From Gracilariopsis chorda (taxonomy: Eukaryota > Rhodophyta > Florideophyceae > Gracilariales > Gracilariaceae), in NCBI GenBank assembly GCA_003194525.1, contig NBIV01000079.1, positions 124,001 to 188,000 on the forward strand: a stretch of 64,000 bases of DNA. Reading direction: 5' to 3'. Position 1 is the stretch's first letter. Each line of letters begins with the position of its first letter. The notes under the pieces were generated by a model that made no database searches, had not been told where the DNA came from, and saw nothing but the letters and a program-made list of their open reading frames with translations. Both the position numbers and the translations under genes were made by a program. Shown in pieces: positions 1-64,000 of the stretch.

Positions 1-606
1 GTAAGTGGCCGATACGTTTCGCACGGTAGACATAAGATTCGAATGAGACAAGGGCACCCCCTTCGGGCGTGATGTAGTTCCCGATGTGTGCAAAAAAAGC
101 GCAGTGGTTTCTGGGGTTGGTTCGTCCGGGGGTTCAGGGACACTTTCGGGTGCTAATCCTGTAATATCCGACGGGAACTCCAAGACTGGTATTTGTACAG
201 CAGAACAGGCCTTGCGAATAGGCGAATCTGGATCAGTGCCACTTTGGATAATGGCCGCCTTGACATTTGCGTCGCGAATGTAGAATTCAAACTCCTCAGC
301 AGTGTATCCAGGGTTCAGAGGAGCAGCCGTGCGAGAAACGCTAGTAATGGCCAAGAATGAAACTACAAACGGGAGCCCGTTTGGCATAACCACGGCAATC
401 GCACTACGGGGCGGAATCTTCGTGAGCTGTGCTGCATAATGAAACACGAGATTACGAAGACGCGTATGGCTCAACTCGTTTGAAATCGTGGGAGACGCAT
501 CAGTAGCAGCCGAAAAACATATCAGAGCTGGCCTGTCGCTCACTGGCAATAACTCACGAAGATTATTGGCCGTAGGGACCATGTACTTATCATTGTCCGT
601 GACCAT
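1..606 (-). CDS. Acyl-activating enzyme (AAE3/PCS60 oxalyl-CoA synthetase-like), N-terminal part
   Basis: The frame is open from an ATG at 606-604 to the window edge, 202 codons, so the C-terminal half lies outside. It carries the AMP-binding P-loop signature HTSGTTSRPKGVP at residues 173-185, with the following residues SHSNLMSTVRN typical of the AAE3/PCS60 branch. A conserved AxAVVMPNGLPF-type segment and an APLNPGYTAEEFEFY segment come before it. Enzymes of this branch form an acyl-adenylate and then a CoA thioester; plant and yeast members act on oxalate, in the cytosol or peroxisome. No stop or frameshift is visible, which sets it apart from the other host-gene pieces here. A pogo element ends about 280 bp upstream of the start codon and may affect its promoter. 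The substrate cannot be settled from this half; a 4-coumarate-CoA-ligase-like relative is the alternative. Confidence 0.8.
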   Translation of the reverse strand, partial: MVTDNDKYMVPTANNLRELLPVSDRPALICFSAATDASPTISNELSHTRLRNLVFHYAAQLTKIPPRSAIAVVMPNGLPFVVSFLAITSVSRTAAPLNPGYTAEEFEFYIRDANVKAAIIQSGTDPDSPIRKACSAVQIPVLEFPSDITGLAPESVPEPPDEPTPETTALFLHTSGTTSRPKGVPLSHSNLMSTVRNVSATY

Positions 607-886
607 AGATACTGAGGAAGACGTACAAGCAAGAACAAGAAGATGTGAGAAAGCCGTTCGATTGTCCGGAGATGTCGATCCCCTCTTCGATTCTCACCTC
701 AAGCCTCGCTTCGAATGTCCGATTTGAGAATGCTTTGTACAAATATTGCCTAGTAGCTAGTAGAAGGAAAAGGATCAACTGGCCCTCTTGTACTGTATCC
801 TCCGGATCTGAATTCCTCGTACCTGCCGGTGGTTTTGAAGTAACAAACCCGTCTCTTTTAACATTATTCACCCCGGTATCAGCACG
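607..886. other. Upstream region of the AAE3-like gene
   Basis: This gap lies between the start codon of the minus-strand AAE3-like gene and the left end of the pogo element. It should hold the 5' UTR and promoter. No TATA box or other convincing element stands out. Short frames here on either strand look like chance. Confidence 0.4.
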
Positions 887-905
887 TAGGTAAATAAGGG
901 ACAGT
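887..905. repeat. Left terminal inverted repeat of pogo element
   Basis: This 19-bp sequence matches the reverse complement of 3092-3110 at 16 positions. The shared core is GGTAAAT followed by GGGACAGT. Confidence 0.7.
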
Positions 906-1142
906 TTCAACAAATTTAAAATGAATATAACTTCTTGAACTCCATTGCATCTGGTTTTTTGTGACATGTAAGCTTGGAGGATATCCTACGGGATAGCCAA
1001 GATTTGGGGTCAGACGGTGTCAAACAACCATTGTTGAATGAGATTTTTGCTACGACAAAGTATCCCCTTAAAGTACACCTTTTGAGGTAGAAAAGGGACA
1101 CTGTCAAGCACTGTAGAGCGCCATTGGCGCCCAAAAACAGCT

Positions 1143-2837
1143 TCAAACTTCAGTAGCTCCCTGACGCTGCGCCGCCCGTAACCTCGCCCACTGACGCCGA
1201 TCGGCCCGTGAACGGCTAAGTTGCTCCCATCGCAATCCACGATTTGACAGCCAAAGCGCAAACAGCTCTTTTTCTCTCTGTGCCTGAGCCCGCTGTTCTG
1301 CTCTGCGAACACTTTCTTGCTCCCTTTGCTCTCGTCGACCTTCGGCCTCGGCCGCCCTGGCCGCACGTTCTACAATTGTAGCCCTCTTTTCTAATTCCTT
1401 CGCCTTCAGCCTATCCAATACAACCCTTGTAGTAAGTAATGCACCTGCCGTCGTAACCAACGTTCTGTTCTCAACTACTTCACCATCTGACCTCAACATG
1501 TTCCGATTTTCCACATAATCTTTCACCAGAGCAAGATAGTTTTCATGCGCAACCTCTTGACAAGACGCTGTTCCAATGTTTGTTATATCCGTCTTCTTGA
1601 TAACGTCCGGATTTGCCGTTTGCTTGTGCGGATCCCACAACCCGCAAGCCTCAAAACCCTTCACAATATTGTTGTAAGTTACAGCTCGAATGTAGGCTTT
1701 GGTTAACAGATCGCATATGGTGTACACATCGTTTCGCGAATCGTCTTGCACGCAAAGGGTTCGCTCGTTGAGATAGTTACGGAAGTAATTATTGAAGGGA
1801 GAGAAAACGGAGTAGTCAAGAACTTGAGTTCTGTGACTTGTGTGTGCAGGCAAACAGAGAGCTATTATGCCATAATCGGCAAGAAGTTTTAAGGCTTTGT
1901 ACGAGCAGTGCGCCCCGTAACCGTCGAACGTCAAGACAATGTGGCGATGCTTCCTTCTTATTTCCGTTGTTTCCTGTACAAATTGCTCAACCCATTCGAA
2001 GAAGACGGCTGTATCGACGCCTGCCGGGTCCCTGTAACAGGTAATGGCATTAGCCTGTAGATAGCAAGAGGGTGTTTCTCTGGTTCCATCGGCACGGAGT
2101 CGATATTGTGCGCGGGCACCTTGAAGTACGACAAGGGGAGACCATGCGCGTCCATCTCCAGATACGACGGGCATTATCGTAGCATGCTGCGCATTTCCGG
2201 ACCACTTCAATTCAACGGAGTTGCTTCGGCCGTTGCTATTGAATAAGGCCTTCGAGCGAGCTCTTGTTGCTGTACGTACAGAAAAGCCACTTTCGTCGAT
2301 GTTAAAGACTTGTTCGGGGCTGTTTATTTTGTACTCCTTGTACACTTGCACAATGCGAGCGAAGTGGGAGGCAAGATTTTCCGGAGACATCGCGATCGCT
2401 CTCAATTTTTCTAGGTTGCTACGCCACTTGAGGGATATTTCTTGATGGCCTCTTAAGAAGCTGCGAACAAAGTACTCACCGGGGCGGTAGTTTTTGAATG
2501 GGATTTGCAGACGTCTGGATTGTGGGAGACCTCTCACGTAGCACTGAACCATGTCCTTGAAGCATTCTCTTGAGAGTGGTGTTCCTCTGTTGGAGAAGTG
2601 GAGAACTGCTTCACATATTGTTTGTTCTTCTGAGGGTGTAAGGGATGGTGGTCTTCCCCTGGTTTGTTTGATCACTTTGTGGCATAGTGAGCGGTGGAGG
2701 TGAGACTTAGCGACCTGGAAGCGATCGGCGCCTTTTCCAAGTGAAGTGTGACCTTGTCTATGAAAGTCGATGGCGTTCTGGAGCTTCTGCGTGTAGCCCC
2801 AATTGCTGTTCTGGGCCAAAACACGTTTGGAAACCAT
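1143..2837 (-). CDS. pogo/Tigger-type transposase (HTH + CENP-B HTH + DDE_1)
   Basis: An unbroken 564-codon frame starts at an ATG. The N-terminus (residues 10-60) resembles a Pipsqueak-type helix-turn-helix, and residues 60-135 a CENP-B-type HTH with a GRPPSLTPSEE start and a GRP-like FKNYRPGEYFVRSF segment. The DDE core follows with the first Asp in FNIDESGF (about residue 190), the second in LTFDGYGAH (about 305) and the third in QVLDYSVF (about 345). LPAHTSHRTQVLD is the usual pogo motif. The C-terminus (460-564) is a charged Glu/Arg-rich stretch, probably coiled coil. The enzyme would cut and paste the element at TA sites. All three catalytic Asp residues are present, so it may be active. 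A related decayed copy is at 15050-16909. Confidence 0.9.
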   Translation of the reverse strand: MVSKRVLAQNSNWGYTQKLQNAIDFHRQGHTSLGKGADRFQVAKSHLHRSLCHKVIKQTRGRPPSLTPSEEQTICEAVLHFSNRGTPLSRECFKDMVQCYVRGLPQSRRLQIPFKNYRPGEYFVRSFLRGHQEISLKWRSNLEKLRAIAMSPENLASHFARIVQVYKEYKINSPEQVFNIDESGFSVRTATRARSKALFNSNGRSNSVELKWSGNAQHATIMPVVSGDGRAWSPLVVLQGARAQYRLRADGTRETPSCYLQANAITCYRDPAGVDTAVFFEWVEQFVQETTEIRRKHRHIVLTFDGYGAHCSYKALKLLADYGIIALCLPAHTSHRTQVLDYSVFSPFNNYFRNYLNERTLCVQDDSRNDVYTICDLLTKAYIRAVTYNNIVKGFEACGLWDPHKQTANPDVIKKTDITNIGTASCQEVAHENYLALVKDYVENRNMLRSDGEVVENRTLVTTAGALLTTRVVLDRLKAKELEKRATIVERAARAAEAEGRREQREQESVRRAEQRAQAQREKELFALWLSNRGLRWEQLSRSRADRRQWARLRAAQRQGATEV

Positions 2838-3091
2838 GAGAATTAGCCTCGGACGATGAAAGATAATACGGTGGAAATGCAGTCTTGAGACAGGGATATG
2901 GATATGAAAATGGTGTCCGGATTGGTTTGTGGGGGGTATCTGGCAGTAAGGGAGGATGCTGAGTTCGAATCTGGCGCCAGAATTTGAATCATATGAGCCG
3001 TTTGCTGGCTACAAGATAAGCTTTCTCTCTTCGTCGACAGTTTGCTGTAAATGCCTTCAATTCTAACCAAAACTCCGTCCCTAATTACCAC

Positions 3092-3110
3092 ACTGTCCCC
3101 GATTTACCTG
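3092..3110. repeat. Right terminal inverted repeat of pogo element
   Basis: This is the reverse complement partner of 887-905. It lies about 255 bp upstream of the transposase start codon, the usual arrangement for a minus-strand transposase. Confidence 0.7.
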
Positions 3111-3142
3111 CATCGATGATACAGCACAGTATCGTGCAGTGG

Positions 3143-3236
3143 TAACCCTGTCATAGTCAAAACGACTAGGCCACATGTCCGGTGTGAACTGATGATAGTG
3201 GCAGCTGGTACACGTATATCAACCACCACAGTGCCC
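3143..3236. repeat. Dispersed repeat R1, copy 1 (about 90 bp)
   Basis: This stretch matches 17624-17716 in the same orientation with roughly 10 differences. Shared cores include GACTAGGCCACATGTCC and CGTATATCAACCACCACAGT. Copy 2 is preceded by a tRNA-like block with a Pol III B box, which suggests a SINE or tRNA-derived repeat. Copy 1 keeps only the distal part and lies just outside the pogo right end. Confidence 0.65.
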
Positions 3237-3656
3237 CTCAGGGCCGTTCTAAACTGGTGTTCTGGGACGTACCAGCGTACTGACTTGCAGTGTTTTGAGC
3301 CAATGTTTTCACCGATGTGAAAATGCACATCAACTCAAAACTGTCAGGCCTCTGCATGTCTGAACTTCAGAGTATGAATACTACTCAGACTCCAAAGAGT
3401 ATTCATCCTCTTCTCCATGGGCATGTCAGCAGATACTGTACAGTTTATACCGTCGTCGTCGCCACATCACTTTGAATTTTATAAGACGTCTTACACTTTC
3501 GTAAAGGCCATTTGACCGAGCGAGATCCCATCGCCTAAGAACACATTCCAGTTGCGTTCAAAATGTTCTCCATCATCAAGAAGGTGCTTCCGCTGATCTT
3601 GTTTGATCCTCTTCAAATATTTGGCACCAAAGCGCACGTGGTATATCGCACTCACC
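3237..3656. other. Region between R1 repeat and Harbinger transposase
   Basis: No gene is recognised here. It probably holds the left flank and 5' non-coding part of the Harbinger element. A short GAGTATGAATAC / AAAGAGTATTCATCC inverted similarity near 3370-3410 was seen, but no matching terminal repeat beyond 4924 was found. Confidence 0.3.
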
Positions 3657-4924
3657 ATGACCAAAACGAACACCAAGCGTCGTCAATCACTGCAAATAGC
3701 CGCCCTCTTGAATCTTAATGAGGCACTCTTGCTTGGATGTTTTGCTCTAGCAAAAGCAATCCAAAAACCAAAGTTGGGAAGAAAGACTCCATCATTGCTT
3801 CCCAGATTGCGTGAAACAAATCCTCGAAACGACGAACAACTAGGATTTGGCTACACCGCACGATGTTTTGAAAGACTGTTCCGAATGACACGAGCAAGCT
3901 TTGTCAGTCTTTTAGAAATTGTACAGTTAGACCTCACAAAGGACTTGGAATCTGCACGAAGACTGGGTAATGTAGTCATTACCCCAGATGTACGGCTTGG
4001 AATAACTCTTCGTGTGCTATCAGGAGGAAAATACCAAGACATTGCCCACTCACACAGAATTGGATTCTCATCTGTGTATCATATTTTTCATGAGACGTCC
4101 GGAGTTATTGGAAAAAGGTTGAAGATTGACGGACTGCCTGAATCGGAAGAAGAAATAAGAAGGCTTGCTGATGGATTTAAGACATTTCGATGCATACCAA
4201 GTCCTTTGACCAGTTGCATAGGTGCGCTCGATGGCATTCTAATTCCCATCAAGAAGCCCGAAAAGTGTCACAATCCTGCGTCGTTCTATTGCAGAAAAGG
4301 TTATTATGCACTGCCTGTACAGGCCTTGGTATCTTTCGACTATAAGTTCCTCTCTGTATCCATCAAGTGTGTTGGATCCACCCATGACTCTCTCTGTCAC
4401 AACGTATCCGAGCTTGGGCGGTTTCTGAAAGAGAAAGGACTTTCTACAGGTCATTGGATTGTAGGCGATGAAGCATTCACCTGTTCAGATGTGTTGATCA
4501 CACCGGTTCCAAGCTCCAAAGCTGGAGAGGACGAGGTTCATTTCAACTATTTTCTGTCATCATTGAGAATTATCGTGGAACAGGCATTTGGAGTTTTGGT
4601 ATCGAAGTGGAGAATACTGAAAAGTGATTTGCTATTCGACCTAGAGAAAACCACTCGGATTGTCGTTTTATGCCTGAAGCTCCATAACTTCTTGATTTAA
4701 AAGGATACAGCGTATAGGACGTTTGAATACTCAGATGCTGATCTACGTTTAGTGAAGCAACAGTCTGACGAATGGTACGCGTTCTGTGCCGGGAACAACG
4801 GAAACAATCACAGAGCGCATGCTGTACCGCCGGAGTCAAGGAAGAGAGCCGAAATGATTCGGATCGTTAAGCACCTTGGACTAAAACGTCCTCCGGTATA
4901 TAGAGCTACTGAAACACAACCTTA
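3657..4924 (+). pseudogene. PIF/Harbinger-type transposase (DDE_Tnp_4), one in-frame stop
   Basis: The frame begins with ATG at 3657 and runs to TAG at 4922-4924. It is interrupted once, by TAA at 4698-4700, after the LKLHNFLI motif. The usual family sequence continues with an acidic residue, and the frame stays coding-like afterwards (YRTFEYSDADL and a basic tail). The DDE_Tnp_4 core is intact: CIGALDGILIPI (first Asp), a YYALPVQALVSFDYKF block, GDEAF (second Asp) and the IIVEQAFGVLVSKWRIL block with the last Glu. An HTH-like segment, HSHRIGFSSVYHIFHE, comes before the core. PIF/Harbinger elements normally need a Myb-like partner protein; none is adjacent. The stop could be a recent inactivation, or could merely shorten a dispensable tail of 74 residues. 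Terminal repeats were not found. Confidence 0.85.
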
Positions 4925-4959
4925 GGAGTATCTTCTTTGTAACTCTAACTAACCATTCG

Positions 4960-5072
4960 AAAGCAGTAGAAACTATCTTCCTTCTGCCCCTCGGTTTCTA
5001 AGCAATATCGTGCTCAGGTTTCTATGAAATATTTCAGAGGTGCAGCTGACGATACAGACAAGCTAGCAATTC
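4960..5072 (+). repeat. Duplicated internal segment of the POLE pseudogene
   Basis: This 113-bp stretch copies 6613-6725 inside the polymerase epsilon pseudogene, with about 25 differences. Shared cores include CAGACAAGCTAGCAATT and ATCGTGCTCA. The copy stands directly upstream of the N-terminal piece, although the source codes for a region about 1,000 residues further on. It shows that this pseudogene was rearranged as well as truncated. Confidence 0.75.
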
Positions 5073-5078
5073 TTATCC

Positions 5079-8000
5079 GAAGATGCCGCCGTATCGGACT
5101 TCCGTACCACAATTGTATCCCGCCCGTACATGTATCTCGCCACCTATCCACACCTCCTTCGCGAAGTCGACATCGCTCTCCGAAAACGTTTTGTAGACAC
5201 TGTCGCAGATATTTCAACCGTTCATCTGAACGACATGTCCGCCCTATCAGAGTATTGTCGAAAAAACTACAGGAAGACGCTAGACACCCGGGTCGAGCCG
5301 AAAACTGCGACCATTGAGCAACGAGAAAATCCAATATACGTGGATACCGTGCGTGCTTTCCGTGACCGTCGATACGAACAAAAGCTCTCCTGAAGAAGCA
5401 AAAAAAGCTCAAGGTGGAAGCTAAGGAGTCAGGGGATATGGAAGTCCTGAAATGTGCTGAAAAGCTTGTGGTATTATACGATTCCCTGCAGTTGGCTCCA
5501 TAAATGTATCCTGAACTCATTCTACGGATATGTCATGAGGAAAGGTGCCCGTTGGTATTCTATGGAAATGGCTGGAATCGTAAAAAACACCGGAGGTCTA
5601 ATCATTCGTCGTGCGCGGGAGTTCATTGAAAAGGTTGGGCTTCCTCTTGAGCTTGACACAGATGGTATCTGGTGTGTGTTGCCGACATCTTTCCAAGAAA
5701 ACTTCTCGTTCACGACCAAGTCTGGAAAGAAATGCTCCTTTAACTACATCTGCTCCGTATTCAACGCAGACGTAGCTACAAATTTCAGCAACCATCAATA
5801 TCAGGACTTGGTAGATGCTGAGACATTGGAGTATGAGCAAAGGACGGAATGTTCAATTATGTTCGAAGTAGACGGTCCTTACGGTGCGATGGTGCTTCCC
5901 GCATCTCTGGAGGAAGAAAAGAGTATCAAGAAACGCTACGCAGTTTTCAACGACGACGATTCTCTGGCAGAACTCAAGGGCTTCGAAATCAAGAGAAGAG
6001 GAGAGCTGAAACTAATCAAAGAGTTTGAGAAGGAAATCTTTGGCCGTTTCCTTGAGGGTGGTTCAAATTTCGAGTGCTACAAAGAGGTTGGGATCACTTG
6101 TAACAAATGGCTTGATATCCTGACATCGAAGTGGGAAGGAATATCAGACGCTCAGCTCTTAGAATTGCTTGTTGAACAAAACAACATGAACAAGCCGTTA
6201 CAAGAGTACATTCAGGCTGGACAGAAAAGCTGTGCAATTACGTGCGCCAGTAGGATGCAAGAGTTCCTTGGTTCCGCTATTGTCAAAGATAAGGCTCTAG
6301 CCACTCCTTATGTTATCGGAAGAAAACCTGAGGACACTCAGGTGACTTCGAGCGCTATTACAGTGAAGATCTTCGAGTTTCAGAAAGAAGTAGTTCGGAG
6401 GCGTTTGCTAAAGAAGTGGTCGAAGAGTGCTTATAACGAAGGGCTGGCTCTGCGCTACCTTCTTGACTGGGACTATTACAAGGGACGGCTTGCAAATGCC
6501 ATACTTAAGATAGTCAGTATTCCAGCTGCCCTTCAAGCGGTTGAGAATCCTGTACCTAGGATCGAGTATTCGGCCTGGCTTGTCAAGAAATGTGGAGAAC
6601 TAACTGACGTACGGAAGCAGCAAAAACTGTCTTCCTTCTTTCGTCCGCTTCCAAAGGGACATCGTGCTCATGTTTTTATGAAATCGCTCAGGGATGCAGC
6701 TGAAGATACAGACAAGCTAGCAATTGAAGACATCGAGGATCTTCCAGTCGCGTCATGGACTTCTGCTAGAATCGCACAACGACGAGCTCGGGCAGCCGTG
6801 ACGAGGACACTACGCATAGCACAGGACATCACGAAGAGAACTGAAGTGCATCCAGGCGAATTGCTACTTCGAACAAAATTCGAAGATCCGAACATGCAAG
6901 CAGCGGAAGCGTGGAACAGGATGCTAGATCTCTTACGTTCTTCACATCCTGACATTCGATCTGATTACTCAGGATGGCTGCGCTATGCTAAAGGAATATG
7001 GCGAGCCCAACGCTTGATCAGAACTGAGCGGTATGCGCAGAAGCGCCGAATTCATGAAGTTCAAAAGAGAGATGAAGCGAGTGATACTGAGCACGAAGGG
7101 AGAGACTCACAGAGCAATGTGGATAAGCCCTTTGGAGGCTAATCATTTGCGGAGAGGTTGGGAATCAATGGTCCTCGGAAGAGATCCAAGATATATCACG
7201 GCACGTTACCTGACTACGCCCCGGGGAACTTCTTTGTTGACTTTCCAAGAGGGAAACTTCCGCAGAGTTTCTTCAAGAACAAGACGGTTCCCTTGCTGGG
7301 TACTGGTGTTATTTGGCAAACCGTTTCTGTATCTTTGGTAGCAGGGTCTCCAGGAGAATACCAGCTTTGGGTGCTTCCAACGAAGAAGGAGGCAGGTCGA
7401 TTCGAGAGCGGACAACTGTACAGTATTCCGTTGCACGTTAAGAGAGTGTTATACTCTTATTTAAAGTCAGCGTGTGAACCGAACATACCAGGCGTTTCCT
7501 GCGGTGCTATTTGCGGAGTTCCGCTGCCACGGTCCCGTCCGGTTCACCAGCTCGTTCGTTTGGAGGTATGTGAGGAACGTTTTCAGCAGACCGATAAGGA
7601 CATCAAATCCCTCCTTAACGACGCAGGGGCGGTGGATGGTGTGTTTGGAACACAAACACCATTAGAATATGAATTCATCGTCACATTTGGTACGTTTTGT
7701 GCGCCACGCAAGTTATTTGTTGCAAATACGACATCGAAAAAGCTCCTAAGGCGGGGGCTTAGCCTTGATGATACTGTACCTAAGAGGGCAGAAGCTGCAC
7801 CGTATCTTCAAAAGTCTAGAAGCGAGTCGGAAAACGTGATCCTTCATCAGGCCTTCCTCTAGGGTCTCATGCTGTAGATGGACGTTCAAGGGCCTTATAC
7901 GCATTGGTAGCACCAGATGCGAAACTGGCACATGTTGTAGTTGTCATACCCACAGAATCAGTCGGGATCAATCTCAAATGACTTTGGAGAAGTATTTTTC

Positions 8001-10411
8001 AAACGAGGGGAAAGCCTGGGAGCGCAAATCCCCACTCAACACGTGATGGAAGCAACCCAGACGAACCGAATGAAAAACGCAGAGCCTCCATTCTGCCAAA
8101 GGGCTCAAAATTTTCTACAACGATTGTGAAGACTCGGCAAGAGGCTTGCGGTCAATTACAACGCCTGTTGTCAAACTTGCGAGACGGATTACGGATGTCA
8201 GATAAACTACGGTCCATTGGTTTGAAAACTATGCTGATTGCCCAATGGCCAGCGATGGACACGGCTATTGCAACAAGTGCCATGTTTGGTTCAAAGGAGA
8301 AGACGGAGTCTCTCTACACGAACGTGTCCGCTCTTGAAGAGGGCGTTCCAGCTGTTCCAGGCTATCCTGTCATTCGAGTCCCAGGCAACGCCGAGGACGG
8401 CCACTATATGCTCATTGCCTGGGAAAACCGTGCAGCGTCCACAGCTTTGTCGAGATTTGCAGATGTTTACGATTGGCTTCCGAACCAACTACTTCTATCC
8501 AGGTTCGCTGGAATTCCAATTGGGAATATGTCTTTGACAGATGTCTATTTCCAGGCCCTTGACGTGCTGGTAGGCCGATAGTTAATCAACAGGGACCATA
8601 TTCTGTGGGCTTCTAATGCCTCTCAGCCAGACCTGGGTGGTCTTGAAGAAGATGAAAACGACCTACAAAACGTACTGCCATCAGTTCCAGAGATCGTGAG
8701 CTCCAATTAGTACCGCACGGTGTGTGTAGATACTGAGTTGACTAATCTGTCTATAGCTACCATTCTTTCTTCATCATATGTTAACCAAGTTGAAGGAACT
8801 GACCTTTCATTCGATGCAGCCGCGGGGGGAAGCTCTAAAGCTCTGAGAACAGTGGCTACTTTCTCGAGATCAAAGAAATCGTTTGGCAATGAAGGTGTGG
8901 TTGGAAAACGAATGGCACCACTAGATGAAATGGCATCATCGGCACCCGCTTTTCGCATTCTCAAGGATCTTGTGAGAAGCTGGGACAAAACAGCTTCGCA
9001 AGAAGCAAGCCCTGAAGCTGCCGCTATCGCGCGTAGCCTTTTAGATCACTTGAATCGCTGGACTCGATCAGAATCTTCAATATTGTACGATCCTGCACTA
9101 GCCAGGTTCTTGGGCTGGTTAGTCAAGAAGGTGTTTCGGCAATTGATCGGGGAACTCAGGAATCTGGGGGCCTCCGTAGTATATGCATCGTCCTCTAGAC
9201 TCTTACTGGCCACTCCGAAGACTCAAACAATTGACGGACTGCGGTACGCAGGGTTCCTCGAGAAGACTGTGAAGGAAAAGCCTCTGTTTCGTCACTTAAG
9301 GTTTCATCCTGTAATTGGGGTATACGCTGGTCTGTTGTTTGTGGATCGTTTCAATTATGGTGCACTGCCTGCACCAGAAGAGTCTCTAATCCTGAATGGA
9401 GACTTTGCAGAGGCACAAGCGTTAAGTTCAAACAGGCGACGAGTAAACGCTAGTCAGGATATTCCATTGGTGCGAATGGAATGGGATTTCCCGCGTTATC
9501 TTCCCCTACCCATCGCAGTATTGTGGACACAGGTCGTAGAAGAGTTCATTCGACGGCCAATGGTGCAGAGACTGCGAACAGAAGAGATGGAGGCTAGCAT
9601 GGAACTGGACTGCTCAGAACAAAGTGAGCACGACGAACCGAAATCGAAGAAGCGCTGCTTGAGACCGAGGGGAGATGGATTTGCTGAAGAAGTGAAGTCG
9701 CTGGTTAGAAGCCTAACCACTCAACTCCTACAGAAGGTACATGAAATGCGAGAAAAGTCTCCATCCTTGACTTTTCCTCGTGTCCCGTCGGCCCTCACAA
9801 CTGTGACAGCCAGGAACCGAAATCCCGCGCTAGAATTTGTTCGATCTTTGTGTCACGTCCTTTCGATGGATTCGACATCAACTGAGGAAGTTGCGGACAT
9901 GCGTCGAAATCTTTTGCAAATGCTTGGTGTTCGGGAATTCGCAACGGAAGCTCAGTTTTTCGATCCTGCGCTTCCAGTGCTGCTTCAAGACGTGATATTT
10001 GCCTATTGCAATGCAGTTGTCAACTTGGACGTTGCCAGGGACTCCAGATTGTGGTCGCGTGACCATGGGGAAGAATCACAGGACGAGTCTGGGCATCACA
10101 AGAAGCTGCCTTGGGCGTGCGAGTACTGCGGGAATTCCTACGATGTCAGGCAAATCGAACTGGACCTGACGAGAATTGCCCAGAAGGTTTACACGTCGTA
10201 CCAGGTTCAGGATTTAATATGTAGGAAGTGTCAGATGGTGAAAAGAGAGAACATGACATCTCACTGTTCTTGCAGTGGGAGCCCATTCGAATTGATGACG
10301 GATAGCTGCTGGGTGAGGAAGCATCTGCAAGCTCTTCGGAGTGTAGCTGAGTTTCATGGGTTTGAGTATTTGACAGAGACCGTTTCATGGATGTGCGATT
10401 CACTTGATTAG
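5079..10411 (+). pseudogene. POLE: DNA polymerase epsilon catalytic subunit (POLE/Pol2) pseudogene, rearranged
   Basis: Translated pieces follow the Pol epsilon catalytic subunit from end to end. A short N-terminal piece ([17 protein letters not shown], 5079 to about 5240) matches the region near residues 75-125 of the human protein. It is joined directly to [11 protein letters not shown] and [14 protein letters not shown], near residue 720, so about 600 residues are gone, including the 3'-5' exonuclease and polymerase motif A. Then come ILNSFYGYVMRKGARWYSME (motif B), LELDTDGIWCVLP (the motif C catalytic Asp pair reads DTD), ELKGFEIKRRGELKLI, and the large inactive C-terminal half with QPDLGG and NPALEFVRSLCHVLS. 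The Cys motif near the end (CRKC...CSCSG) is kept, but the first Cys of the preceding zinc site is lost (VIFAYC). Breaks: frameshifts near 5381, 5499 and 7860; stops TAA 7140, TGA 7979, TAG 8579, TAG 8708. A working copy must exist elsewhere. Confidence 0.93.
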
Positions 10412-11434
10412 GCTCAATCTGCACGGATTTTGAGACACTGCAGGCGAGTCCGATGGCAAAGACCTACCGTGTTAACGTTTCTCAGTATGGTTTTGTGGAA
10501 GATCTGAATATAACTACTGGAGCTACTTTTTAACCTTCCAAGGCGTGGTGCTCGTATCAGGCTGAGTGGCTTCTATTTGACCTAATATCTACTCCTGTGT
10601 GGATTCCATGAGAAACGCCATTGTATCGCAGAGGGCACGTGCTGAGACTCGATGCGAGTGTTGAAGTGTCGCAACCATTCCACTGAACAAGAAAACAGCG
10701 CGAAATGGAGGAGGGAAAGGTTTCAGTCGAAGACTACGCCCAAAGCAGAGGTTGGTACCTTTGGTACCGTCAGTAGTACGACCGGACGTGTAGTTCGGGT
10801 CAAGATTTTGCCGTTTGGAATGAATACAACACCTAATACAAGTCGAAGATCTACGAACAGAAAGAAATGATGCAAAATTCCCCACCAGGGACACGCAACA
10901 AGAAGTCTCGTATCTTCAATAGACGTTTGAGGCTCTTTCTGTGTTGTATTATATGCTTTTGGCGCAAGTCACTTTTTTTCGACGACCTGGTTGAGCCTTC
11001 TTCTGCGACAAGCTCTCTTTCCTCAGCAAAGCTAAAACCTCTGAGGGCCACTGTTGAATTAAGCTGCCAACATCCATGTCCTTCGTTTCGCTCAATGTAG
11101 ATAGTTCTTGGCGTCTGGTTCGACTCGCAAATGGGCACCTCAACATTTTGTGCTCTACTGTTCTCTATGTGTTAGTGCTAGAAATACATCTCCCTCTCTT
11201 CTACGAACATGCATACATTAATTCTTCGTAGCGCGGGGGTTTGCTAAGAAACCGAACAACCTATAATTCTTACTCCTATACCGTAGCCACGAACTGCAAA
11301 CCAGTAGCCAGGCTACACTCACTGGGCTACATATGATATGAAGAAAGTATTTGGTCCCGTAGGTGTCTTCAAACGCTGAAGCGTTCCGTTTCCGACGACT
11401 ATCGCCTTCTTCTCTGCACCTTTTCATTCACCCT
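10412..11434. other. No gene recognised
   Basis: About 1 kb follows the polymerase epsilon pseudogene. Frames of 60-100 codons occur on both strands but none shows a family motif or clear coding bias. Nothing can be supported here. Confidence 0.4.
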
Positions 11435-11830
11435 CTACAGATCGTCGGTTAAGGAGCACACCATGACAAGGCGCTTCGCATGTACCACTTGGCCGCCATA
11501 GAAACCACTGACGACGTCCTTTCGCCCAATCCTCATATCATCTGTGAGATCAGACAAAAGATCCGGCGCGTAGCTTGCATCATCATCCAACCCAAGCGTA
11601 TTCATCCGAGAAAACCTTGAAAAGCTCCCTGTCCAAAGGCTACTTTGGAGCTCTTCCTTCGAGGGAAGAAATTCAGGGAAATTGCGGTTGGATCTTCTTC
11701 TGACAACAAGCTCGTGACCGAATGCATACGTGCAGTTGGACGGGGGTCCTTTCACGACTTTCCACCCAGGTCTGCGACTGGCAAGCTGACCGATTGCCTG
11801 GACGAGTTTAACGACCTTAGATGAGTTCAT
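11435..11830 (-). CDS. Hypothetical protein, unrecognised
   Basis: A 131-codon frame lies on the minus strand. The product would be basic at the N-terminus ([19 protein letters not shown]) with an acidic DDD patch in the middle. No domain is recognised. Its start lies against the left edge of the MetH pseudogene fragment, which runs on the opposite strand. The frame may be chance. Confidence 0.2.
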
Positions 11831-11837
11831 TCATCAC

Positions 11838-12673
11838 TCAAAGCTCTTGAAACGCTACGGAGCTGCAATAGTCGTTTTGGCCTTCGATGAATATGGGCAG
11901 GTGGCAACCCGGGATGACAAATTCAGAATATGCTCAAGGGCATACAAGATCCTTGTGGAAGATGTGTAGTGTAATCCCAATGATATCATCTCCGATCTCA
12001 ACATTCTCACAATTGCTACTGGTATACAGGAACACAACAACTATGCCAACGACTTTTTCGAGGTTACAAGAATTATGAATGACACCTTACCCCACGGCCA
12101 CATCTCTGGAGGAGTTTCAAACATATCTTTCTCTTTCAGATAAAACAACGCACTGCGTGAAGCTATGCATTCTGCATTCCTGTTTCACGGAATCCCAAAC
12201 GGATTGGATGTGTGTATTGTCAACGTGGGCTTCATCCCAGGATATTCCGATATTCCAGAAAATCTACTGAGCCTAATCGAAGATTCCCTGCTGAACCGGA
12301 AGGCAGAGACCACTAAGAACCTTCTCGAGGTTTCGCTCACTATGAAAAAGATCTCCCTATGAGGCAATGATGCAGACAGAAACAAAAGGCGTGAACATCC
12401 GGTCAGTGAATGACTGTTTCATGATTGGTGAAGAAGATCGATCTGTTCGTCAACAGAGACATAGAAAAGGCTCGGGATGCAGCGGATAAGCCATGACGTG
12501 CTATTGAGGGGCGTTTTATGGCTGGACTGAACGTTGTAGGTGATCTTTTTGGTGCTGGGAAGTTGTTTCTTCCACAAGTCATCAAGTCTGCTCATATTAT
12601 GAAGAAACCTGTTGCTGTTCTGATGCCCTACATGGGAGCAGAAAAAGAGGCCCGAGAGAGGGAGCTTTCATAG
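11838..12673 (+). pseudogene. metH: Cobalamin-dependent methionine synthase (MetH) pseudogene fragment
   Basis: The plus-strand translation follows MetH from the second half of the pterin (methyltetrahydrofolate)-binding domain to the cobalamin cap. [47 protein letters not shown] and REAMHSAFLFHGI match the pterin-binding barrel. LLSLIEDSLLNRKAETT leads into the cap, where [20 protein letters not shown] and [19 protein letters not shown] match closely. The B12-binding Rossmann domain and the activation domain are missing. Breaks: in-frame TAG 11967, TAA 12141 and TGA 12360, a frameshift between 12363 and 12434, TGA 12494, then TAG at 12671. The enzyme transfers a methyl group from methyltetrahydrofolate to homocysteine through cobalamin. 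Its presence suggests a host lineage that keeps the B12-dependent route. No adjoining MetH sequence is seen on either side. Confidence 0.88.
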
Positions 12674-12772
12674 TAAATGTACCGTCCTGTAAACTAAGAA
12701 ACCGAAGTGGGAATGAATACGTCTTGAAGTCACACGAAGTTTACCACCATTTCCTGACGTGTACGATTCCAG

Positions 12773-14254
12773 TTAATCAAAGTTTCGAATCGTTTCCAAT
12801 AAACTGTTAAGGTGGTGCTGAGAAGCCTCCTTCAAAACCTTTTGCGCCTTATGACCATCCTCGCCCCCGACCAGCTGCTCCTCTAATTGGTGACTCCTAA
12901 GCTCTGCACGAAGAAGTTCAAGCTTGCAGTGCATTCTCGAGTCCTTTTCATCCACCTCATCATGAACTGCATGGCTTCTTGAAAGTGCTTGTGACAAATG
13001 TAGAGAAGATCTTGAGACCTGTGCCAAGTAGCCCTCCATGTTCTTGAGGCTAACCGAGTCCGCAGACCGTCGCTTCTTCCTCTGTGGTTCTACATCATTC
13101 TCGCTATTCTCACAGCCATTGACACCAGTATCATATCCAACACCTTTCGCCATCACCCTTGTGACCAATCGTAAAAGATTTGTATTTTCATCTGGAGTTC
13201 CACATCTGCACACTCGAAACAAGATAACACAGCGTGCAGATGAACTCATAAAAGCCCCATTCGGTAGTCGTGGTAGAAAGACACAGAAACGGTCCGGATC
13301 GTTCTGCCCAGAGGCAGACCAATTCTGGTAATACACAGTGAAGTCCTTCTTCGAGTCCCGATAGTGCGTTTTCAACAATGCAGCTGACCTGTGCGCCAAA
13401 GGACATCGATAACAATCAACGCCATCCGAGTCACCACGAAAGTCCTCTCTCGTTAGAACGGCTGGATTGTTGAATCGATTTTCAACTGTAACCCAAAAAG
13501 AGTCCCGGACTACTCCACTGTCTAGTTGTGCGCGAGTTAATTCAAGTCCCACGGCGTTTGTCATCGCTGCTCTTGCCTGATTGTCATCACGCAGTATGAC
13601 ACAAAGTCGGGCAAACTCAGATAGAGAAAACGATGGTATACTTCTTCCAGGGCTATCTAGAAGAGGGTCTGGGTTCTGGTTTTCAGATTCTTCTATCGGA
13701 ACCGGTGTGCCGACATCATTTTCATTGAATTTGGCGGCCATGCTTACATCTCTTCTCCATCTAGCGCCTTCTATCACAGGTAACTGTAAAATCAAATCAC
13801 GAGTATCGGGACATGTATCCCAAGATTGATTGGTGTTCCAGAAGGAATTGAATTCTTCCATGATTGAAAGATCACGCCAACATTCCGCAAGTACCGCATC
13901 ATTGAGCTTCTTGATGTGGAAATGAAAAATCATTCTGGCTATTAGTTCCTTTTTTGTGCCTCGTTTTACCAATCCCAGTTTTCCAGCAAACTTCTGAAGC
14001 TGATCCTTCGTTTTCGTCTTTAGCAAAAACGTGAACAATGCATCCAATTCGTTCGTTTCTCTGCTGGGTTCTGGAAATTGCGTGGAAGGTGCAGATACAT
14101 CCACATCAGAGTTTGCTGATGTATTGGCACTTTGTTCCTTTTCCTTCGCATTCGAAGACTTGGCACGTCTCCCTTGTTCGAAGTCAAGAACTGATTTAAC
14201 TGATGGTTCTGGCAAAGCTTCAGTAACCGTGGGAAGTCTTGAATTTGGGGACAC
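12773..14254 (-). CDS. SAP-like DNA-binding-type protein of unknown function
   Basis: A 493-codon open stretch whose first in-frame codon after the preceding stop region is GTG, not ATG. Residues 70-110 (FTFLLKTKTKDQLQKFAGKL, then GTKKELIARM) look like a SAP-type helix-extension-helix DNA-binding motif. A middle block with DSFWVTVENRFNN recalls the W..V..xFN pattern of Myb/SANT-like proteins found with some transposons. A basic cluster PQRKKRRS near residue 390 could be a nuclear signal, and the C-terminus (about 435-490) is rich in Leu/Glu and may form a coiled coil. The frame continues upstream across one in-frame TAG (14267-14269) to an ATG at 14506. That could mean a single nonsense change, or a spliced first exon. 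It may be a transposon companion protein, but no transposase is adjacent. Confidence 0.5.
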   Translation of the reverse strand: MSPNSRLPTVTEALPEPSVKSVLDFEQGRRAKSSNAKEKEQSANTSANSDVDVSAPSTQFPEPSRETNELDALFTFLLKTKTKDQLQKFAGKLGLVKRGTKKELIARMIFHFHIKKLNDAVLAECWRDLSIMEEFNSFWNTNQSWDTCPDTRDLILQLPVIEGARWRRDVSMAAKFNENDVGTPVPIEESENQNPDPLLDSPGRSIPSFSLSEFARLCVILRDDNQARAAMTNAVGLELTRAQLDSGVVRDSFWVTVENRFNNPAVLTREDFRGDSDGVDCYRCPLAHRSAALLKTHYRDSKKDFTVYYQNWSASGQNDPDRFCVFLPRLPNGAFMSSSARCVILFRVCRCGTPDENTNLLRLVTRVMAKGVGYDTGVNGCENSENDVEPQRKKRRSADSVSLKNMEGYLAQVSRSSLHLSQALSRSHAVHDEVDEKDSRMHCKLELLRAELRSHQLEEQLVGGEDGHKAQKVLKEASQHHLNSLLETIRNFD

Positions 14255-14266
14255 TGTCTTCGATAA

Positions 14267-14506
14267 CTATTGGACGTCGGTGTTGCGGCAGTGTGGATTC
14301 ATAGGGGCAGAAGAGTTTGTGCCCCTCGAAAAGCGCCTTGAACGAGCGGCTATGCGCTCCGGTGTTGGTCGAAGGCTCATGGGCGGCATCGCTGGGCGCG
14401 GTGGATGGTTAGCAACAACAAAAGCGTTGAGAAAGGATATTATGCAGGGTTCGTGTAGTTGGGCGTGATGTGTGGTGCATGCATATGGAGAGTATAGAAT
14501 GTGCAT
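14267..14506 (-). CDS. Possible N-terminal extension of the SAP-like protein
   Basis: An ATG-started frame of 79 codons is in phase with the 493-codon frame below it and separated from it by a single TAG and four codons. The predicted segment is Pro/Arg-rich (PPRPAMPPMSLRPTPERIAA). Because the downstream frame has no ATG of its own near its start, this may be the true beginning of that protein, with a stop or a missed splice between them. Confidence 0.3.
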   Translation of the reverse strand: MHILYSPYACTTHHAQLHEPCIISFLNAFVVANHPPRPAMPPMSLRPTPERIAARSRRFSRGTNSSAPMNPHCRNTDVQ

Positions 14507-15049
14507 CTAGCATACTTCCTGACTTATTTGTTTTTGGAGAGCAGAAGCACGAATCTTGTCAGTTCAAATTTGAACGCACGGCTTACGGGATACAAAGTTG
14601 TGAAGCAGTTCTTGGGATCCCTCAGATGTTTTTATTGTCGGAGAGCGAACTACTGCCGTACAAGTGTCAAAACTCTGGTACGCTGGTACGCCAGAACGCT
14701 TGTTTGGAACGGCCTTCACCCGCGATAGTGCCCCTGGACTACAGTGCGAGCCCCACAAAGTTGAACAACACGAGAAACAACGACGAGCAAAGTAGCAAGC
14801 AAGTTTTCTTTTACTTCGAAATCTGGACTTCATCATGTTCAATGACTACAGTTTCACATGTTCCACTACGATAAAGAAACCTCATCACCTGTGCAGACGT
14901 AGTCCAACACTTATTCAAGTTGAACACAAAGACATATAATTGCAGTTTTGTCCCTTATCTTCTTGAAAGACACACAACCAAAGCACTCATAAAAATAATA
15001 AAAAATAACAGTCACCAAACGCCTTGACTGCTGAATAATCAGTCATTTT
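14507..15049. other. No gene recognised
   Basis: Frames on both strands here are short, overlap each other and show no motifs. The region lies between the SAP-like gene and the 3' end of the second pogo transposase. Confidence 0.4.
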
Positions 15050-16909
15050 ACACAAAACGCTTTGCCGCTCTCGCTTCCACTTCATGGCAGATCTCAGCTT
15101 CTCGTCGCGTGCCGCTTTGCCGCATTTGACTTCACAATTGCTCTGTGCACCGAAAGAGGTCGTGGCACTTGGTATCCGTCACCATATCAAGTGACCCAGC
15201 GAACTGCAGCCAAATGATCAAACTCTAACCCTGCGAACCTCCGCTTCTCTTTCTCTACAGCAACTACCCGCGCTTCTTCCGCCCCTTTTATGTCCTTCAC
15301 ATTTTTCTGCCGCTTTTTTCTTAAGTCCTGCAATTTCAACGAGCCCTATGCTGCATCAAATGTAACTACAGAATCATATAAAGTGTCAAGAAAACCGAAG
15401 GAATGAACATGCAAATCGTTAATAACATCTCCAATTGATCGATCGTTCTCCTTATCCATCATATCTACCATTTCTTCCACACTCGCAAGGCGATAGGGTT
15501 CCTCCAAACTATAAGGGCGAGCTTTGTAGAAGAAGCGACAGTCATGGAACGGATATATTCCGAATTTGGAGAACCAAGAGTTGATGTTGGAACTAGTTGC
15601 ACTGAGATTATATGCCTTTTGAATGATTTGGGACACATCAAACTCGTTCCTGGGCTTTCGTGCCCTGCGTCGAGATCGGTAGACCTTCTCCAAAAGAGAA
15701 CGATAGTCATATTACAGCGACCGAAATATGGCTACGTCAAGAGGCTGCGTTGTGCCACTGGTGTGAGCTGGGAGAGAATAGGCTATGACGTTTGATTTGG
15801 CGAGCATTTCCAAGATTTGAATGTCTAGGTGACTATGATACCCGCCATAGATCAGAACAATCTTACTAGTGCTTCTCTTCTCTTCTCTTTGCTTCAGAAA
15901 CTGTTCAGCTTACTTCATAAAGTTTGCACGGTCAACTGAGGCGATGTCTTTTCGTGGGGCACATGTGTGGCAACAAATCGCTTATACATTCACTGCTCCT
16001 TTCGTTTCCTCCGCTTGTAGGTATTCTGCGTACAAGAATTCGCGTTCCTTGGAAGACAAACATTGGAGGGCCGAGTTCACCGTTTGCGAACATGGCGGCT
16101 AGAAGGGTGATTTGATTAACATTCTCAAAGCTTGGATTCGGCAACATTGGTATAACTCTTTTCCGAGCCAGAACTTTCTTCTGGTTTCCATACTTCCACT
16201 CAGTGCTCGGCGAAAATCCAGTTTCGTCTACGCTCGCAATGTGAGAAGGGAGAATTTTGTGGAACTCAATTAGTTTCTTCAATTTGCTCATGTGGGCAAC
16301 CAGTACTTTTGCATTCGTGGCTTCAAATCGCTTAGCGTTCTGTCGAGACGGCTTGCAAAATATGATTCTATCGCTATGAAGGGCTTCAAAGAGCTCACAA
16401 AAGCGCCTTCCGGGCCTGCCGTTGCGAAACCAGAGAGATTCTTTGCGCCAAGGAGGAAATTTCTTCACGCGCATCTCTACGGTATCCCTCAAATCCTGCC
16501 GGGACAGGTGACGACCACGGTTGGCGTGCCCCAGGAGACTATCGACGACGTGTCTCTCCTCGGATGCTGTTAGGCATGTCCTAGAAGCCTTTTTCTGCTG
16601 TGTTTCTTTCCATTGTTGGTGGTAGTGATAATGTAGTGCTGATGGGGACACGTGAACTTCCTCTTCGGCTTTGCGGAAGGAATAACGTGCATCAATCAAT
16701 TCGATTCTGCGTGAGATGTAGTGCTCAATTTGGTTGCTACCGAGCACATAGAACTGGTTTCGGCACACTGGGGCCATGATGGATGGAATGTTGTGGACGG
16801 GATACATCCAGCAACGCTGGTGGTGATGAATACGAACGGGACTTTGATGTTCTATTCTAGGATGCGACTGATAATGAATTTGTTGGGATATTGAGATTAC
16901 GTCAAGCAC
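15050..16909 (-). pseudogene. Second pogo/Tigger-type transposase, decayed
   Basis: The minus-strand translation resembles the pogo transposase at 1143-2837. It has a CENP-B-like HTH with LTASEERHVVDSLLGHANRG, the first catalytic Asp in IASVDETGFSP, and SLPAHTSGTTQPLDVAIF with the third Asp. The second Asp is replaced by Gly (LIYGGYHSHL, near 15850), which should abolish activity. The frame is broken at about 15932 and again near 15900 and 15713. The C-terminal part (ILSATSSNINSWFSKFGIYP-like segment, then a Lys/Arg/Glu-rich tail to about 15050) is still readable. The upstream end overlaps the tandem duplication at 16882-17420. No terminal repeats were found. It is clearly older than the first copy. 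Confidence 0.8.
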
Positions 16910-17420
16910 TTCTCAATGATTGGATTAATGAAAGGGAATGGCCTTCGCTCTTGAATTGCGCTTGTTGAAGAAGAGGTTACTGTTTGTTGCTACGACACTT
17001 ATACCTAGTACAACCTACACTGCCATCTGATTTCTTGCTTGGAGTCTGAAGCCGAGTTAACTACGACCTACAGCTTCAATGTTCCTACGCTAGTTGTGAT
17101 AAAGCGAATCTTTTGGGAGATTGAGATTAGAAAAGCTCTTTTCTCTGACTGGGTTAACGAAAGTGAATGGCCTTGGCTCCTGAATTAGAGTTGACCGTTG
17201 CGGTCATGGAATGCAGAGATTTGTGCTTCGGAGATTGCGCGCAAAGGTCCTGTTCTTTCCATTATCGCGCTTGCTAAAGAAGAGTTTACCCTTTTTTTCT
17301 ACCGCTCTTGTACCTTGTAGACCCTACCCTGCCATCTGCTTCCATGCTTGAAGTCTGAAACCGGGCTCACTACGAGCTATGGCTTCAATTGTTCTTGGCT
17401 TGTGACGATAATGCCCAGTC
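16882..17420. repeat. Imperfect tandem duplication, two units
   Basis: Unit A is 16882-17112 and unit B 17113-17420. Both begin TTGGGA(T/G)ATTGAGATTA and share GAATGGCCTT, then CGCTTG(T/C)T(G/A)AAGAAGAG, then CTGCCATCTG and AGTCTGAA. Unit B holds about 79 bp, from about 17188 to 17268, that unit A lacks. The units have drifted by roughly a fifth, so the duplication is not recent. It lies at the 5' end of the decayed pogo transposase and may be part of that element's end structure. Confidence 0.75.
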
Positions 17421-17559
17421 TGTGGGACTTTTTGTTGATTTCTCCATATTTGTTTGTAAAATCACGTTGTATTGAACGTGAGGCACCTTTCCAAAACTTA
17501 AGGTACACCAACAGTACGAGGGTGGAGTATGAAGAGTGGTGGGAATAGTAAGCATCGTG

Positions 17560-17716
17560 TGCAAGTGCAGTGGCAGCTGGACTGGAGGGAATCGAACTCT
17601 GTACCCCAAAAATATCTGGGCCCATAACCTGTCATAGTTAAAAGGACTAGGCCACATGTCCAGTGTGAACTGATGATAGTCGTAGCTGGTGAACGTATAT
17701 CAACCACCACAGTACC
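17560..17716 (-). repeat. tRNA-like / SINE-like repeat carrying R1 copy 2
   Basis: On the minus strand this contains a box-A-like TGGCCTAGT and, about 57 nt later, a box-B-like GTTCGATTCC, flanked by a six-base pair CTGGAC/GTCCAG like an acceptor stem. The T-stem has mismatches, so it is not a functional tRNA. The part 17624-17716 is the R1 repeat also seen at 3143-3236. A tRNA-derived short repeat is the best reading. Confidence 0.5.
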
Positions 17717-20700
17717 AACGATAAATCTAAAGATTTATCTTTAATCTCCGTCCATATTTCTTGGAATTCAAGGCCCGCTGGATTTAACTCACCCCAATAC
17801 AATGAATGTTTGTCTCTTTTTTCTCGGTGATAAGCATAGCCCTCTCTCTCTCTTGGGTTTAAAGATCTGTTGGAGGCCACACGTTTGCACTGTGAGCCTT
17901 GCAGCATTTAAACTAACGTTTGTTTTCTTCTGTATCGTATCGCAATCGGTAATGGTTGGCTTGGTTCTTAAGCACAATGCTGTAGCGAGGTTGGATTTCA
18001 CTCCCTGGCCATGAAAATGAGATGTGGAAACTTTCCTCGCCCTTCAGGAAATTTCCTTGCTTTGAGCTGGTTCTCTACGTTTCGAATCACGAGCGAAAAC
18101 TTAGTCAATTGTAGTACACTTGTACTACTATTTAATCCTATTAACATTGCATACACCTTGTTAAAAGACATAACTCAATGAATATGTATGAATCCCTCTT
18201 CTAATCGTAGAAGTCGACAGATTAGACATAAGATTAACTTCACATACTTTGTGCACTCGAATTCTAGCCATCTCGCACTCCAAGCAGCCATGTAGTACAC
18301 AATCTACGCCATTAACTCGACGCGGTAAGTTTGCATCGATTATTTGATGTTTTGCTACATCTCAAAGGCGTCCTTTGTTGACAGAGCATTGCCCATGACT
18401 ACCTCGGCGACCGAAGTTGTACTACAGTGGATCTAATGCACCTTACGAGTACCATTCTCACCCAATCTCAAATACAAAAGGTTGTTTGCATTTTCCGTCT
18501 ACTTTGCACGCACTCCACCAACAATAACTCTACAATGACGTATGTATCACTTTCATAGAACGTTTGTATCGAATTTACTAACAAATTTTATTCTCTTAAG
18601 CAGAAAAAACCGGTACTCTCTGCTTCTTGAATCGAATCCTATGGTTGATCCCCTTTTACAAATTATTACCGATCTTAGCGAAGATTACTCGGAGGATCTG
18701 CATATCAAGATTTCAAATGCAATACTGCGTTTTTATGGGTGAACGCACTACCATTGGAGGTAGAACATTCAGTATATGAATCTATCGAGAAAGCACTATC
18801 CTTCTCTTATCAATGGTTTTCAGACTATCCACTTACAACTTTGTAGATTTTGGCAATTGTGCAGAACTATCAGAATCACATGAACACTAACATTATGAAA
18901 CACATTTGACGTGTTACAGCAGATCGAACATCACACAGAATAACGATCTTTGTGCACTCAATATACGTCGAAAATGGAAGAATTATTCGTAACGTGCTGC
19001 TTGATGTCGATGAGAATATGAGCTTCACTGTTTACATCGGTTCTTTTCTGGTATTCTACAACGACATGACCTACAACATATTCGCGGAACACTTCGTTTC
19101 TTTAGTTGAGGAATACATCAAGCTGGATAACTTCTCTTGCGTCAGCGCTAACTCTTTCGTTTGCAATGAATTCATACAAATGTTGTGATCGAGACATAAC
19201 ATTGCCAGATACTGTTACCAGAAGGCATCATCAGCTGTGCGTCATTTGCTTCTGAAAAATCTCTCTATTACTACTACAAGAGTATTTAATGGACTGGTGC
19301 CTACTCATTTGCGAAAAATCTATCTTTATGGCGTCTGGAACTTTTCTATAAGGTCTCCACATACTTGAGGTCACTTCTACTGCATGGAGCATATTATTCT
19401 ACATTCGGTACGTTGAATGGATCTCTTCTTCTCTGTAGTCATTCATAGTACTATGCAAACAACTTTCCGGACTTCTACAGATTGCTGGTACGTCGAGCAA
19501 AGAAAAGAAATGAAGTGCAAGGAAGGGCGGCCAATCCACTTATACCTTTTGTTTCATTTGACAGTTTCACTTCTCTTTCAGTGAGAGCGCTACCGGAAAC
19601 TTTGATTGCACTGGATATGGTTTTAAAGGGTTGGTAAACTCGGTTTTCATGTTTAAGTTCATGTTCCGTTTGCACCGAGGTTTGATTTGCGATTGATACA
19701 GAGACCATAACTGCTCCGGAAGAGAATGAAGTCACCTTCTTCGTATTCTGATCTTTGTTATCAGTAAAAGCTTGAACAGATTTTGCTCCATCTCAAGGAA
19801 TAAAACCACAGCAATCTCTTCATTGTAATGGCCAGATAGCTCGTTCGAGAATTTGTTCTGCAATTCAGTCGCGATCTTCTTGTTTCGTTATTCTCTTCGA
19901 GGTGACTATACTCTCGTAGTATTCATCGTCACTATATGAACCTTCTGCAGTATTATGGTCCTCCTCAATTCTTGAAGCTTTTATATATCCTTATTCAATC
20001 GCTTGGACGTCAAGCGAAACAAACAGAACCGAAAAAACGACGATACACAAGCTCTATATTGCATTTTTGTTTCTGTTTCTTTCGATTCCTCTTTGCGTTC
20101 CATGTGTGGTTTTTTTATTCTGCTACGAGCGAGCGGTAGAGACCTTAACTGAATCTCGATATATAAATTGAACAATTGTCTAGCACATCATTGAAACACT
20201 GGAGACACCTCACTCTGTTCTATAACGAAGAGTTCATATACGGCAAAACTCAGTTCTCAAACAATATGAAACATCATTTACAAGTAGGAAATACCATTCG
20301 TAATCTCCTGAAATGACCGGTTGTGGGAAGTCAAAACCTTTTCAATAACAATCAACGGCGAAAGCAGATGTAATTACAATCAAGTGTTCTAGTCCCCTCT
20401 CATCACTAAGGATACCAACAGTACGAAACCCATTGCTCCCATGTAGCCTTCGCGGGAGGTTTTGTCCGAAGCATTATTGGAATCCTTCCTTCGCTGCGTT
20501 GCATTTGCCCCTTGGTGCTTTTGGTGCAGTTTGTTCTTGTTTCAGGCTCTCGACTCTTCCTTAACTTTTTCGGTTTCGGACTTGATTTGCTTTTTCGGGG
20601 CCTTGGCGGTAGATTTCTGAAGTCGGAGCGAGAAAAAGATTTTGAGTATGAGGCTTTTAAAACAAAAAGAGGTTGCTTATGAGGGAACAGCTGAGCGCGG

Positions 20701-20851
20701 TTGAGAGAACGTCGATCGAGCTCCCTTTATGCGGTCGGGGGAGAGGAATGAGACCGACGCCAAAGCTTTTCCAGGAAGCGAGCAACACGAACTTGCAACC
20801 CCAAACACGTACCTTTTGTGCTAACTGAGGTTTACAATACCCAGCTCAACA
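17717..20851. other. AT-rich region, no confident gene
   Basis: About 3.1 kb with only short frames (for example 18542-18742 and 18952-19188, plus strand) and no family motif. Near 17981-18010 a short piece reads CACTCCCTGGCC and matches the inner edge of the 120-bp repeats at 23739 and 39834. A lysine-rich minus-strand frame (20395-20618) behind a good-looking 3' splice site is discussed as a finding. Nothing else is supported. Confidence 0.4.
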
Positions 20852-23237
20852 TCAAAGCATTTCTAAAGCCAAAGAAGTAGAAACGAGGTCACCTAGTCCA
20901 TGATCCAGTTCATCTAAGTCCATATCGTCTTCCGCATCTTCCACTTCCTCACATGAGATGCTTTCATCATCAATAAATCTAGAATAGACCTGCCCATTAG
21001 ACCTTCCGGCTATCGTCTCACGTGCTATACCAAAACGCAGATCTGTATATGTTTCTCTACTCAACTTCCTCACTGTCATGTTATGGGAGGCAAAGAGTAA
21101 TTTATTGTGCGTACAGAACACCAGTTTCGATACCTTCTACTCATGTTAACGGTCTCGAACGGAGGTTCTTATGCGATATTGAAGGCTGAAACTTCGCTAT
21201 ACACTGGAAGAAGACGGACTAGAGCACAAGATTCTGAGAGCAAATTCTCTAAGTAAGCGAGAGACGTCGTACTCCGTCCAGAAAAACACCGGTGACCTGC
21301 TATACATCATCAAAGAATGCCTAGAAATAGGATCTTGTGTTTGTGAACGCCGAGACAACCTTGCGCCAATAAATCACATAAGCGCTGTACTGCCGCGTTC
21401 TCACCAACATTGCTGGACAACTTCTCAGTGTCTGGAAAACATTCTGAACGCACAAAAGACAAATATGTTGAATGATATGCGGCCGGGACTCACTCAGGTT
21501 CTCTTTAGGGCTTCTGATGTCAAGCAAGTACGCGACACGATGCAATGGCGTCACGAGTGGTATTTTTCCGCCTTCGCCTTTTAGTCGCTCTTCAAAAACT
21601 CGGATCACGTCGTCCCTTCTTTCTGAATTGTAGAAAGGCGTCAAGGGCAGCTGCTTAAGTTTCTCGAAGAGCTGCATAGTAGCCAGATACACCTCGGAGA
21701 GTAAGGACAACTCATCGTCAAATATTCGCAAATACTGTCGGACAAGACGCAGTATATGATATATGTCAAGGAGCTTTTCATAGAGAGATTCGTTGCGCAC
21801 GGTTTGTTTGAATACTACCCTACTTTTTCAGTTATGACCACCATAAATACTTGTGGTAAAATCCGAATAGTCGAGTAGATCGAGGAGAACCGGCTTGCTT
21901 CTCAAAAACGTAGCAACCATGCTTTTTGATGACGCAAATCGGGTTGCAGCCATCCAGCAGGGAAGAATTTCAGTTCCAGGTAGCTGAACTCTCCCGTATC
22001 TGTCTAGATGGGAAGCAGACCGTCCAGAATCACGGAAGTTGTATTCTGTCTTCAGCTCCTTGAACTTCGAATACAGTTTCGGATGGTTTCTACGGTATGC
22101 AATCACTGCGGTCACCATTGAAAGAACCTTTTTGATCCACAACAGCTGCCCAATATCTTGCATTAACACATTCGCCATGTGCGGCTGGTCCTGCATGGGA
22201 AGCATATGACTTTGTCTTTCTACAAGAAGTTCCTTGGCTTTGATGCAGGAAGAAGGGTTGTCAATTACAATAGCACATATTAGTATCATCTCTCCGAATT
22301 CCGACCTAGATTCTTCGCAAAGTCTTGCATAGAGTCCGGCGTCAACCCTCCTTGATCCGGTGTACATTGATCCTAAGAAAAAGTTCTCACGTACCTTTTG
22401 AGTACCGGTCAGGGACAGCAAAACATTGACCACTAATGCTCCGTTTCTGTCCGTTCAGCCATCAAATATCAACGTACAAAAGGTCTCTTTCAGGGAGCTC
22501 GAAATAGATCCTTTCACCCGAGTATGCATAGACTCATAGTATCTTTTCACATTTTTTCTCCACATTCCCTCTGGTGTAGGAAGTTGTAGACCCGTTGAAT
22601 GGTTTGCGAGTTTAATGAGCTGATAGGACTCATTGGAGCCTTCAACTCTGCTCAGTAAAGAAAATAGCAGCATGTATTTCACCATAAACTTTGTCAGTAG
22701 CTCATTGAACTTCGTTCGATGCTCGTACGAATCAATACTTCGATCTTCTTTTGCAACGGTACTCCGCACGAGAGATGTTTGCGGGCCAAGGCTGGATTCA
22801 GCATTGGATCTTTGAGACATCAGAATGTCTGCACCAGAGATAGTTGTGTGTCTTCGGTTCTTAGATATTGATGGCGTGACTGGAAAAGAAAAATGATCGC
22901 ATCTACCACCTTTCAAATTCGCTCTGTAATAGGCGGCAAGGTGTTTGTCTTGAAGCACTCGCTTACGATTGGCTGCAGATGTTGTGCCGCACCGCAACAA
23001 ATGTTGTCCTAGCTTGGTTGTATTTGGTATTTTAGCTTGAGCATACCACTAACAGCCTTTGCAAGTTAGTTAAATACGATTTATATTATTACCATCATTC
23101 TTGGTAAGCTCACGCATTTCAAAAATATCGGTCATCCACCATTTCTTCGTTTTTGTTTTCAATCCACTGTCTGATCCAGTAACTACGTGAATTTCTTCTG
23201 TGTGTGTGTTTGAATCAGAAAGGTTGTTGAGAGACAT
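20852..23237 (-). pseudogene. hAT-superfamily transposase (DUF659/BED type), decayed
   Basis: A single minus-strand frame from ATG 23237 to about 21321 reads as a hAT transposase. A BED-like zinc-finger remnant (C-x2-C, then HLLRC) lies near 23060-22985. A DUF659-type catalytic region follows, with ETFCTLIFDG then TDRNGALVVNVLLSLTG and AIVIDNPSSCIKAKELL, and a MANVLMQDIGQLLW segment. The C-terminal dimerisation block ALRILCSSPSSSSVYSE is readable near 21200 in another frame, with a tail to 20852. In-frame stops: TAA 23070-23072, TAG 23049-23051, TGA 22455-22457 (where DGW is expected), TGA 21828-21830, TAG 21321-21323. A frameshift separates the C-terminus. The element is dead. Terminal repeats and an 8-bp target duplication were not found. 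Confidence 0.8.
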
Positions 23238-23738
23238 CTTGTGGACAAATCACAGAGATAGTATTGGAATCTAGAACAAAACCGACGCGACGAAAGCACG
23301 AAGATCTGGGAAGGTTAGTTTGTATTCGGTATGGGGATGGAATTCGTTTTCGATTGGAGAAAAGGAAGCAAGACAGTTGCACGAAGTGGTAGACTTCGGT
23401 GCTATGGCTAGCGTGGCAGCTTGCAGTCTCGTCTTTTCTGAGCTCGTTTTTGCGCTCTTCAGTGCGCCATTGGAGCGTAAAAGGTGTATAATTGTAGTTT
23501 ATACAAATTTTGAAGTTAGGAAGCAGTTTTACATATACAGCAATGGTTGCCGGCTCTTGTAGCTTTAAGTTTACAAGAACGAATGACTATGAATATGCAT
23601 TGTAAACCGTAGAAACAGAGAGTTTCCAAAATTTTTGGGAAGATGACACAGACTGTAGCACCTGAGGAAACTTTCCAAGCCAGAACGTCACGTGGCAAGG
23701 GCAGAGGAAAGTTTCCATTTCTGATTTTCGTGGCTCCC
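23238..23738. other. Flank between hAT remnant and Copia fossil
   Basis: No gene is recognised. A palindromic GGAAA(G/C)TTTCC motif occurs twice near 23668 and 23707, and a related one near 18030. The adjoining 120-bp repeat at 23739 may mark the edge of the Copia fossil. Confidence 0.35.
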
Positions 23739-23858
23739 TGGCTGCTTCTCTGACGTTGCAGGGAGGGCAGATCAAGAATGTCATTTATTTATTGCCTCCA
23801 GTTGGAACGAGGGGACTGTATTCCACGTTCCAACTAGTGGACAGCGTAGCTCCATCCA
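23739..23858 (-). repeat. Candidate 3' LTR of the Copia fossil
   Basis: This 120-bp sequence matches 39834-39953 at about 85%. Read on the minus strand it starts TGG and ends CCA, so it has TG...CA ends. It contains AATAAATAAATGA, a possible polyadenylation signal. It lies about 250 bp beyond the RNase H remnant, where a 3' LTR is expected. No target-site duplication was found. Confidence 0.5.
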
Positions 23859-24113
23859 CACTGTCCCTCACGATCATGTCATTCAACGCAGATTGAGACT
23901 CCTACGAGTAGTAACGACCGTTAAAAAACCTATACCACAGCAAAACTTATAGGAAAAATCTGGTGTCTAGGAAAAGGTATGGCACTCTTACTACATATAA
24001 TACTTATCACAATTAAACCAGTATATATATTTTGAGAACAGAGTTGATAGAAATGAAGTAAGGTTAGTGATACATTAATGCAGTCAGATAATACTTACAA
24101 GGTTATGATGTTG

Positions 24114-24697
24114 TTAAATTAAGCCACAAAACAAGGCCAGTTTTTTAAGCGTGTCAAAGGCCACACGATTAGTGAAGATGTGGGCAGCTTGCAGGTCAGT
24201 ACATATTGATTTCAAGTCGATTACCTCAGTCTGGAGCAACTCTTTTATGTGGTAGTATTTGAGATCAATATGTTTGTTTCTTTCCGAGACCTTTGGATTC
24301 TTCAAGATTTAAATAGAAGTCGAACTGTCCGTTACTATTGAGATGGGGTACATTTGAGGTTTACTCTCCAGGACTGTTTCGTTGCGTAATTCCCAGTAGA
24401 TTCTACGAAACCAAGTAACCATGTTTCTAAAATATGATAGTGCAATATAGTTTGCCTTTCCACACGACAATGCAACACGGGTTGCTTTTTGGTCGTCCAA
24501 ATCACAGGTGCTTTGTTCATCTTTATTAGTAATCCAGTCGTAGGCTTTCTCGTCTCGCGGCGACCAGCTCAATCTGCGTCACAGAACGCTTCCATTAGTG
24601 CTGTGTTAATAGTAGGAAAAAACAAGCCAAGACCACTTGTACCCTTTAAGTAACTCAGTACTCTTTTCGCTAGCCCAACATGCTTCATTAATAGATT
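24114..24697 (-). pseudogene. Copia fossil, RNase H portion
   Basis: The minus-strand translation shows a Copia-type RNase H region: a YLKGTSGLGLFF lead-in, an active-site-like DAD, and the closing block with NKHIDLKYYHIKELL and AAHIFT. It is the missing distal part of the Copia fossil whose reverse transcriptase ends near 35070. It is broken. The right edge at 24697 is the junction with the CACTA-like element. Confidence 0.8.
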
Positions 24698-24900
24698 CCC
24701 TATGAAAAGTAATTCTGGGCCAGATAGGTACTGTAAAGGGCCAATAAATGCTCGAAAACTGACTGTGAGTACCGAAACATGGCCACGCGATGGCCTTGTT
24801 GCACGAACTAATTTTTTAGAGTTTTTTAATTGGGACAGAAAATGTCCGTTGGGAGGTCAACCGATTTCAAACGGCCAGGAAGCTGCCGTTATTGTGCTGT
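24698..24900. repeat. Left terminal and subterminal repeat of the CACTA-like element
   Basis: It begins CCCTATGAAAAG. Short motifs of the type TGGCCA and TGTCC recur (near 24718, 24739, 24781, 24790, 24850). The same motif set fills the opposite end at 34560-35067. Such subterminal arrays are transposase-binding regions in known CACTA elements. Confidence 0.6.
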
Positions 24901-25955
24901 GAATTAAGCGCTCTCAATCACTAGATCCATCGCTACTGCATATCTCACGCACCGCCATGCGCTCATCTTCACCACGCTCACAGCGCCATCGCAATCTGCC
25001 GGGCGCGTCTGCAACGCACGTCGTCACGCTTCGTGCGCGACAAAGCGCGCCTCCGCTAGGCATTCACCCCCGCCCCGGCTCTAAAAGCCCGTCTCACAAA
25101 ACCCCTCGTGCAATACTCGTCTCAAAAACCGCGCTTCATCTACTTGCGATCATGCGCCACGGACCACGCATCACATTCGTATATTCTGCCGCTCTCGCGC
25201 CGCGCTCAACACACAGAGCAAATCACGGAAAGTGGCGCACTGGTACCGAGAGACCTTGATATTGTCATGTCGCATTCTACTGCTGACGTCGACTGGCTGG
25301 TTGCCGCTGCGTGGCTGGCAAAGCATAGGGGGTCGTTTACGTTGATCTTCAAGCCTGCTGGCCAGTCCTGGGCCGTTCTTTGCTTTCTGGCGTTGTAAGG
25401 AGAGCTGCATAGGATTGTTAATCTGCATGCTGTCGACCCGATTCGAATGAGACTGGTCGGTATCATGGAAGCCATGCACTCCGATCGACTTGGTATGGCG
25501 ATTGGCCGCAGTACGGTCAAGGAGTTGAATTGTATGACTAATACCTCGGTCGTCAAGGCGAGAAATTACGCGTTGTTGTGGAGCCTTACCAACTCTGGTA
25601 AGGATGTACGGGCCAAGCACACATAGAGAACAAACAATTTGGAGAAAGAGGTATGTATTTATGCTATGTTATGAGTGTAGTGCATAGTGCAACGGAAGCA
25701 CAATGGCACCATTTCAGAAGGGCAAAGGCGAAACAGATGCGCTGGTTGCCGTCGGCGTCAGCGTTGGCTCGCACTATGCCAGTGGAAGGTAATACGGGAC
25801 AACATGATGCAGTGCTTACAACGGAGGAATGCAGCACATCGAAGGTTTCTCAGAGCCTGTGCGGTACGTAGAGCGAAGAACGGTGAAAAGATTGAACGGG
25901 CAAGCGCTTTCGATATTAACGAAATTGAGAGTGAACTTGATGAACTGCTAAAGAT
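24901..25955. other. Non-coding interior of the CACTA-like element
   Basis: A GC-richer block (about 24950-25260) carries repeated GCGCGAC/AAAGCGCGCC-type words. Frames on both strands (for example 25171-25620) overlap and show no motifs. Nothing further is supported. Confidence 0.35.
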
Positions 25956-26747
25956 TTATGACTGGTTTGCCGAAGCTATCTGACCGCCGGAGTCTTCTTC
26001 ATTAGATATTTGTGCCTGTCTAGTTTCTTTTCCACTTCGTAAGACCATGGAATTTTGAGGTAACTTATGCACCGGTTTCAAATAGTGGATGCAGTTTTTT
26101 AGAACTTTCGTTTCAACTCTAATTTCGTACACATACTGCTTGATTTCATCATCCGGATCACGATCAGTGACTTCTAGATATTGTTCAGCTCGACTGGATT
26201 GACTTGTAACAGATCCTTCTAATTCGCTCACACCGTTTGAAATAAGCGATAGTTCAGAATCAGACGAGTATTGGCTACTACTTTTTGAACTCTCCGTGTT
26301 TGGTGCAGAACTCTGTGAACGTTTGGACCATGTATTGTCTTCTGATTGCTCATCAATGTCTAAATTGCTATGCTTATGAGCATATCGAGCTCTGCGTTTA
26401 GCCAAGCGACTTTTTCTCTCTATCTGAGACTCATTCAAAACCGCCTTTCTGTATCTACTTCTGTTCCTTTCATTTTCATTGGCACGTTTATTGCCTCTCT
26501 CTCTACATAACGCCTTCCGAATTGAGGCACTGAGACGACTCGCCGTTGGTTTTGCAACATTTCCCTGCTTCTCGGAAACAGTATGGACTAATTCGGGGTC
26601 AGCATCATTATTTCGATTGTTCGGTAAGACCGCATTTACAACAAGAACTTCAGCATTTCCTTGAAGCCACACTTTGTTCAGCGGAAATTGGACGCTTTGG
26701 GGCACCATGATCTCGACATAAGAACGCTTCTCTTCATTGGAGGCCAT
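25956..26747 (-). CDS. Ser-rich protein inside the CACTA-like element, unrecognised
   Basis: A frame of 263 codons starts at ATG 26747; it is open for 25 more codons upstream without an ATG. The product has a basic block NRSRYRKAVLNESQIERKSR followed by LAKRRARYAHKHS near residues 100-135, then a long Ser/Glu-rich stretch (SSAPNTESSKSSSQYSS, DSELS). The basic block recalls short Arg-rich DNA-contacting helices in transposon proteins, but no family is recognised. The coding look (no stops over 860 bp, biased composition) makes it more than chance. It is probably a third protein of the element. Confidence 0.4.
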   Translation of the reverse strand: MASNEEKRSYVEIMVPQSVQFPLNKVWLQGNAEVLVVNAVLPNNRNNDADPELVHTVSEKQGNVAKPTASRLSASIRKALCRERGNKRANENERNRSRYRKAVLNESQIERKSRLAKRRARYAHKHSNLDIDEQSEDNTWSKRSQSSAPNTESSKSSSQYSSDSELSLISNGVSELEGSVTSQSSRAEQYLEVTDRDPDDEIKQYVYEIRVETKVLKNCIHYLKPVHKLPQNSMVLRSGKETRQAQISNEEDSGGQIASANQS

Positions 26748-26822
26748 TTCGAAATTTGTTGCTAGTGTACTACACTCACCAAAGCGCTTCAGTTTTTCGA
26801 GGCCAAAAATCGCTGGTTCCAC

Positions 26823-28849
26823 AGACGCGTTTTTCGGAAACGTTAACGATTTGAGATGACGAAGCTAGACGTGTGCGAGACCGATATGGTTCCTGCCACA
26901 AAATCTGTGACAGGAACCAAAACGTGTACAAGTTTTCGCCCTTTATTCATGTTCTTGTGGCAGGCAGGGCTTCAGCACAACGTTGGAGTGCAACGCTGCA
27001 ACTTCACAAGTACCCATGATAACACATGTATCAGGAGTACGTCCAACTGAAGCAAGCATAACCGCCACCACTTCATTCATAATGAATCGCTTCTTCTGTT
27101 ACTACCCGAGCCGCTTCTGTTCTCAATGCCAAGATCGCACAGTGCATTGAAATAGGAAATAGTCTATGGCAGGGACCCACTCTGCACTCGTTGCACACTA
27201 TGAAGCGACACCAAGAACCCACTGCAACACACAGGGGGACTCCGAGCAAGACCAAAGATGGATGGAAACAAACAGTCCAGGTGTTTCGTTCATATTTACT
27301 GTAATACAGTTTGGTCATTGCGCGGTTGCAGTATTAAAAGAAATTCTTGCTTGATGTCCTTGCTTGATGTCCGTGGCACGGATAAAAACTCTACAGCCAA
27401 ATCACTCAGTTCTGGAACAAGATCGTATCTGGTATCGTTGGTCACAGATGCACACGCTCTGCAGCAATCATCACAGCGCATCGTTGTCATGAATTACGAT
27501 TTGATTAACGAATGACAGTCTCCTCCGAATTGGTAGTCGGACGAAACTACTAGGAACGTGCCCGCAGTGTCACTATGCGCCAAACCAACGCTTCTGAATG
27601 TGATACAGTTCTGGTCAGCTCTGCGATGATTGGCATGTATGTCTCACTTTCGCTCTTGCTGTTGCACGGAATGCTATACATCGTCGATCGTACAGATCAA
27701 TGTACCGTTTGGCTAGCACAGATCATAGGTCATATGCGTTGTCAAGTAATGGCTGCGATGGGGCCGGTGGCATCTGTGGGAGCTATGCAACCGCTGAAAC
27801 TCTCAAACGCACAGTGCTGCAAACCCGCGAAACAGAGTTTAATAATTTGAAGTCAGAGCTTGCACAGAAACCACTTTAACTTGTTACCCATCATGAGCTA
27901 TCTAGATGTGAGCTTCTAGAACCATCGTGCGTGGATTGAACTGAGCACGGGAATGATACCTTATTCATGTTTTCATGAAGTGCTTCTGTAACAAGATGTT
28001 GGTAGGCCTCATTGGACCCAATTTTGATGGAGTGAAGTACTCATGCTGGGCATTATGGGCAGTGAAATCCGACAAAACTCAAGGACCTCCAAGGAAAAGC
28101 ACCGCTGACATCAAAGAGCATAAATGTGCTGCAATTATGGTTCCCTATGAAATTTTTCTTTCAGGACAGCGAGAATTCAATGCGTAGCTGGGAACACTTC
28201 GCTGAGATCAGAAGCTTTTGTTATAATGAAGGGTTTTTCCACCTACAAAACGTCTTACAAGACAATCTCCAGATCCCCATAAGGTACTCCATGCAATGGT
28301 AACGTGTACGACAAAGGTTATTCTCCGTCCGTGGATGCGCTCAAGCATTGTGCGACCACGTTCTTCAGTCCTGTACACAGACACAGGGTTTTGCACCGTA
28401 TTCACCAGTACGCATCTACTGCTACAGTTCCCTTTGCAGTGTCTACGACGTTGCAATTCTTGGCCTGCGAGCAGCTGGAACTGCGCTTCTACATCAACTA
28501 CTCGTATCATACATCTACCTCAATACTACAACTGGCGTCATATTTATGATGATATCATTGTCTTCATTGCTGTGCAGAATCGTTTCATTTTTCAAAAGGC
28601 AAAAATGGAGATCTTGATCTTTGTCTGGGAAGCAAAGAAGAGGATCATAGGCACAACGCAGAAGCACTCAGACATGTGACTCACTTGTTCATTGCGCAAG
28701 TTCTGTTATCGTTCATTTCCATTATCGCTTGTTTTACTTTCCTCTACATATCTCACATGTGCGTCATATCTAATCACCCTTGTTACAGCATTATGAGATT
28801 GTGTGGTTTAAAATCGTTGGAGTTATTCCATTATTTATCATGGTTTCGT
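26823..28849. other. Interior of the CACTA-like element without recognised gene
   Basis: About 2 kb between the Ser-rich frame and the transposase 3' end. Frames are under 130 codons on both strands, overlapping and without motifs. Nothing is supported. Confidence 0.4.
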
Positions 28850-31791
28850 ACATCCTTGCAGAATGGACTTTCTTCCAATCTTGGTTTCATTGCGATATGG
28901 ATCAAGATAGTACCTCCCTTCAATGTCAAGGAAGCCAATAACTCTCTGAATACAGCTCGCATGCTCAGTCTTCTTCATTACGTGGCCCTTTTTATCTGTC
29001 TACACAAGGTCGAGCATGTGATCCTCTACCATGCTATGCTGCCATTTAACATCTGTGAACACAGCAGCTACTCTCAACCGTGAAAGTTGGAACACAACCT
29101 CGACAATTTTTTGAATAGAACCATAATACACGTGCCACACCTTGTTCAATGCTCCTGGATCAGATGTATCCTCCGACTGCGAAGATATTTCTGGAGAAAA
29201 ATGAGCAGCGATGCAGTACCTTTGCCGTGCTTGTGCTTGTGTGGAAGAGAGTTGAGATCGCACATGGTGACAATCGATGCTTTCAATTACCAATTCGTCG
29301 GCACCTCTACTCAATGTTGCCCGTCTGAACTGCTTCAAGGATACTATGTTGGCAACATCTTTCTCATCTGGAAAGTTTTCTGCCAGAAAGTACCGTACTG
29401 CTCGCTTTTGCTCCTTGGTCAGCTTCTGGTACTTTGTCCCAGCTCCATGACCTTTTGCACCGGTGTGATATTCTGATACGCTCTCAGAACCACTGCTACG
29501 ACTTAGAGCAGCCATTGGATATGAACTTGATTCCTCAAAAATGTCTGTGAATGGTCTTCCTCCGTTGGCCACTTTCAGAGCAAACAATTTGAAGTTTTTG
29601 TGAAAGATGTGTGACGGAATATTGGACGTCTGCTGAACTCGTCTGCCTATTTCCCCTAAAAGTCTTTCTACAAGAAACTGGGAAGTGATTGGGAGGGGAC
29701 CGAATTCGTTGAGAAGCTCGGGCAAGTGCAGTATGGAATACGTGGTAGGAGTAAGACAATATGAATCATGCTTGTTTGCGCAAAAGAGCATCACGATTCT
29801 TGCATAGCATTCTTCCACCACGCGTTCGAGATCCTTAACGAACGTGTCATCACAATTGTAAGTGAAGCTTAGGTTCACCAAATGTTTTGTCTGATTCCAA
29901 AGGTTGATAATCTGTTTGTCTACTTTGAAACGATGAAAAAACGGAAGAAAATACAGTTCTGCATGGCGCTTCAGGTCTTTGGCTTTGTATCGAGACAGAT
30001 TTTGAAGAGAAAGCGGAGCTCTTCCCCAAGAGCTTGGTATCCCATGGATACAGAGATCCAAGGATTTGTTTATCCTTTCCATAATGCTGACAGGTATGCA
30101 GTACCTTGGAGTTTGTTCGAGCTTGGTGTGTCTTGGGTGAATGCATGTAAGAAGTCTGAGAACTGGTTTACTCCATCCCAAGAAGACCAAGTGCATGACA
30201 TCGTACGGAGAGGAGAAGACAGAATCCATCAGCAGGTTTGATAAGCAAGAGGGTCTTTTGATCCCTGACTCGTTAATCAGTCGTCGTTTTGAGCTCTCTT
30301 CGATGTTGCTGGAACTCAGATCTCTCCATATTCATCTAACACCTGACGCCAATCTCTTCCGTCCACATTCGTTTCTTATGATGTCACCGCTCCGGTATGA
30401 ACTTCTTCTCGCTAGAGCTTGCTTCAGAAGCAATTTGTTTTCCGGTACAGCACAAAGGCACCGTGTTTCCTTCATGTACACTCTTTTCTTCATGCAAAAT
30501 CGACAAAACAGTTTCGCTGTGTGACCAACGTAACCCAGAACTTTTGATACAGCTGGCCAATCTGCTGTGAAGTACAGAACAAAGCGTGCACACTTCTTAT
30601 GTTTCCATCATGGCAGAGTGTCATTATTCCTTTCTCTAACTCGTTCAGGTCCAAAACTATGTCCGTCATGAAGGTATCAAAGTATTGCGGGTCATGCGTT
30701 GAAGAAATAACGCTGTGGGTTAAGCAGTTTGACGCTCGGCTTCTTTCGTGAAGGGTAAAGTTTAGAATGGTGGAGATGACTGGCCAGCACGAGATGGGTT
30801 CTCCCTTGCGGTTCTGAGAGCATTCTAATCCATCTGAGAACAGCGTGAGGAAAATGACAAGGTCGTTGCCGTGTGGCGTAAACTTTTCCAGAAGTGCACT
30901 GTGCTGTCTTTGAAACATTGAGCCATGATAATAATCATGCTCTTCAACTTCAGATCGACTGTGGGAAATTGATTTCTTTGCTCTGAGAAACCCTTCCATT
31001 ATTGCACGAAAGGAATCAGGAGCACGGAAAAGCGCTTTCAGGGCTGATGATGGTTTCATGAACGAATATTTTTGAGGACTTTTCGCGAGAGAGCAATCGC
31101 AGCAGGGGCATTTGGGTACGGATTTCAGTCGTCCCGAACAAGCAACATGTCCTCTACGACACATTCTCACGAACGATTTCTCGACATGAGCCTTACGAAA
31201 CGCATACGATATAAGGCTTCTGTAATAAAAGGGCGAGGATATCGGTGCCACTTTCATCAGTCTTTCAATGGCTCTCTGGGACACATTGGACACTTCTGCA
31301 TTGTATATGAAACCAGCCAAACGTTCATATTCTTCTTGAATTGGATATTTGATATCTTCCGTTGAGTGTGCTGAAAGCTCTATGGAGTGTTCAGCGTGAT
31401 GCGAAAACGCTGGAGATGAGGAATGTATCCCAAAGACTGGTGAAAGTGGTGGTACTTCGAACGATTGGCCAAGTTGCTGTTCCAGTGTTACACTAGCACA
31501 CGTTTGGAGATCAGGACCATTTATACCGTTCTCAACATATGCACTAGCCTTCGTGAGAGAGTAATCCCCATTATGACGGTCCCCGTACTCGAGAGGAATC
31601 TTTACACTCTCTTTTTCATCAGGTTCTTGCAGGACTTCAGATTGTCGTGATGAAGTTTTAATTTCATAACCAGGTTGTTGAGAATCATTTTTCTGGGGCA
31701 CTACCCCTGGATATGCCCTTTCTTCTTCTCTACCAAAAGAAGTATCTCTCTCGACTGGACACTTGCGTGCTCGCTTTTGAGCTCCCTCCAC
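28850..31791 (-). pseudogene. CACTA-type transposase (Transposase_21 / DUF4218-like), broken
   Basis: The upstream part (31791 to 30490) carries the Transposase_21 hallmarks LVIFLTLFSDGLECSQNRKG and ISCWPVISTILNF, after a Cys-rich cluster (CRRGHVAC, CPCCDC). The middle reads GHTAKLFCRFCMKKR in a shifted frame. The downstream part (30229 to about 28850) has SPYDVMHLVFLGWSKP and a DUF4218-like ILHLPELLNEFGPLPITS. Breaks: a frameshift near 30520, TGA near 30324, TAG at 29000 before a readable tail. An N-terminal zinc-finger-like segment (KYHCK...MLRR) near 31870 lies in another frame, beside a possible splice donor GTAGGT, so the first exon may be separate. The protein would excise and insert the element. 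It lies divergently opposite the acidic gene at 32420. Confidence 0.75.
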
Positions 31792-32419
31792 ATATCTTAT
31801 CTCTGAGGAAAATCTATCTTCCTCCTCAGCATGATAATGTTCGAAAAGCGATTACCTACCTTGCAGTGATATTTCCCATCGGTATCTCTTTCTTCCTCTC
31901 CCCATATCACAGTGCTGCAGAACGATATGTTTATATGATTGATGCGGAATGAAAAAGGCAAATGACTAGTACTCACTCTGCGAATGAAGAAGATGCAACC
32001 TGCCACCGCGGAGATACAATAATTTGGGAACAATTTATTCTAAGATTTGAAAATGGCAAAAGCTTCGGGCAACACGTACTTTTCACTTCACTTATCTCTT
32101 TTCTGTTCACATGCTTGCGGTATTTGGGCATCCTTCGCCCTCTGGAACTTCTTGAAACGAGTCTCATACCCCCGGTCTCTGCATCTGAAATACTTCATTC
32201 CGTTCCTATCCCCTTTCCTTCATCTGTGACGAAGCATTAGCCTACAGCTGACGTACTTCTTCGCACCGTTCTTCACAGGTAGAACGGCCTTTCTGAGAAG
32301 GTCATTGTTTTTACAAAGAGTAAGTGTGCTCTCCATATTCTTTTGCACCAAATGCATTCCTGCATGACGCGGTTTCCTACTAACTACAAATCCTTTCTTG
32401 GTTCCTGTGTGCATTTAGC
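31792..32419. promoter_or_regulatory. Bidirectional intergenic region of the CACTA-like element
   Basis: It separates the divergent starts of the transposase (minus) and the acidic accessory gene (plus), so promoters for both should lie here. Part of it (31840-32033, minus strand) may code for the first transposase exon, ending at a donor-like CAAG|GTAGGT. No TATA box was identified with confidence. Confidence 0.35.
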
Positions 32420-34306
32420 ATGAGTGCCAGAACTCTGCAACGTGTGACTGCAGACAGTGCCATACACACTTTGCCATCGGCTGCACTTGCGCTTTCTTCC
32501 CATGCGTCCAATCAGCCACCAACCGCAGGTGAAGGTGTCGTTCGTTCAAACGGCGATATTGTTCATTCAGACATTGACGCTATTGGAGAAAGGCAGCTTC
32601 CGCCAAACTCTGTAATGATTCCAACTGCATCAATGAAGAGGTGACTAAAAGCGTCAGACCGACCAGGCGTTCCCACTGGCACCACAGTTTCCGCAAGAGC
32701 ACTCTTCAACCGTTTGTATCAAGAATGGATGCGACGCGACTCAAACGCGATGCGGGATGACTTTCCAATCTACACTGCCATGGCAAACTCCGTTAAGGAC
32801 GATATTCGCTCCTTCCGGTATCATCGATTGGGTGTGGAACGCGGTACTCGCACCTATAGGTCAGTGAGGAGAGAGTTTCCTTCGCAGTTCATACAACTGA
32901 AACGGAAGCTGGTTGAACTGTAACCTGTCTTAGCAGCTGCAAAAAGTGGTTGGGTCATGAATGGATTCATCAAGGAAGCAATTCAGAGGGATAAGAAGGC
33001 TGCTGCCGAGGCCTCCAAAAGACGAGCAAAGACTGCACAACGTGATGAACAGGTTCGCATTCAGAATGCAGAGGATTGTTTGGAGCCTCAAACGAGTACA
33101 AAGCAGACAGAACGGCCGCATTATTTCGTTGAAGCGAGATATGATGTCGACCGCCCTGGAGGAGACAGAGCGACACCTCAGAGATGGACATTGTTGGCAG
33201 CAAATGAGGATCAGGAATTTCAAGCGAGAGTTGACATTGCGGATGAGGGACATCATTCAGGTGCAGTGCATACCGGTCACATATCAGAGGATCGAAACCT
33301 ATTCGAGCATATTCATGTCGAAAATGTTTTCGAAATCGAAGACGCAGGTCACAGCGATTCCAGCAACACCGGTTCAGAATATTACGATGATGATAGTCCT
33401 GAACCTCCTCAGAATGGTGTTTCGTTGCGTTCCCTAACAAATCACTGCAATGAACGAGAGGGGAGGTGGACAAAGAAGAACAATGACATTCTCAGCAGCA
33501 AACAGGTGGATCAATCAGAGGCATCGGAGGAAGAATATGGGAATCATGAAAATGACGAGATATTTTCACGTCCGCGACAGCGAAAAACTGGTGCTCAGAA
33601 GCAGCCAAAGAAGAAGGGCATCACTGATGTAGGTGATTCGGAGGATGAAGCGGAATCGGAGCATGACGACGAAGTGATACTTCAACATCCGCGCGACATG
33701 CAAGCTGCAGCTGTTCAGCAACAGCCGAAGAGAAGCAGCCTCATCGGCAAGGAAGTTGATTCATTGGAGGAACAGTCGGAGAATGATGACGAAGATGAAG
33801 TACGTGCGCCTCCGCGTCCACGAGCTACTGTTTCTAACAAAGAGCCGAAGAAGACCGGAAAGCGTTGACACTGTCCACAAGTCAGGCAGCGAGAGCGAGT
33901 TAAGCGTAGGAAACAGGTGTCTCTTGCCACTACTAATCCTTCCCGTGGCACGTTCTTGAAAACCAAAGAAGGAAGTACTCACACTGGACTGGTTTCAACC
34001 TCGCAATTGCAGCAGAAAACACAGAAAGTTCAGAGCAATATGTCGAGAAGGAATTCTCAGAAACGTTCTGGAAAGAATCTTTTGAACAAATCCACGGCGC
34101 ATCCCCGTCCAGGCCCTGTGGCTCACCGTAAGTGGAGGAATCGTCAATATTCAACCAGCATTACCCGCGCTCTTCCACATACTTTCGAGACCAAGTAAGT
34201 GTTCATTATCCCGCTAACACCGAAAAGGCAAGATCTCTGAAGTTCTCTAATATCCTTCTCACATATCTTTTCTCACCACTACAGATTCAAGTCTACCACT
34301 ACTTAA
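32420..34306 (+). pseudogene. Acidic accessory protein of the CACTA-like element, with spliced last exon
   Basis: One plus-strand frame runs from ATG 32420 to 34194 and, after removal of a 90-nt intron, to TAA 34304-34306. It is interrupted only by in-phase TGA 32642-32644, TAA 32921-32923 and TGA 33866-33868, with no frameshift. The middle part (32957-33865) holds an imperfect repeat of about 38 residues, each with an acidic run (SEASEEEYGNHEND, DSEDEAESEHDDE, EEQSENDDEDE) followed by RP and a basic KKP/PKK stretch. The part after the third stop is strongly basic. No family is recognised. The position, divergent from the transposase, is where CACTA elements often carry a DNA-binding partner. 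Three clean stops without indels suggest decay by base change, or undetected introns. Confidence 0.5.
34195..34284 (+). other. Spliceosomal intron (90 nt)
   Basis: The donor is GTAAGT at 34195. The acceptor is a pyrimidine-rich tract ending CACTACAG at 34284. CTAAC at 34214 and CTAAT near 34246 are branch-point candidates. Splicing removes an immediate TAA and adds a short last exon of seven codons in phase. Confidence 0.6.
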
Positions 34307-34559
34307 TGATGGGGTGGCCGCGGCGGCGTTCGTACGATAGCGCTGGACCGATCTCCGTGCTACTTCTGGTTCTGCTGGGGGCGACAAGTTCTGTGTTGTC
34401 TCTGCGTTCATATGTGTTGCTACTATGTGTATTGTTCCGAGGAAAATATAGTCATCCTACCAAACCATGGATGGTGATAAGATAATAATATAAAACTTTT
34501 GAAGTCCTTTCTCTGATTTTGTTGAGCACTGATTGCGAGCAAAAAAGGGTTTCATTTAG

Positions 34560-35067
34560 TCCTAACTCTAGTACCATTGGGGCCATAATTCGACCCCAAG
34601 AAGACCGTCTTTTGTACTTGTAATGACTACGAGAAGAATGCTGCTAAGTAACGATTCAGAGCTTAATTGGGCCACAATGAGGGCTCTTTTCAGGTGCCTT
34701 AATTGTACTTGTTTTGTCCAACAATGGGTCGTATAAGTGATCCCTACGATGAGGCCCATAAAAGTCCCATGCGTAGTACAAATGTACAATTCGGGACATG
34801 TATGGACATCAATTCGTCCTGATATTGTTCCAATCTTGCCAACGTTGTGGGCTGTATTGGGAGACTTACTTCGGACTGATCGTGTCCCTATACAGGACTT
34901 CATTCGGCATGCTGAATGTGGCCATTTGTCGCCCATAATCTTTGTCCTGCTTTTGGACAACTCTCGGCCATCGTTGGGACATATACTGTCATAATTTGAA
35001 AAGATAGTTTTTGCCATCTATCGTCCATTTATTGGCCATACGTGGGCCACCTATTTTGTTCACAGGG
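34560..35067. repeat. Right subterminal repeat array of the CACTA-like element
   Basis: About 500 bp of degenerate short repeats in both orientations: TGGCCA/GGGCCAT words alternate with TGTCC/GGGACAT words at roughly 15-30 bp spacing. The terminal bases read GTTCACAGGG. The left end has a shorter array of the same words. Frames crossing it are artefacts of the repeats. Confidence 0.6.
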
Positions 35068-36320
35068 GATCATTGACCTGGCTTGCCAGCATTGAAGCAG
35101 CAAACATGATGTCTGGCCTTGATGAGACCGCCAAGTACACCACGCGTCCTACCAAGTTACGGTATGGGCCATGTACTCCAGGTGGAACATGCCGTTCTTC
35201 CTCTCGTCGTGCTTTGATGTCACATAGGGACATTCATGGTGTCCGTGCAACGTTGGAGTTCGCCAGACAATTTTCTAGCAGTTTCTTGTCAATATATCTG
35301 CATTTTTGTACCTTTATTCCGTTCCAGTCTCTCATTATGTCAAATATCACAAAACGTTTTGCCTTGTCAAGAACCTTAACCTTGAAGTGCTTCTGTAATT
35401 CTGACATAAAGTCTTCCAGAAGAGATCGGGGGTTAGAAGATGTCAATAGGTCATCAACGACTACTACGATGGTCAAGGCTCTGCTGTTGGACTTGTATAT
35501 ATAGAGTTGGCTGTTCGTGCCGGACTGTTTGAATCCCAAGCGCAATAGCTCTTTGTGAATCAGAGATCCCCATATTGTCCGACCTGTTTTGCGACGTACA
35601 CTGACTTTAGGAGCAAGGATACCTTGCCCGGAACATATGATGATTCAGAAGCGTTTTGGGGTTTCTCAATTATTAGAGGGTCGTCCAGATCCCTGTACAG
35701 GTATATATTGCTAATATCTATCGTTTCTAGTAGCAGCCCTTGCGCTGCAGCATTTGCAGACAAAAGAAGATTGGTTTTAAGTCAGGCAATGGGGATGTAC
35801 AAGTTGTCTGGGTCGTAGTTCAAGTACGAACGCTGCACGTTCACCCGTGCTACGCAACGTGCCTTTGGAATAATTCGCAGAGGGTCGAAGCTTAATGATT
35901 TTGCTAAGAACTTCCATCGGAATGGCAATGGTTTCATGCCAGTTTTTCTATCAATCAGCTTCCAAGTGTCTTTTTCTACCAACTCATTGTACTCCCTGTC
36001 GATGGCTTCTGCCCATCCTAGCATCACTTTAGCTTCTGCAAAGCTCTTGGGGATTCTGCCATCATCCCCAAGGTCCTTGGATCGTGAGTGTGCGACAATG
36101 CAATGAGCAAGAGAGGCATCTAGATGATCTTCATCATCCTCACTCATGGTTTTTTCGGCTTCGCATCTTCTAAGAGACGAGAAGTCCATAAGATCGTGGA
36201 TTGAAGAAAGGGACTCCTTTTTAACCTTAGAATCTGCCTCCTGACACTTTATTACTTTTCCCGTGGATTGGATGTATATCCTGTGCAGTTTCCGCGAGCT
36301 CTGCATCCCCACGAAGTGTG
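35068..36320 (-). pseudogene. Copia fossil, reverse transcriptase portion
   Basis: The minus-strand translation shows WAEAIDREYNELVEKDTWKL, a Copia-specific RT lead-in, then FRWKFLAKSLSF and a catalytic-region VVVDDLLTSS. The following SSRPDIMFAASML block leads toward RNase H. It is broken in several places. It ends at the junction with the CACTA-like element. Confidence 0.85.
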
Positions 36321-36399
36321 CAGGAATAGTGCGTGGTAGGAGCTTCTTATTCGCAAAGACTTCAGGCCCTTATATGAACGCGTGTCCTTCTTGCCCAAA

Positions 36400-37320
36400 C
36401 TTCAGTAAGTTTGTGAGCTACGGTTTTCGTCCGACCCATAACGTGTAAGGAACCTTCATTCCTGCTCGATGATGTGGTAGACGGTTTCTTAAGTAGTTTG
36501 CGTGAGAGATGGCTTCCTCCCAAAGTTCATGCGGTAGCTTGGAGGCAAACAGGAATGTTCTAGCCGCCTTCCACAAGTCTTGGATGACTTTCTCTGCTAC
36601 GCCGTTCGATTGTTGTGCGTACAGTGGGGTGAACTCTAGTATTATACCATGCTTCATCGCGTATGAGACAAAGTCGTCAGACCTACTCCTAACCGCCCCT
36701 TCAAGCCGAACGCAGTACATTAGGTTAGGAGGTAGTTCAATTTCCGTGCGAGCCTTGTACCAGCTGACAGATTCAAAGACCTGCGTCTTTTTACATAAAC
36801 ATTATATTGAACCTGCTCTCGTTTTGTCATTATTCAGGAATTGCGTATACTTGGAACCTTTTAAAGATGTTGGGTTAGTAGGTCCGGTGAGATCAGTTTG
36901 CGTTAACTCCAATGTTCTCTGCACCACGAAGTGTGATTGCCATAGCGGGGCACGCTTGGCACCGGCGTCAATGAACGGAGTGCATATGACATTGTTGACT
37001 TCGTCTGAGGAGAATTCCGGTACGCAATGACACAATTCAATGCATGTCAAGAGCTTTTCTCTGCCAAGTTGTCCAAGTTTCTCGTGCGAATCCTTTGCTA
37101 TGTTGACAGGTGCATGTGCCGTGGCTTGTACCTGTGGTGGTGGTACCGGGCTGGGTAGGGGATAGAGCCCGACCCTCGGAGTGGGTTGTTGTATGACTTT
37201 GCCCGTTGTGCGGTCTCTAATTATTAAGCCGTTGGAGAATTGTACCTCGACATAAGTCGCCAAGACGGATGAAGATACCAAGATAGAGTCGAAGGTTGGA
37301 GTGTGTTTGGCCGGTAACAT
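36400..37320 (-). pseudogene. Copia fossil, integrase portion
   Basis: A pre-integrase zinc-binding remnant (SHEKLGQLGREKLLTCIELC) leads into the integrase core. GIILEFTPLYAQQSNGVAEK is the conserved block around the last catalytic residue, followed by LPHELWEEAISHANYLRNRL. It is broken in several places. Confidence 0.85.
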
Positions 37321-37439
37321 AAGCCCAGTTCCGAAAGATAGCTTTATTTTTCCGCATCCTACGATCTCTGACTGGTGGTTGCAAGTGTTTACTCATTGCG
37401 AAGGTGTTTGGTGATATTCTCAGAGCAACTGTTTGTCCT

Positions 37440-38395
37440 TGATGAACACATGAATAGCCCCAGAATCTAGCGATGTTGGGGTTATTATGTCCTGGTGGAG
37501 ACTGGCATTAGCTAGTGCTATGAATCCGCGGTGGTGATTCCTGTTTTTGTGGTCATGGTTGCCGCTACCGTTTGGTCGCCCTTGGTTGTTGGCGTCGGGA
37601 GAATTGTTTGAGTCCCAAGTTCGATTGTTGTTGCGTCCTTCTCCTTTGTTATACTTATTATTGCAGCATTTATGGTTGGGCTGTTGTTAGTTATTGTTCT
37701 TATTGCGCCAAAATTCGGTCATGATGTGTCCAATGTGTCCATAATTCCAACATACGACTCCCTCTTTATTCCATTTTGTACACTGCTTGCGTCGGGTTGT
37801 AGATTTCTTCGCAGCGGGGTAAGGGAGACTGCTATCATTCTTGGCCTCTGTGATCTTCGTTGTAGATGTAGAAGCCCGGTGAATACGTTGGTCCATTTTA
37901 GATCGCAAAAGCGAAATGACTTCATCTTATTCCATGTTGGCTGCGTCGGCCAGCAGTTTGATTGAGAGATTCACTAATTTTAGCGACTTCTAAGAAGGTT
38001 GTCTCCAGCTCTAGCAAATGTCTCTGTATGTCGTCGCCATCCCTGAATGTCAAGGTGTTTAGCTTTTGGCGAAGGTTCAACTTGGATTTTGTGTTGCCCT
38101 TCTTGTCGGTGTACTCAAGTTTATTCCATACCTCCAAAGCAGAGCAGTGTTCCCGTTCGAGTAGTTCCGAAGCTGCAACGATCGGATTCGTGTAAAGGTT
38201 CTGGACGATGGCCTATCTTGCCTTACGATCGGCATCTTCCCATCTCTTTCGAGATGCAGCGGAACCCTCAAATGGACGAAGTTCCGTCAGAAGACAAATA
38301 ATGATTGTATGGAGTGCATGAGCCATTTGTAATAATCAGCGCCCCTTTTTAGACGGGTTATAAGTTTATTTTCGTTTTGAATCTCAGATTCCATT
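37440..38395 (-). pseudogene. Copia fossil, Gag and protease portion
   Basis: Gag begins at an ATG at 38395 with a GADYYKWL segment matching the Copia Gag opening. A CCHC-like knuckle (CWNYGHIGHIMTEF) lies near 37745. A protease-like LDSGAIHVF is near 37460. It is broken. Confidence 0.75.
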
Positions 38396-39242
38396 GCTTA
38401 GTACCACTCAACGCAAGACTAAGTGAGACTGGCAGAAAGGATTCTTCACCTGTCCCCTACCGGTCGAGGAATCCTTCCACTACTTTTTCGTAGCCGGTTC
38501 CACTGGCAGGAGATACTATCTCCGGTTCCCTAAAGGTCAGAGCTCTGGCTCCGAGTAAGAATCTCTCGGTGAGATGCGCCTTCAGGGGCCTCTCCAAGTT
38601 CTGCGCAATCCAGAACTAGGGTGATTGTAACTTACGGAATGTCCAGGAGAGGTTACTAACAGCAGGACATGTGTTCCCCTATTAGCCTTCTCTAAATCCT
38701 TACGGCTACTTGCGAGGAGATCGGGCTCCGTGGATTTACTTGTCCTCATTAAGGTCCCGGCCAAACGAAGAGACACCCTGTCCACTTACAAGCAGCTACA
38801 ATCACCCCAGCTGAGCCAGTTATACAGCAGGTGTGCTACCCGCAGGTTTAGTTCAAGTACCCAGTTGATTCCCAACCGGTATTTGGCTTGCCAATCTTAG
38901 CTCAGCCAAGTGCTAACTTCTGTAAAGTGTTAATAGCAGCGGAGGACCTATTCAGGACTTACGAATTTGCTCGTCTTATATTCGACTTCCCTTTCTGGGT
39001 AGTGAAACTGCGAGGCCTTAGTCATAACTTGAATGTTCCCAGATCGCCGTCGATACTTGTATTTCAAGGTTGTAGACTGCTATGAGGAGCGTGCGTAGCT
39101 GTGATGAGTCGCCACTAGAAGATTCAGGTGGTCAGTTCAGACCGGACATCCGGGGCAGGGGTTGTTCAACGACACGGTTGCTTTCAAGAAGCGTCTAGTG
39201 TGCACGCTCTAACGCAAAGAAGAATAAGGGGGGGTACGACGA
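38396..39242. other. Leader region of the Copia fossil, no gene
   Basis: It lies between the Gag start and the G-rich minisatellite, where the primer-binding site and leader would be. TGGTAC at 38401-38406 (minus strand) faintly recalls a primer-binding site but is far from the candidate 5' LTR. No coding motif is seen. Confidence 0.3.
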
Positions 39243-39480
39243 GACAGCCCAGTAGTGTACGTGTGGGGAGGGGCGGGGGATGGCCAGGACAGCATGCAAA
39301 CCAAGTAGTATGTGCGCCAGAGGGGAGAGTGACGTCGACAAAACGGCAGCCAAGTAGTAGGTTCATCGAAGGGGGGGGCAGGGTGGCGGCGAAAACATGG
39401 CAGCCAAGTAGTGTGTGCGCCAAGAAGGGGGCACAGCAAAAAGACGGGAGCCAATTAATATGTTCGTAGAGGGGGGGAAT
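39243..39480. repeat. G-rich minisatellite, about 50-bp period, five units
   Basis: Units begin near 39243, 39297, 39347, 39402 and 39448. Each reads roughly GCAGCCAAGTAGT, then TGTGCGCCA, then a G-run of four to nine. The strand is strongly purine-biased, and G-quadruplex formation on the plus strand is plausible. Confidence 0.7.
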
Positions 39481-39614
39481 GGCAGCTAAGACACTGCGGG
39501 AAGAGGGTTGGGTGCGGCGTCGGGGCAGCCGGGTTCCCAAACAAGATATTCAGAGGGGTGGGTTCCCGCGGAAAGGCAACCAATAAAAGTTCTCAGACGG
39601 GAGAAGTGTGGCCG

Positions 39615-39775
39615 CGCAAGCGTAGGCGTGGGTGTGCGACAGCGCGCGCGCAGGAGAGGATAGTGGTTGCGCGGCAGCGCACGCACGTGCGTAGAGGGTG
39701 GATGTGGGGTAGCGTGCGCGTGGGCGGAGAAGGTGGGTTTGTCGTAGCGCGCGCGAATAGAAACGCGGAAGGTGT
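39615..39775. repeat. GC-rich minisatellite, about 35-bp period, four units
   Basis: Each unit has a GTGGG(T/C)-type start and an alternating purine-pyrimidine tract such as AGCGCGCGCGCAG, AGCGCACGCACGTGCG, AGCGTGCGCG or AGCGCGCGCGAA. Such tracts can adopt Z-DNA. The array follows directly after the 50-bp minisatellite. Confidence 0.55.
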
Positions 39776-39833
39776 CGTCCGGGGGGTGCTTCAGCGACAA
39801 TCCTATCATGTAGTGGGGTTAGAGTTTACTCCC

Positions 39834-39953
39834 TGGCTGCTTCTTCGGCCTTATGGGAAGGGCAGATCAGGGAGGTCATTTATTTATTGCCTCCAGTTGG
39901 AACGAGGGGACTTTATTCCCCGTTTCCACTAGTGGCTAGCGTAACTCCATCCA
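39834..39953 (-). repeat. Candidate 5' LTR of the Copia fossil
   Basis: It is the partner of 23739-23858 at about 85% identity, in the same orientation, with TG...CA ends on the minus strand and the AATAAATAAATGA block. The Gag start is 1.4 kb downstream, unusually far for Copia, so an unrelated dispersed repeat is the alternative. Confidence 0.5.
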
Positions 39954-40091
39954 TAAATGTCACACTTGTATCGGTATCGGATAAGAATCGATAAAAAGCA
40001 AATGGGTCAGGAGGATACAACGGTACAAAGGCTAGTTGTTGGGAAGTGGAGCAAACGTTGACGTAATACCTTCATGAGCTAACAAGGGAAA

Positions 40092-40125
40092 CCGGCCTTC
40101 GGCCGCAGGTGGCGCTTTGCACCGC
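40092..40125 (-). repeat. Helitron 1 3' double hairpin
   Basis: CGGCCTTCGGCCG forms a tight stem-loop, followed by a second imperfect GGCGC/GCACC-type stem. It lies 96 nt beyond the helicase stop. Similar double hairpins are at 47298-47329 and 47753-47787. Confidence 0.65.
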
Positions 40126-40220
40126 GGCCAAGAGTTTGCGTAAGATATTCGCACAAATTTTGGTTTACGCATACACTAAACTATGCAAAATAAATGACGC
40201 CTCTCTACAAAGTCAACAGA

Positions 40221-41640
40221 TTATTGTAGAACAGGGTGTTTTATGCTTACTAGCATTGGATGAAAATCGTGCGAATTTCGGGGCGTCTCGTCTTCACTAT
40301 GAAGCAGTAACACATCATCAGAGTCTCTCACACGCGACAGCCCAACCTACGCTAGACCCGGCAAAAAAAAGTTTTTTCGAAAGTCAACTAAAATTTTCTC
40401 TTCTCCAGCGTCTGTCCTTGCGCTTTATGCAGAGTTGCTGCGAATACCAATCTGATGGAAAACTGTCGAAGTTTGATTTTCAATCTACAAACTCAAAGAA
40501 AAAGTCAATACGATGTAGTAAAAAGCTTTGCTCAAATTCCTCATGTTTATCTATGCCCGAAATTCTAATCACTCTGCGGGAAATGCTGTCAATGATAAAC
40601 ATCTTTCCATTCAGTAAGTGCGGATGAAGCAGTTTCGAATCAAAATAACAGCAACACCCAACTTCAATTTCAAATGATGGTGCAGGACTCCAGTTGTAGC
40701 GTAATTATACGTTAGTTCAAGTCCATTGATACTATTTGTGTGAAAGTTTTCACCGTTTGTCCCTCGACTGGGAAAGTTCGTCGTTTCGAACTTCAAGTCA
40801 AATATTTTTTTTGGGAAATATTCAATGCGCTCTGTTTATGTTACTCCATTATTTGGTTTGTTGGCGCAACAATGAATCGGTTGAGCGTGACATCTTCCTT
40901 CTTCGGTGTTGTAAACCATTTCCACAGCAATTTTTATGCTTCGTGTACATCTGATGGAGACCTGAGTCGAAGCCTTGCAAATGCTGAAAACGTCGCATGA
41001 CCAAGACTGGGCAAACGTTTGGCAAAATCTGGATCATCTTGTTGACAAACCTGTTCTGAAAGGCGAAGAACTTTGACTATTCCGTCCCGGAGCTCGCAAG
41101 AGTACCATGAAAACTTCTGTAGCAGACTCACTGGAATAACAGGAATTGTTCCATCCATTTCGGATACTGTTCTCGTTCTTGGAACCACTGAAATCAGTTG
41201 CAGATAGTGGCCGGCCATAACTACGACCATGCTTCCAAAGTCTTTCGTAGAATTTCTTAAGTACTTCAATACGATGTTCACAATCTCGAGGAGCATTTTC
41301 GGGCAAATTGAAGCTTCAAAAACTACCAGCAAAACAGTTCTCCGGATTAATTCTGTTCTCTGTAAACGTGGTCCGTACTTCGAAAGTGTCCGACTCTCTA
41401 ATTTGCGAATCTTTGTTGCCATAGACTCCAAATCCAAACAAGCTATGCAAAGTTCTTCCGCCTTCATATATTGCAGCAGTAATACCTGTCTTGGCTTTCA
41501 TCTGCACCAATAGGCCTTCGTGCTGAACAATGTCTCTTAGCAAAGACATATAATAGGTCTTCCCTGTCCCCGCTCGTCCTTGTAAGAATTAAACGCTTCC
41601 GTGTGTGTTGAGTATTTCAGACTCTTCCATTCTCTCTCGG
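40221..41640 (-). pseudogene. Helitron 1, Pif1-type helicase domain
   Basis: Motifs run in order on the minus strand. The lead is FDYLKEGQKQVFDKIM. Walker A is intact as GRAGTGKTYYM at 41552-41582 but is separated by a frame change from the lead. KTGITAAIYEGGRTLHSLFG matches helicase motif Ia. Walker B reads VVFEAS, so the expected DEAS Asp is replaced. Motif III reads VVVMAGHYLQL, with His for the usual Asp. The C-terminus has GLSRVRDSDDVLLHSEDE near 40300. Substitutions at catalytic positions point to decay. Confidence 0.8.
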
Positions 41641-44600
41641 TATTGTATTTCTCTCATTATTTTGTCAAAAACTTGCTTCTGGCCTTCTTTCAGATAATCA
41701 AATCGCTCTTTTAACCTTCGCTTGGACCTTGAAGAAGAGCTGCGACGTACTTCAGCTCGTTCCTCTGCTAATTGCAGTTCGCTCTCTCCGGGATAAATTT
41801 GTGATACAGTATGATGAAAGAAGGGATCATTTCTGATAAGCCGACCACCATATCTGTCCAAAATCTCAATGATTCTTCGATTGTATTCTTCCCTTCTTTG
41901 TGATCTGTTTCCCTCGGTTATATCTGCAGTTATAGCTCGTTCGTGTTTTGCAATCACAGTTTTAGGATTTAACCCTTGTCGAAAGAAAGTGACGACCAAG
42001 TAACGCAGCTCAGCAGGAGTAGAATGGTATCTTACTACCTCATCAAAAGCCGTTTCGTACTCTTCATTATGGATATATAGTCCAGTTGGTACTGCCGCTT
42101 CTCTAGAAGTTGAGCAAGATTCGCTCCCAACATTTTTTGGATCATCAAAGCAGCTGAATTCAGAGTTCATGAGCAGTATTCGAAGAGCGAACAGTTTGGG
42201 ATTTATGGGAGAAGCAATTCTAATTCGAGTCACAACTCGATCACTTTCGGATCCTTGCACGACGTACATTCGTGAACGTCGTCCATCCCGAGTAGATTCA
42301 GACTCTGGTACAGAGTGGGGTAGCTTATTGTATACAATTACACTCTCTCAGTATGTCATATAGTCCAATTCCATGTACCGGGAGGGTCGCTTGAAATATT
42401 CTTCCAGCAGGGAACGCTTCAGACGTCTAGGCAGTCTTACGTTTCGCATCAAAACCTGTCGCTCTCCACGGAGATGTATGTCAATTGCCTGTACAGTTGG
42501 ATTGATGCAAACATGCCTGCACTCAAAGAGGTTCCAATTAGGTTCAACCGCGCCCACTACTCTCGCTCTCATGCACGCCCTGATCTCACTTTCAAGCATG
42601 TCACTCTGTGCATCTGATTGGCTTTCCGTTCGACTTGATGCAAACAAATCCTGTTCTTTGGCACTCTTGAAAGCATACTTCATCAGGTATGCTACAGCGT
42701 TGCCAACCTCGGTTCTTTCAACAATGATGCGAGCCTTGTACTTCATTGTGAGATCTGGAATATACGGAACAACTTTCAAATCTTCTGTACTTCTTCTTCG
42801 ATAGGTCACTTGGTTTGGGTACTAATTTATCGTTATTTTAGTCACAATTGCTTTTCAATCATACCCAAATCAGGACCTCCAGTCAGAGGTACGATCACCG
42901 CGATAAGGAGAGTGTCTGCACATATTGAATTTCTTCAGCAATTTTCGGAGTTCCCGGTTTTCAGGCGAGTCACCCCAACGCAGTTCGGCTTTGGTCAAAG
43001 TTCCAATGATATTATGATCTTCAATTGCGCCCCCATCCAACTAAAGAAGAATATGATGATATGGAGTATTTCTCTTCTTGAATTCAAGTTTGGCGGCAAT
43101 CCCAATGCATTTCAAGCCAAAGAGCTGTTCAGAATAATTTTGTAAATCCTGTGGAGCAACGATTTTGCGTAATATCAGCGCGAATGCAACTCATAAGAGT
43201 ATGAAGTGGTCGCAGCAATGGATCTACGTTATATGAGTGAGACTCACGTGGAGTGGTACCAAGTGGATGGTTTAGTGTGTGCAAGTTCACCTAGAAAGGT
43301 AGGAATCTGGAGTCGATTGCAGAATAATAGACGCCTGTGTGCGTGTGCTACAGCGCCCTGCTGTGATGTTATGTTTTACTTGGGACGACCCCTCAGGGTG
43401 CCTGACACTGGTCTAGCCACGTGTGTGGACCTGAGGAGGTGTGCACTTATTTTAGTTAATTATTACTATTCATTTCTGTAGTGTATCCATTTAGATGGGC
43501 GCAAATTCACTGTCGCGAGCACTAGGTAAAGTCGGCCCGAGTCTTTGGTCACACATAAGTGTTCAGTTTGACCTGAAAAGTCCGGCTCTGGATTGTATTG
43601 CCTTTGCAGCGTGCACTACTCCACCCGGAGGGTTACCGCAATCGGTTTGTACTATCCACCCGCTCTGTACGACTACAGATATACTGTGTTCAGTAATTGT
43701 CGTATGACTACTATTTTCTCTTTGTTACAGATATCGATCCTGTATTGGGTATCCCTTTGTTTTTTCTTGCTGCTTTTGCACCCACCGTCGGGTCTGTTCC
43801 CGCTGTCTGCACGACCTGTAAGGTGGTTCCGTTCTGTCTTTGGATAGCCCCCTTTTCTGCGTTCGCACTGGTCCACCGTACGTGTTTTTCACCGTTTCCC
43901 GGTTTTCTCGTTCCTCTTTACCTGCGTGGTATTTCCGAACTACCGTCAGTCTTTCAACCGACATCTGGGTAGAGGGAGGGCTCAACCACTGAGTCTACCT
44001 CGCAAGAGGGAAAGGGACTCAGGCATCCTTGAGTGTCACCCATTCCCAGGTTTTGCACTACAGACCCTTCATGATTGAATTTGAATACTGGTTGTTTACT
44101 CTTGCAATAATTATTGCAAGACCTTATAAGGTCTGGCCTATCAAAAAGACGGCTTCTGTCTCCCTGTCTAGAACATGCTCCGGTTTTTCAATGTCAATAC
44201 TAAGCCTTTTCATCTCTTCCCGCCAGACGTTCATTTTCATTGTGATGAAAAGCGTCGGGGAGCCCAGTCCAGCGACCATTACAAGCACATCCAGTCGTTT
44301 TTGTCTCCAGTACGCCGGAGAGTTTTTTGATTACCTGAAATGAAGAGTTTTCTGGGAGGGCCAAGTTCATCTGTTCCGGTATAGGTTCCAGCTCGCAGCT
44401 CACGTTCTACAACCATTCTAATCTGTTCTGTTTCTAATTGAAGAATTCTCAAGCCTTCAAGGTTTCTGCGAGTACGAAGCAACCATTGCTGAAAAGAGTG
44501 CCAGATTTCAGCCGCAAATGATCGGTATACAGTATTCGCTTAGAGAGTTCTGCGCATGTTAGGATCCTATTGTCTCGGTTGTTCGCATTCCTTAATGAAA

Positions 44601-44700
44601 TATACGTTGCTGTATCATACAGGGCATAAATCTCACCGTCAGGGTTGAGCAGTGGAAAAGCCTTTTTCTCATCTTTCATTGAATCAGGCTTCAAACGCTT
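41589..44700 (-). pseudogene. Helitron 1, Rep (HUH) domain and linker
   Basis: Pieces read in order: FPLLNPDGEIYAL; a conserved LQLETEQIRMVVERELRAG; LFITMKMNVWREEM; after an inserted block, FGLKCIGIAAKLEF then TPYHHILL (43053-43058 codes the His pair); KVVPYIPDLTMKYKARI with VAYLMKYAFKS (42700); and a linker with RRIIEILDRYGGRLIRNDPF. The position of the usual HxH motif reads Y-H-H. TAG at 43041-43043 stands where Trp is expected. The Rep enzyme would nick and join strands in rolling-circle transposition. Confidence 0.75.
43150..44062. mobile_element. 913-bp LTR-like insertion in Helitron 1 (solo-LTR candidate, fossil)
   Basis: The Rep reading of Helitron 1 stops at one edge and resumes at the other, whereas Helitron 2 is continuous there. 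The block begins TGTGGAGCAA and ends TTGCACTACA, so it has TGT...ACA inverted ends. That fits a solo LTR, though no exact target duplication is seen (AATCC against GACCC). Family and age are unclear. Confidence 0.45.
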
Positions 44701-46229
44701 GTACTTGACAACTTGACTTCAAAGATGTCCATTTGACATGTGATGAAATTCTTTTCCCCGTAAGAGCTGGGCGAGTGGGCCTTCCGACCTGAACAGTCCA
44801 CTTGGCTCTACGACGAAAGCTCTCATTGCAAGAGATCTACCTCGGCTGTCTTCTGGTAAAGGTCTTGCACCAGAGCTCACCTCGATTTGGGCTTCATGGG
44901 CATCTTGATAATTCCGGACCAATATTCCTTCCTGATCAGCTTCTGCAGAGATATGCAGAGTAGACTGGTCCGCTTTTGATCTCCTCCAAACACTTTCTTC
45001 TGGTTTGAACAAAGTTTTATACATCTGTTGGACAATGTCTTGTCTTGGTTGCAATAGATCTTATAACTTTGGAACAAAGTATTGAATATTTGGGTTAGAC
45101 ACTATTCTTCTCTTGGAAGAAGAATAATAATCCCGTGAATTAGGACTAGGAGGACCTCCCGACCACAAATGTCTGTAGCGCACGTCCTGGGCTGGAACAG
45201 AAAGAGACACATTGCCTTAAAGTCGAATAAGTGACGGACCTCCACCCCAAATGTACTTCATATCCATGAATGTGCCAAAGGTTGCAAATAACACATTTAA
45301 TTGTGTTGATAGCGTTTGAAAATAACGTAAGGGATATATGTATTCAAAATGCGAATTGATATGCTTTCGTCTGAAAGAAACTCCAAGCGAACTGGAGCTT
45401 TTATATCTATAGCACGTTCCCCTTGTCCCTGGACCAAGCAGAACTGTGCCACAATACTTGCCCATACGAATACGAAGCACCCACCCCGAATCCTTGACAG
45501 AACATCCAGTTGTTCGATGGCCCTTTGCACTGCACGTCCCACAACACGCTGGAAGTGTGCCAGTGACTCGTTGATACTCTGGATATGAAGAGCTTGGACG
45601 TGCGAAGCCTTCACGAAAATCTTCTGACCTTGCATTCCAGACATATTTTGCTCCATAGTGAATGCCTTGACAAGGTCTCCCAGCAAACCGTATAACCGTG
45701 CTCTCTCTTTCCTGTTGAATGCTGGAAGAAGGAGAAGAGTTCAAGTAAATAACTTCAAGATTATGAGGGTCCATAACATTTTGCGGAAGGTTGGTTCTGG
45801 TCCTTAAGTCCACCTACGCAAGCTCATCTATTATGTCTCGATGATGCACGGGCTGTACATTCTCCCTTGGAAGATTACCTGCTCCCAACCAGGATCCACC
45901 ACGTCTTGATAGTGTTCGATGCGAAGAAGAACTCTTGTCGGACTTCGGGAGCCGGAGAGAGATTGAGAGATTTGGTGATTACGTTTCGATGGAACATGTC
46001 CCGTCTCTGCCGCTTAAGAAGAGAACTGGTGTTGCACAATAGTTTCCCGCATGATATATACGTATAAAAATTGTCCTCATTTTCTCAAGAGTTTCCTGAC
46101 ACCAGCAGTACATTGACAATTTACATACGTAGTACTTTACTAAGTACATATGCATTGAATTCTTATTCAGTATTGGTTTCAGACGTCTATACATATCGAG
46201 TACGATTTTACCTACGTGTGCGGCGTAAA

Positions 46230-46625
46230 GTTAATTCATATTCTTGTTAGAGGGTTCTACGTTTGTTTTGTAGAAATATGTGGCCTACGTATGCACAACA
46301 TAGATTAAAACTGTTTTTATTAGAAGCGTATACGTTTGTAGTACTGCACAGCCTATATGTGCACTATGTACACTATAACTATTCTCATTAGAAGGGTATA
46401 CGTTTGCAGTACTGCGCAGCATATGTATGCAATATGTAAACTATAACTATTTTTGTTAGAAGCGTATACGTTTGCAGCCCTGTGCAGCCTACGTATGCAC
46501 TACGTAAAATAAAACTATTTTTAAAAAATTGGTATACGTGTACAGTACTGTGCAGCCCACGTATGCTCTACGTAAACTATAGCTATTTTTTTAGAAGGGT
46601 ATAAATATGTTGTACTGTATGTTAC
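46230..46625. repeat. 68-bp tandem repeat, five to six units
   Basis: GTATAC(G) landmarks occur at 46328, 46396, 46464, 46532 and 46599 (GTATAA), spaced 68, 68, 68 and 67 bp; a more diverged unit precedes at about 46254. Each unit has a TTAGAAGCGTATACG start, an AGTACTGxGCAGCCTACGTATGC middle and a TACGTAAACTATAACTATT end. The palindromes GTATAC, AGTACT and TACGTA recur in every unit. Confidence 0.85.
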
Positions 46626-47297
46626 TTTTTTTGTTCTTCGAATAGGATACGCTTTTATTTTACCTATTGTCTAATGTGCTGACAAATTTGTACTTAAGCT
46701 ACAATGTACTCTAAAATAACCGAAATCATTTCTTCAAGCATCCACTTACAACTTATTTCACTCTACTTTCTTCTTCGTTTCAACTATTCTCTAAAGCCAT
46801 GTCCAATCCGTCCCAAATAGAGGTTCGCTACATACAACTATGCCCTTTGCGTGACTAGAAGGATGCTGTTCTTCCGCGCTTGTGCACATTATTTGAAAAA
46901 TTGTTCGTAACACAGGCTGTATTGAAGCATATTTATGTGCACTGAAGCACTTTCAATTCTTTTTGGAAGCAATTTTGTGCTCCGTTGGCCCAAAGATCGA
47001 CACCGTCGACACGGATTTGGAAGACTACAGCCTGATTGGACGCAGCAAAAATTTCCCCGTTCATTGGCCGTCAGAGATATCCACTTGTGAGACAGGTTCG
47101 ACGGGGCTCATAGACGTTGAGGCTGTCGAGAGTGACAGATCTTACACATGCGCGACCGACTCGCAGCAGTAGGGAAAATCGTTTGATTAACATTTGCTAG
47201 TCGTTTGGAGGGACATAAATGTGCGTTTATTCATGTGTGCTAAGAGATAAACTTGCTCGTGGCCAGTGCAATTCTTAGGTAGGTTAGACAAGTAGAA
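46626..47297. other. Inter-Helitron region, no confident gene
   Basis: A plus-strand frame at 46963-47172 (69 codons, acidic) has no motif. Otherwise the stretch is AT-rich and featureless up to the hairpin at 47298. Confidence 0.35.
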
Positions 47298-47329
47298 GCG
47301 GCCTTTGGCTGCGGGTGGCGCTGCGCGCC
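47298..47329 (-). repeat. Isolated double hairpin of the Helitron 3'-end type
   Basis: On the minus strand, GGCGCGCAGCGCC is a perfect five-base stem with a GCA loop. A second GC-rich stem ends GGCCGC, followed by TTCTACTTGT and CTAA. CTAA would be a CTRR-type Helitron terminus. No helicase sequence adjoins directly. Confidence 0.55.
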
Positions 47330-47534
47330 ACATCATTTTTGTAGCTTCGTTAATTGAGTAGAGATTGCAGGCTCTCCGAGCACTTTGCTCCCTTACGCTC
47401 GCAATAGCGCCCATAGAGCCCCGGGGCGCCGCAGTGCCTAGAGTATCTAGAGCCATAGAGGTTTGTTTGTGGTGTCCTAATTTGACTGCAGTGCAAGCCA
47501 GTGAGGGGAAGCGCGACACTTTGCTTTCTATAAC

Positions 47535-47600
47535 TGGTTGGCACTACAGTCAGTATAAGAGTGCCAACCACTAAGCAGCCAGCTGTGCTGCTGCTGGTGA
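47535..47600. repeat. Fold-back repeat R3, copy a
   Basis: TGGTTGGCACT and AGTGCCAACCA form a perfect 11-bp inverted repeat around a 14-nt loop, followed by CTAAGCAGC. Related sequences with the same order lie at 54990-55110 and 55533-55585. The GGGAGGC(A/G)(G/T)TG(C/T)GC block downstream of copy a recurs after copy b. Confidence 0.6.
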
Positions 47601-47752
47601 AATTTTTAAATGATAGGGAGGCAGTGCGCTAAATCAGAGTTTTGCATTCGCTTGAAGGGGCATGCACGACGGTTTGTTGGCCAACCGACTCCATTCAATC
47701 AAGAACACACCCCTCATACAAGAACAAAGCATTAGAGTGGAAGGAAAAATAG

Positions 47753-47787
47753 AAGCGGCCTTCGACCGTAAGCAGCGCTGCGCGCCA
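47753..47787 (-). repeat. Helitron 2 3' double hairpin
   Basis: On the minus strand GGCGCGCAGCGC then GGTCGAAGGCC, ending GGCCGCTTCTA. This is the counterpart of 40092-40125. Confidence 0.6.
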
Positions 47788-47891
47788 GGGTAGCGTAGTG
47801 AAAAAAGAAGGTGGGAAGAAAAAAGGGTGGAGATAGCAAAAGGCGAAAAGCAAGTAGTTTAAGTCAATGCACGAAGAACGCAAGAAATATG

Positions 47892-50215
47892 ATTATGGTT
47901 GTGGAGAGATGCAGAACGGAATGACTTCAGGCAGCGCTGGTTTTGCGATGGCCACAGGAATGCGATGAATTGTTTGCGCATTCTCGGGTGTGAGCTGTGG
48001 ATCTTCCAGGAGCAGCACATGGTAGTTCCTTCAAAGGCACGACAATGCGACATACAACTGATCCACGCAGAAGAAGTTGGATTGCACATACACAACTTAG
48101 CCATACAAGGTCTTCCCCTGTCCTTTTTGAACGGTTGCTGCAAAGGCGAGGCGAATGAGAAACTGACTTCGAATCATGCAAATGTCTGGGAAAGAAAACT
48201 CGAAGTCGATAAGATGCAAGAGCTGTTGTTCCAGCACCTGTCCGTTCTATTCGAATCTAGCCACCTGCATCGTAGACTGATCGACAAGCACTACCACGAA
48301 CAGCTTTCCATTGACCACAGCGGGATGCAGCACGCTCCGAATGACCATGACTGGCTCACCAATCTTCAAGTCCAAACTATGAAGCTGTACCCCAGTAGGC
48401 GCATATTGATATGCAAACTCAAGAACGATAGTATTGAAGATGTCAAACTATGGGTCCTGTCCACAATCAGGTTGAAAAGTCGTGGCTAAAGGAAGATGGA
48501 AACGCGCACCAGGAAACAAATCCAGATCTGACGCATTATGATCGTTGACCATTTGATTTGTGGACGCAATGAGCATATTACTGTGATCTACATCCTCCTC
48601 GTGTAGTGTTCTGAGCCGATACCACAGGATTTAGTAAGCAGTTTGCATGCCACCTGTAGATCTGAGTGGTAGTGGAGTGTTGTGGATATTTGGTTGCGTT
48701 TAATGGAACGTAACAGTGACGCACATATCGGGTCATCGGCTTGGCGTAGTTCTTAAGTGAGGTACAGAACTTCAACCGAGCACAATGTCCACAGATCACT
48801 CTTCCATGGCAGCTCGTTGAACCTTTTTGTGTACAATCGTCTCAAATATCTACTCGGCTCAGCCTCCATGTATAGCTGAGGCACAACTGGAAGCAGCTGG
48901 GATTAGTCACATGATAGAACGATGGGCTAGCCCCCAAACGAAGGCGAATTTTCCATTCAACTGCAGCGAGGTTCTTTGAGCAACGCATCCATGAGTTCAA
49001 AGAGCCTTCGTGATAGCATGTAAGCCTCATCCAAAACGAGCAGTTACATTTCATGTAGCATTTCTGCACATTGAGATCGGGGACCGTACTTGGACAACGT
49101 TGCTGTAGTGCTGCTTGTATTGTCCATATCAGCTGCACCCAGTTCGAGCAGTCTATGTTAATTGTGGCCACCTTCTTAGAAGGATGCTGCAATGCCTGTT
49201 GTAGCAGTCATTTCGGCGAGCACTCTTTCCGACTCAGCGATATCGCAAAGGAGGTTGAGCACGTTTGTATTTCTGTTTCCTGCCGATCTTTATACAAATA
49301 ACACCTTTCCTGGAGTGCTTGTTCGCTTCTGCAGCTCCTTCCGTTCTTGCAATGCGGAAATGATGGTGTCAATGACTTGTCCCTAGCGAGGTTTTGAGGT
49401 TACGTAACGTGACTGCAAAGTTGACGCATTTTGCACCACTCGCGCGTCTCGATTTGTCGGAGCTCGATTCGTCTCAATGAATGCTGCATCATCTTGCTGT
49501 AGTTTTTGAGAGAAGAATCTGTGATCGCGAAGCAGTCGTCCACCGTGCCGGTCTGAGATCTCCATCACACGTCGATACATTTCTTACTTCCGTTGTTGCT
49601 CATCGCCTGTATGTATGTCGCAAAATAGCCCATTCCAGTTGTTGACAGCCATTTTCACTGGGTCTGTGCCTTGCTGGTATAATATAACAACCAGAAGTCG
49701 TAGCTTGGAGGGCATGCTGTACATGTGCACTGCTTTTTGGAACGCAATATCAAACTTGGTTCCGTCGGCGAGCTGTCGGCTTGCAATCGCCATTTCATGA
49801 TACGTTCCATAATGCTGTCGGTTGAACTTCCTTGCGCCCTCATAACAGCTCGAGCCGTGATTCATGAGCATCAAGTGAACAGCAAAAAGCTCAAAGTCGG
49901 ACGCTGACACATTTCTGATCCTTGCGACGCATTGCTCGTCTTCTGCGCGCTATACAACGTACATGGGCGGATCGCAGTCGTCTATTGGCACCTGAGTAAT
50001 GTCTCCGTCATGTTGAATAATCACACGTGTAGGAAGTGTGTGATACAAACGCACTTTTTCAAAATAAGAAAGGTAGTCGAGATTTGCGTATGATTCGGGT
50101 CTTGCAAAGTATCTCTCCAGCGTAGAGGGCTGCAATTCAGAAAGGAGCTAGTTTGTACCTCGCAGCAGAAACGTTCGCTCTCCTTCCAAAGGAATGGGCA
50201 GTCGCTCTGCTTTAG
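47892..50215 (-). pseudogene. Helitron 2, linker and Pif1-type helicase domain
   Basis: Readable motifs in order on the minus strand: the linker FAVHLMLMNHGSSCYEGARK and RRVMEISDRHGGRLLRD; a ruined Walker A (AGNRNTNVLNLL, near 49290); ATTGIAA (near 49190); Walker B LVLDEAYMLSRRLFELMDAL (near 49030); LAFAATVQKGQGKTLYG then FFCVDQLYVALS (48150-48045); and NYHVLLLEDPQL at the end. The loss of the Walker A Lys and several stops mean it cannot work. Confidence 0.78.
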
Positions 50216-50249
50216 GTAGGATTTGAACATGGCGAAACTCAAAACTTCT

Positions 50250-51180
50250 TTAAGCTGCGTTCACGGCGCCCACCACACGCGCTCGCATGTATGCACCAAT
50301 GTCGTTCTGCACCTGCTGCTCTTGCTGCTGCTCGTTCTGCCTGCCTTTTTCATTAGTACCACCAAAACTGAGCACCATCTCCTGCGCTTTGGGCTGCTTA
50401 AACACGTACTTCATCATATAGGCCATTGCGGCCCCTCCTTGCGTACGTTCTATGTTGATATGGGAGCGGTACTTCTTGGTCAGAGTTCGTTTATACGGCA
50501 CAATCTGGAGGTCTTCTTGCCTTCTTTTGCAGTAGATGACGCAATTCGTGCCTTCTCTAATGTTCGTCTCCAGCACAATCATGTTGCTGTACAATCCAAA
50601 CTTGCACCGTCCAGTGCGATTCCGACAATAGTAGGAGCGGCTGTGCATGTGCATGGTACGAATGAAGGCACGCAACGCGTTGTGTTCACCCTGACCACGT
50701 ACTTCTGCACGTATCAGCTCGTCAGTCACATCAACGTCTCCAATCACACCTCCCTCGAGCCACACGAGCATAGGGTGATGAGACACATTGCATTCTTGAA
50801 ACTCAAGCTTTGATGCAAGCCCCAAGCACTTCATTCCAAAGATGAGCTCCGAGTTCTTCACTAATTCCTTCATGAAGTCATTGGCGTACTGGTTGTACAC
50901 AATTTCAATCAGATCTGGTCGGTCAATTAGTCGACGGCGGTAACTCCGTGCGGTAAATGCGCTACGAGTTCTGGTGTCCACCCCAAGGTGCTGGATGTCC
51001 CCTCTCCATATGTTCATGGTGATTGTAATTAAAAGAGAGGTGCTCCTCTCCGCGCCACGATCGCCTGTAAAGCCATGCGCTTGTTCTTCCAGTACGCTGC
51101 CTAGTTGACCGAGTCATTGGGTAGAAAGATCCGTCCCATTTGCGCGAACAGGAATGGTGGCACGTGACCGGTCTGTGGTT
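50250..51180 (-). pseudogene. Helitron 2, Rep (HUH) domain
   Basis: A long open stretch reads NIWRGDIQHLGVDTRTRSAF, FGMKCLGLASKLEFQECNV, SHHPMLVWLEGG (50775-50780 codes the His pair), CKFGLYSNMIVLE, LQIVPYKRTLTKKYRSHINI and MAYMMKYVFKQPKAQE. This order is the Helitron Rep signature. Where most Helitrons have HxH, this copy has HHP. Upstream coding (AYWKNKRMALQAIVARRGAP) reaches about 51110 before a stop. This is the best preserved part of the element. Confidence 0.85.
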
Positions 51181-52469
51181 GTGTGTGCTGGATATATTTT
51201 GCTCTGGTACAATGCGTACCTGTGGTTATGTCTCCAGGAATCACAGTTGCATTTCCTCAATGTTTGTGTGGGTGTGAAGCATCTGTGGAGCAATATCCCT
51301 CTGCGGGAAATCCTTCCAAGATGTTCGCAGTCTTGCTCTATTGTGAGTTTGGCGCAGCGACAGAGCCCTCCGTACCACACGGCGTTTGGGTTTAAGAACA
51401 AGATGGTTTCCGGCTATACTGGTGGGGTTGATACCGAGAATCGGGTTACCATTTCGTCAATGCAGTGCACAGATCCATGTGAGCGGTGTTCTGGTCCAAG
51501 GAGAATCAAAAAAGGGAAAAGGGGAAAAGAGGAGAGACCAAAAGGGAAGGTAAACCCCGGCGGGTCGTGCGAAAAACCAAAAGAAACCCGGCGGTGGGGC
51601 GTGTTGCTCGTTCAGGCAGCACGGCAAAACTCAATAATGAGTCGAGCGGCTATTTGTTCCCACAATAGAAAGTAACCAAAACGGTAAGAACAGTGACCAC
51701 TGGGCGAACCCATGGGGTAAGACAAATCAGCGGTCCTTCGCGATACTGTGCTGTTGAGTATAACGAGACCAAATGCAGTGAAATATCAGCAGCAGTTGGC
51801 CACTTCCCGTAGGCGATAAATTCAGAGCTGAGTCACAGCTTGTCTTTACTTCAGGGTGAAACGGCAAGGCCGTATTCCCTTAAGTACTATAGGGTTACAA
51901 TAAAAAAAGAATACTACTACTGTATTGTGCCACACTTGTTGTCCACACTCTTGTGTAACTTGGCGGCACTGCCGCCCACGGTGCAACATGGCACATGTGA
52001 ATCATTCCAACCATGAATAGTATCCGTACGCTTGTCACGCGCCCATCAGTTCCAGATACCACGGAAATCACCCACAAAGTTTCCAAAAATACCAATTAAA
52101 TTCATATCGAATTTCACCCAATACTTCCGATGGTCCACTCATACCTGAGTTGAACTGATGCCACGTCCGTTTTCGAATCATTCATGATCCACCTCGCCTA
52201 GAGGCTATGCGCGCATGCATTGCTCTACAGCATCCACATTTCCATCAACGGTCCACTGATCAGAAGGATGTTGTCTGAGTACTGTCGTCTCTTCTCGTTT
52301 TCAGCCTAGCTGAGATTTTGGAGGTTCCAATCGTTGACGCTGAGACCTAAGCCCTGCTATGTGGAATTCCTTGCGTCCAGAAACAAGCCGATGTCAAACG
52401 GTTCGTGATGATCGTCGTACTGTTGGGGAAGAGGGAAATTGCCTTTCTCTGCAAGTTTGAAAGTGGGTT

Positions 52470-54274
52470 TTAGAAGACGGTACTGCACTTGCGCAATGTT
52501 TGCGGCATTTGCAGTCCCCCATCTCTAACAGCAGTAGCAGGAGCAGCCGTCACTACGAGTTGCTCTTCTGTTACGGCTCCTTCTACCAAATGCAGTACTT
52601 GAGACTCCACTCGGTATCGGCCAGTCGGATCCACGACGAGCGTTCTCATCATAGTCGGCCCCCCACTAGGACCATTGCTAAGAAGAAGGCCAGCACTTGC
52701 ATGACGAGCACTGAATGTGGCACTTCGGGTTCTTCCGCATTCACGTATGACTACTCCCTCTTTTGCTCCCGGCATGCTGATATTGACTGCCGTGTCTGCA
52801 TTTTGTTCTTGTTGTTGCGTGCTAAGAATGGATCGGTACCGCTCGCACACCACTTATATCTTGGGCTGGATCAAATCGTACAGCTTGGGCACGATGTCTC
52901 GTACGTTGATGTTTTGAACGAACGTACGAAAATTGGCATGCGCATAGTGAGATGGATCCAGGGAAGACAGACCAGTACCCCACAGAAAGCGGTAGCGCGT
53001 GTTGTTTTGGTTCTGCTTGGAAAGAGCCAGAGCTGCGTTGCCCACAAATCTGATAAAGAAAGAACCGCCTCCCATCACATATGACATGTCCCTGAACGCT
53101 TGCGTCGTCGCGTAGAGTGTATTCAAGTTGACAAAATTGCTTTGAAAGGCTCTCAAGCTATGAAGACTGCGAACCAACGCGTTGCTATGCCTTTTGCGGA
53201 ACTTGAAGCTCCATCCAGACATGCTTTTCATTCCACAGCACACTCCGGTGGTCTCTTTATCAAGGACAACACAACCGCAATACTTACAGCTATGAATTTT
53301 CAATGTCCAGTCTGAGTAGGGGCAGGAGGAGACAGTGTGTGAGTTCTTGCCGCACCTTCTGCATCGCCTTTGACCTGTAGTGGGAAGCGTCTCCGAGTCT
53401 GGCGCATTTGCACAGATGGCCGGATCATTCGTGGCCTGTTCTGCCACGGCATCTTGCGCATAGTACACCCGATAGAGTCCTCGATCAGGACGCCCAGCAG
53501 GCTGCATGACGGTCGTATCAAGCTGCTGCTCTGGTGGGTGTAAGGGCGCAGGAGTGATCTCATCGTTTTGACCTTCCCTGGGGCAGGCATGTGCTCTTCT
53601 TCCCGTTCAGATTGTGTCAGCATAGGCTGCTGCAGCGGGTGTGAAGGAGCAGAAATGATCTCATCCTCTTCAAGTTCCATCGGGACGGGAATCTGTTCTT
53701 CATCTTGTTCAACTTGTGTCAGAGCAAGCTACTGTGGCGGTGGTGGCTGTGAGAGAGCAGAAATGATTTCATCCTCTTCCAATTCCATCGCAACGAGCAT
53801 CTGTTCTGCATGCATCGATGGGAGAGAGGGAGGCATCGGAGGCGGAGGAATGTGACTCCGAAGCCCTCTCAAAAACTCCAGAAATCCAGGTATTGGGCAC
53901 GAAGTTTGTCGACCTGTGCCCACGAACTCATTGGCTCCAGCAGCGCTTGCGGTACCTGCCCCTGGACCCTACGTAGGTGCAGGAGTAATTTCGCCTTCTT
54001 CCACAGCTGGAACAATGGTTCATTGAACGTGCGCTCCGCTCTCATTTAACGCCACCTCATCTGGAGCCAGGAGAGGTGGTAGTCGCCGACGTCTCCCAGA
54101 TCGTGGCCATGATCCACCATTATCCACGTGACGACCCCAAGCGTTTTGCCTTGCGCTGATTGAGTTCTCTCTCGCACCCACAGAATTGTATCTGGCACCT
54201 CCCGAGTTTGCTATGGAACCTCCAGAGTGTGGTCGTGCTCCACCAGGGCCTGTACGTGGACCTCCCCGCGTCAT
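52470..54274 (-). pseudogene. Helitron 2, N-terminal zinc-rich region
   Basis: Pieces with Pro-rich and acidic stretches (MELEEDEIIS occurs twice, at 53680 and 53785) precede the Cys-rich block with paired C-x2-C motifs. KFRKRHSNALVRSLHSLRAF then FRDMSYVMGGGSFFIRF match Helitron 1 (SFRRKHINSHFEYIYPLRYF then MDMKYIWGGGPSLIRL). The segment LIQPKI is followed by TAA near 52855, where Helitron 1 reads on. Its role in the family is DNA binding. Confidence 0.7.
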
Positions 54275-54989
54275 AGCAATTTACAAGAAAAGAAGCAATC
54301 ATTTCTGTTCTCCCAAACCCTTAAAAAATTCAACAGAGCTCGAGACAATTTTTACAAGATCAAAAAACGTTGAAAATGAAAAACTCGTAACATTTTGTTC
54401 CCTTGCACCCACCGGCCCTAGTTGCATGAGCATTCTAAAAATGGCTACAAGACTTATATTTACCCGATGCAATCGTGCGCAGCACAGGGACTCCCGACAA
54501 AATCCTGTTGGATTATAGCGGGCGGAGTATGCCCAGCCAGTTTTCAAGCCGTTTGATGATTAACCTGCCTCTGGTTGTAAGGACTGGTCTGCCTTTTCTC
54601 ACACACCGAAGTGTGCTTTCCGGCCTCAAGAAGTACGACACTGCGAACACCCCAGACCCTGCACAGCAAGCTGGTATTAGTTCTGGGAAACCCTTGGATT
54701 CACTGGATCGCTGTCAAACGACCAGTATACCACAAAGGAGCACCTGACCGTTCCCAGGTCCGTGGTACTCAGTTCGTTACTCTTGTGGCGCCCTGCACAC
54801 GAGCTTGGCCTTGCCCAGGTCCCAGGCCAGCAACAGTGCCCAAAGTAGCAAAAGGTTGCGACACTGCGCTATTGGCCAAGCCTGAAATGGGAAGTGAAAA
54901 TAGTGGTTAGGTTCAGCAAGGGATATGATTTTTGTACTGCACCAGGGCTGCATATATGGTCAGTGCATTGTACTGCACTGGCGCAATGC

Positions 54990-55330
54990 TAAAAGCCAGC
55001 CACTTGTCGCGCAAGTCAACTACTGCTGAGTGGCTGGCACTGCAGTGTTAATTACTGTAGTAACCGCCAATGAGCAGCAAGGAGGCAATCAACATGCAGG
55101 AGCCAATGCACTGTACGCTTTGCTGCTGCTGATGGAGTAGCAGGGAGGCGTTGTGCCAAATGGGCGTTTTTAATGCGCGTAAGGCGGCGTGAAAAGTGAT
55201 TCTGTGGCAGAACGCCACCCATAAGCCAACAACACCCCCCTCGTACGCAAGGAAATGCTTAAGAGGGAAGGGGAGGGGACAAGCACAGGCCGCCTACACC
55301 CGTCAGAGGCGCAGCGTGCTGCTGAATAAG
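54990..55330. repeat. Fold-back repeat R3, copy b, with degenerate Helitron-type tail
   Basis: GCCAGCCACT and AGTGGCTGGC form a perfect 10-bp inverted repeat (near 55000-55040). The sequence then follows copy a: a GAGCAGC block, GCTGCTGCTG, GCAGGGAGGCGTTGTGCC, an ACACCCC(C)CTCGTAC block and a degenerate GGCCGCC...GGCGCAGCG hairpin near 55288-55325. Copies a and b flank Helitron 2 as direct repeats. Confidence 0.5.
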
Positions 55331-56451
55331 GGTGACTTAGAGGGATCTGCAAAACGCTTTTGCTTGCTAGCCCCCGCAAACGGCCTGCAGATCAATGAGG
55401 GCAGCGGCGCCGAGAATGATTTTGAGACTGAAAAGCTATAAACAGCTCTTTTCTAACATATCCAGCGCAATATAGAGCGGAAATAAAGCGCAACTGATCG
55501 CTTAGGCCACGTGGCAAAACTTGCATGCTGTTGGGTGGCTGGAATTTTAGTCGTTGCTGGCGTGCCAGCCACTTAGCAGCAAGCAAGCAATCAATCGCCG
55601 CCGCCGGCGTTTCTACAAAGGCGAAGCTCAAGTGTCAGCGGCTACGGGGCTCACCGGCATGTTTCTCTCTCCCGCCCGCCTATCATTTCAATCATGCCTC
55701 TCTCTTTGGTTTATTGCTGGGCGCGCTGCCCGGCTTTACTACGTGTCAAAATGGAAGCGCATGCATGACTGGATGTAATAGGAGCAGGACGGCCCCCCCG
55801 AAAAGGGGGCTTCCTTTCTTGCACGATTGTGCTCAGACATCCTTACCGTACGCAGCACACTAACGGCGCACTCACCTTTCGGTGAAGATGCGGATATTGA
55901 GGTGAGGGGCTTGGATTCGTGCCCGGTATTTATACCCGAAACTTTGGCGCACGGGCACTGGCGTGTCTGAGTTCGAAGCCTGCCAGGCACGAGCCATCAT
56001 TCAGTAGACTACTGTAGAACCGTACAGGCATTCTGTGGAAGTGGCCGTTCTAGGGGTTTGGTACCGTGAAACAATTTCTTTATTGTACGCAACCTCTAGA
56101 TCGGCCACTTCCTTGGAATGCCGGTGTAGCTCTAGAGTAATCTACTTAATTATTTTGCGCGTGGATGGCCGGATTCGAACCCAGGTTCCCTTGCTCACGG
56201 AGCCAAGTATAAATACCGGGCCCAAACAGCAACCTCACAATTCAACACCGCACTGGCAACAGTGGGCGAGTACAACTTGAGTAGTCCGGGTACGCTGAGG
56301 ATGTCTGAACACAATTGTGTGTGAAGAAGGAAGGCCCCCGTGTTGGACCCCCCCGTTTCAAGACATCTACGTCCATCATGGACGGCCTTCCGTTTTACAC
56401 GTAGAACAGCTTGTCCACGAGCAGCATAAATTGAAAGAGAGATGCATGATA
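55331..56451. other. Repeat-rich region without recognised gene
   Basis: It contains R3 copy c (GTGGCTGG...CCAGCCAC, 55533-55585) and an inverted pair of tRNA-like units. GCCCGGTATTTATAC at 55921-55935 is followed by GAGTTCGAAGCC; the reverse complement pair lies at 56207-56221 with GGGTTCGAATCC. No protein-coding gene is supported. Confidence 0.4.
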
Positions 56452-56784
56452 GTAACGGGGGGGAAAGGGCTAAACTACACGACGTAGATAGTGTAGGCGA
56501 GTCAGCGCGCATTTGCACCAATAAAAACAGAGAGTCAGCGGGCACGTGCCACGGCGAGCTGCACAAGTGCCCGTGCCACTTCAGATCTTACTGTAGCCAA
56601 TAATACGCCCCTATTTTGGATTTCAACCAGTAGATCCGCAGAGTCAGGGCATTCCCTCTATCCCTGCTCTCTCCGGCCGCCAAGTCAGCACAACGTAAAT
56701 ATCATAATTGCCATTTGGCGCCGTCTTTGTGCAAACGGGTGAGCGTAGCCGAGGGAGAAGAGGCATAGGGAATCGTGATCGTGC
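56452..56784. repeat. Left long terminal inverted repeat
   Basis: It is the inverse of 60555-60883, running from AACGGGGG...GGGCTAAACTACACG to GAATCGTGAT(C/G)GTGC at the inner edge. Both arms contain an inward-facing frame that reads PFGA(V/I)FVQTGERSRG. Confidence 0.85.
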
Positions 56785-58213
56785 GGTGGGTATTATTGGC
56801 GTTACAGAGGACAATACGGCCCAGGACCCAGTGGACAAGGCTGGGGATGACGCCTACCCAATTACCGAAGATGAGCCTCGAGAGCACAATTTGGATCTAG
56901 GGGCCATCGAACCTGTTTCGGAGTAAGCCGTGGTGATCGCGACGCAGGTGGATGATGGCGGCAGTACAGAGAATCCAGTGGAAACTGAGCTCCACAAAGT
57001 CGGGGAGCAGATAGCCATTCCCAAGACCGGCGACGTCAGGGTTCAAGAAATCGCCGACGAGGACGTCACTGAGACAACCCGTGGATTCTTTTCAGCTTCT
57101 ATCTCTAAGGATGGGTCTAAGGATGTGGCTACAACGTCTGAAGACAAGCCAGACTTGCTCGATTTAACAGCGAAGTATGGGGAATCTACTTTGGAAACCC
57201 TAGAAGGAACAACCGAGGGTCTGCAAGAGAACGCGGATGACGACACTGAGAACCCGCTAGATCGTGCTGCACACACGCGGGCTTTGGCCGCGGGACTCGA
57301 AAAGGCCAAAGGAGAAGACGACGAGGGCTCTGGGACTGGCCAACAGCGCGTAGTTGAACCTGAAGCGACTGCTTTCGATGTTGAGGGCGAAGCTAAAGTG
57401 CAAGATGCCGGAATGCTTACCGAAGATGTGGACACATCGCAAGAGCAGGAATAAGAATCAATTCCCAGTCCCGTAGTTGATGTAGATGCGGCTGTTGTTG
57501 AGGGAGGAGGTGCTGAAGAGGGTGCAGATGAGGAGTACATTGAAGAAGTTGATGCCACAAGGGAAGAGTATGGTGGCGAAGAGGACTTTGAAGCCGAGCC
57601 ACCTGTACTGGCTTTTGCTACTCTCAATGTCGTAGAAGAGGATGATGATGAGTACGACGAAGCTGATGAGGGAGATGAGGGCCTGAGCGGACAAGTGCCT
57701 GTTGAGGTCGATGTTCGGGACGAAGTGGAGGAGCTTGACTTAACTGCGGAAGGGAGACCCGCTGATCTTGATGCTCATTCTGATATTGAAGAAGACTATG
57801 AAGATGTTGTCGATCCAGATGAAGTATACGGTCAAGCAATCGTTTAGGAATTAGATGACATTCAACAGGTCGACTCAGAGCAGTCTCCCATTGTGGTCGC
57901 AGAAGGTATGCTCACAGAAAACGTGCGTGTGGACAGTGCAACGACTGAAGCTGTAACAAGAGAGTCGAGTTGTGTAACTGGGATTGACGAGTCCGACGTG
58001 AACCAGCCTGGACCTGAAGTACTGTTGGGGACAGTTGAAGTTGAGTCCGAAGAAACTGCACCTCCGATTGCTGTTGATGAATTGGTGGCTGGTGAGCAAG
58101 TACTCCCTAAGCCGAGCATTCCGCATCTTAACGAGAGAGTTGAGAAGATCACAACGGCTGTTGCTGAGACAGCGGATGATACTGTAGAAGAAGAGAACAT
58201 CCTGCGAGCGTAG
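56708..58213 (+). pseudogene. Glu/Asp-rich reading frame inside the inverted-repeat element
   Basis: One plus-strand frame of about 500 codons is interrupted only by TAA 56924-56926, TAA 57452-57454 and TAG 57845-57847, without frameshift. It starts at TTG within the left inverted arm; no ATG occurs until about 57410. Composition is very acidic and Val/Thr-rich, with a repeated phrase (AGMLTEDV near 57410, EGMLTENV near 57908) and runs such as VVEEDDDEYDEADEGDEG. No family is recognised. The lack of an early ATG suggests an internal exon of a captured host gene whose first part is missing. Confidence 0.45.
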
Positions 58214-58740
58214 GCAATGCTCCGGAAGAAGACATGTAGTGTAGAAGTTTTGAATATATTTCCCTAAGGGCAAAACAACAAGAGTGTGCTCAACCCTTTT
58301 CTTTGCGTTACACTTGAGATAAAGAATTGCTCATACCATTCAATAGAGTTATCAGCTTAACATAGTGGCAGGTAAAGGCCACTCTCATTCAGGATCGAAG
58401 TGTTCTGTACTTGATAAAGGGTATATAGCTACTGGTAGAAACCAAGTTGTTTTTGTTGTTCTTCTTCTTTATGGGCGCACATTGTGTAATTGCGACGCTG
58501 TGGTAGAATTTATCATAATTCCTTCTCAATCTCTCAACTAAGGTTAACCGCTAGCTACTCCTCGTGAATGACAAGTTCTCTCTACCACGTTACACCATTC
58601 TTAACTTCCGACTCAAAATATTGTTATATACTGTTATATAGGAAGAACGTCTGCGGTTCCCTGAACTACGAAACATACTACGATTCTTCACACCTCTTGA
58701 AGCGCTTTTCTCTACATACTGGAGAACAGATACTTCTGCT

Positions 58741-59205
58741 ATGACAGTCCCATACTTGGCGAAACTCAGGTCAGAGACCCGATACTTCAACAACGAGGAG
58801 ATGGATAGCAGACTACGCAATTTTGATGAGTCGACGGAGAAAGAGTTTATCCCCATTGACTCAGATATACTTAGAACCAGTAGAGAAGACTCGAATGTAG
58901 ATGGGTACAATATGTACATCGAAGGAAAAAACCTCTGCGATTCATTACATCGACAAGCTACTGGACCTGGACGTGTTGCGGTGAGTGGAGTTCTACGTCT
59001 TTTAAGGGATGCCATGGCGGATATTCAGCAAGGAAAAGCCACACACTTCGAAGCTAGAGTTACCTTTAAAACAAGGCTGGCTTCATTAACAGAACATGCG
59101 GAAAAAACAGAGAACAATGTCACTTTACTGCATCCATCTCCTTGTACAAAATATTTCAGTTTCTCGGAGATCCATTCGCCAAACAATGGACACCACAAGG
59201 CATAA
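58741..59205 (+). CDS. Unrecognised 154-codon protein inside the inverted-repeat element
   Basis: It starts at ATG 58741 with a charged N-terminal half (NNEEMDSRLRNFDESTEKEF) and an ARVTFKTRLASLTEHAEK segment with helix-like spacing. A second frame (59142-59415) continues in similar style, so a frameshift or intron may lie between. No domain is recognised. It may be another captured fragment. Confidence 0.3.
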   Translation: MTVPYLAKLRSETRYFNNEEMDSRLRNFDESTEKEFIPIDSDILRTSREDSNVDGYNMYIEGKNLCDSLHRQATGPGRVAVSGVLRLLRDAMADIQQGKATHFEARVTFKTRLASLTEHAEKTENNVTLLHPSPCTKYFSFSEIHSPNNGHHKA

Positions 59206-59598
59206 CGGAGAAAGAAAAGCTCCTTGGAGCGCACGAAAAAGTGAGCAAGGACAAGCCCGCATTCGTCCCAGGAAGCATCTCAGAAAGACTGTCAACCACC
59301 TTCAACATCCTCAGAACCAGATGTGGCACCCTCAACTTCCATAGCCCAAGACGTGCAAGACAAAGTCTCTTGGACACATCCACTAGCTGTAGCATTGACC
59401 ACAGTATTTTGATCTCTTTCCTTCTTTCATAATCTCTTTCACTTTTTTCATTTCTTCATAAAGGCCCACGTTTCTTGCTCCCATTGCCCTCTACTTCACA
59501 CTAGTTCTTTATTCCACTTCTATACATTGTAGCGTATTGTACAGAAGTTCCCTTCGCATATTCCACATTTCCCTCCATGAGAACGTGAACAGTCTTCC

Positions 59599-60330
59599 TT
59601 ACATCTGATAACCCCTAAAGTGAAGCTCACGTAGGAGTGTGCCATACAGCTTCATCAACGTAGAGCCAAAGTATCTGCTAAACGACTGAAAAATAGAATC
59701 AGCTAAACTCATCAACAAACACTCCAATCGCACTTGAACTATAAGCCACATCAAACTCATATCCGCAGTTTCAGGCTTCGGCCACCTGTCGTACCATGTC
59801 TTCTGTCTCCTTTTCATCTGGTACCAAATCAGTTAGGCTTCCGGAAAGCTAGGCAAAGGTATGTAGAGGCTAGTTTTCCTGGCGCTTCGGGTCTTCAATC
59901 TTTTGGAGATTACGTCCCAAGAATTTCAACCCAAATTCTTTCCTAGTACTCGGATCTACCTTGCCAGTAGCGGCTGTAGTGCCGATACATATCCCCAGAA
60001 ACTCACCACAGCGTTGCTTGTCAATCGTTATATCAGAAAGGTTACGAAAAAGTTTGGGAAAGTACTTCCAGAAAATATTCCTCTCGATTGGTGAATCCAC
60101 TAGACTTCCAAGTAGCCCGATACTCTTTTCTTGGTGTACGATCTTTGAACTGAACGTCGCCATCAGCGTCTCATGCAGAAACCGTTTGTAGATGGGAGCT
60201 TTGACTTCGTCCGCAAGAATTTCCTGGACTTCACATACTGAAAGATTAGTCCACTACTCCTCTACCGCTCCCTTTGCCTTCCTGTTTAAAACCTGTGGGA
60301 CTTTTAAGGCTGAGATAGGTGTAGGGACCT
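59599..60330 (-). pseudogene. eIF4G-type MA3 domain fragment (captured host gene)
   Basis: On the minus strand the translation reads VLNRKAKGAVEE, TAG at about 60254-60256, then CEVQEILADEVKAPIYKRFL, ATFSSKIVHQEKSIGLLGSL, YFPKLFRNLSDITIDKQRCG and EFLGICIGTTAATGKVD. The alternating helices and the phrases EV.EI......P.Y..FL and F..LFR.L.DI.ID....E.LG match the MA3 domain of translation initiation factor eIF4G (PDCD4 is a relative). MA3 binds the helicase eIF4A. The frame ends at 59870; weaker similarity continues to about 59600. The rest of eIF4G (MIF4G, eIF4E site) is absent. It lies entirely inside the long-inverted-repeat element. Confidence 0.5.
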
Positions 60331-60554
60331 TTGGAGTTAGTTAATGTTGTGTTGTACGAGATAAGGGTTGCCAAGAGGTAGATTTTACCCGTGTTAGAAC
60401 AACAGTTTGTGTATATTCCTTTACCTCTTTGTTTGAGAGCACTGCACGAAAAGCGGATGTCCCAAACCAGAGGCTCACAGAAAAGCCATTGATAATACCC
60501 GGGAGAGTCTGGCTTGGTGATGGAGTGATCATAAGGGGAACGAATGTTGAGGGA

Positions 60555-60883
60555 GCACCATCACGATTCCCTATCCCTCTTTTCCCTCGGCTACGCTCAC
60601 CCGTTTGCACAAAGATGGCGCCAAATGGCAATTATGATATTTACGTTGTGCTGACTTGGCGGCCGGAGAGAGCAGAAATAGAGGGAATGCTCTGACTCTG
60701 CGGATCTACTGGTTGAAATCCAAAATAGGGGCAGATTATTGGCTACAGTAAGATCTGAAGTGGCACGGGCACTTGTGCAGCTCGCCATGGCACGTGCCCG
60801 CTGACTCTCTCTTTTTATTGGTGCAAATGCGCGCTGACTCGCCTACACTATCTATGTCGTGTAGTTTAGCCTTTTCCCGTAAC
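60555..60883. repeat. Right long terminal inverted repeat
   Basis: It is the inverse of 56452-56784. It ends next to a run of ten G at 60884-60893. Confidence 0.85.
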
Positions 60884-61079
60884 GGGGGGGGGGAGGCGGG
60901 AGAGAGGCATTTCGGAGATCACTGTGACCTCCGGCGTGCCATCTTTGCACTATGTAAACCAGCCGGCCGCGGCGTCCGATCAGATTGGTGATCTGATTCG
61001 CATACGCAGCGCCCACGCCACAATCGTGGTCAGCCTTGCTATGCATTTGAATTTGTTTCATTTGCATAAACTTACTCTA

Positions 61080-64000
61080 AACTGAACGAAACCTCCAAAA
61101 CTTACGATTCGCGCAACGGTCTTGGGTACGTTGCCTGCAACGGCCACTCTGTGGAGGAAGCGGTACATTCTCCACCAGGATGACCGAAAACCCAGAACGA
61201 GGCAGGAGACAGAACGATGGTGTGATCAAAGTACGTGCTTGCCATTTCCAGTCTACCGTTGACCCTTCAGCCGAAACGCGACAAGCAAACTCCAAAAGGA
61301 AAGCCTAACAACACTTGTTCCCTACGCGCGCCGATGCGGAGTGAGTGAAAAGTATATTTTCGGCCAGCGGGAGGCTCAATATGGAGCGCATCTAAGCACC
61401 GTATCAACGCGCGGGTTGTGGTCTGCTCTTTTAGCGGATCTCGCTTGCCATGTATTCCAAAGAAGCACCGATTCCGTCCGCGCATAACCCGAAATGTGTG
61501 CCACAGGTCGATTGGCGAGGGGGCGTTGAACAAGAGGCGATACTGCACAAGCTGGGTGCGGCTGGCTGGCTTGCCTTTGAGAACTGTCAACCGAGCGACA
61601 GTTTCCCCGTCAGCGAGCGCCACGTTAGAACCTAGTATGTATGTAACAGAACTGTCCCGCAAGCTGTTCATGCAGTACGCAAAGAAGACCATTGCACTAT
61701 CCTGGAGGAGCCCAAGAGAAGCAGTTGCCGCTCCCAGTCCCCAAATCACCTGCATAGCGGCAGCTGGAATGTCGCAGCGAGCTTTATGCTGAGGAAACTG
61801 TTGCTCTTCCCACCTCTTGTACGCTCGAACCACGTGCAAAATGAACGGGAAGCTTGGAACGGGAGTGCCAGTCAAAGCCACTTGCATTTGACGGACTGCG
61901 CTGATGTACTGCGGCAGAGAATCGCCACTCACGTTTTCTCGTCCAGCCTGTCGCTCTGATGTCAACCAACTGACGAAAGCAACAAGGTGAGAATACGTTA
62001 CAGGAAGAATAGAGCGGTTCTCAAAAGTACAGAACTCAATCCACGCCCGCCACTGCAAGTTGCGACTGGCTATTTTTCGACCACTTTAGGCAAAATCTGA
62101 CAACTGTTCGGCCGACTGAAGAATGCCTTGCGTGGCCTGCATGGAGCCGAGCCTTGCCAAACTGGCATCCGCCAGGGCCATTCGCCTACCCGAACGGTTA
62201 GTCACCCCTGTTGATCTCAAGGAGCAGCAAACTCCATTTCGGATTGAGTTTCCGATAACCGGACCAAAGGGTGTGCGGCGGCGCCCGCAACTCTTCGACG
62301 CGAGACGCCATCCGCAAGGCGTCCTGGCACCGGGCGTGAAGTGGCCAGTTCGGAATGAGCAGCATGGCCGAAGCTGCCGTCGTCTTCAGCTTGTGAACGG
62401 TTGCCGAGATCAGGTCCACAGGGGGACAAAGCAAGCGGACAGTTTCTCGGTCCCACACTGAAGCTAGTCCCGAGTATCTCTGGCGAAGAAGAAAGCGCGG
62501 GTGCTCTCCGACTGGGCGGTATGGAAACGCCTCTCGGGGTGCGTTCATACCAGCCACGACGGAACACCTTAGCTGCCTCGTTATCTGCGAGTCTCCTCGG
62601 GAGAAGCGTCGCGACAGCCCATCTGCAAACTTGTTCGTGACGGAAGGTTTCCACTCCGAGCGAAGTCGCGCACCAATTTTGTCTAGGACCAGCTTCAGTT
62701 TTCGAAGCTCTCTCATCATTGGGAGCGAAGCAGAAACAAAGAAGTTGGTGATATGCACTACGGTCTGATTGTCGACATGCAGGAGCATGTTCTGGTTTTG
62801 CTGTTTGATTACCTTCTGCGGGAGAGAGCCGGACAGCAACATACGAATTGCTTTCAACTCCTGGTAACTGATGTATTGCGCGCGATCTTTCCAGCTCCAT
62901 ATTACTTGAGCTCTCCAGGAGCGATCAGCTCCCATACTGATGTCTTTGTCGTTGAAAGTACCACCGTATCCCACGTCTGCAGCGTCAGTATGGAGAGCTG
63001 CCGAATGAGTAGGAGGGACCATCGGCCTTCCGTCCAGTTCCTGAGAGCTCAGTTGCTTCCATTTACGAAGATCCCTTACACTTTGATGACTCAAGCGGAT
63101 CCGTCCACGTTTATCTTCTCCTCGAGCCGCTGCCATGTCCCAGTACAGCGACCGCGTGTAGAACCTGGCCCAGGGCATAACCAAGGAAAGCGCAACGCAA
63201 ACCCCACAAAAGTGTTCGACTCTCTTCTTCTTGACCCATCTGCGCCCAAATCGTGCGTCCTACAGGATGGCGTTGGACAGGTTCTGCATCTTCTCCAGTT
63301 TCCGAGGCGCCACGAAAAAATTTATCGTTGTGTTGTCGATGAGCACACTAAGGTGCTCCAACTCTGTTGAGCCATCCCAGCAGCCTTTGGGGGGATTGAG
63401 TCGCAACCCAAGGCTTTTCAGAAGAGAGGTAACCACTCTCCTCACTCTGCGGCAATAGATTCTGCCTGCGATGACTCCGAATACGTAAGTTGCTATCAGG
63501 AAATCGTCCAGATACGCTAGCATTCGGTAGCCATGTTCTCGCAAGTAGCGAATAAGCGGGGCAGTGCGCTGCGTGAACCACAGAGGGGACCTTCGCCATC
63601 TAAAAGGCATTGCGACGCTCTGATAGTACCTCCCGTCGTAACGGAAGATTAACCAGTCTCGCATGTTGGGATGGAGTCAGAAATGCCGGTAGTCCTGCTT
63701 CAGATCGAATGAGATGAAATGATCTTTTTGTTGGATCTGCATGGCAAACTCTGGCTATGATTCCATCTTCAATGATACTTTCCTCCAATGCTTCGACTTT
63801 ACGGAGAGGCTCACAAGGAATCTTCCCTTCTTTCCCTCCGGACTCTTTTCCCAAACCGTGAAAGCCGAGGATAGCACAGCTCCGTTTTCTTTGGCCTTTG
63901 TGGCATGTGCGTAGGGTATATCTTAATAAATTCCACTCTCAGAGCCTTCCTTGAGATCGGCCGTCGCGAACATCTTGTACTCCATAGTTTGGGGGATGTC
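61080..64000 (-). mobile_element. DIRS-type (tyrosine-recombinase) retroelement fossil, right end outside window
   Basis: Parts read on the minus strand in DIRS order: reverse transcriptase (about 63990-63264, with FDLKQDYRHFWLHPN and the active-site YLDDFLIAT), RNase H (63184-62198, with a SAALHTDAADVGYGG active-site block and ISYQELKAIRMLL) and a tyrosine recombinase (62058 to about 61080, with LPQYISAVRQMQVALTG and TFHSLRIGA). It is broken in a handful of places (roughly four to six). The upstream Gag part lies beyond the window. The terminal repeats typical of DIRS were not identified. It looks moderately old. Confidence 0.85.

What the first reader, a model, noticed from the sequence alone, without database searches (positions are those of the whole stretch)
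23739..39953. A 10.4-kb CACTA-like transposon nested inside a Copia fossil
Copia parts on the minus strand stop at about 35070 (after reverse transcriptase) and resume at about 24697 (RNase H), collinear and complementary in content. The intervening block has matching inverted ends (CCCTATGAA / CCCTGTGAA), shared subterminal words (GGCCAATAAATG) and GAT at both junctions. This fixes the boundaries of a large DNA transposon whose ends do not begin with CACTA.
Basis: partly seen in the sequence, partly recalled or inferred. Interest (0 to 1): 0.7.

Follow-up and report, generated by a model that had tools for sequence, protein, structure and literature searches.

The report
CCC-ended CACTA-type transposon inside Copia
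A decayed 10.4-kb cut-and-paste DNA transposon of the CACTA kind, with CCC instead of CACTA tips, landed inside an older Copia retrotransposon, and sister copies and uninterrupted Copia copies in the same genome fix its exact ends and a 4-base target duplication.

Summary
The finding is real and can be fixed to the base. The transposon is window 24698-35067 (10,370 bp), tips CCCTATGAA.. / ..TTCACAGGG. Its target site duplication (TSD) is 4 bp, not 3: GATT 24694-24697, GATC 35068-35071. In 31 of 31 distinct Copia paralogues read, four bases stand between the two flanks, GATC in 23. Four other genomic copies start at the same point; three of them also end there with exact 4-bp TSDs (GTAA, TTAC, CATT), and the fourth's right tip is altered. 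The C9 copy is 10,373 bp and 96.6% identical throughout.

The transposase matches Pfam Transposase_21, has the motif order of the CACTA/Mirage/Chapaev/Transib clade, and a low-confidence model of a relative resembles RAG1 and Transib most. A divergent second ORF recurs beside related transposases. A second subfamily in this genome also has CCC tips but 3-bp TSDs (3 of 4 pairs).

CCC tips are published for animal "TRC" elements, which make 2-bp TSDs, so this is a variant, not a new kind. Correction: the Copia does not begin at 23739; a 5.7-kb hAT-like transposon (18009-23733, TSD CTCCCTGG) splits its lower LTR.

The parts
24698..35067 (-). CACTA-clade DNA transposon, 10,370 bp, given on the strand of its transposase
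   Evidence: left end shared by five of five copies, right end by four of five; C9 copy 10,373 bp, 96.57% identical end to end; four bases between the flanks in 31 of 31 paralogues read
24698..24707 (+). left terminal inverted repeat CCCTATGAAA (CCCTATGAAC in the four other copies)
35058..35067 (-). right terminal inverted repeat, CCCTGTGAAC read inward
24694..24697 (.). left target site duplication, GATT
   Evidence: uninterrupted paralogues read GATC in 23, GATT in 1 of 31
35068..35071 (.). right target site duplication, GATC
   Evidence: same comparison
24698..24947 (.). left subterminal cluster of GGCCA words (6, both strands)
34818..35067 (.). right subterminal cluster of GGCCA words (6, both strands)
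28838..31905 (-). transposase gene (about 1,020 codons), broken in this copy by a 1-bp deletion near 30580 relative to C9 and by stops; first D within 30823-30849, second D within 30551-30571, C(2)C within 30494-30508, YDVMH 30176-30205, H(3)H site 29726-29746 (first H is Y here), E within 29651-29683
   Evidence: Transposase_21 E 6.8e-13 and Plavaka E 8.1e-09 on the first frame of the C9 copy
32615..34135 (+). second ORF, divergent from the transposase; 506 aa in the C9 copy, N-terminal ~145 aa conserved, charged low-complexity tail; broken here
25956..26864 (-). third ORF (302 aa stop to stop here), function unknown
35072..39784 (-). Copia, upstream half with the reverse transcriptase, decayed
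   Evidence: RVT_2 in 35234-35644 E 4.8e-17; paralogue alignment to 36600
23860..24693 (-).
   Evidence: adjacent to the upstream half in paralogues
39785..39953 (-). Copia upstream LTR (outer limits approximate)
17963..23859 (-). Copia downstream LTR, split: about 17963-18008 and 23742-23859, with the hAT-like transposon between
18009..23733 (-). hAT-like DNA transposon, 5,725 bp, TSD CTCCCTGG at 18001-18008 and 23734-23741, ORFs on -
   Evidence: DUF659 E 3e-07, below its cut-off

Best explanation
A cut-and-paste DNA transposon of the CACTA/Mirage/Chapaev/Transib (CMCT) clade, with CCC tips, inserted at a four-base site, most likely GATC, in the pol gene of an already resident Copia retrotransposon. 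Shown: the ends, the 4-bp duplication, the empty site, four sister copies, a transposase gene with the clade's motif order, and a second ORF conserved in the group. Inferred: its transposase bound the short terminal inverted repeats and the clustered subterminal GGCCA words (perhaps with the second protein, as TNPA does in En/Spm; that role is recalled), cut the element out and joined its ends to target strands at positions 4 bp apart, so that repair gave a 4-bp duplication. Near-equal distances suggest that at least four copies were made in one burst; since then the transposase genes have decayed. The transposase frame of the window copy is broken, so this copy could at best move with help.
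Confidence: 0.94

Rival explanations
1. A standard CACTA element with a 3-bp TSD (GAT) and tips TCCC/CCCC.
For: GAT is identical at both window junctions, while the fourth base differs; plant CACTA elements make 3-bp TSDs (PMC10741241, passages); the second subfamily here shows 3 bp in 3 of 4 pairs.
Against: With 3 bp, C5, C9 and C28 would need tips of differing length; with 4 bp all three are exact. 31 of 31 empty sites read hold four bases.
Confidence: 0.03
2. The two Copia parts are unrelated fragments and the block between them is a composite or rearrangement, not one insertion.
For: Copia and transposon are both decayed and a second, hAT-like transposon also interrupts the Copia.
Against: Both parts lie side by side in 31 of 31 paralogues read, and the block recurs with the same left end at four other places and the same right end at three.
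Confidence: 0.01
3. It belongs to the TRC/Mirage branch proper (CCC tips), rather than being a separate branch of the clade.
For: Published TRC tips CCCTAGTAGC (Tribolium), CCCAGTCAAC (Aedes) and CCCAGCCAAC (Hydra Spongebob) resemble CCCTATGAAC and CCCAGTGAGG here (PMC1636069, PMC4298943).
Against: TRC elements make 2-bp TSDs (same papers), here 4 bp and 3 bp; no TRC protein was at hand to compare.
Confidence: 0.4
4. It is a Plavaka element.
For: Pfam Plavaka above cut-off on the C9 frame, E 8.1e-09.
Against: Plavaka is below cut-off in the other two frames and Transposase_21 scores better in all three; Plavaka tips are TGT..ACA or CATCA..TGATG with 2-3 bp TSDs (PMC12730594, passages).
Confidence: 0.05

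Closest known systems
TRC elements (SmTRC1 of Schistosoma, Tribolium and Aedes TRCs, Spongebob of Hydra)
   Same: Transposase_21 domain (SmTRC1); CCC tips; SmTRC1 insertions into LTR retrotransposons shown with empty sites (PMC1636069 sections 5-6; PMC4298943 passages)
   Different: 2-bp TSD there, 4 bp here and 3 bp in the sister subfamily; SmTRC1 about 4.5 kb with a 560-aa ORF and a 54-bp TIR, here 10.4 kb, about 1,020 codons, a 10-bp TIR and further ORFs
EnSpm/CACTA of plants
   Same: Transposase_21 domain, large size, short TIR; clustered subterminal words and a second gene (recalled for En/Spm)
   Different: CACTA tips and 3-bp TSD there (PMC10741241 passages); CCC tips and 4-bp TSD here
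Chapaev
   Same: same clade; 3-4 bp TSD (PMC4079192 passages)
   Different: invariable CAC..GTG tips and H(4)H there; CCC..GGG and H(3)H here
Plavaka (fungi)
   Same: Pfam Plavaka profile above cut-off for the C9 frame
   Different: tips and TSD length (PMC12730594 passages)
Transib/RAG1
   Same: fold resemblance of the modelled core of a relative; D..D..C(2)C..H(3)H..E order
   Different: no sequence match in PDB for the C9 577-aa frame; model of low confidence; different tips (recalled)

Membership tests
CMCT clade (CACTA/EnSpm, Mirage, Chapaev, Transib, Plavaka and kin) | transposase similar to the clade's profiles | tested here: met
   Transposase_21 E 6.8e-13, 7.4e-11 and 2.7e-17, above cut-off in the three frames given that hold the domain; the C9 C-terminal frame had no match
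CMCT clade (CACTA/EnSpm, Mirage, Chapaev, Transib, Plavaka and kin) | C(2)C and H(3-4)H between second D and E (PMC12730594 passages) | tested here: met
   CRFC, TTHSILH, SQFLVER in order in the relatives; first H is Y in the window copy
CMCT clade (CACTA/EnSpm, Mirage, Chapaev, Transib, Plavaka and kin) | 2-5 bp TSD | tested here: met
   4 bp
CMCT clade (CACTA/EnSpm, Mirage, Chapaev, Transib, Plavaka and kin) | CA..TG tips (given as 'in most cases', so not strictly defining) | tested here: not met
   CCC..GGG
CMCT clade (CACTA/EnSpm, Mirage, Chapaev, Transib, Plavaka and kin) | RAG1/Transib-like catalytic fold | tested here: inconclusive
   best matches RAG, then HzTransib and BbRAGL, but mean pLDDT 49
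CACTA/EnSpm in the strict sense | tips begin with CACTA/CACTG | tested here: not met
   CCCTATGAA / CCCTGTGAA in the window; CCC left tip in five of five copies
CACTA/EnSpm in the strict sense | 3-bp TSD | tested here: not met
   exact 4-bp TSD in three copies and four bases in 31 of 31 empty sites read
TRC/Mirage-type | CCC tips | tested here: met
TRC/Mirage-type | 2-bp TSD | tested here: not met
TRC/Mirage-type | transposase groups with SmTRC1 in a tree | not testable with these tools
   no eukaryotic protein collection at hand
Chapaev | CAC..GTG tips | tested here: not met
Plavaka | TGT..ACA or CATCA..TGATG tips, 2-3 bp TSD | tested here: not met
Copia (surrounding element) | RVT_2 reverse transcriptase | tested here: met
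   E 4.8e-17
Copia (surrounding element) | paired LTRs | tested here: met
   125 nt at 86%, extended across the hAT-like insert; outer TSD not resolved
hAT (element 18009-23733) | 8-bp TSD | tested here: met
   CTCCCTGG twice
hAT (element 18009-23733) | hAT transposase profile | tested here: inconclusive
   only DUF659, E 3e-07, below its cut-off, in one of three ORFs given

The most novel reading that the evidence does not exclude
In this genome, probably that of a red alga, one branch of CACTA-clade transposons keeps CCC tips while its target-cut spacing differs between sister subfamilies: 4 bp in the window's family and 3 bp in a relative with a 30-33% identical transposase. TSD length would then evolve quickly within one transposase lineage and should not be used to sort this clade into superfamilies. 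The branch would also carry a conserved, divergently transcribed second gene of unknown fold.
Probability: 0.55. Interest if true: 0.45.

Novelty: new variant of a known kind. Interest (0 to 1): 0.33.

Why it matters
The insertion gives base-exact ends, tip sequence and TSD for a CACTA-clade lineage in what is probably a red alga, with the empty site seen in 31 paralogues. That makes the family annotatable and shows that CCC tips go with a 4-bp (and, in a sister subfamily, 3-bp) target cut, not only the 2-bp cut published for animal TRC elements. The window is also an ordered nest: Copia first, then a CACTA-type and a hAT-like element. It is otherwise ordinary transposon biology, and the family may already be in Repbase.

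Tried and rejected

Organism not established: one Phycobilisome-family match in the assembly, 28.1 bits against a cut-off of 22.2, suggests a red alga; that the assembly size fits some red seaweeds is recalled. Papers: passages seen in PMC12730594, PMC4079192, PMC4455052, PMC4298943, PMC10741241; passages and sections 5 and 6 of PMC1636069; all others only in search listings. No paper on a red-algal CCC-tipped CACTA element with a 4-bp TSD appeared among the rows listed (several lists were cut at 10 or 20 rows); Repbase was not searchable, and it held 1,181 Chondrus crispus entries in 2015 (passage), so the family may be recorded there.

Full report
Observation. The window lies in a 91.3-Mb assembly of 1,081 contigs. 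The first base of the element is 24698 and the last 35067, 10,370 bp. The left tip reads CCCTATGAAA and the right tip, read inward, CCCTGTGAAC. The four bases outside are GATT on the left and GATC on the right.

Other copies. A search with the left 401 bases found five copies including the window's, and a search with the right 501 bases found the same five. They lie on C79 (window), C9, C5, C28 and C297. Five of five start at CCCTATGAA and four of five end at TTCACAGGG; C297 has TTCACAAGGG there. The C9 copy is uninterrupted: 10,373 bp, one alignment from end to end, 96.57% identical. C5, C28 and C297 carry further insertions inside the element. TSDs: C5 GTAA/GTAA, C9 TTAC/TTAC, C28 CATT/CATT, window GATT/GATC; C297 unresolved.

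Empty site. Searches with 301 bases at either junction each listed 39 non-self places, out of 98 and 96 candidates of which 40 were scored; 32 of the 39 pair up side by side. From the fetched loci I took 31 distinct places, after dropping the window's own two loci and five that repeat a place, and aligned the window's 60-base flanks, with the left copy's four bases between them, to each. In 31 of 31 exactly four bases lie between the flanks: GATC in 23, GCTC 3, GGTC 2, TCTC, GACC and GATT one each. So the insertion duplicated four bases, most likely GATC, and the left copy has since changed to GATT.

Ends. GGCCA on both strands occurs 6 times in each 250-bp end, against 0.62 per 250 bp in 4 kb of the interior and a shuffle mean of 1.2 for both ends together; 0 of 500 shuffles reached 12. 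The word was chosen after seeing the ends. Clustered subterminal words are usual in CACTA elements (recalled).

A second ORF on the plus strand (506 aa in C9) matches 17 contigs besides those of the five copies. In 13 of the 17 (C231, C215, C101, C21, C194, C843, C81, C248, C513, C771, C243, C308, C342) it lies within about 1.5 kb of a transposase match and points away from it, as in the window; identities are 39-50% in the nearer relatives and 26-29% in the C81 group. In C47, C53 and C103 the nearest transposase match is farther off, and C97 has none. It is therefore a real gene of this group, not a chance frame. A third ORF (minus strand) has relatives on C843, C231, C47, C21 and C782. Neither has a recognised domain.

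Second subfamily. The element on C144 (L076 1987-7784, about 5.8 kb) belongs with the C81 group, whose transposases (C81, C144) are 30-33% identical to the window family's. Its tips are CCCAGTGAGG.. and CCCACCGAGG... Searches list 19 left and 13 right matches; I read 7 left and 11 right tips. CCC stands at 6 of 7 left tips (C256 reads TCC), GGG at 10 of 11 right tips (C308 differs). Of four copies with both tips read, three show 3-bp duplications (C144 TTG, C243 TTT, C233 TAT) and one, on C53, none.

History. The window, C9, C28 and C5 copies are 96.1-96.5% identical pairwise in the transposase region, C297 94.3-94.4% to each: near-equal distances, as after one burst (inference). Pairwise dN/dS of 0.54-1.11 fits changes that fell mostly after function was lost. 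The Copia looks older: its halves are about 74-85% identical to paralogues and its LTRs 86% to each other over 125 nt.

The Copia's left limit. In several paralogues the LTR continues to the left of the window's 23734. In the window that continuation lies at about 17963-18008, and between the two parts is a 5,725-bp element with the 8-bp duplication CTCCCTGG and one ORF with a weak DUF659 match, a hAT-like transposon. An element with similar tips sits in the C5 copy of the CACTA-type transposon with the 8-bp duplication CTTCGGAG (read by eye).

Comparison. Plant CACTA elements have CACTA tips and 3-bp TSDs (PMC10741241 passages). Chapaev has CAC tips and 3-4 bp TSDs (PMC4079192 passages). CCC tips are published for TRC elements of Schistosoma, Tribolium, Aedes and Hydra, with 2-bp TSDs (PMC1636069 sections 5-6; PMC4298943 passages). 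The element here works like a CACTA transposon and belongs to the wider clade, but fails the tip and TSD features of CACTA proper and the TSD feature of TRC. I call it a new variant of a known kind.

Host. Not named by the tools; probably a red alga (one Phycobilisome-family match). If it is Chondrus crispus or close to it, Repbase may already hold the family.

Noticed in passing
window 18009-23733: hAT-like DNA transposon, 5,725 bp, inserted in the Copia's lower LTR with TSD CTCCCTGG; minus-strand ORFs, DUF659 E 3e-07 below cut-off.
   Followed up: partly
C5 copy of the element, between L049 and L050: A hAT-like insertion of about 9 kb inside the CACTA-type element, TSD CTTCGGAG, tips CCAGGAA..TTCCTGG like those at window 18009 and 23733.
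   Followed up: partly
window 40934-41497, minus strand (ORFs go on to 42821): PIF1-like helicase ORF (E 8.7e-09) just outside the Copia; perhaps a decayed Helitron.
   Followed up: no
window 39273-39476: Four copies of a repeat of about 54 bases, 61-70% alike, within the Copia near its upstream LTR.
   Followed up: no
C28 copy (L048/L051) and C297 copy (L043/L044): Further nested insertions of about 7 kb and 2.7 kb inside sister copies of the element, not identified.
   Followed up: no
L092 1495-2484, minus strand: The one Phycobilisome-family match found in the assembly (28.1 bits) lies in a 329-aa ORF; the neighbouring ORF at 353-1312 looks like a peptide deformylase (recalled motif, not tested).
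   Followed up: no
C81 27670-31241, C513 12523-16096: Three separate matches each, in a row, to the left end of the second subfamily, suggesting rearranged or nested copies.
   Followed up: no
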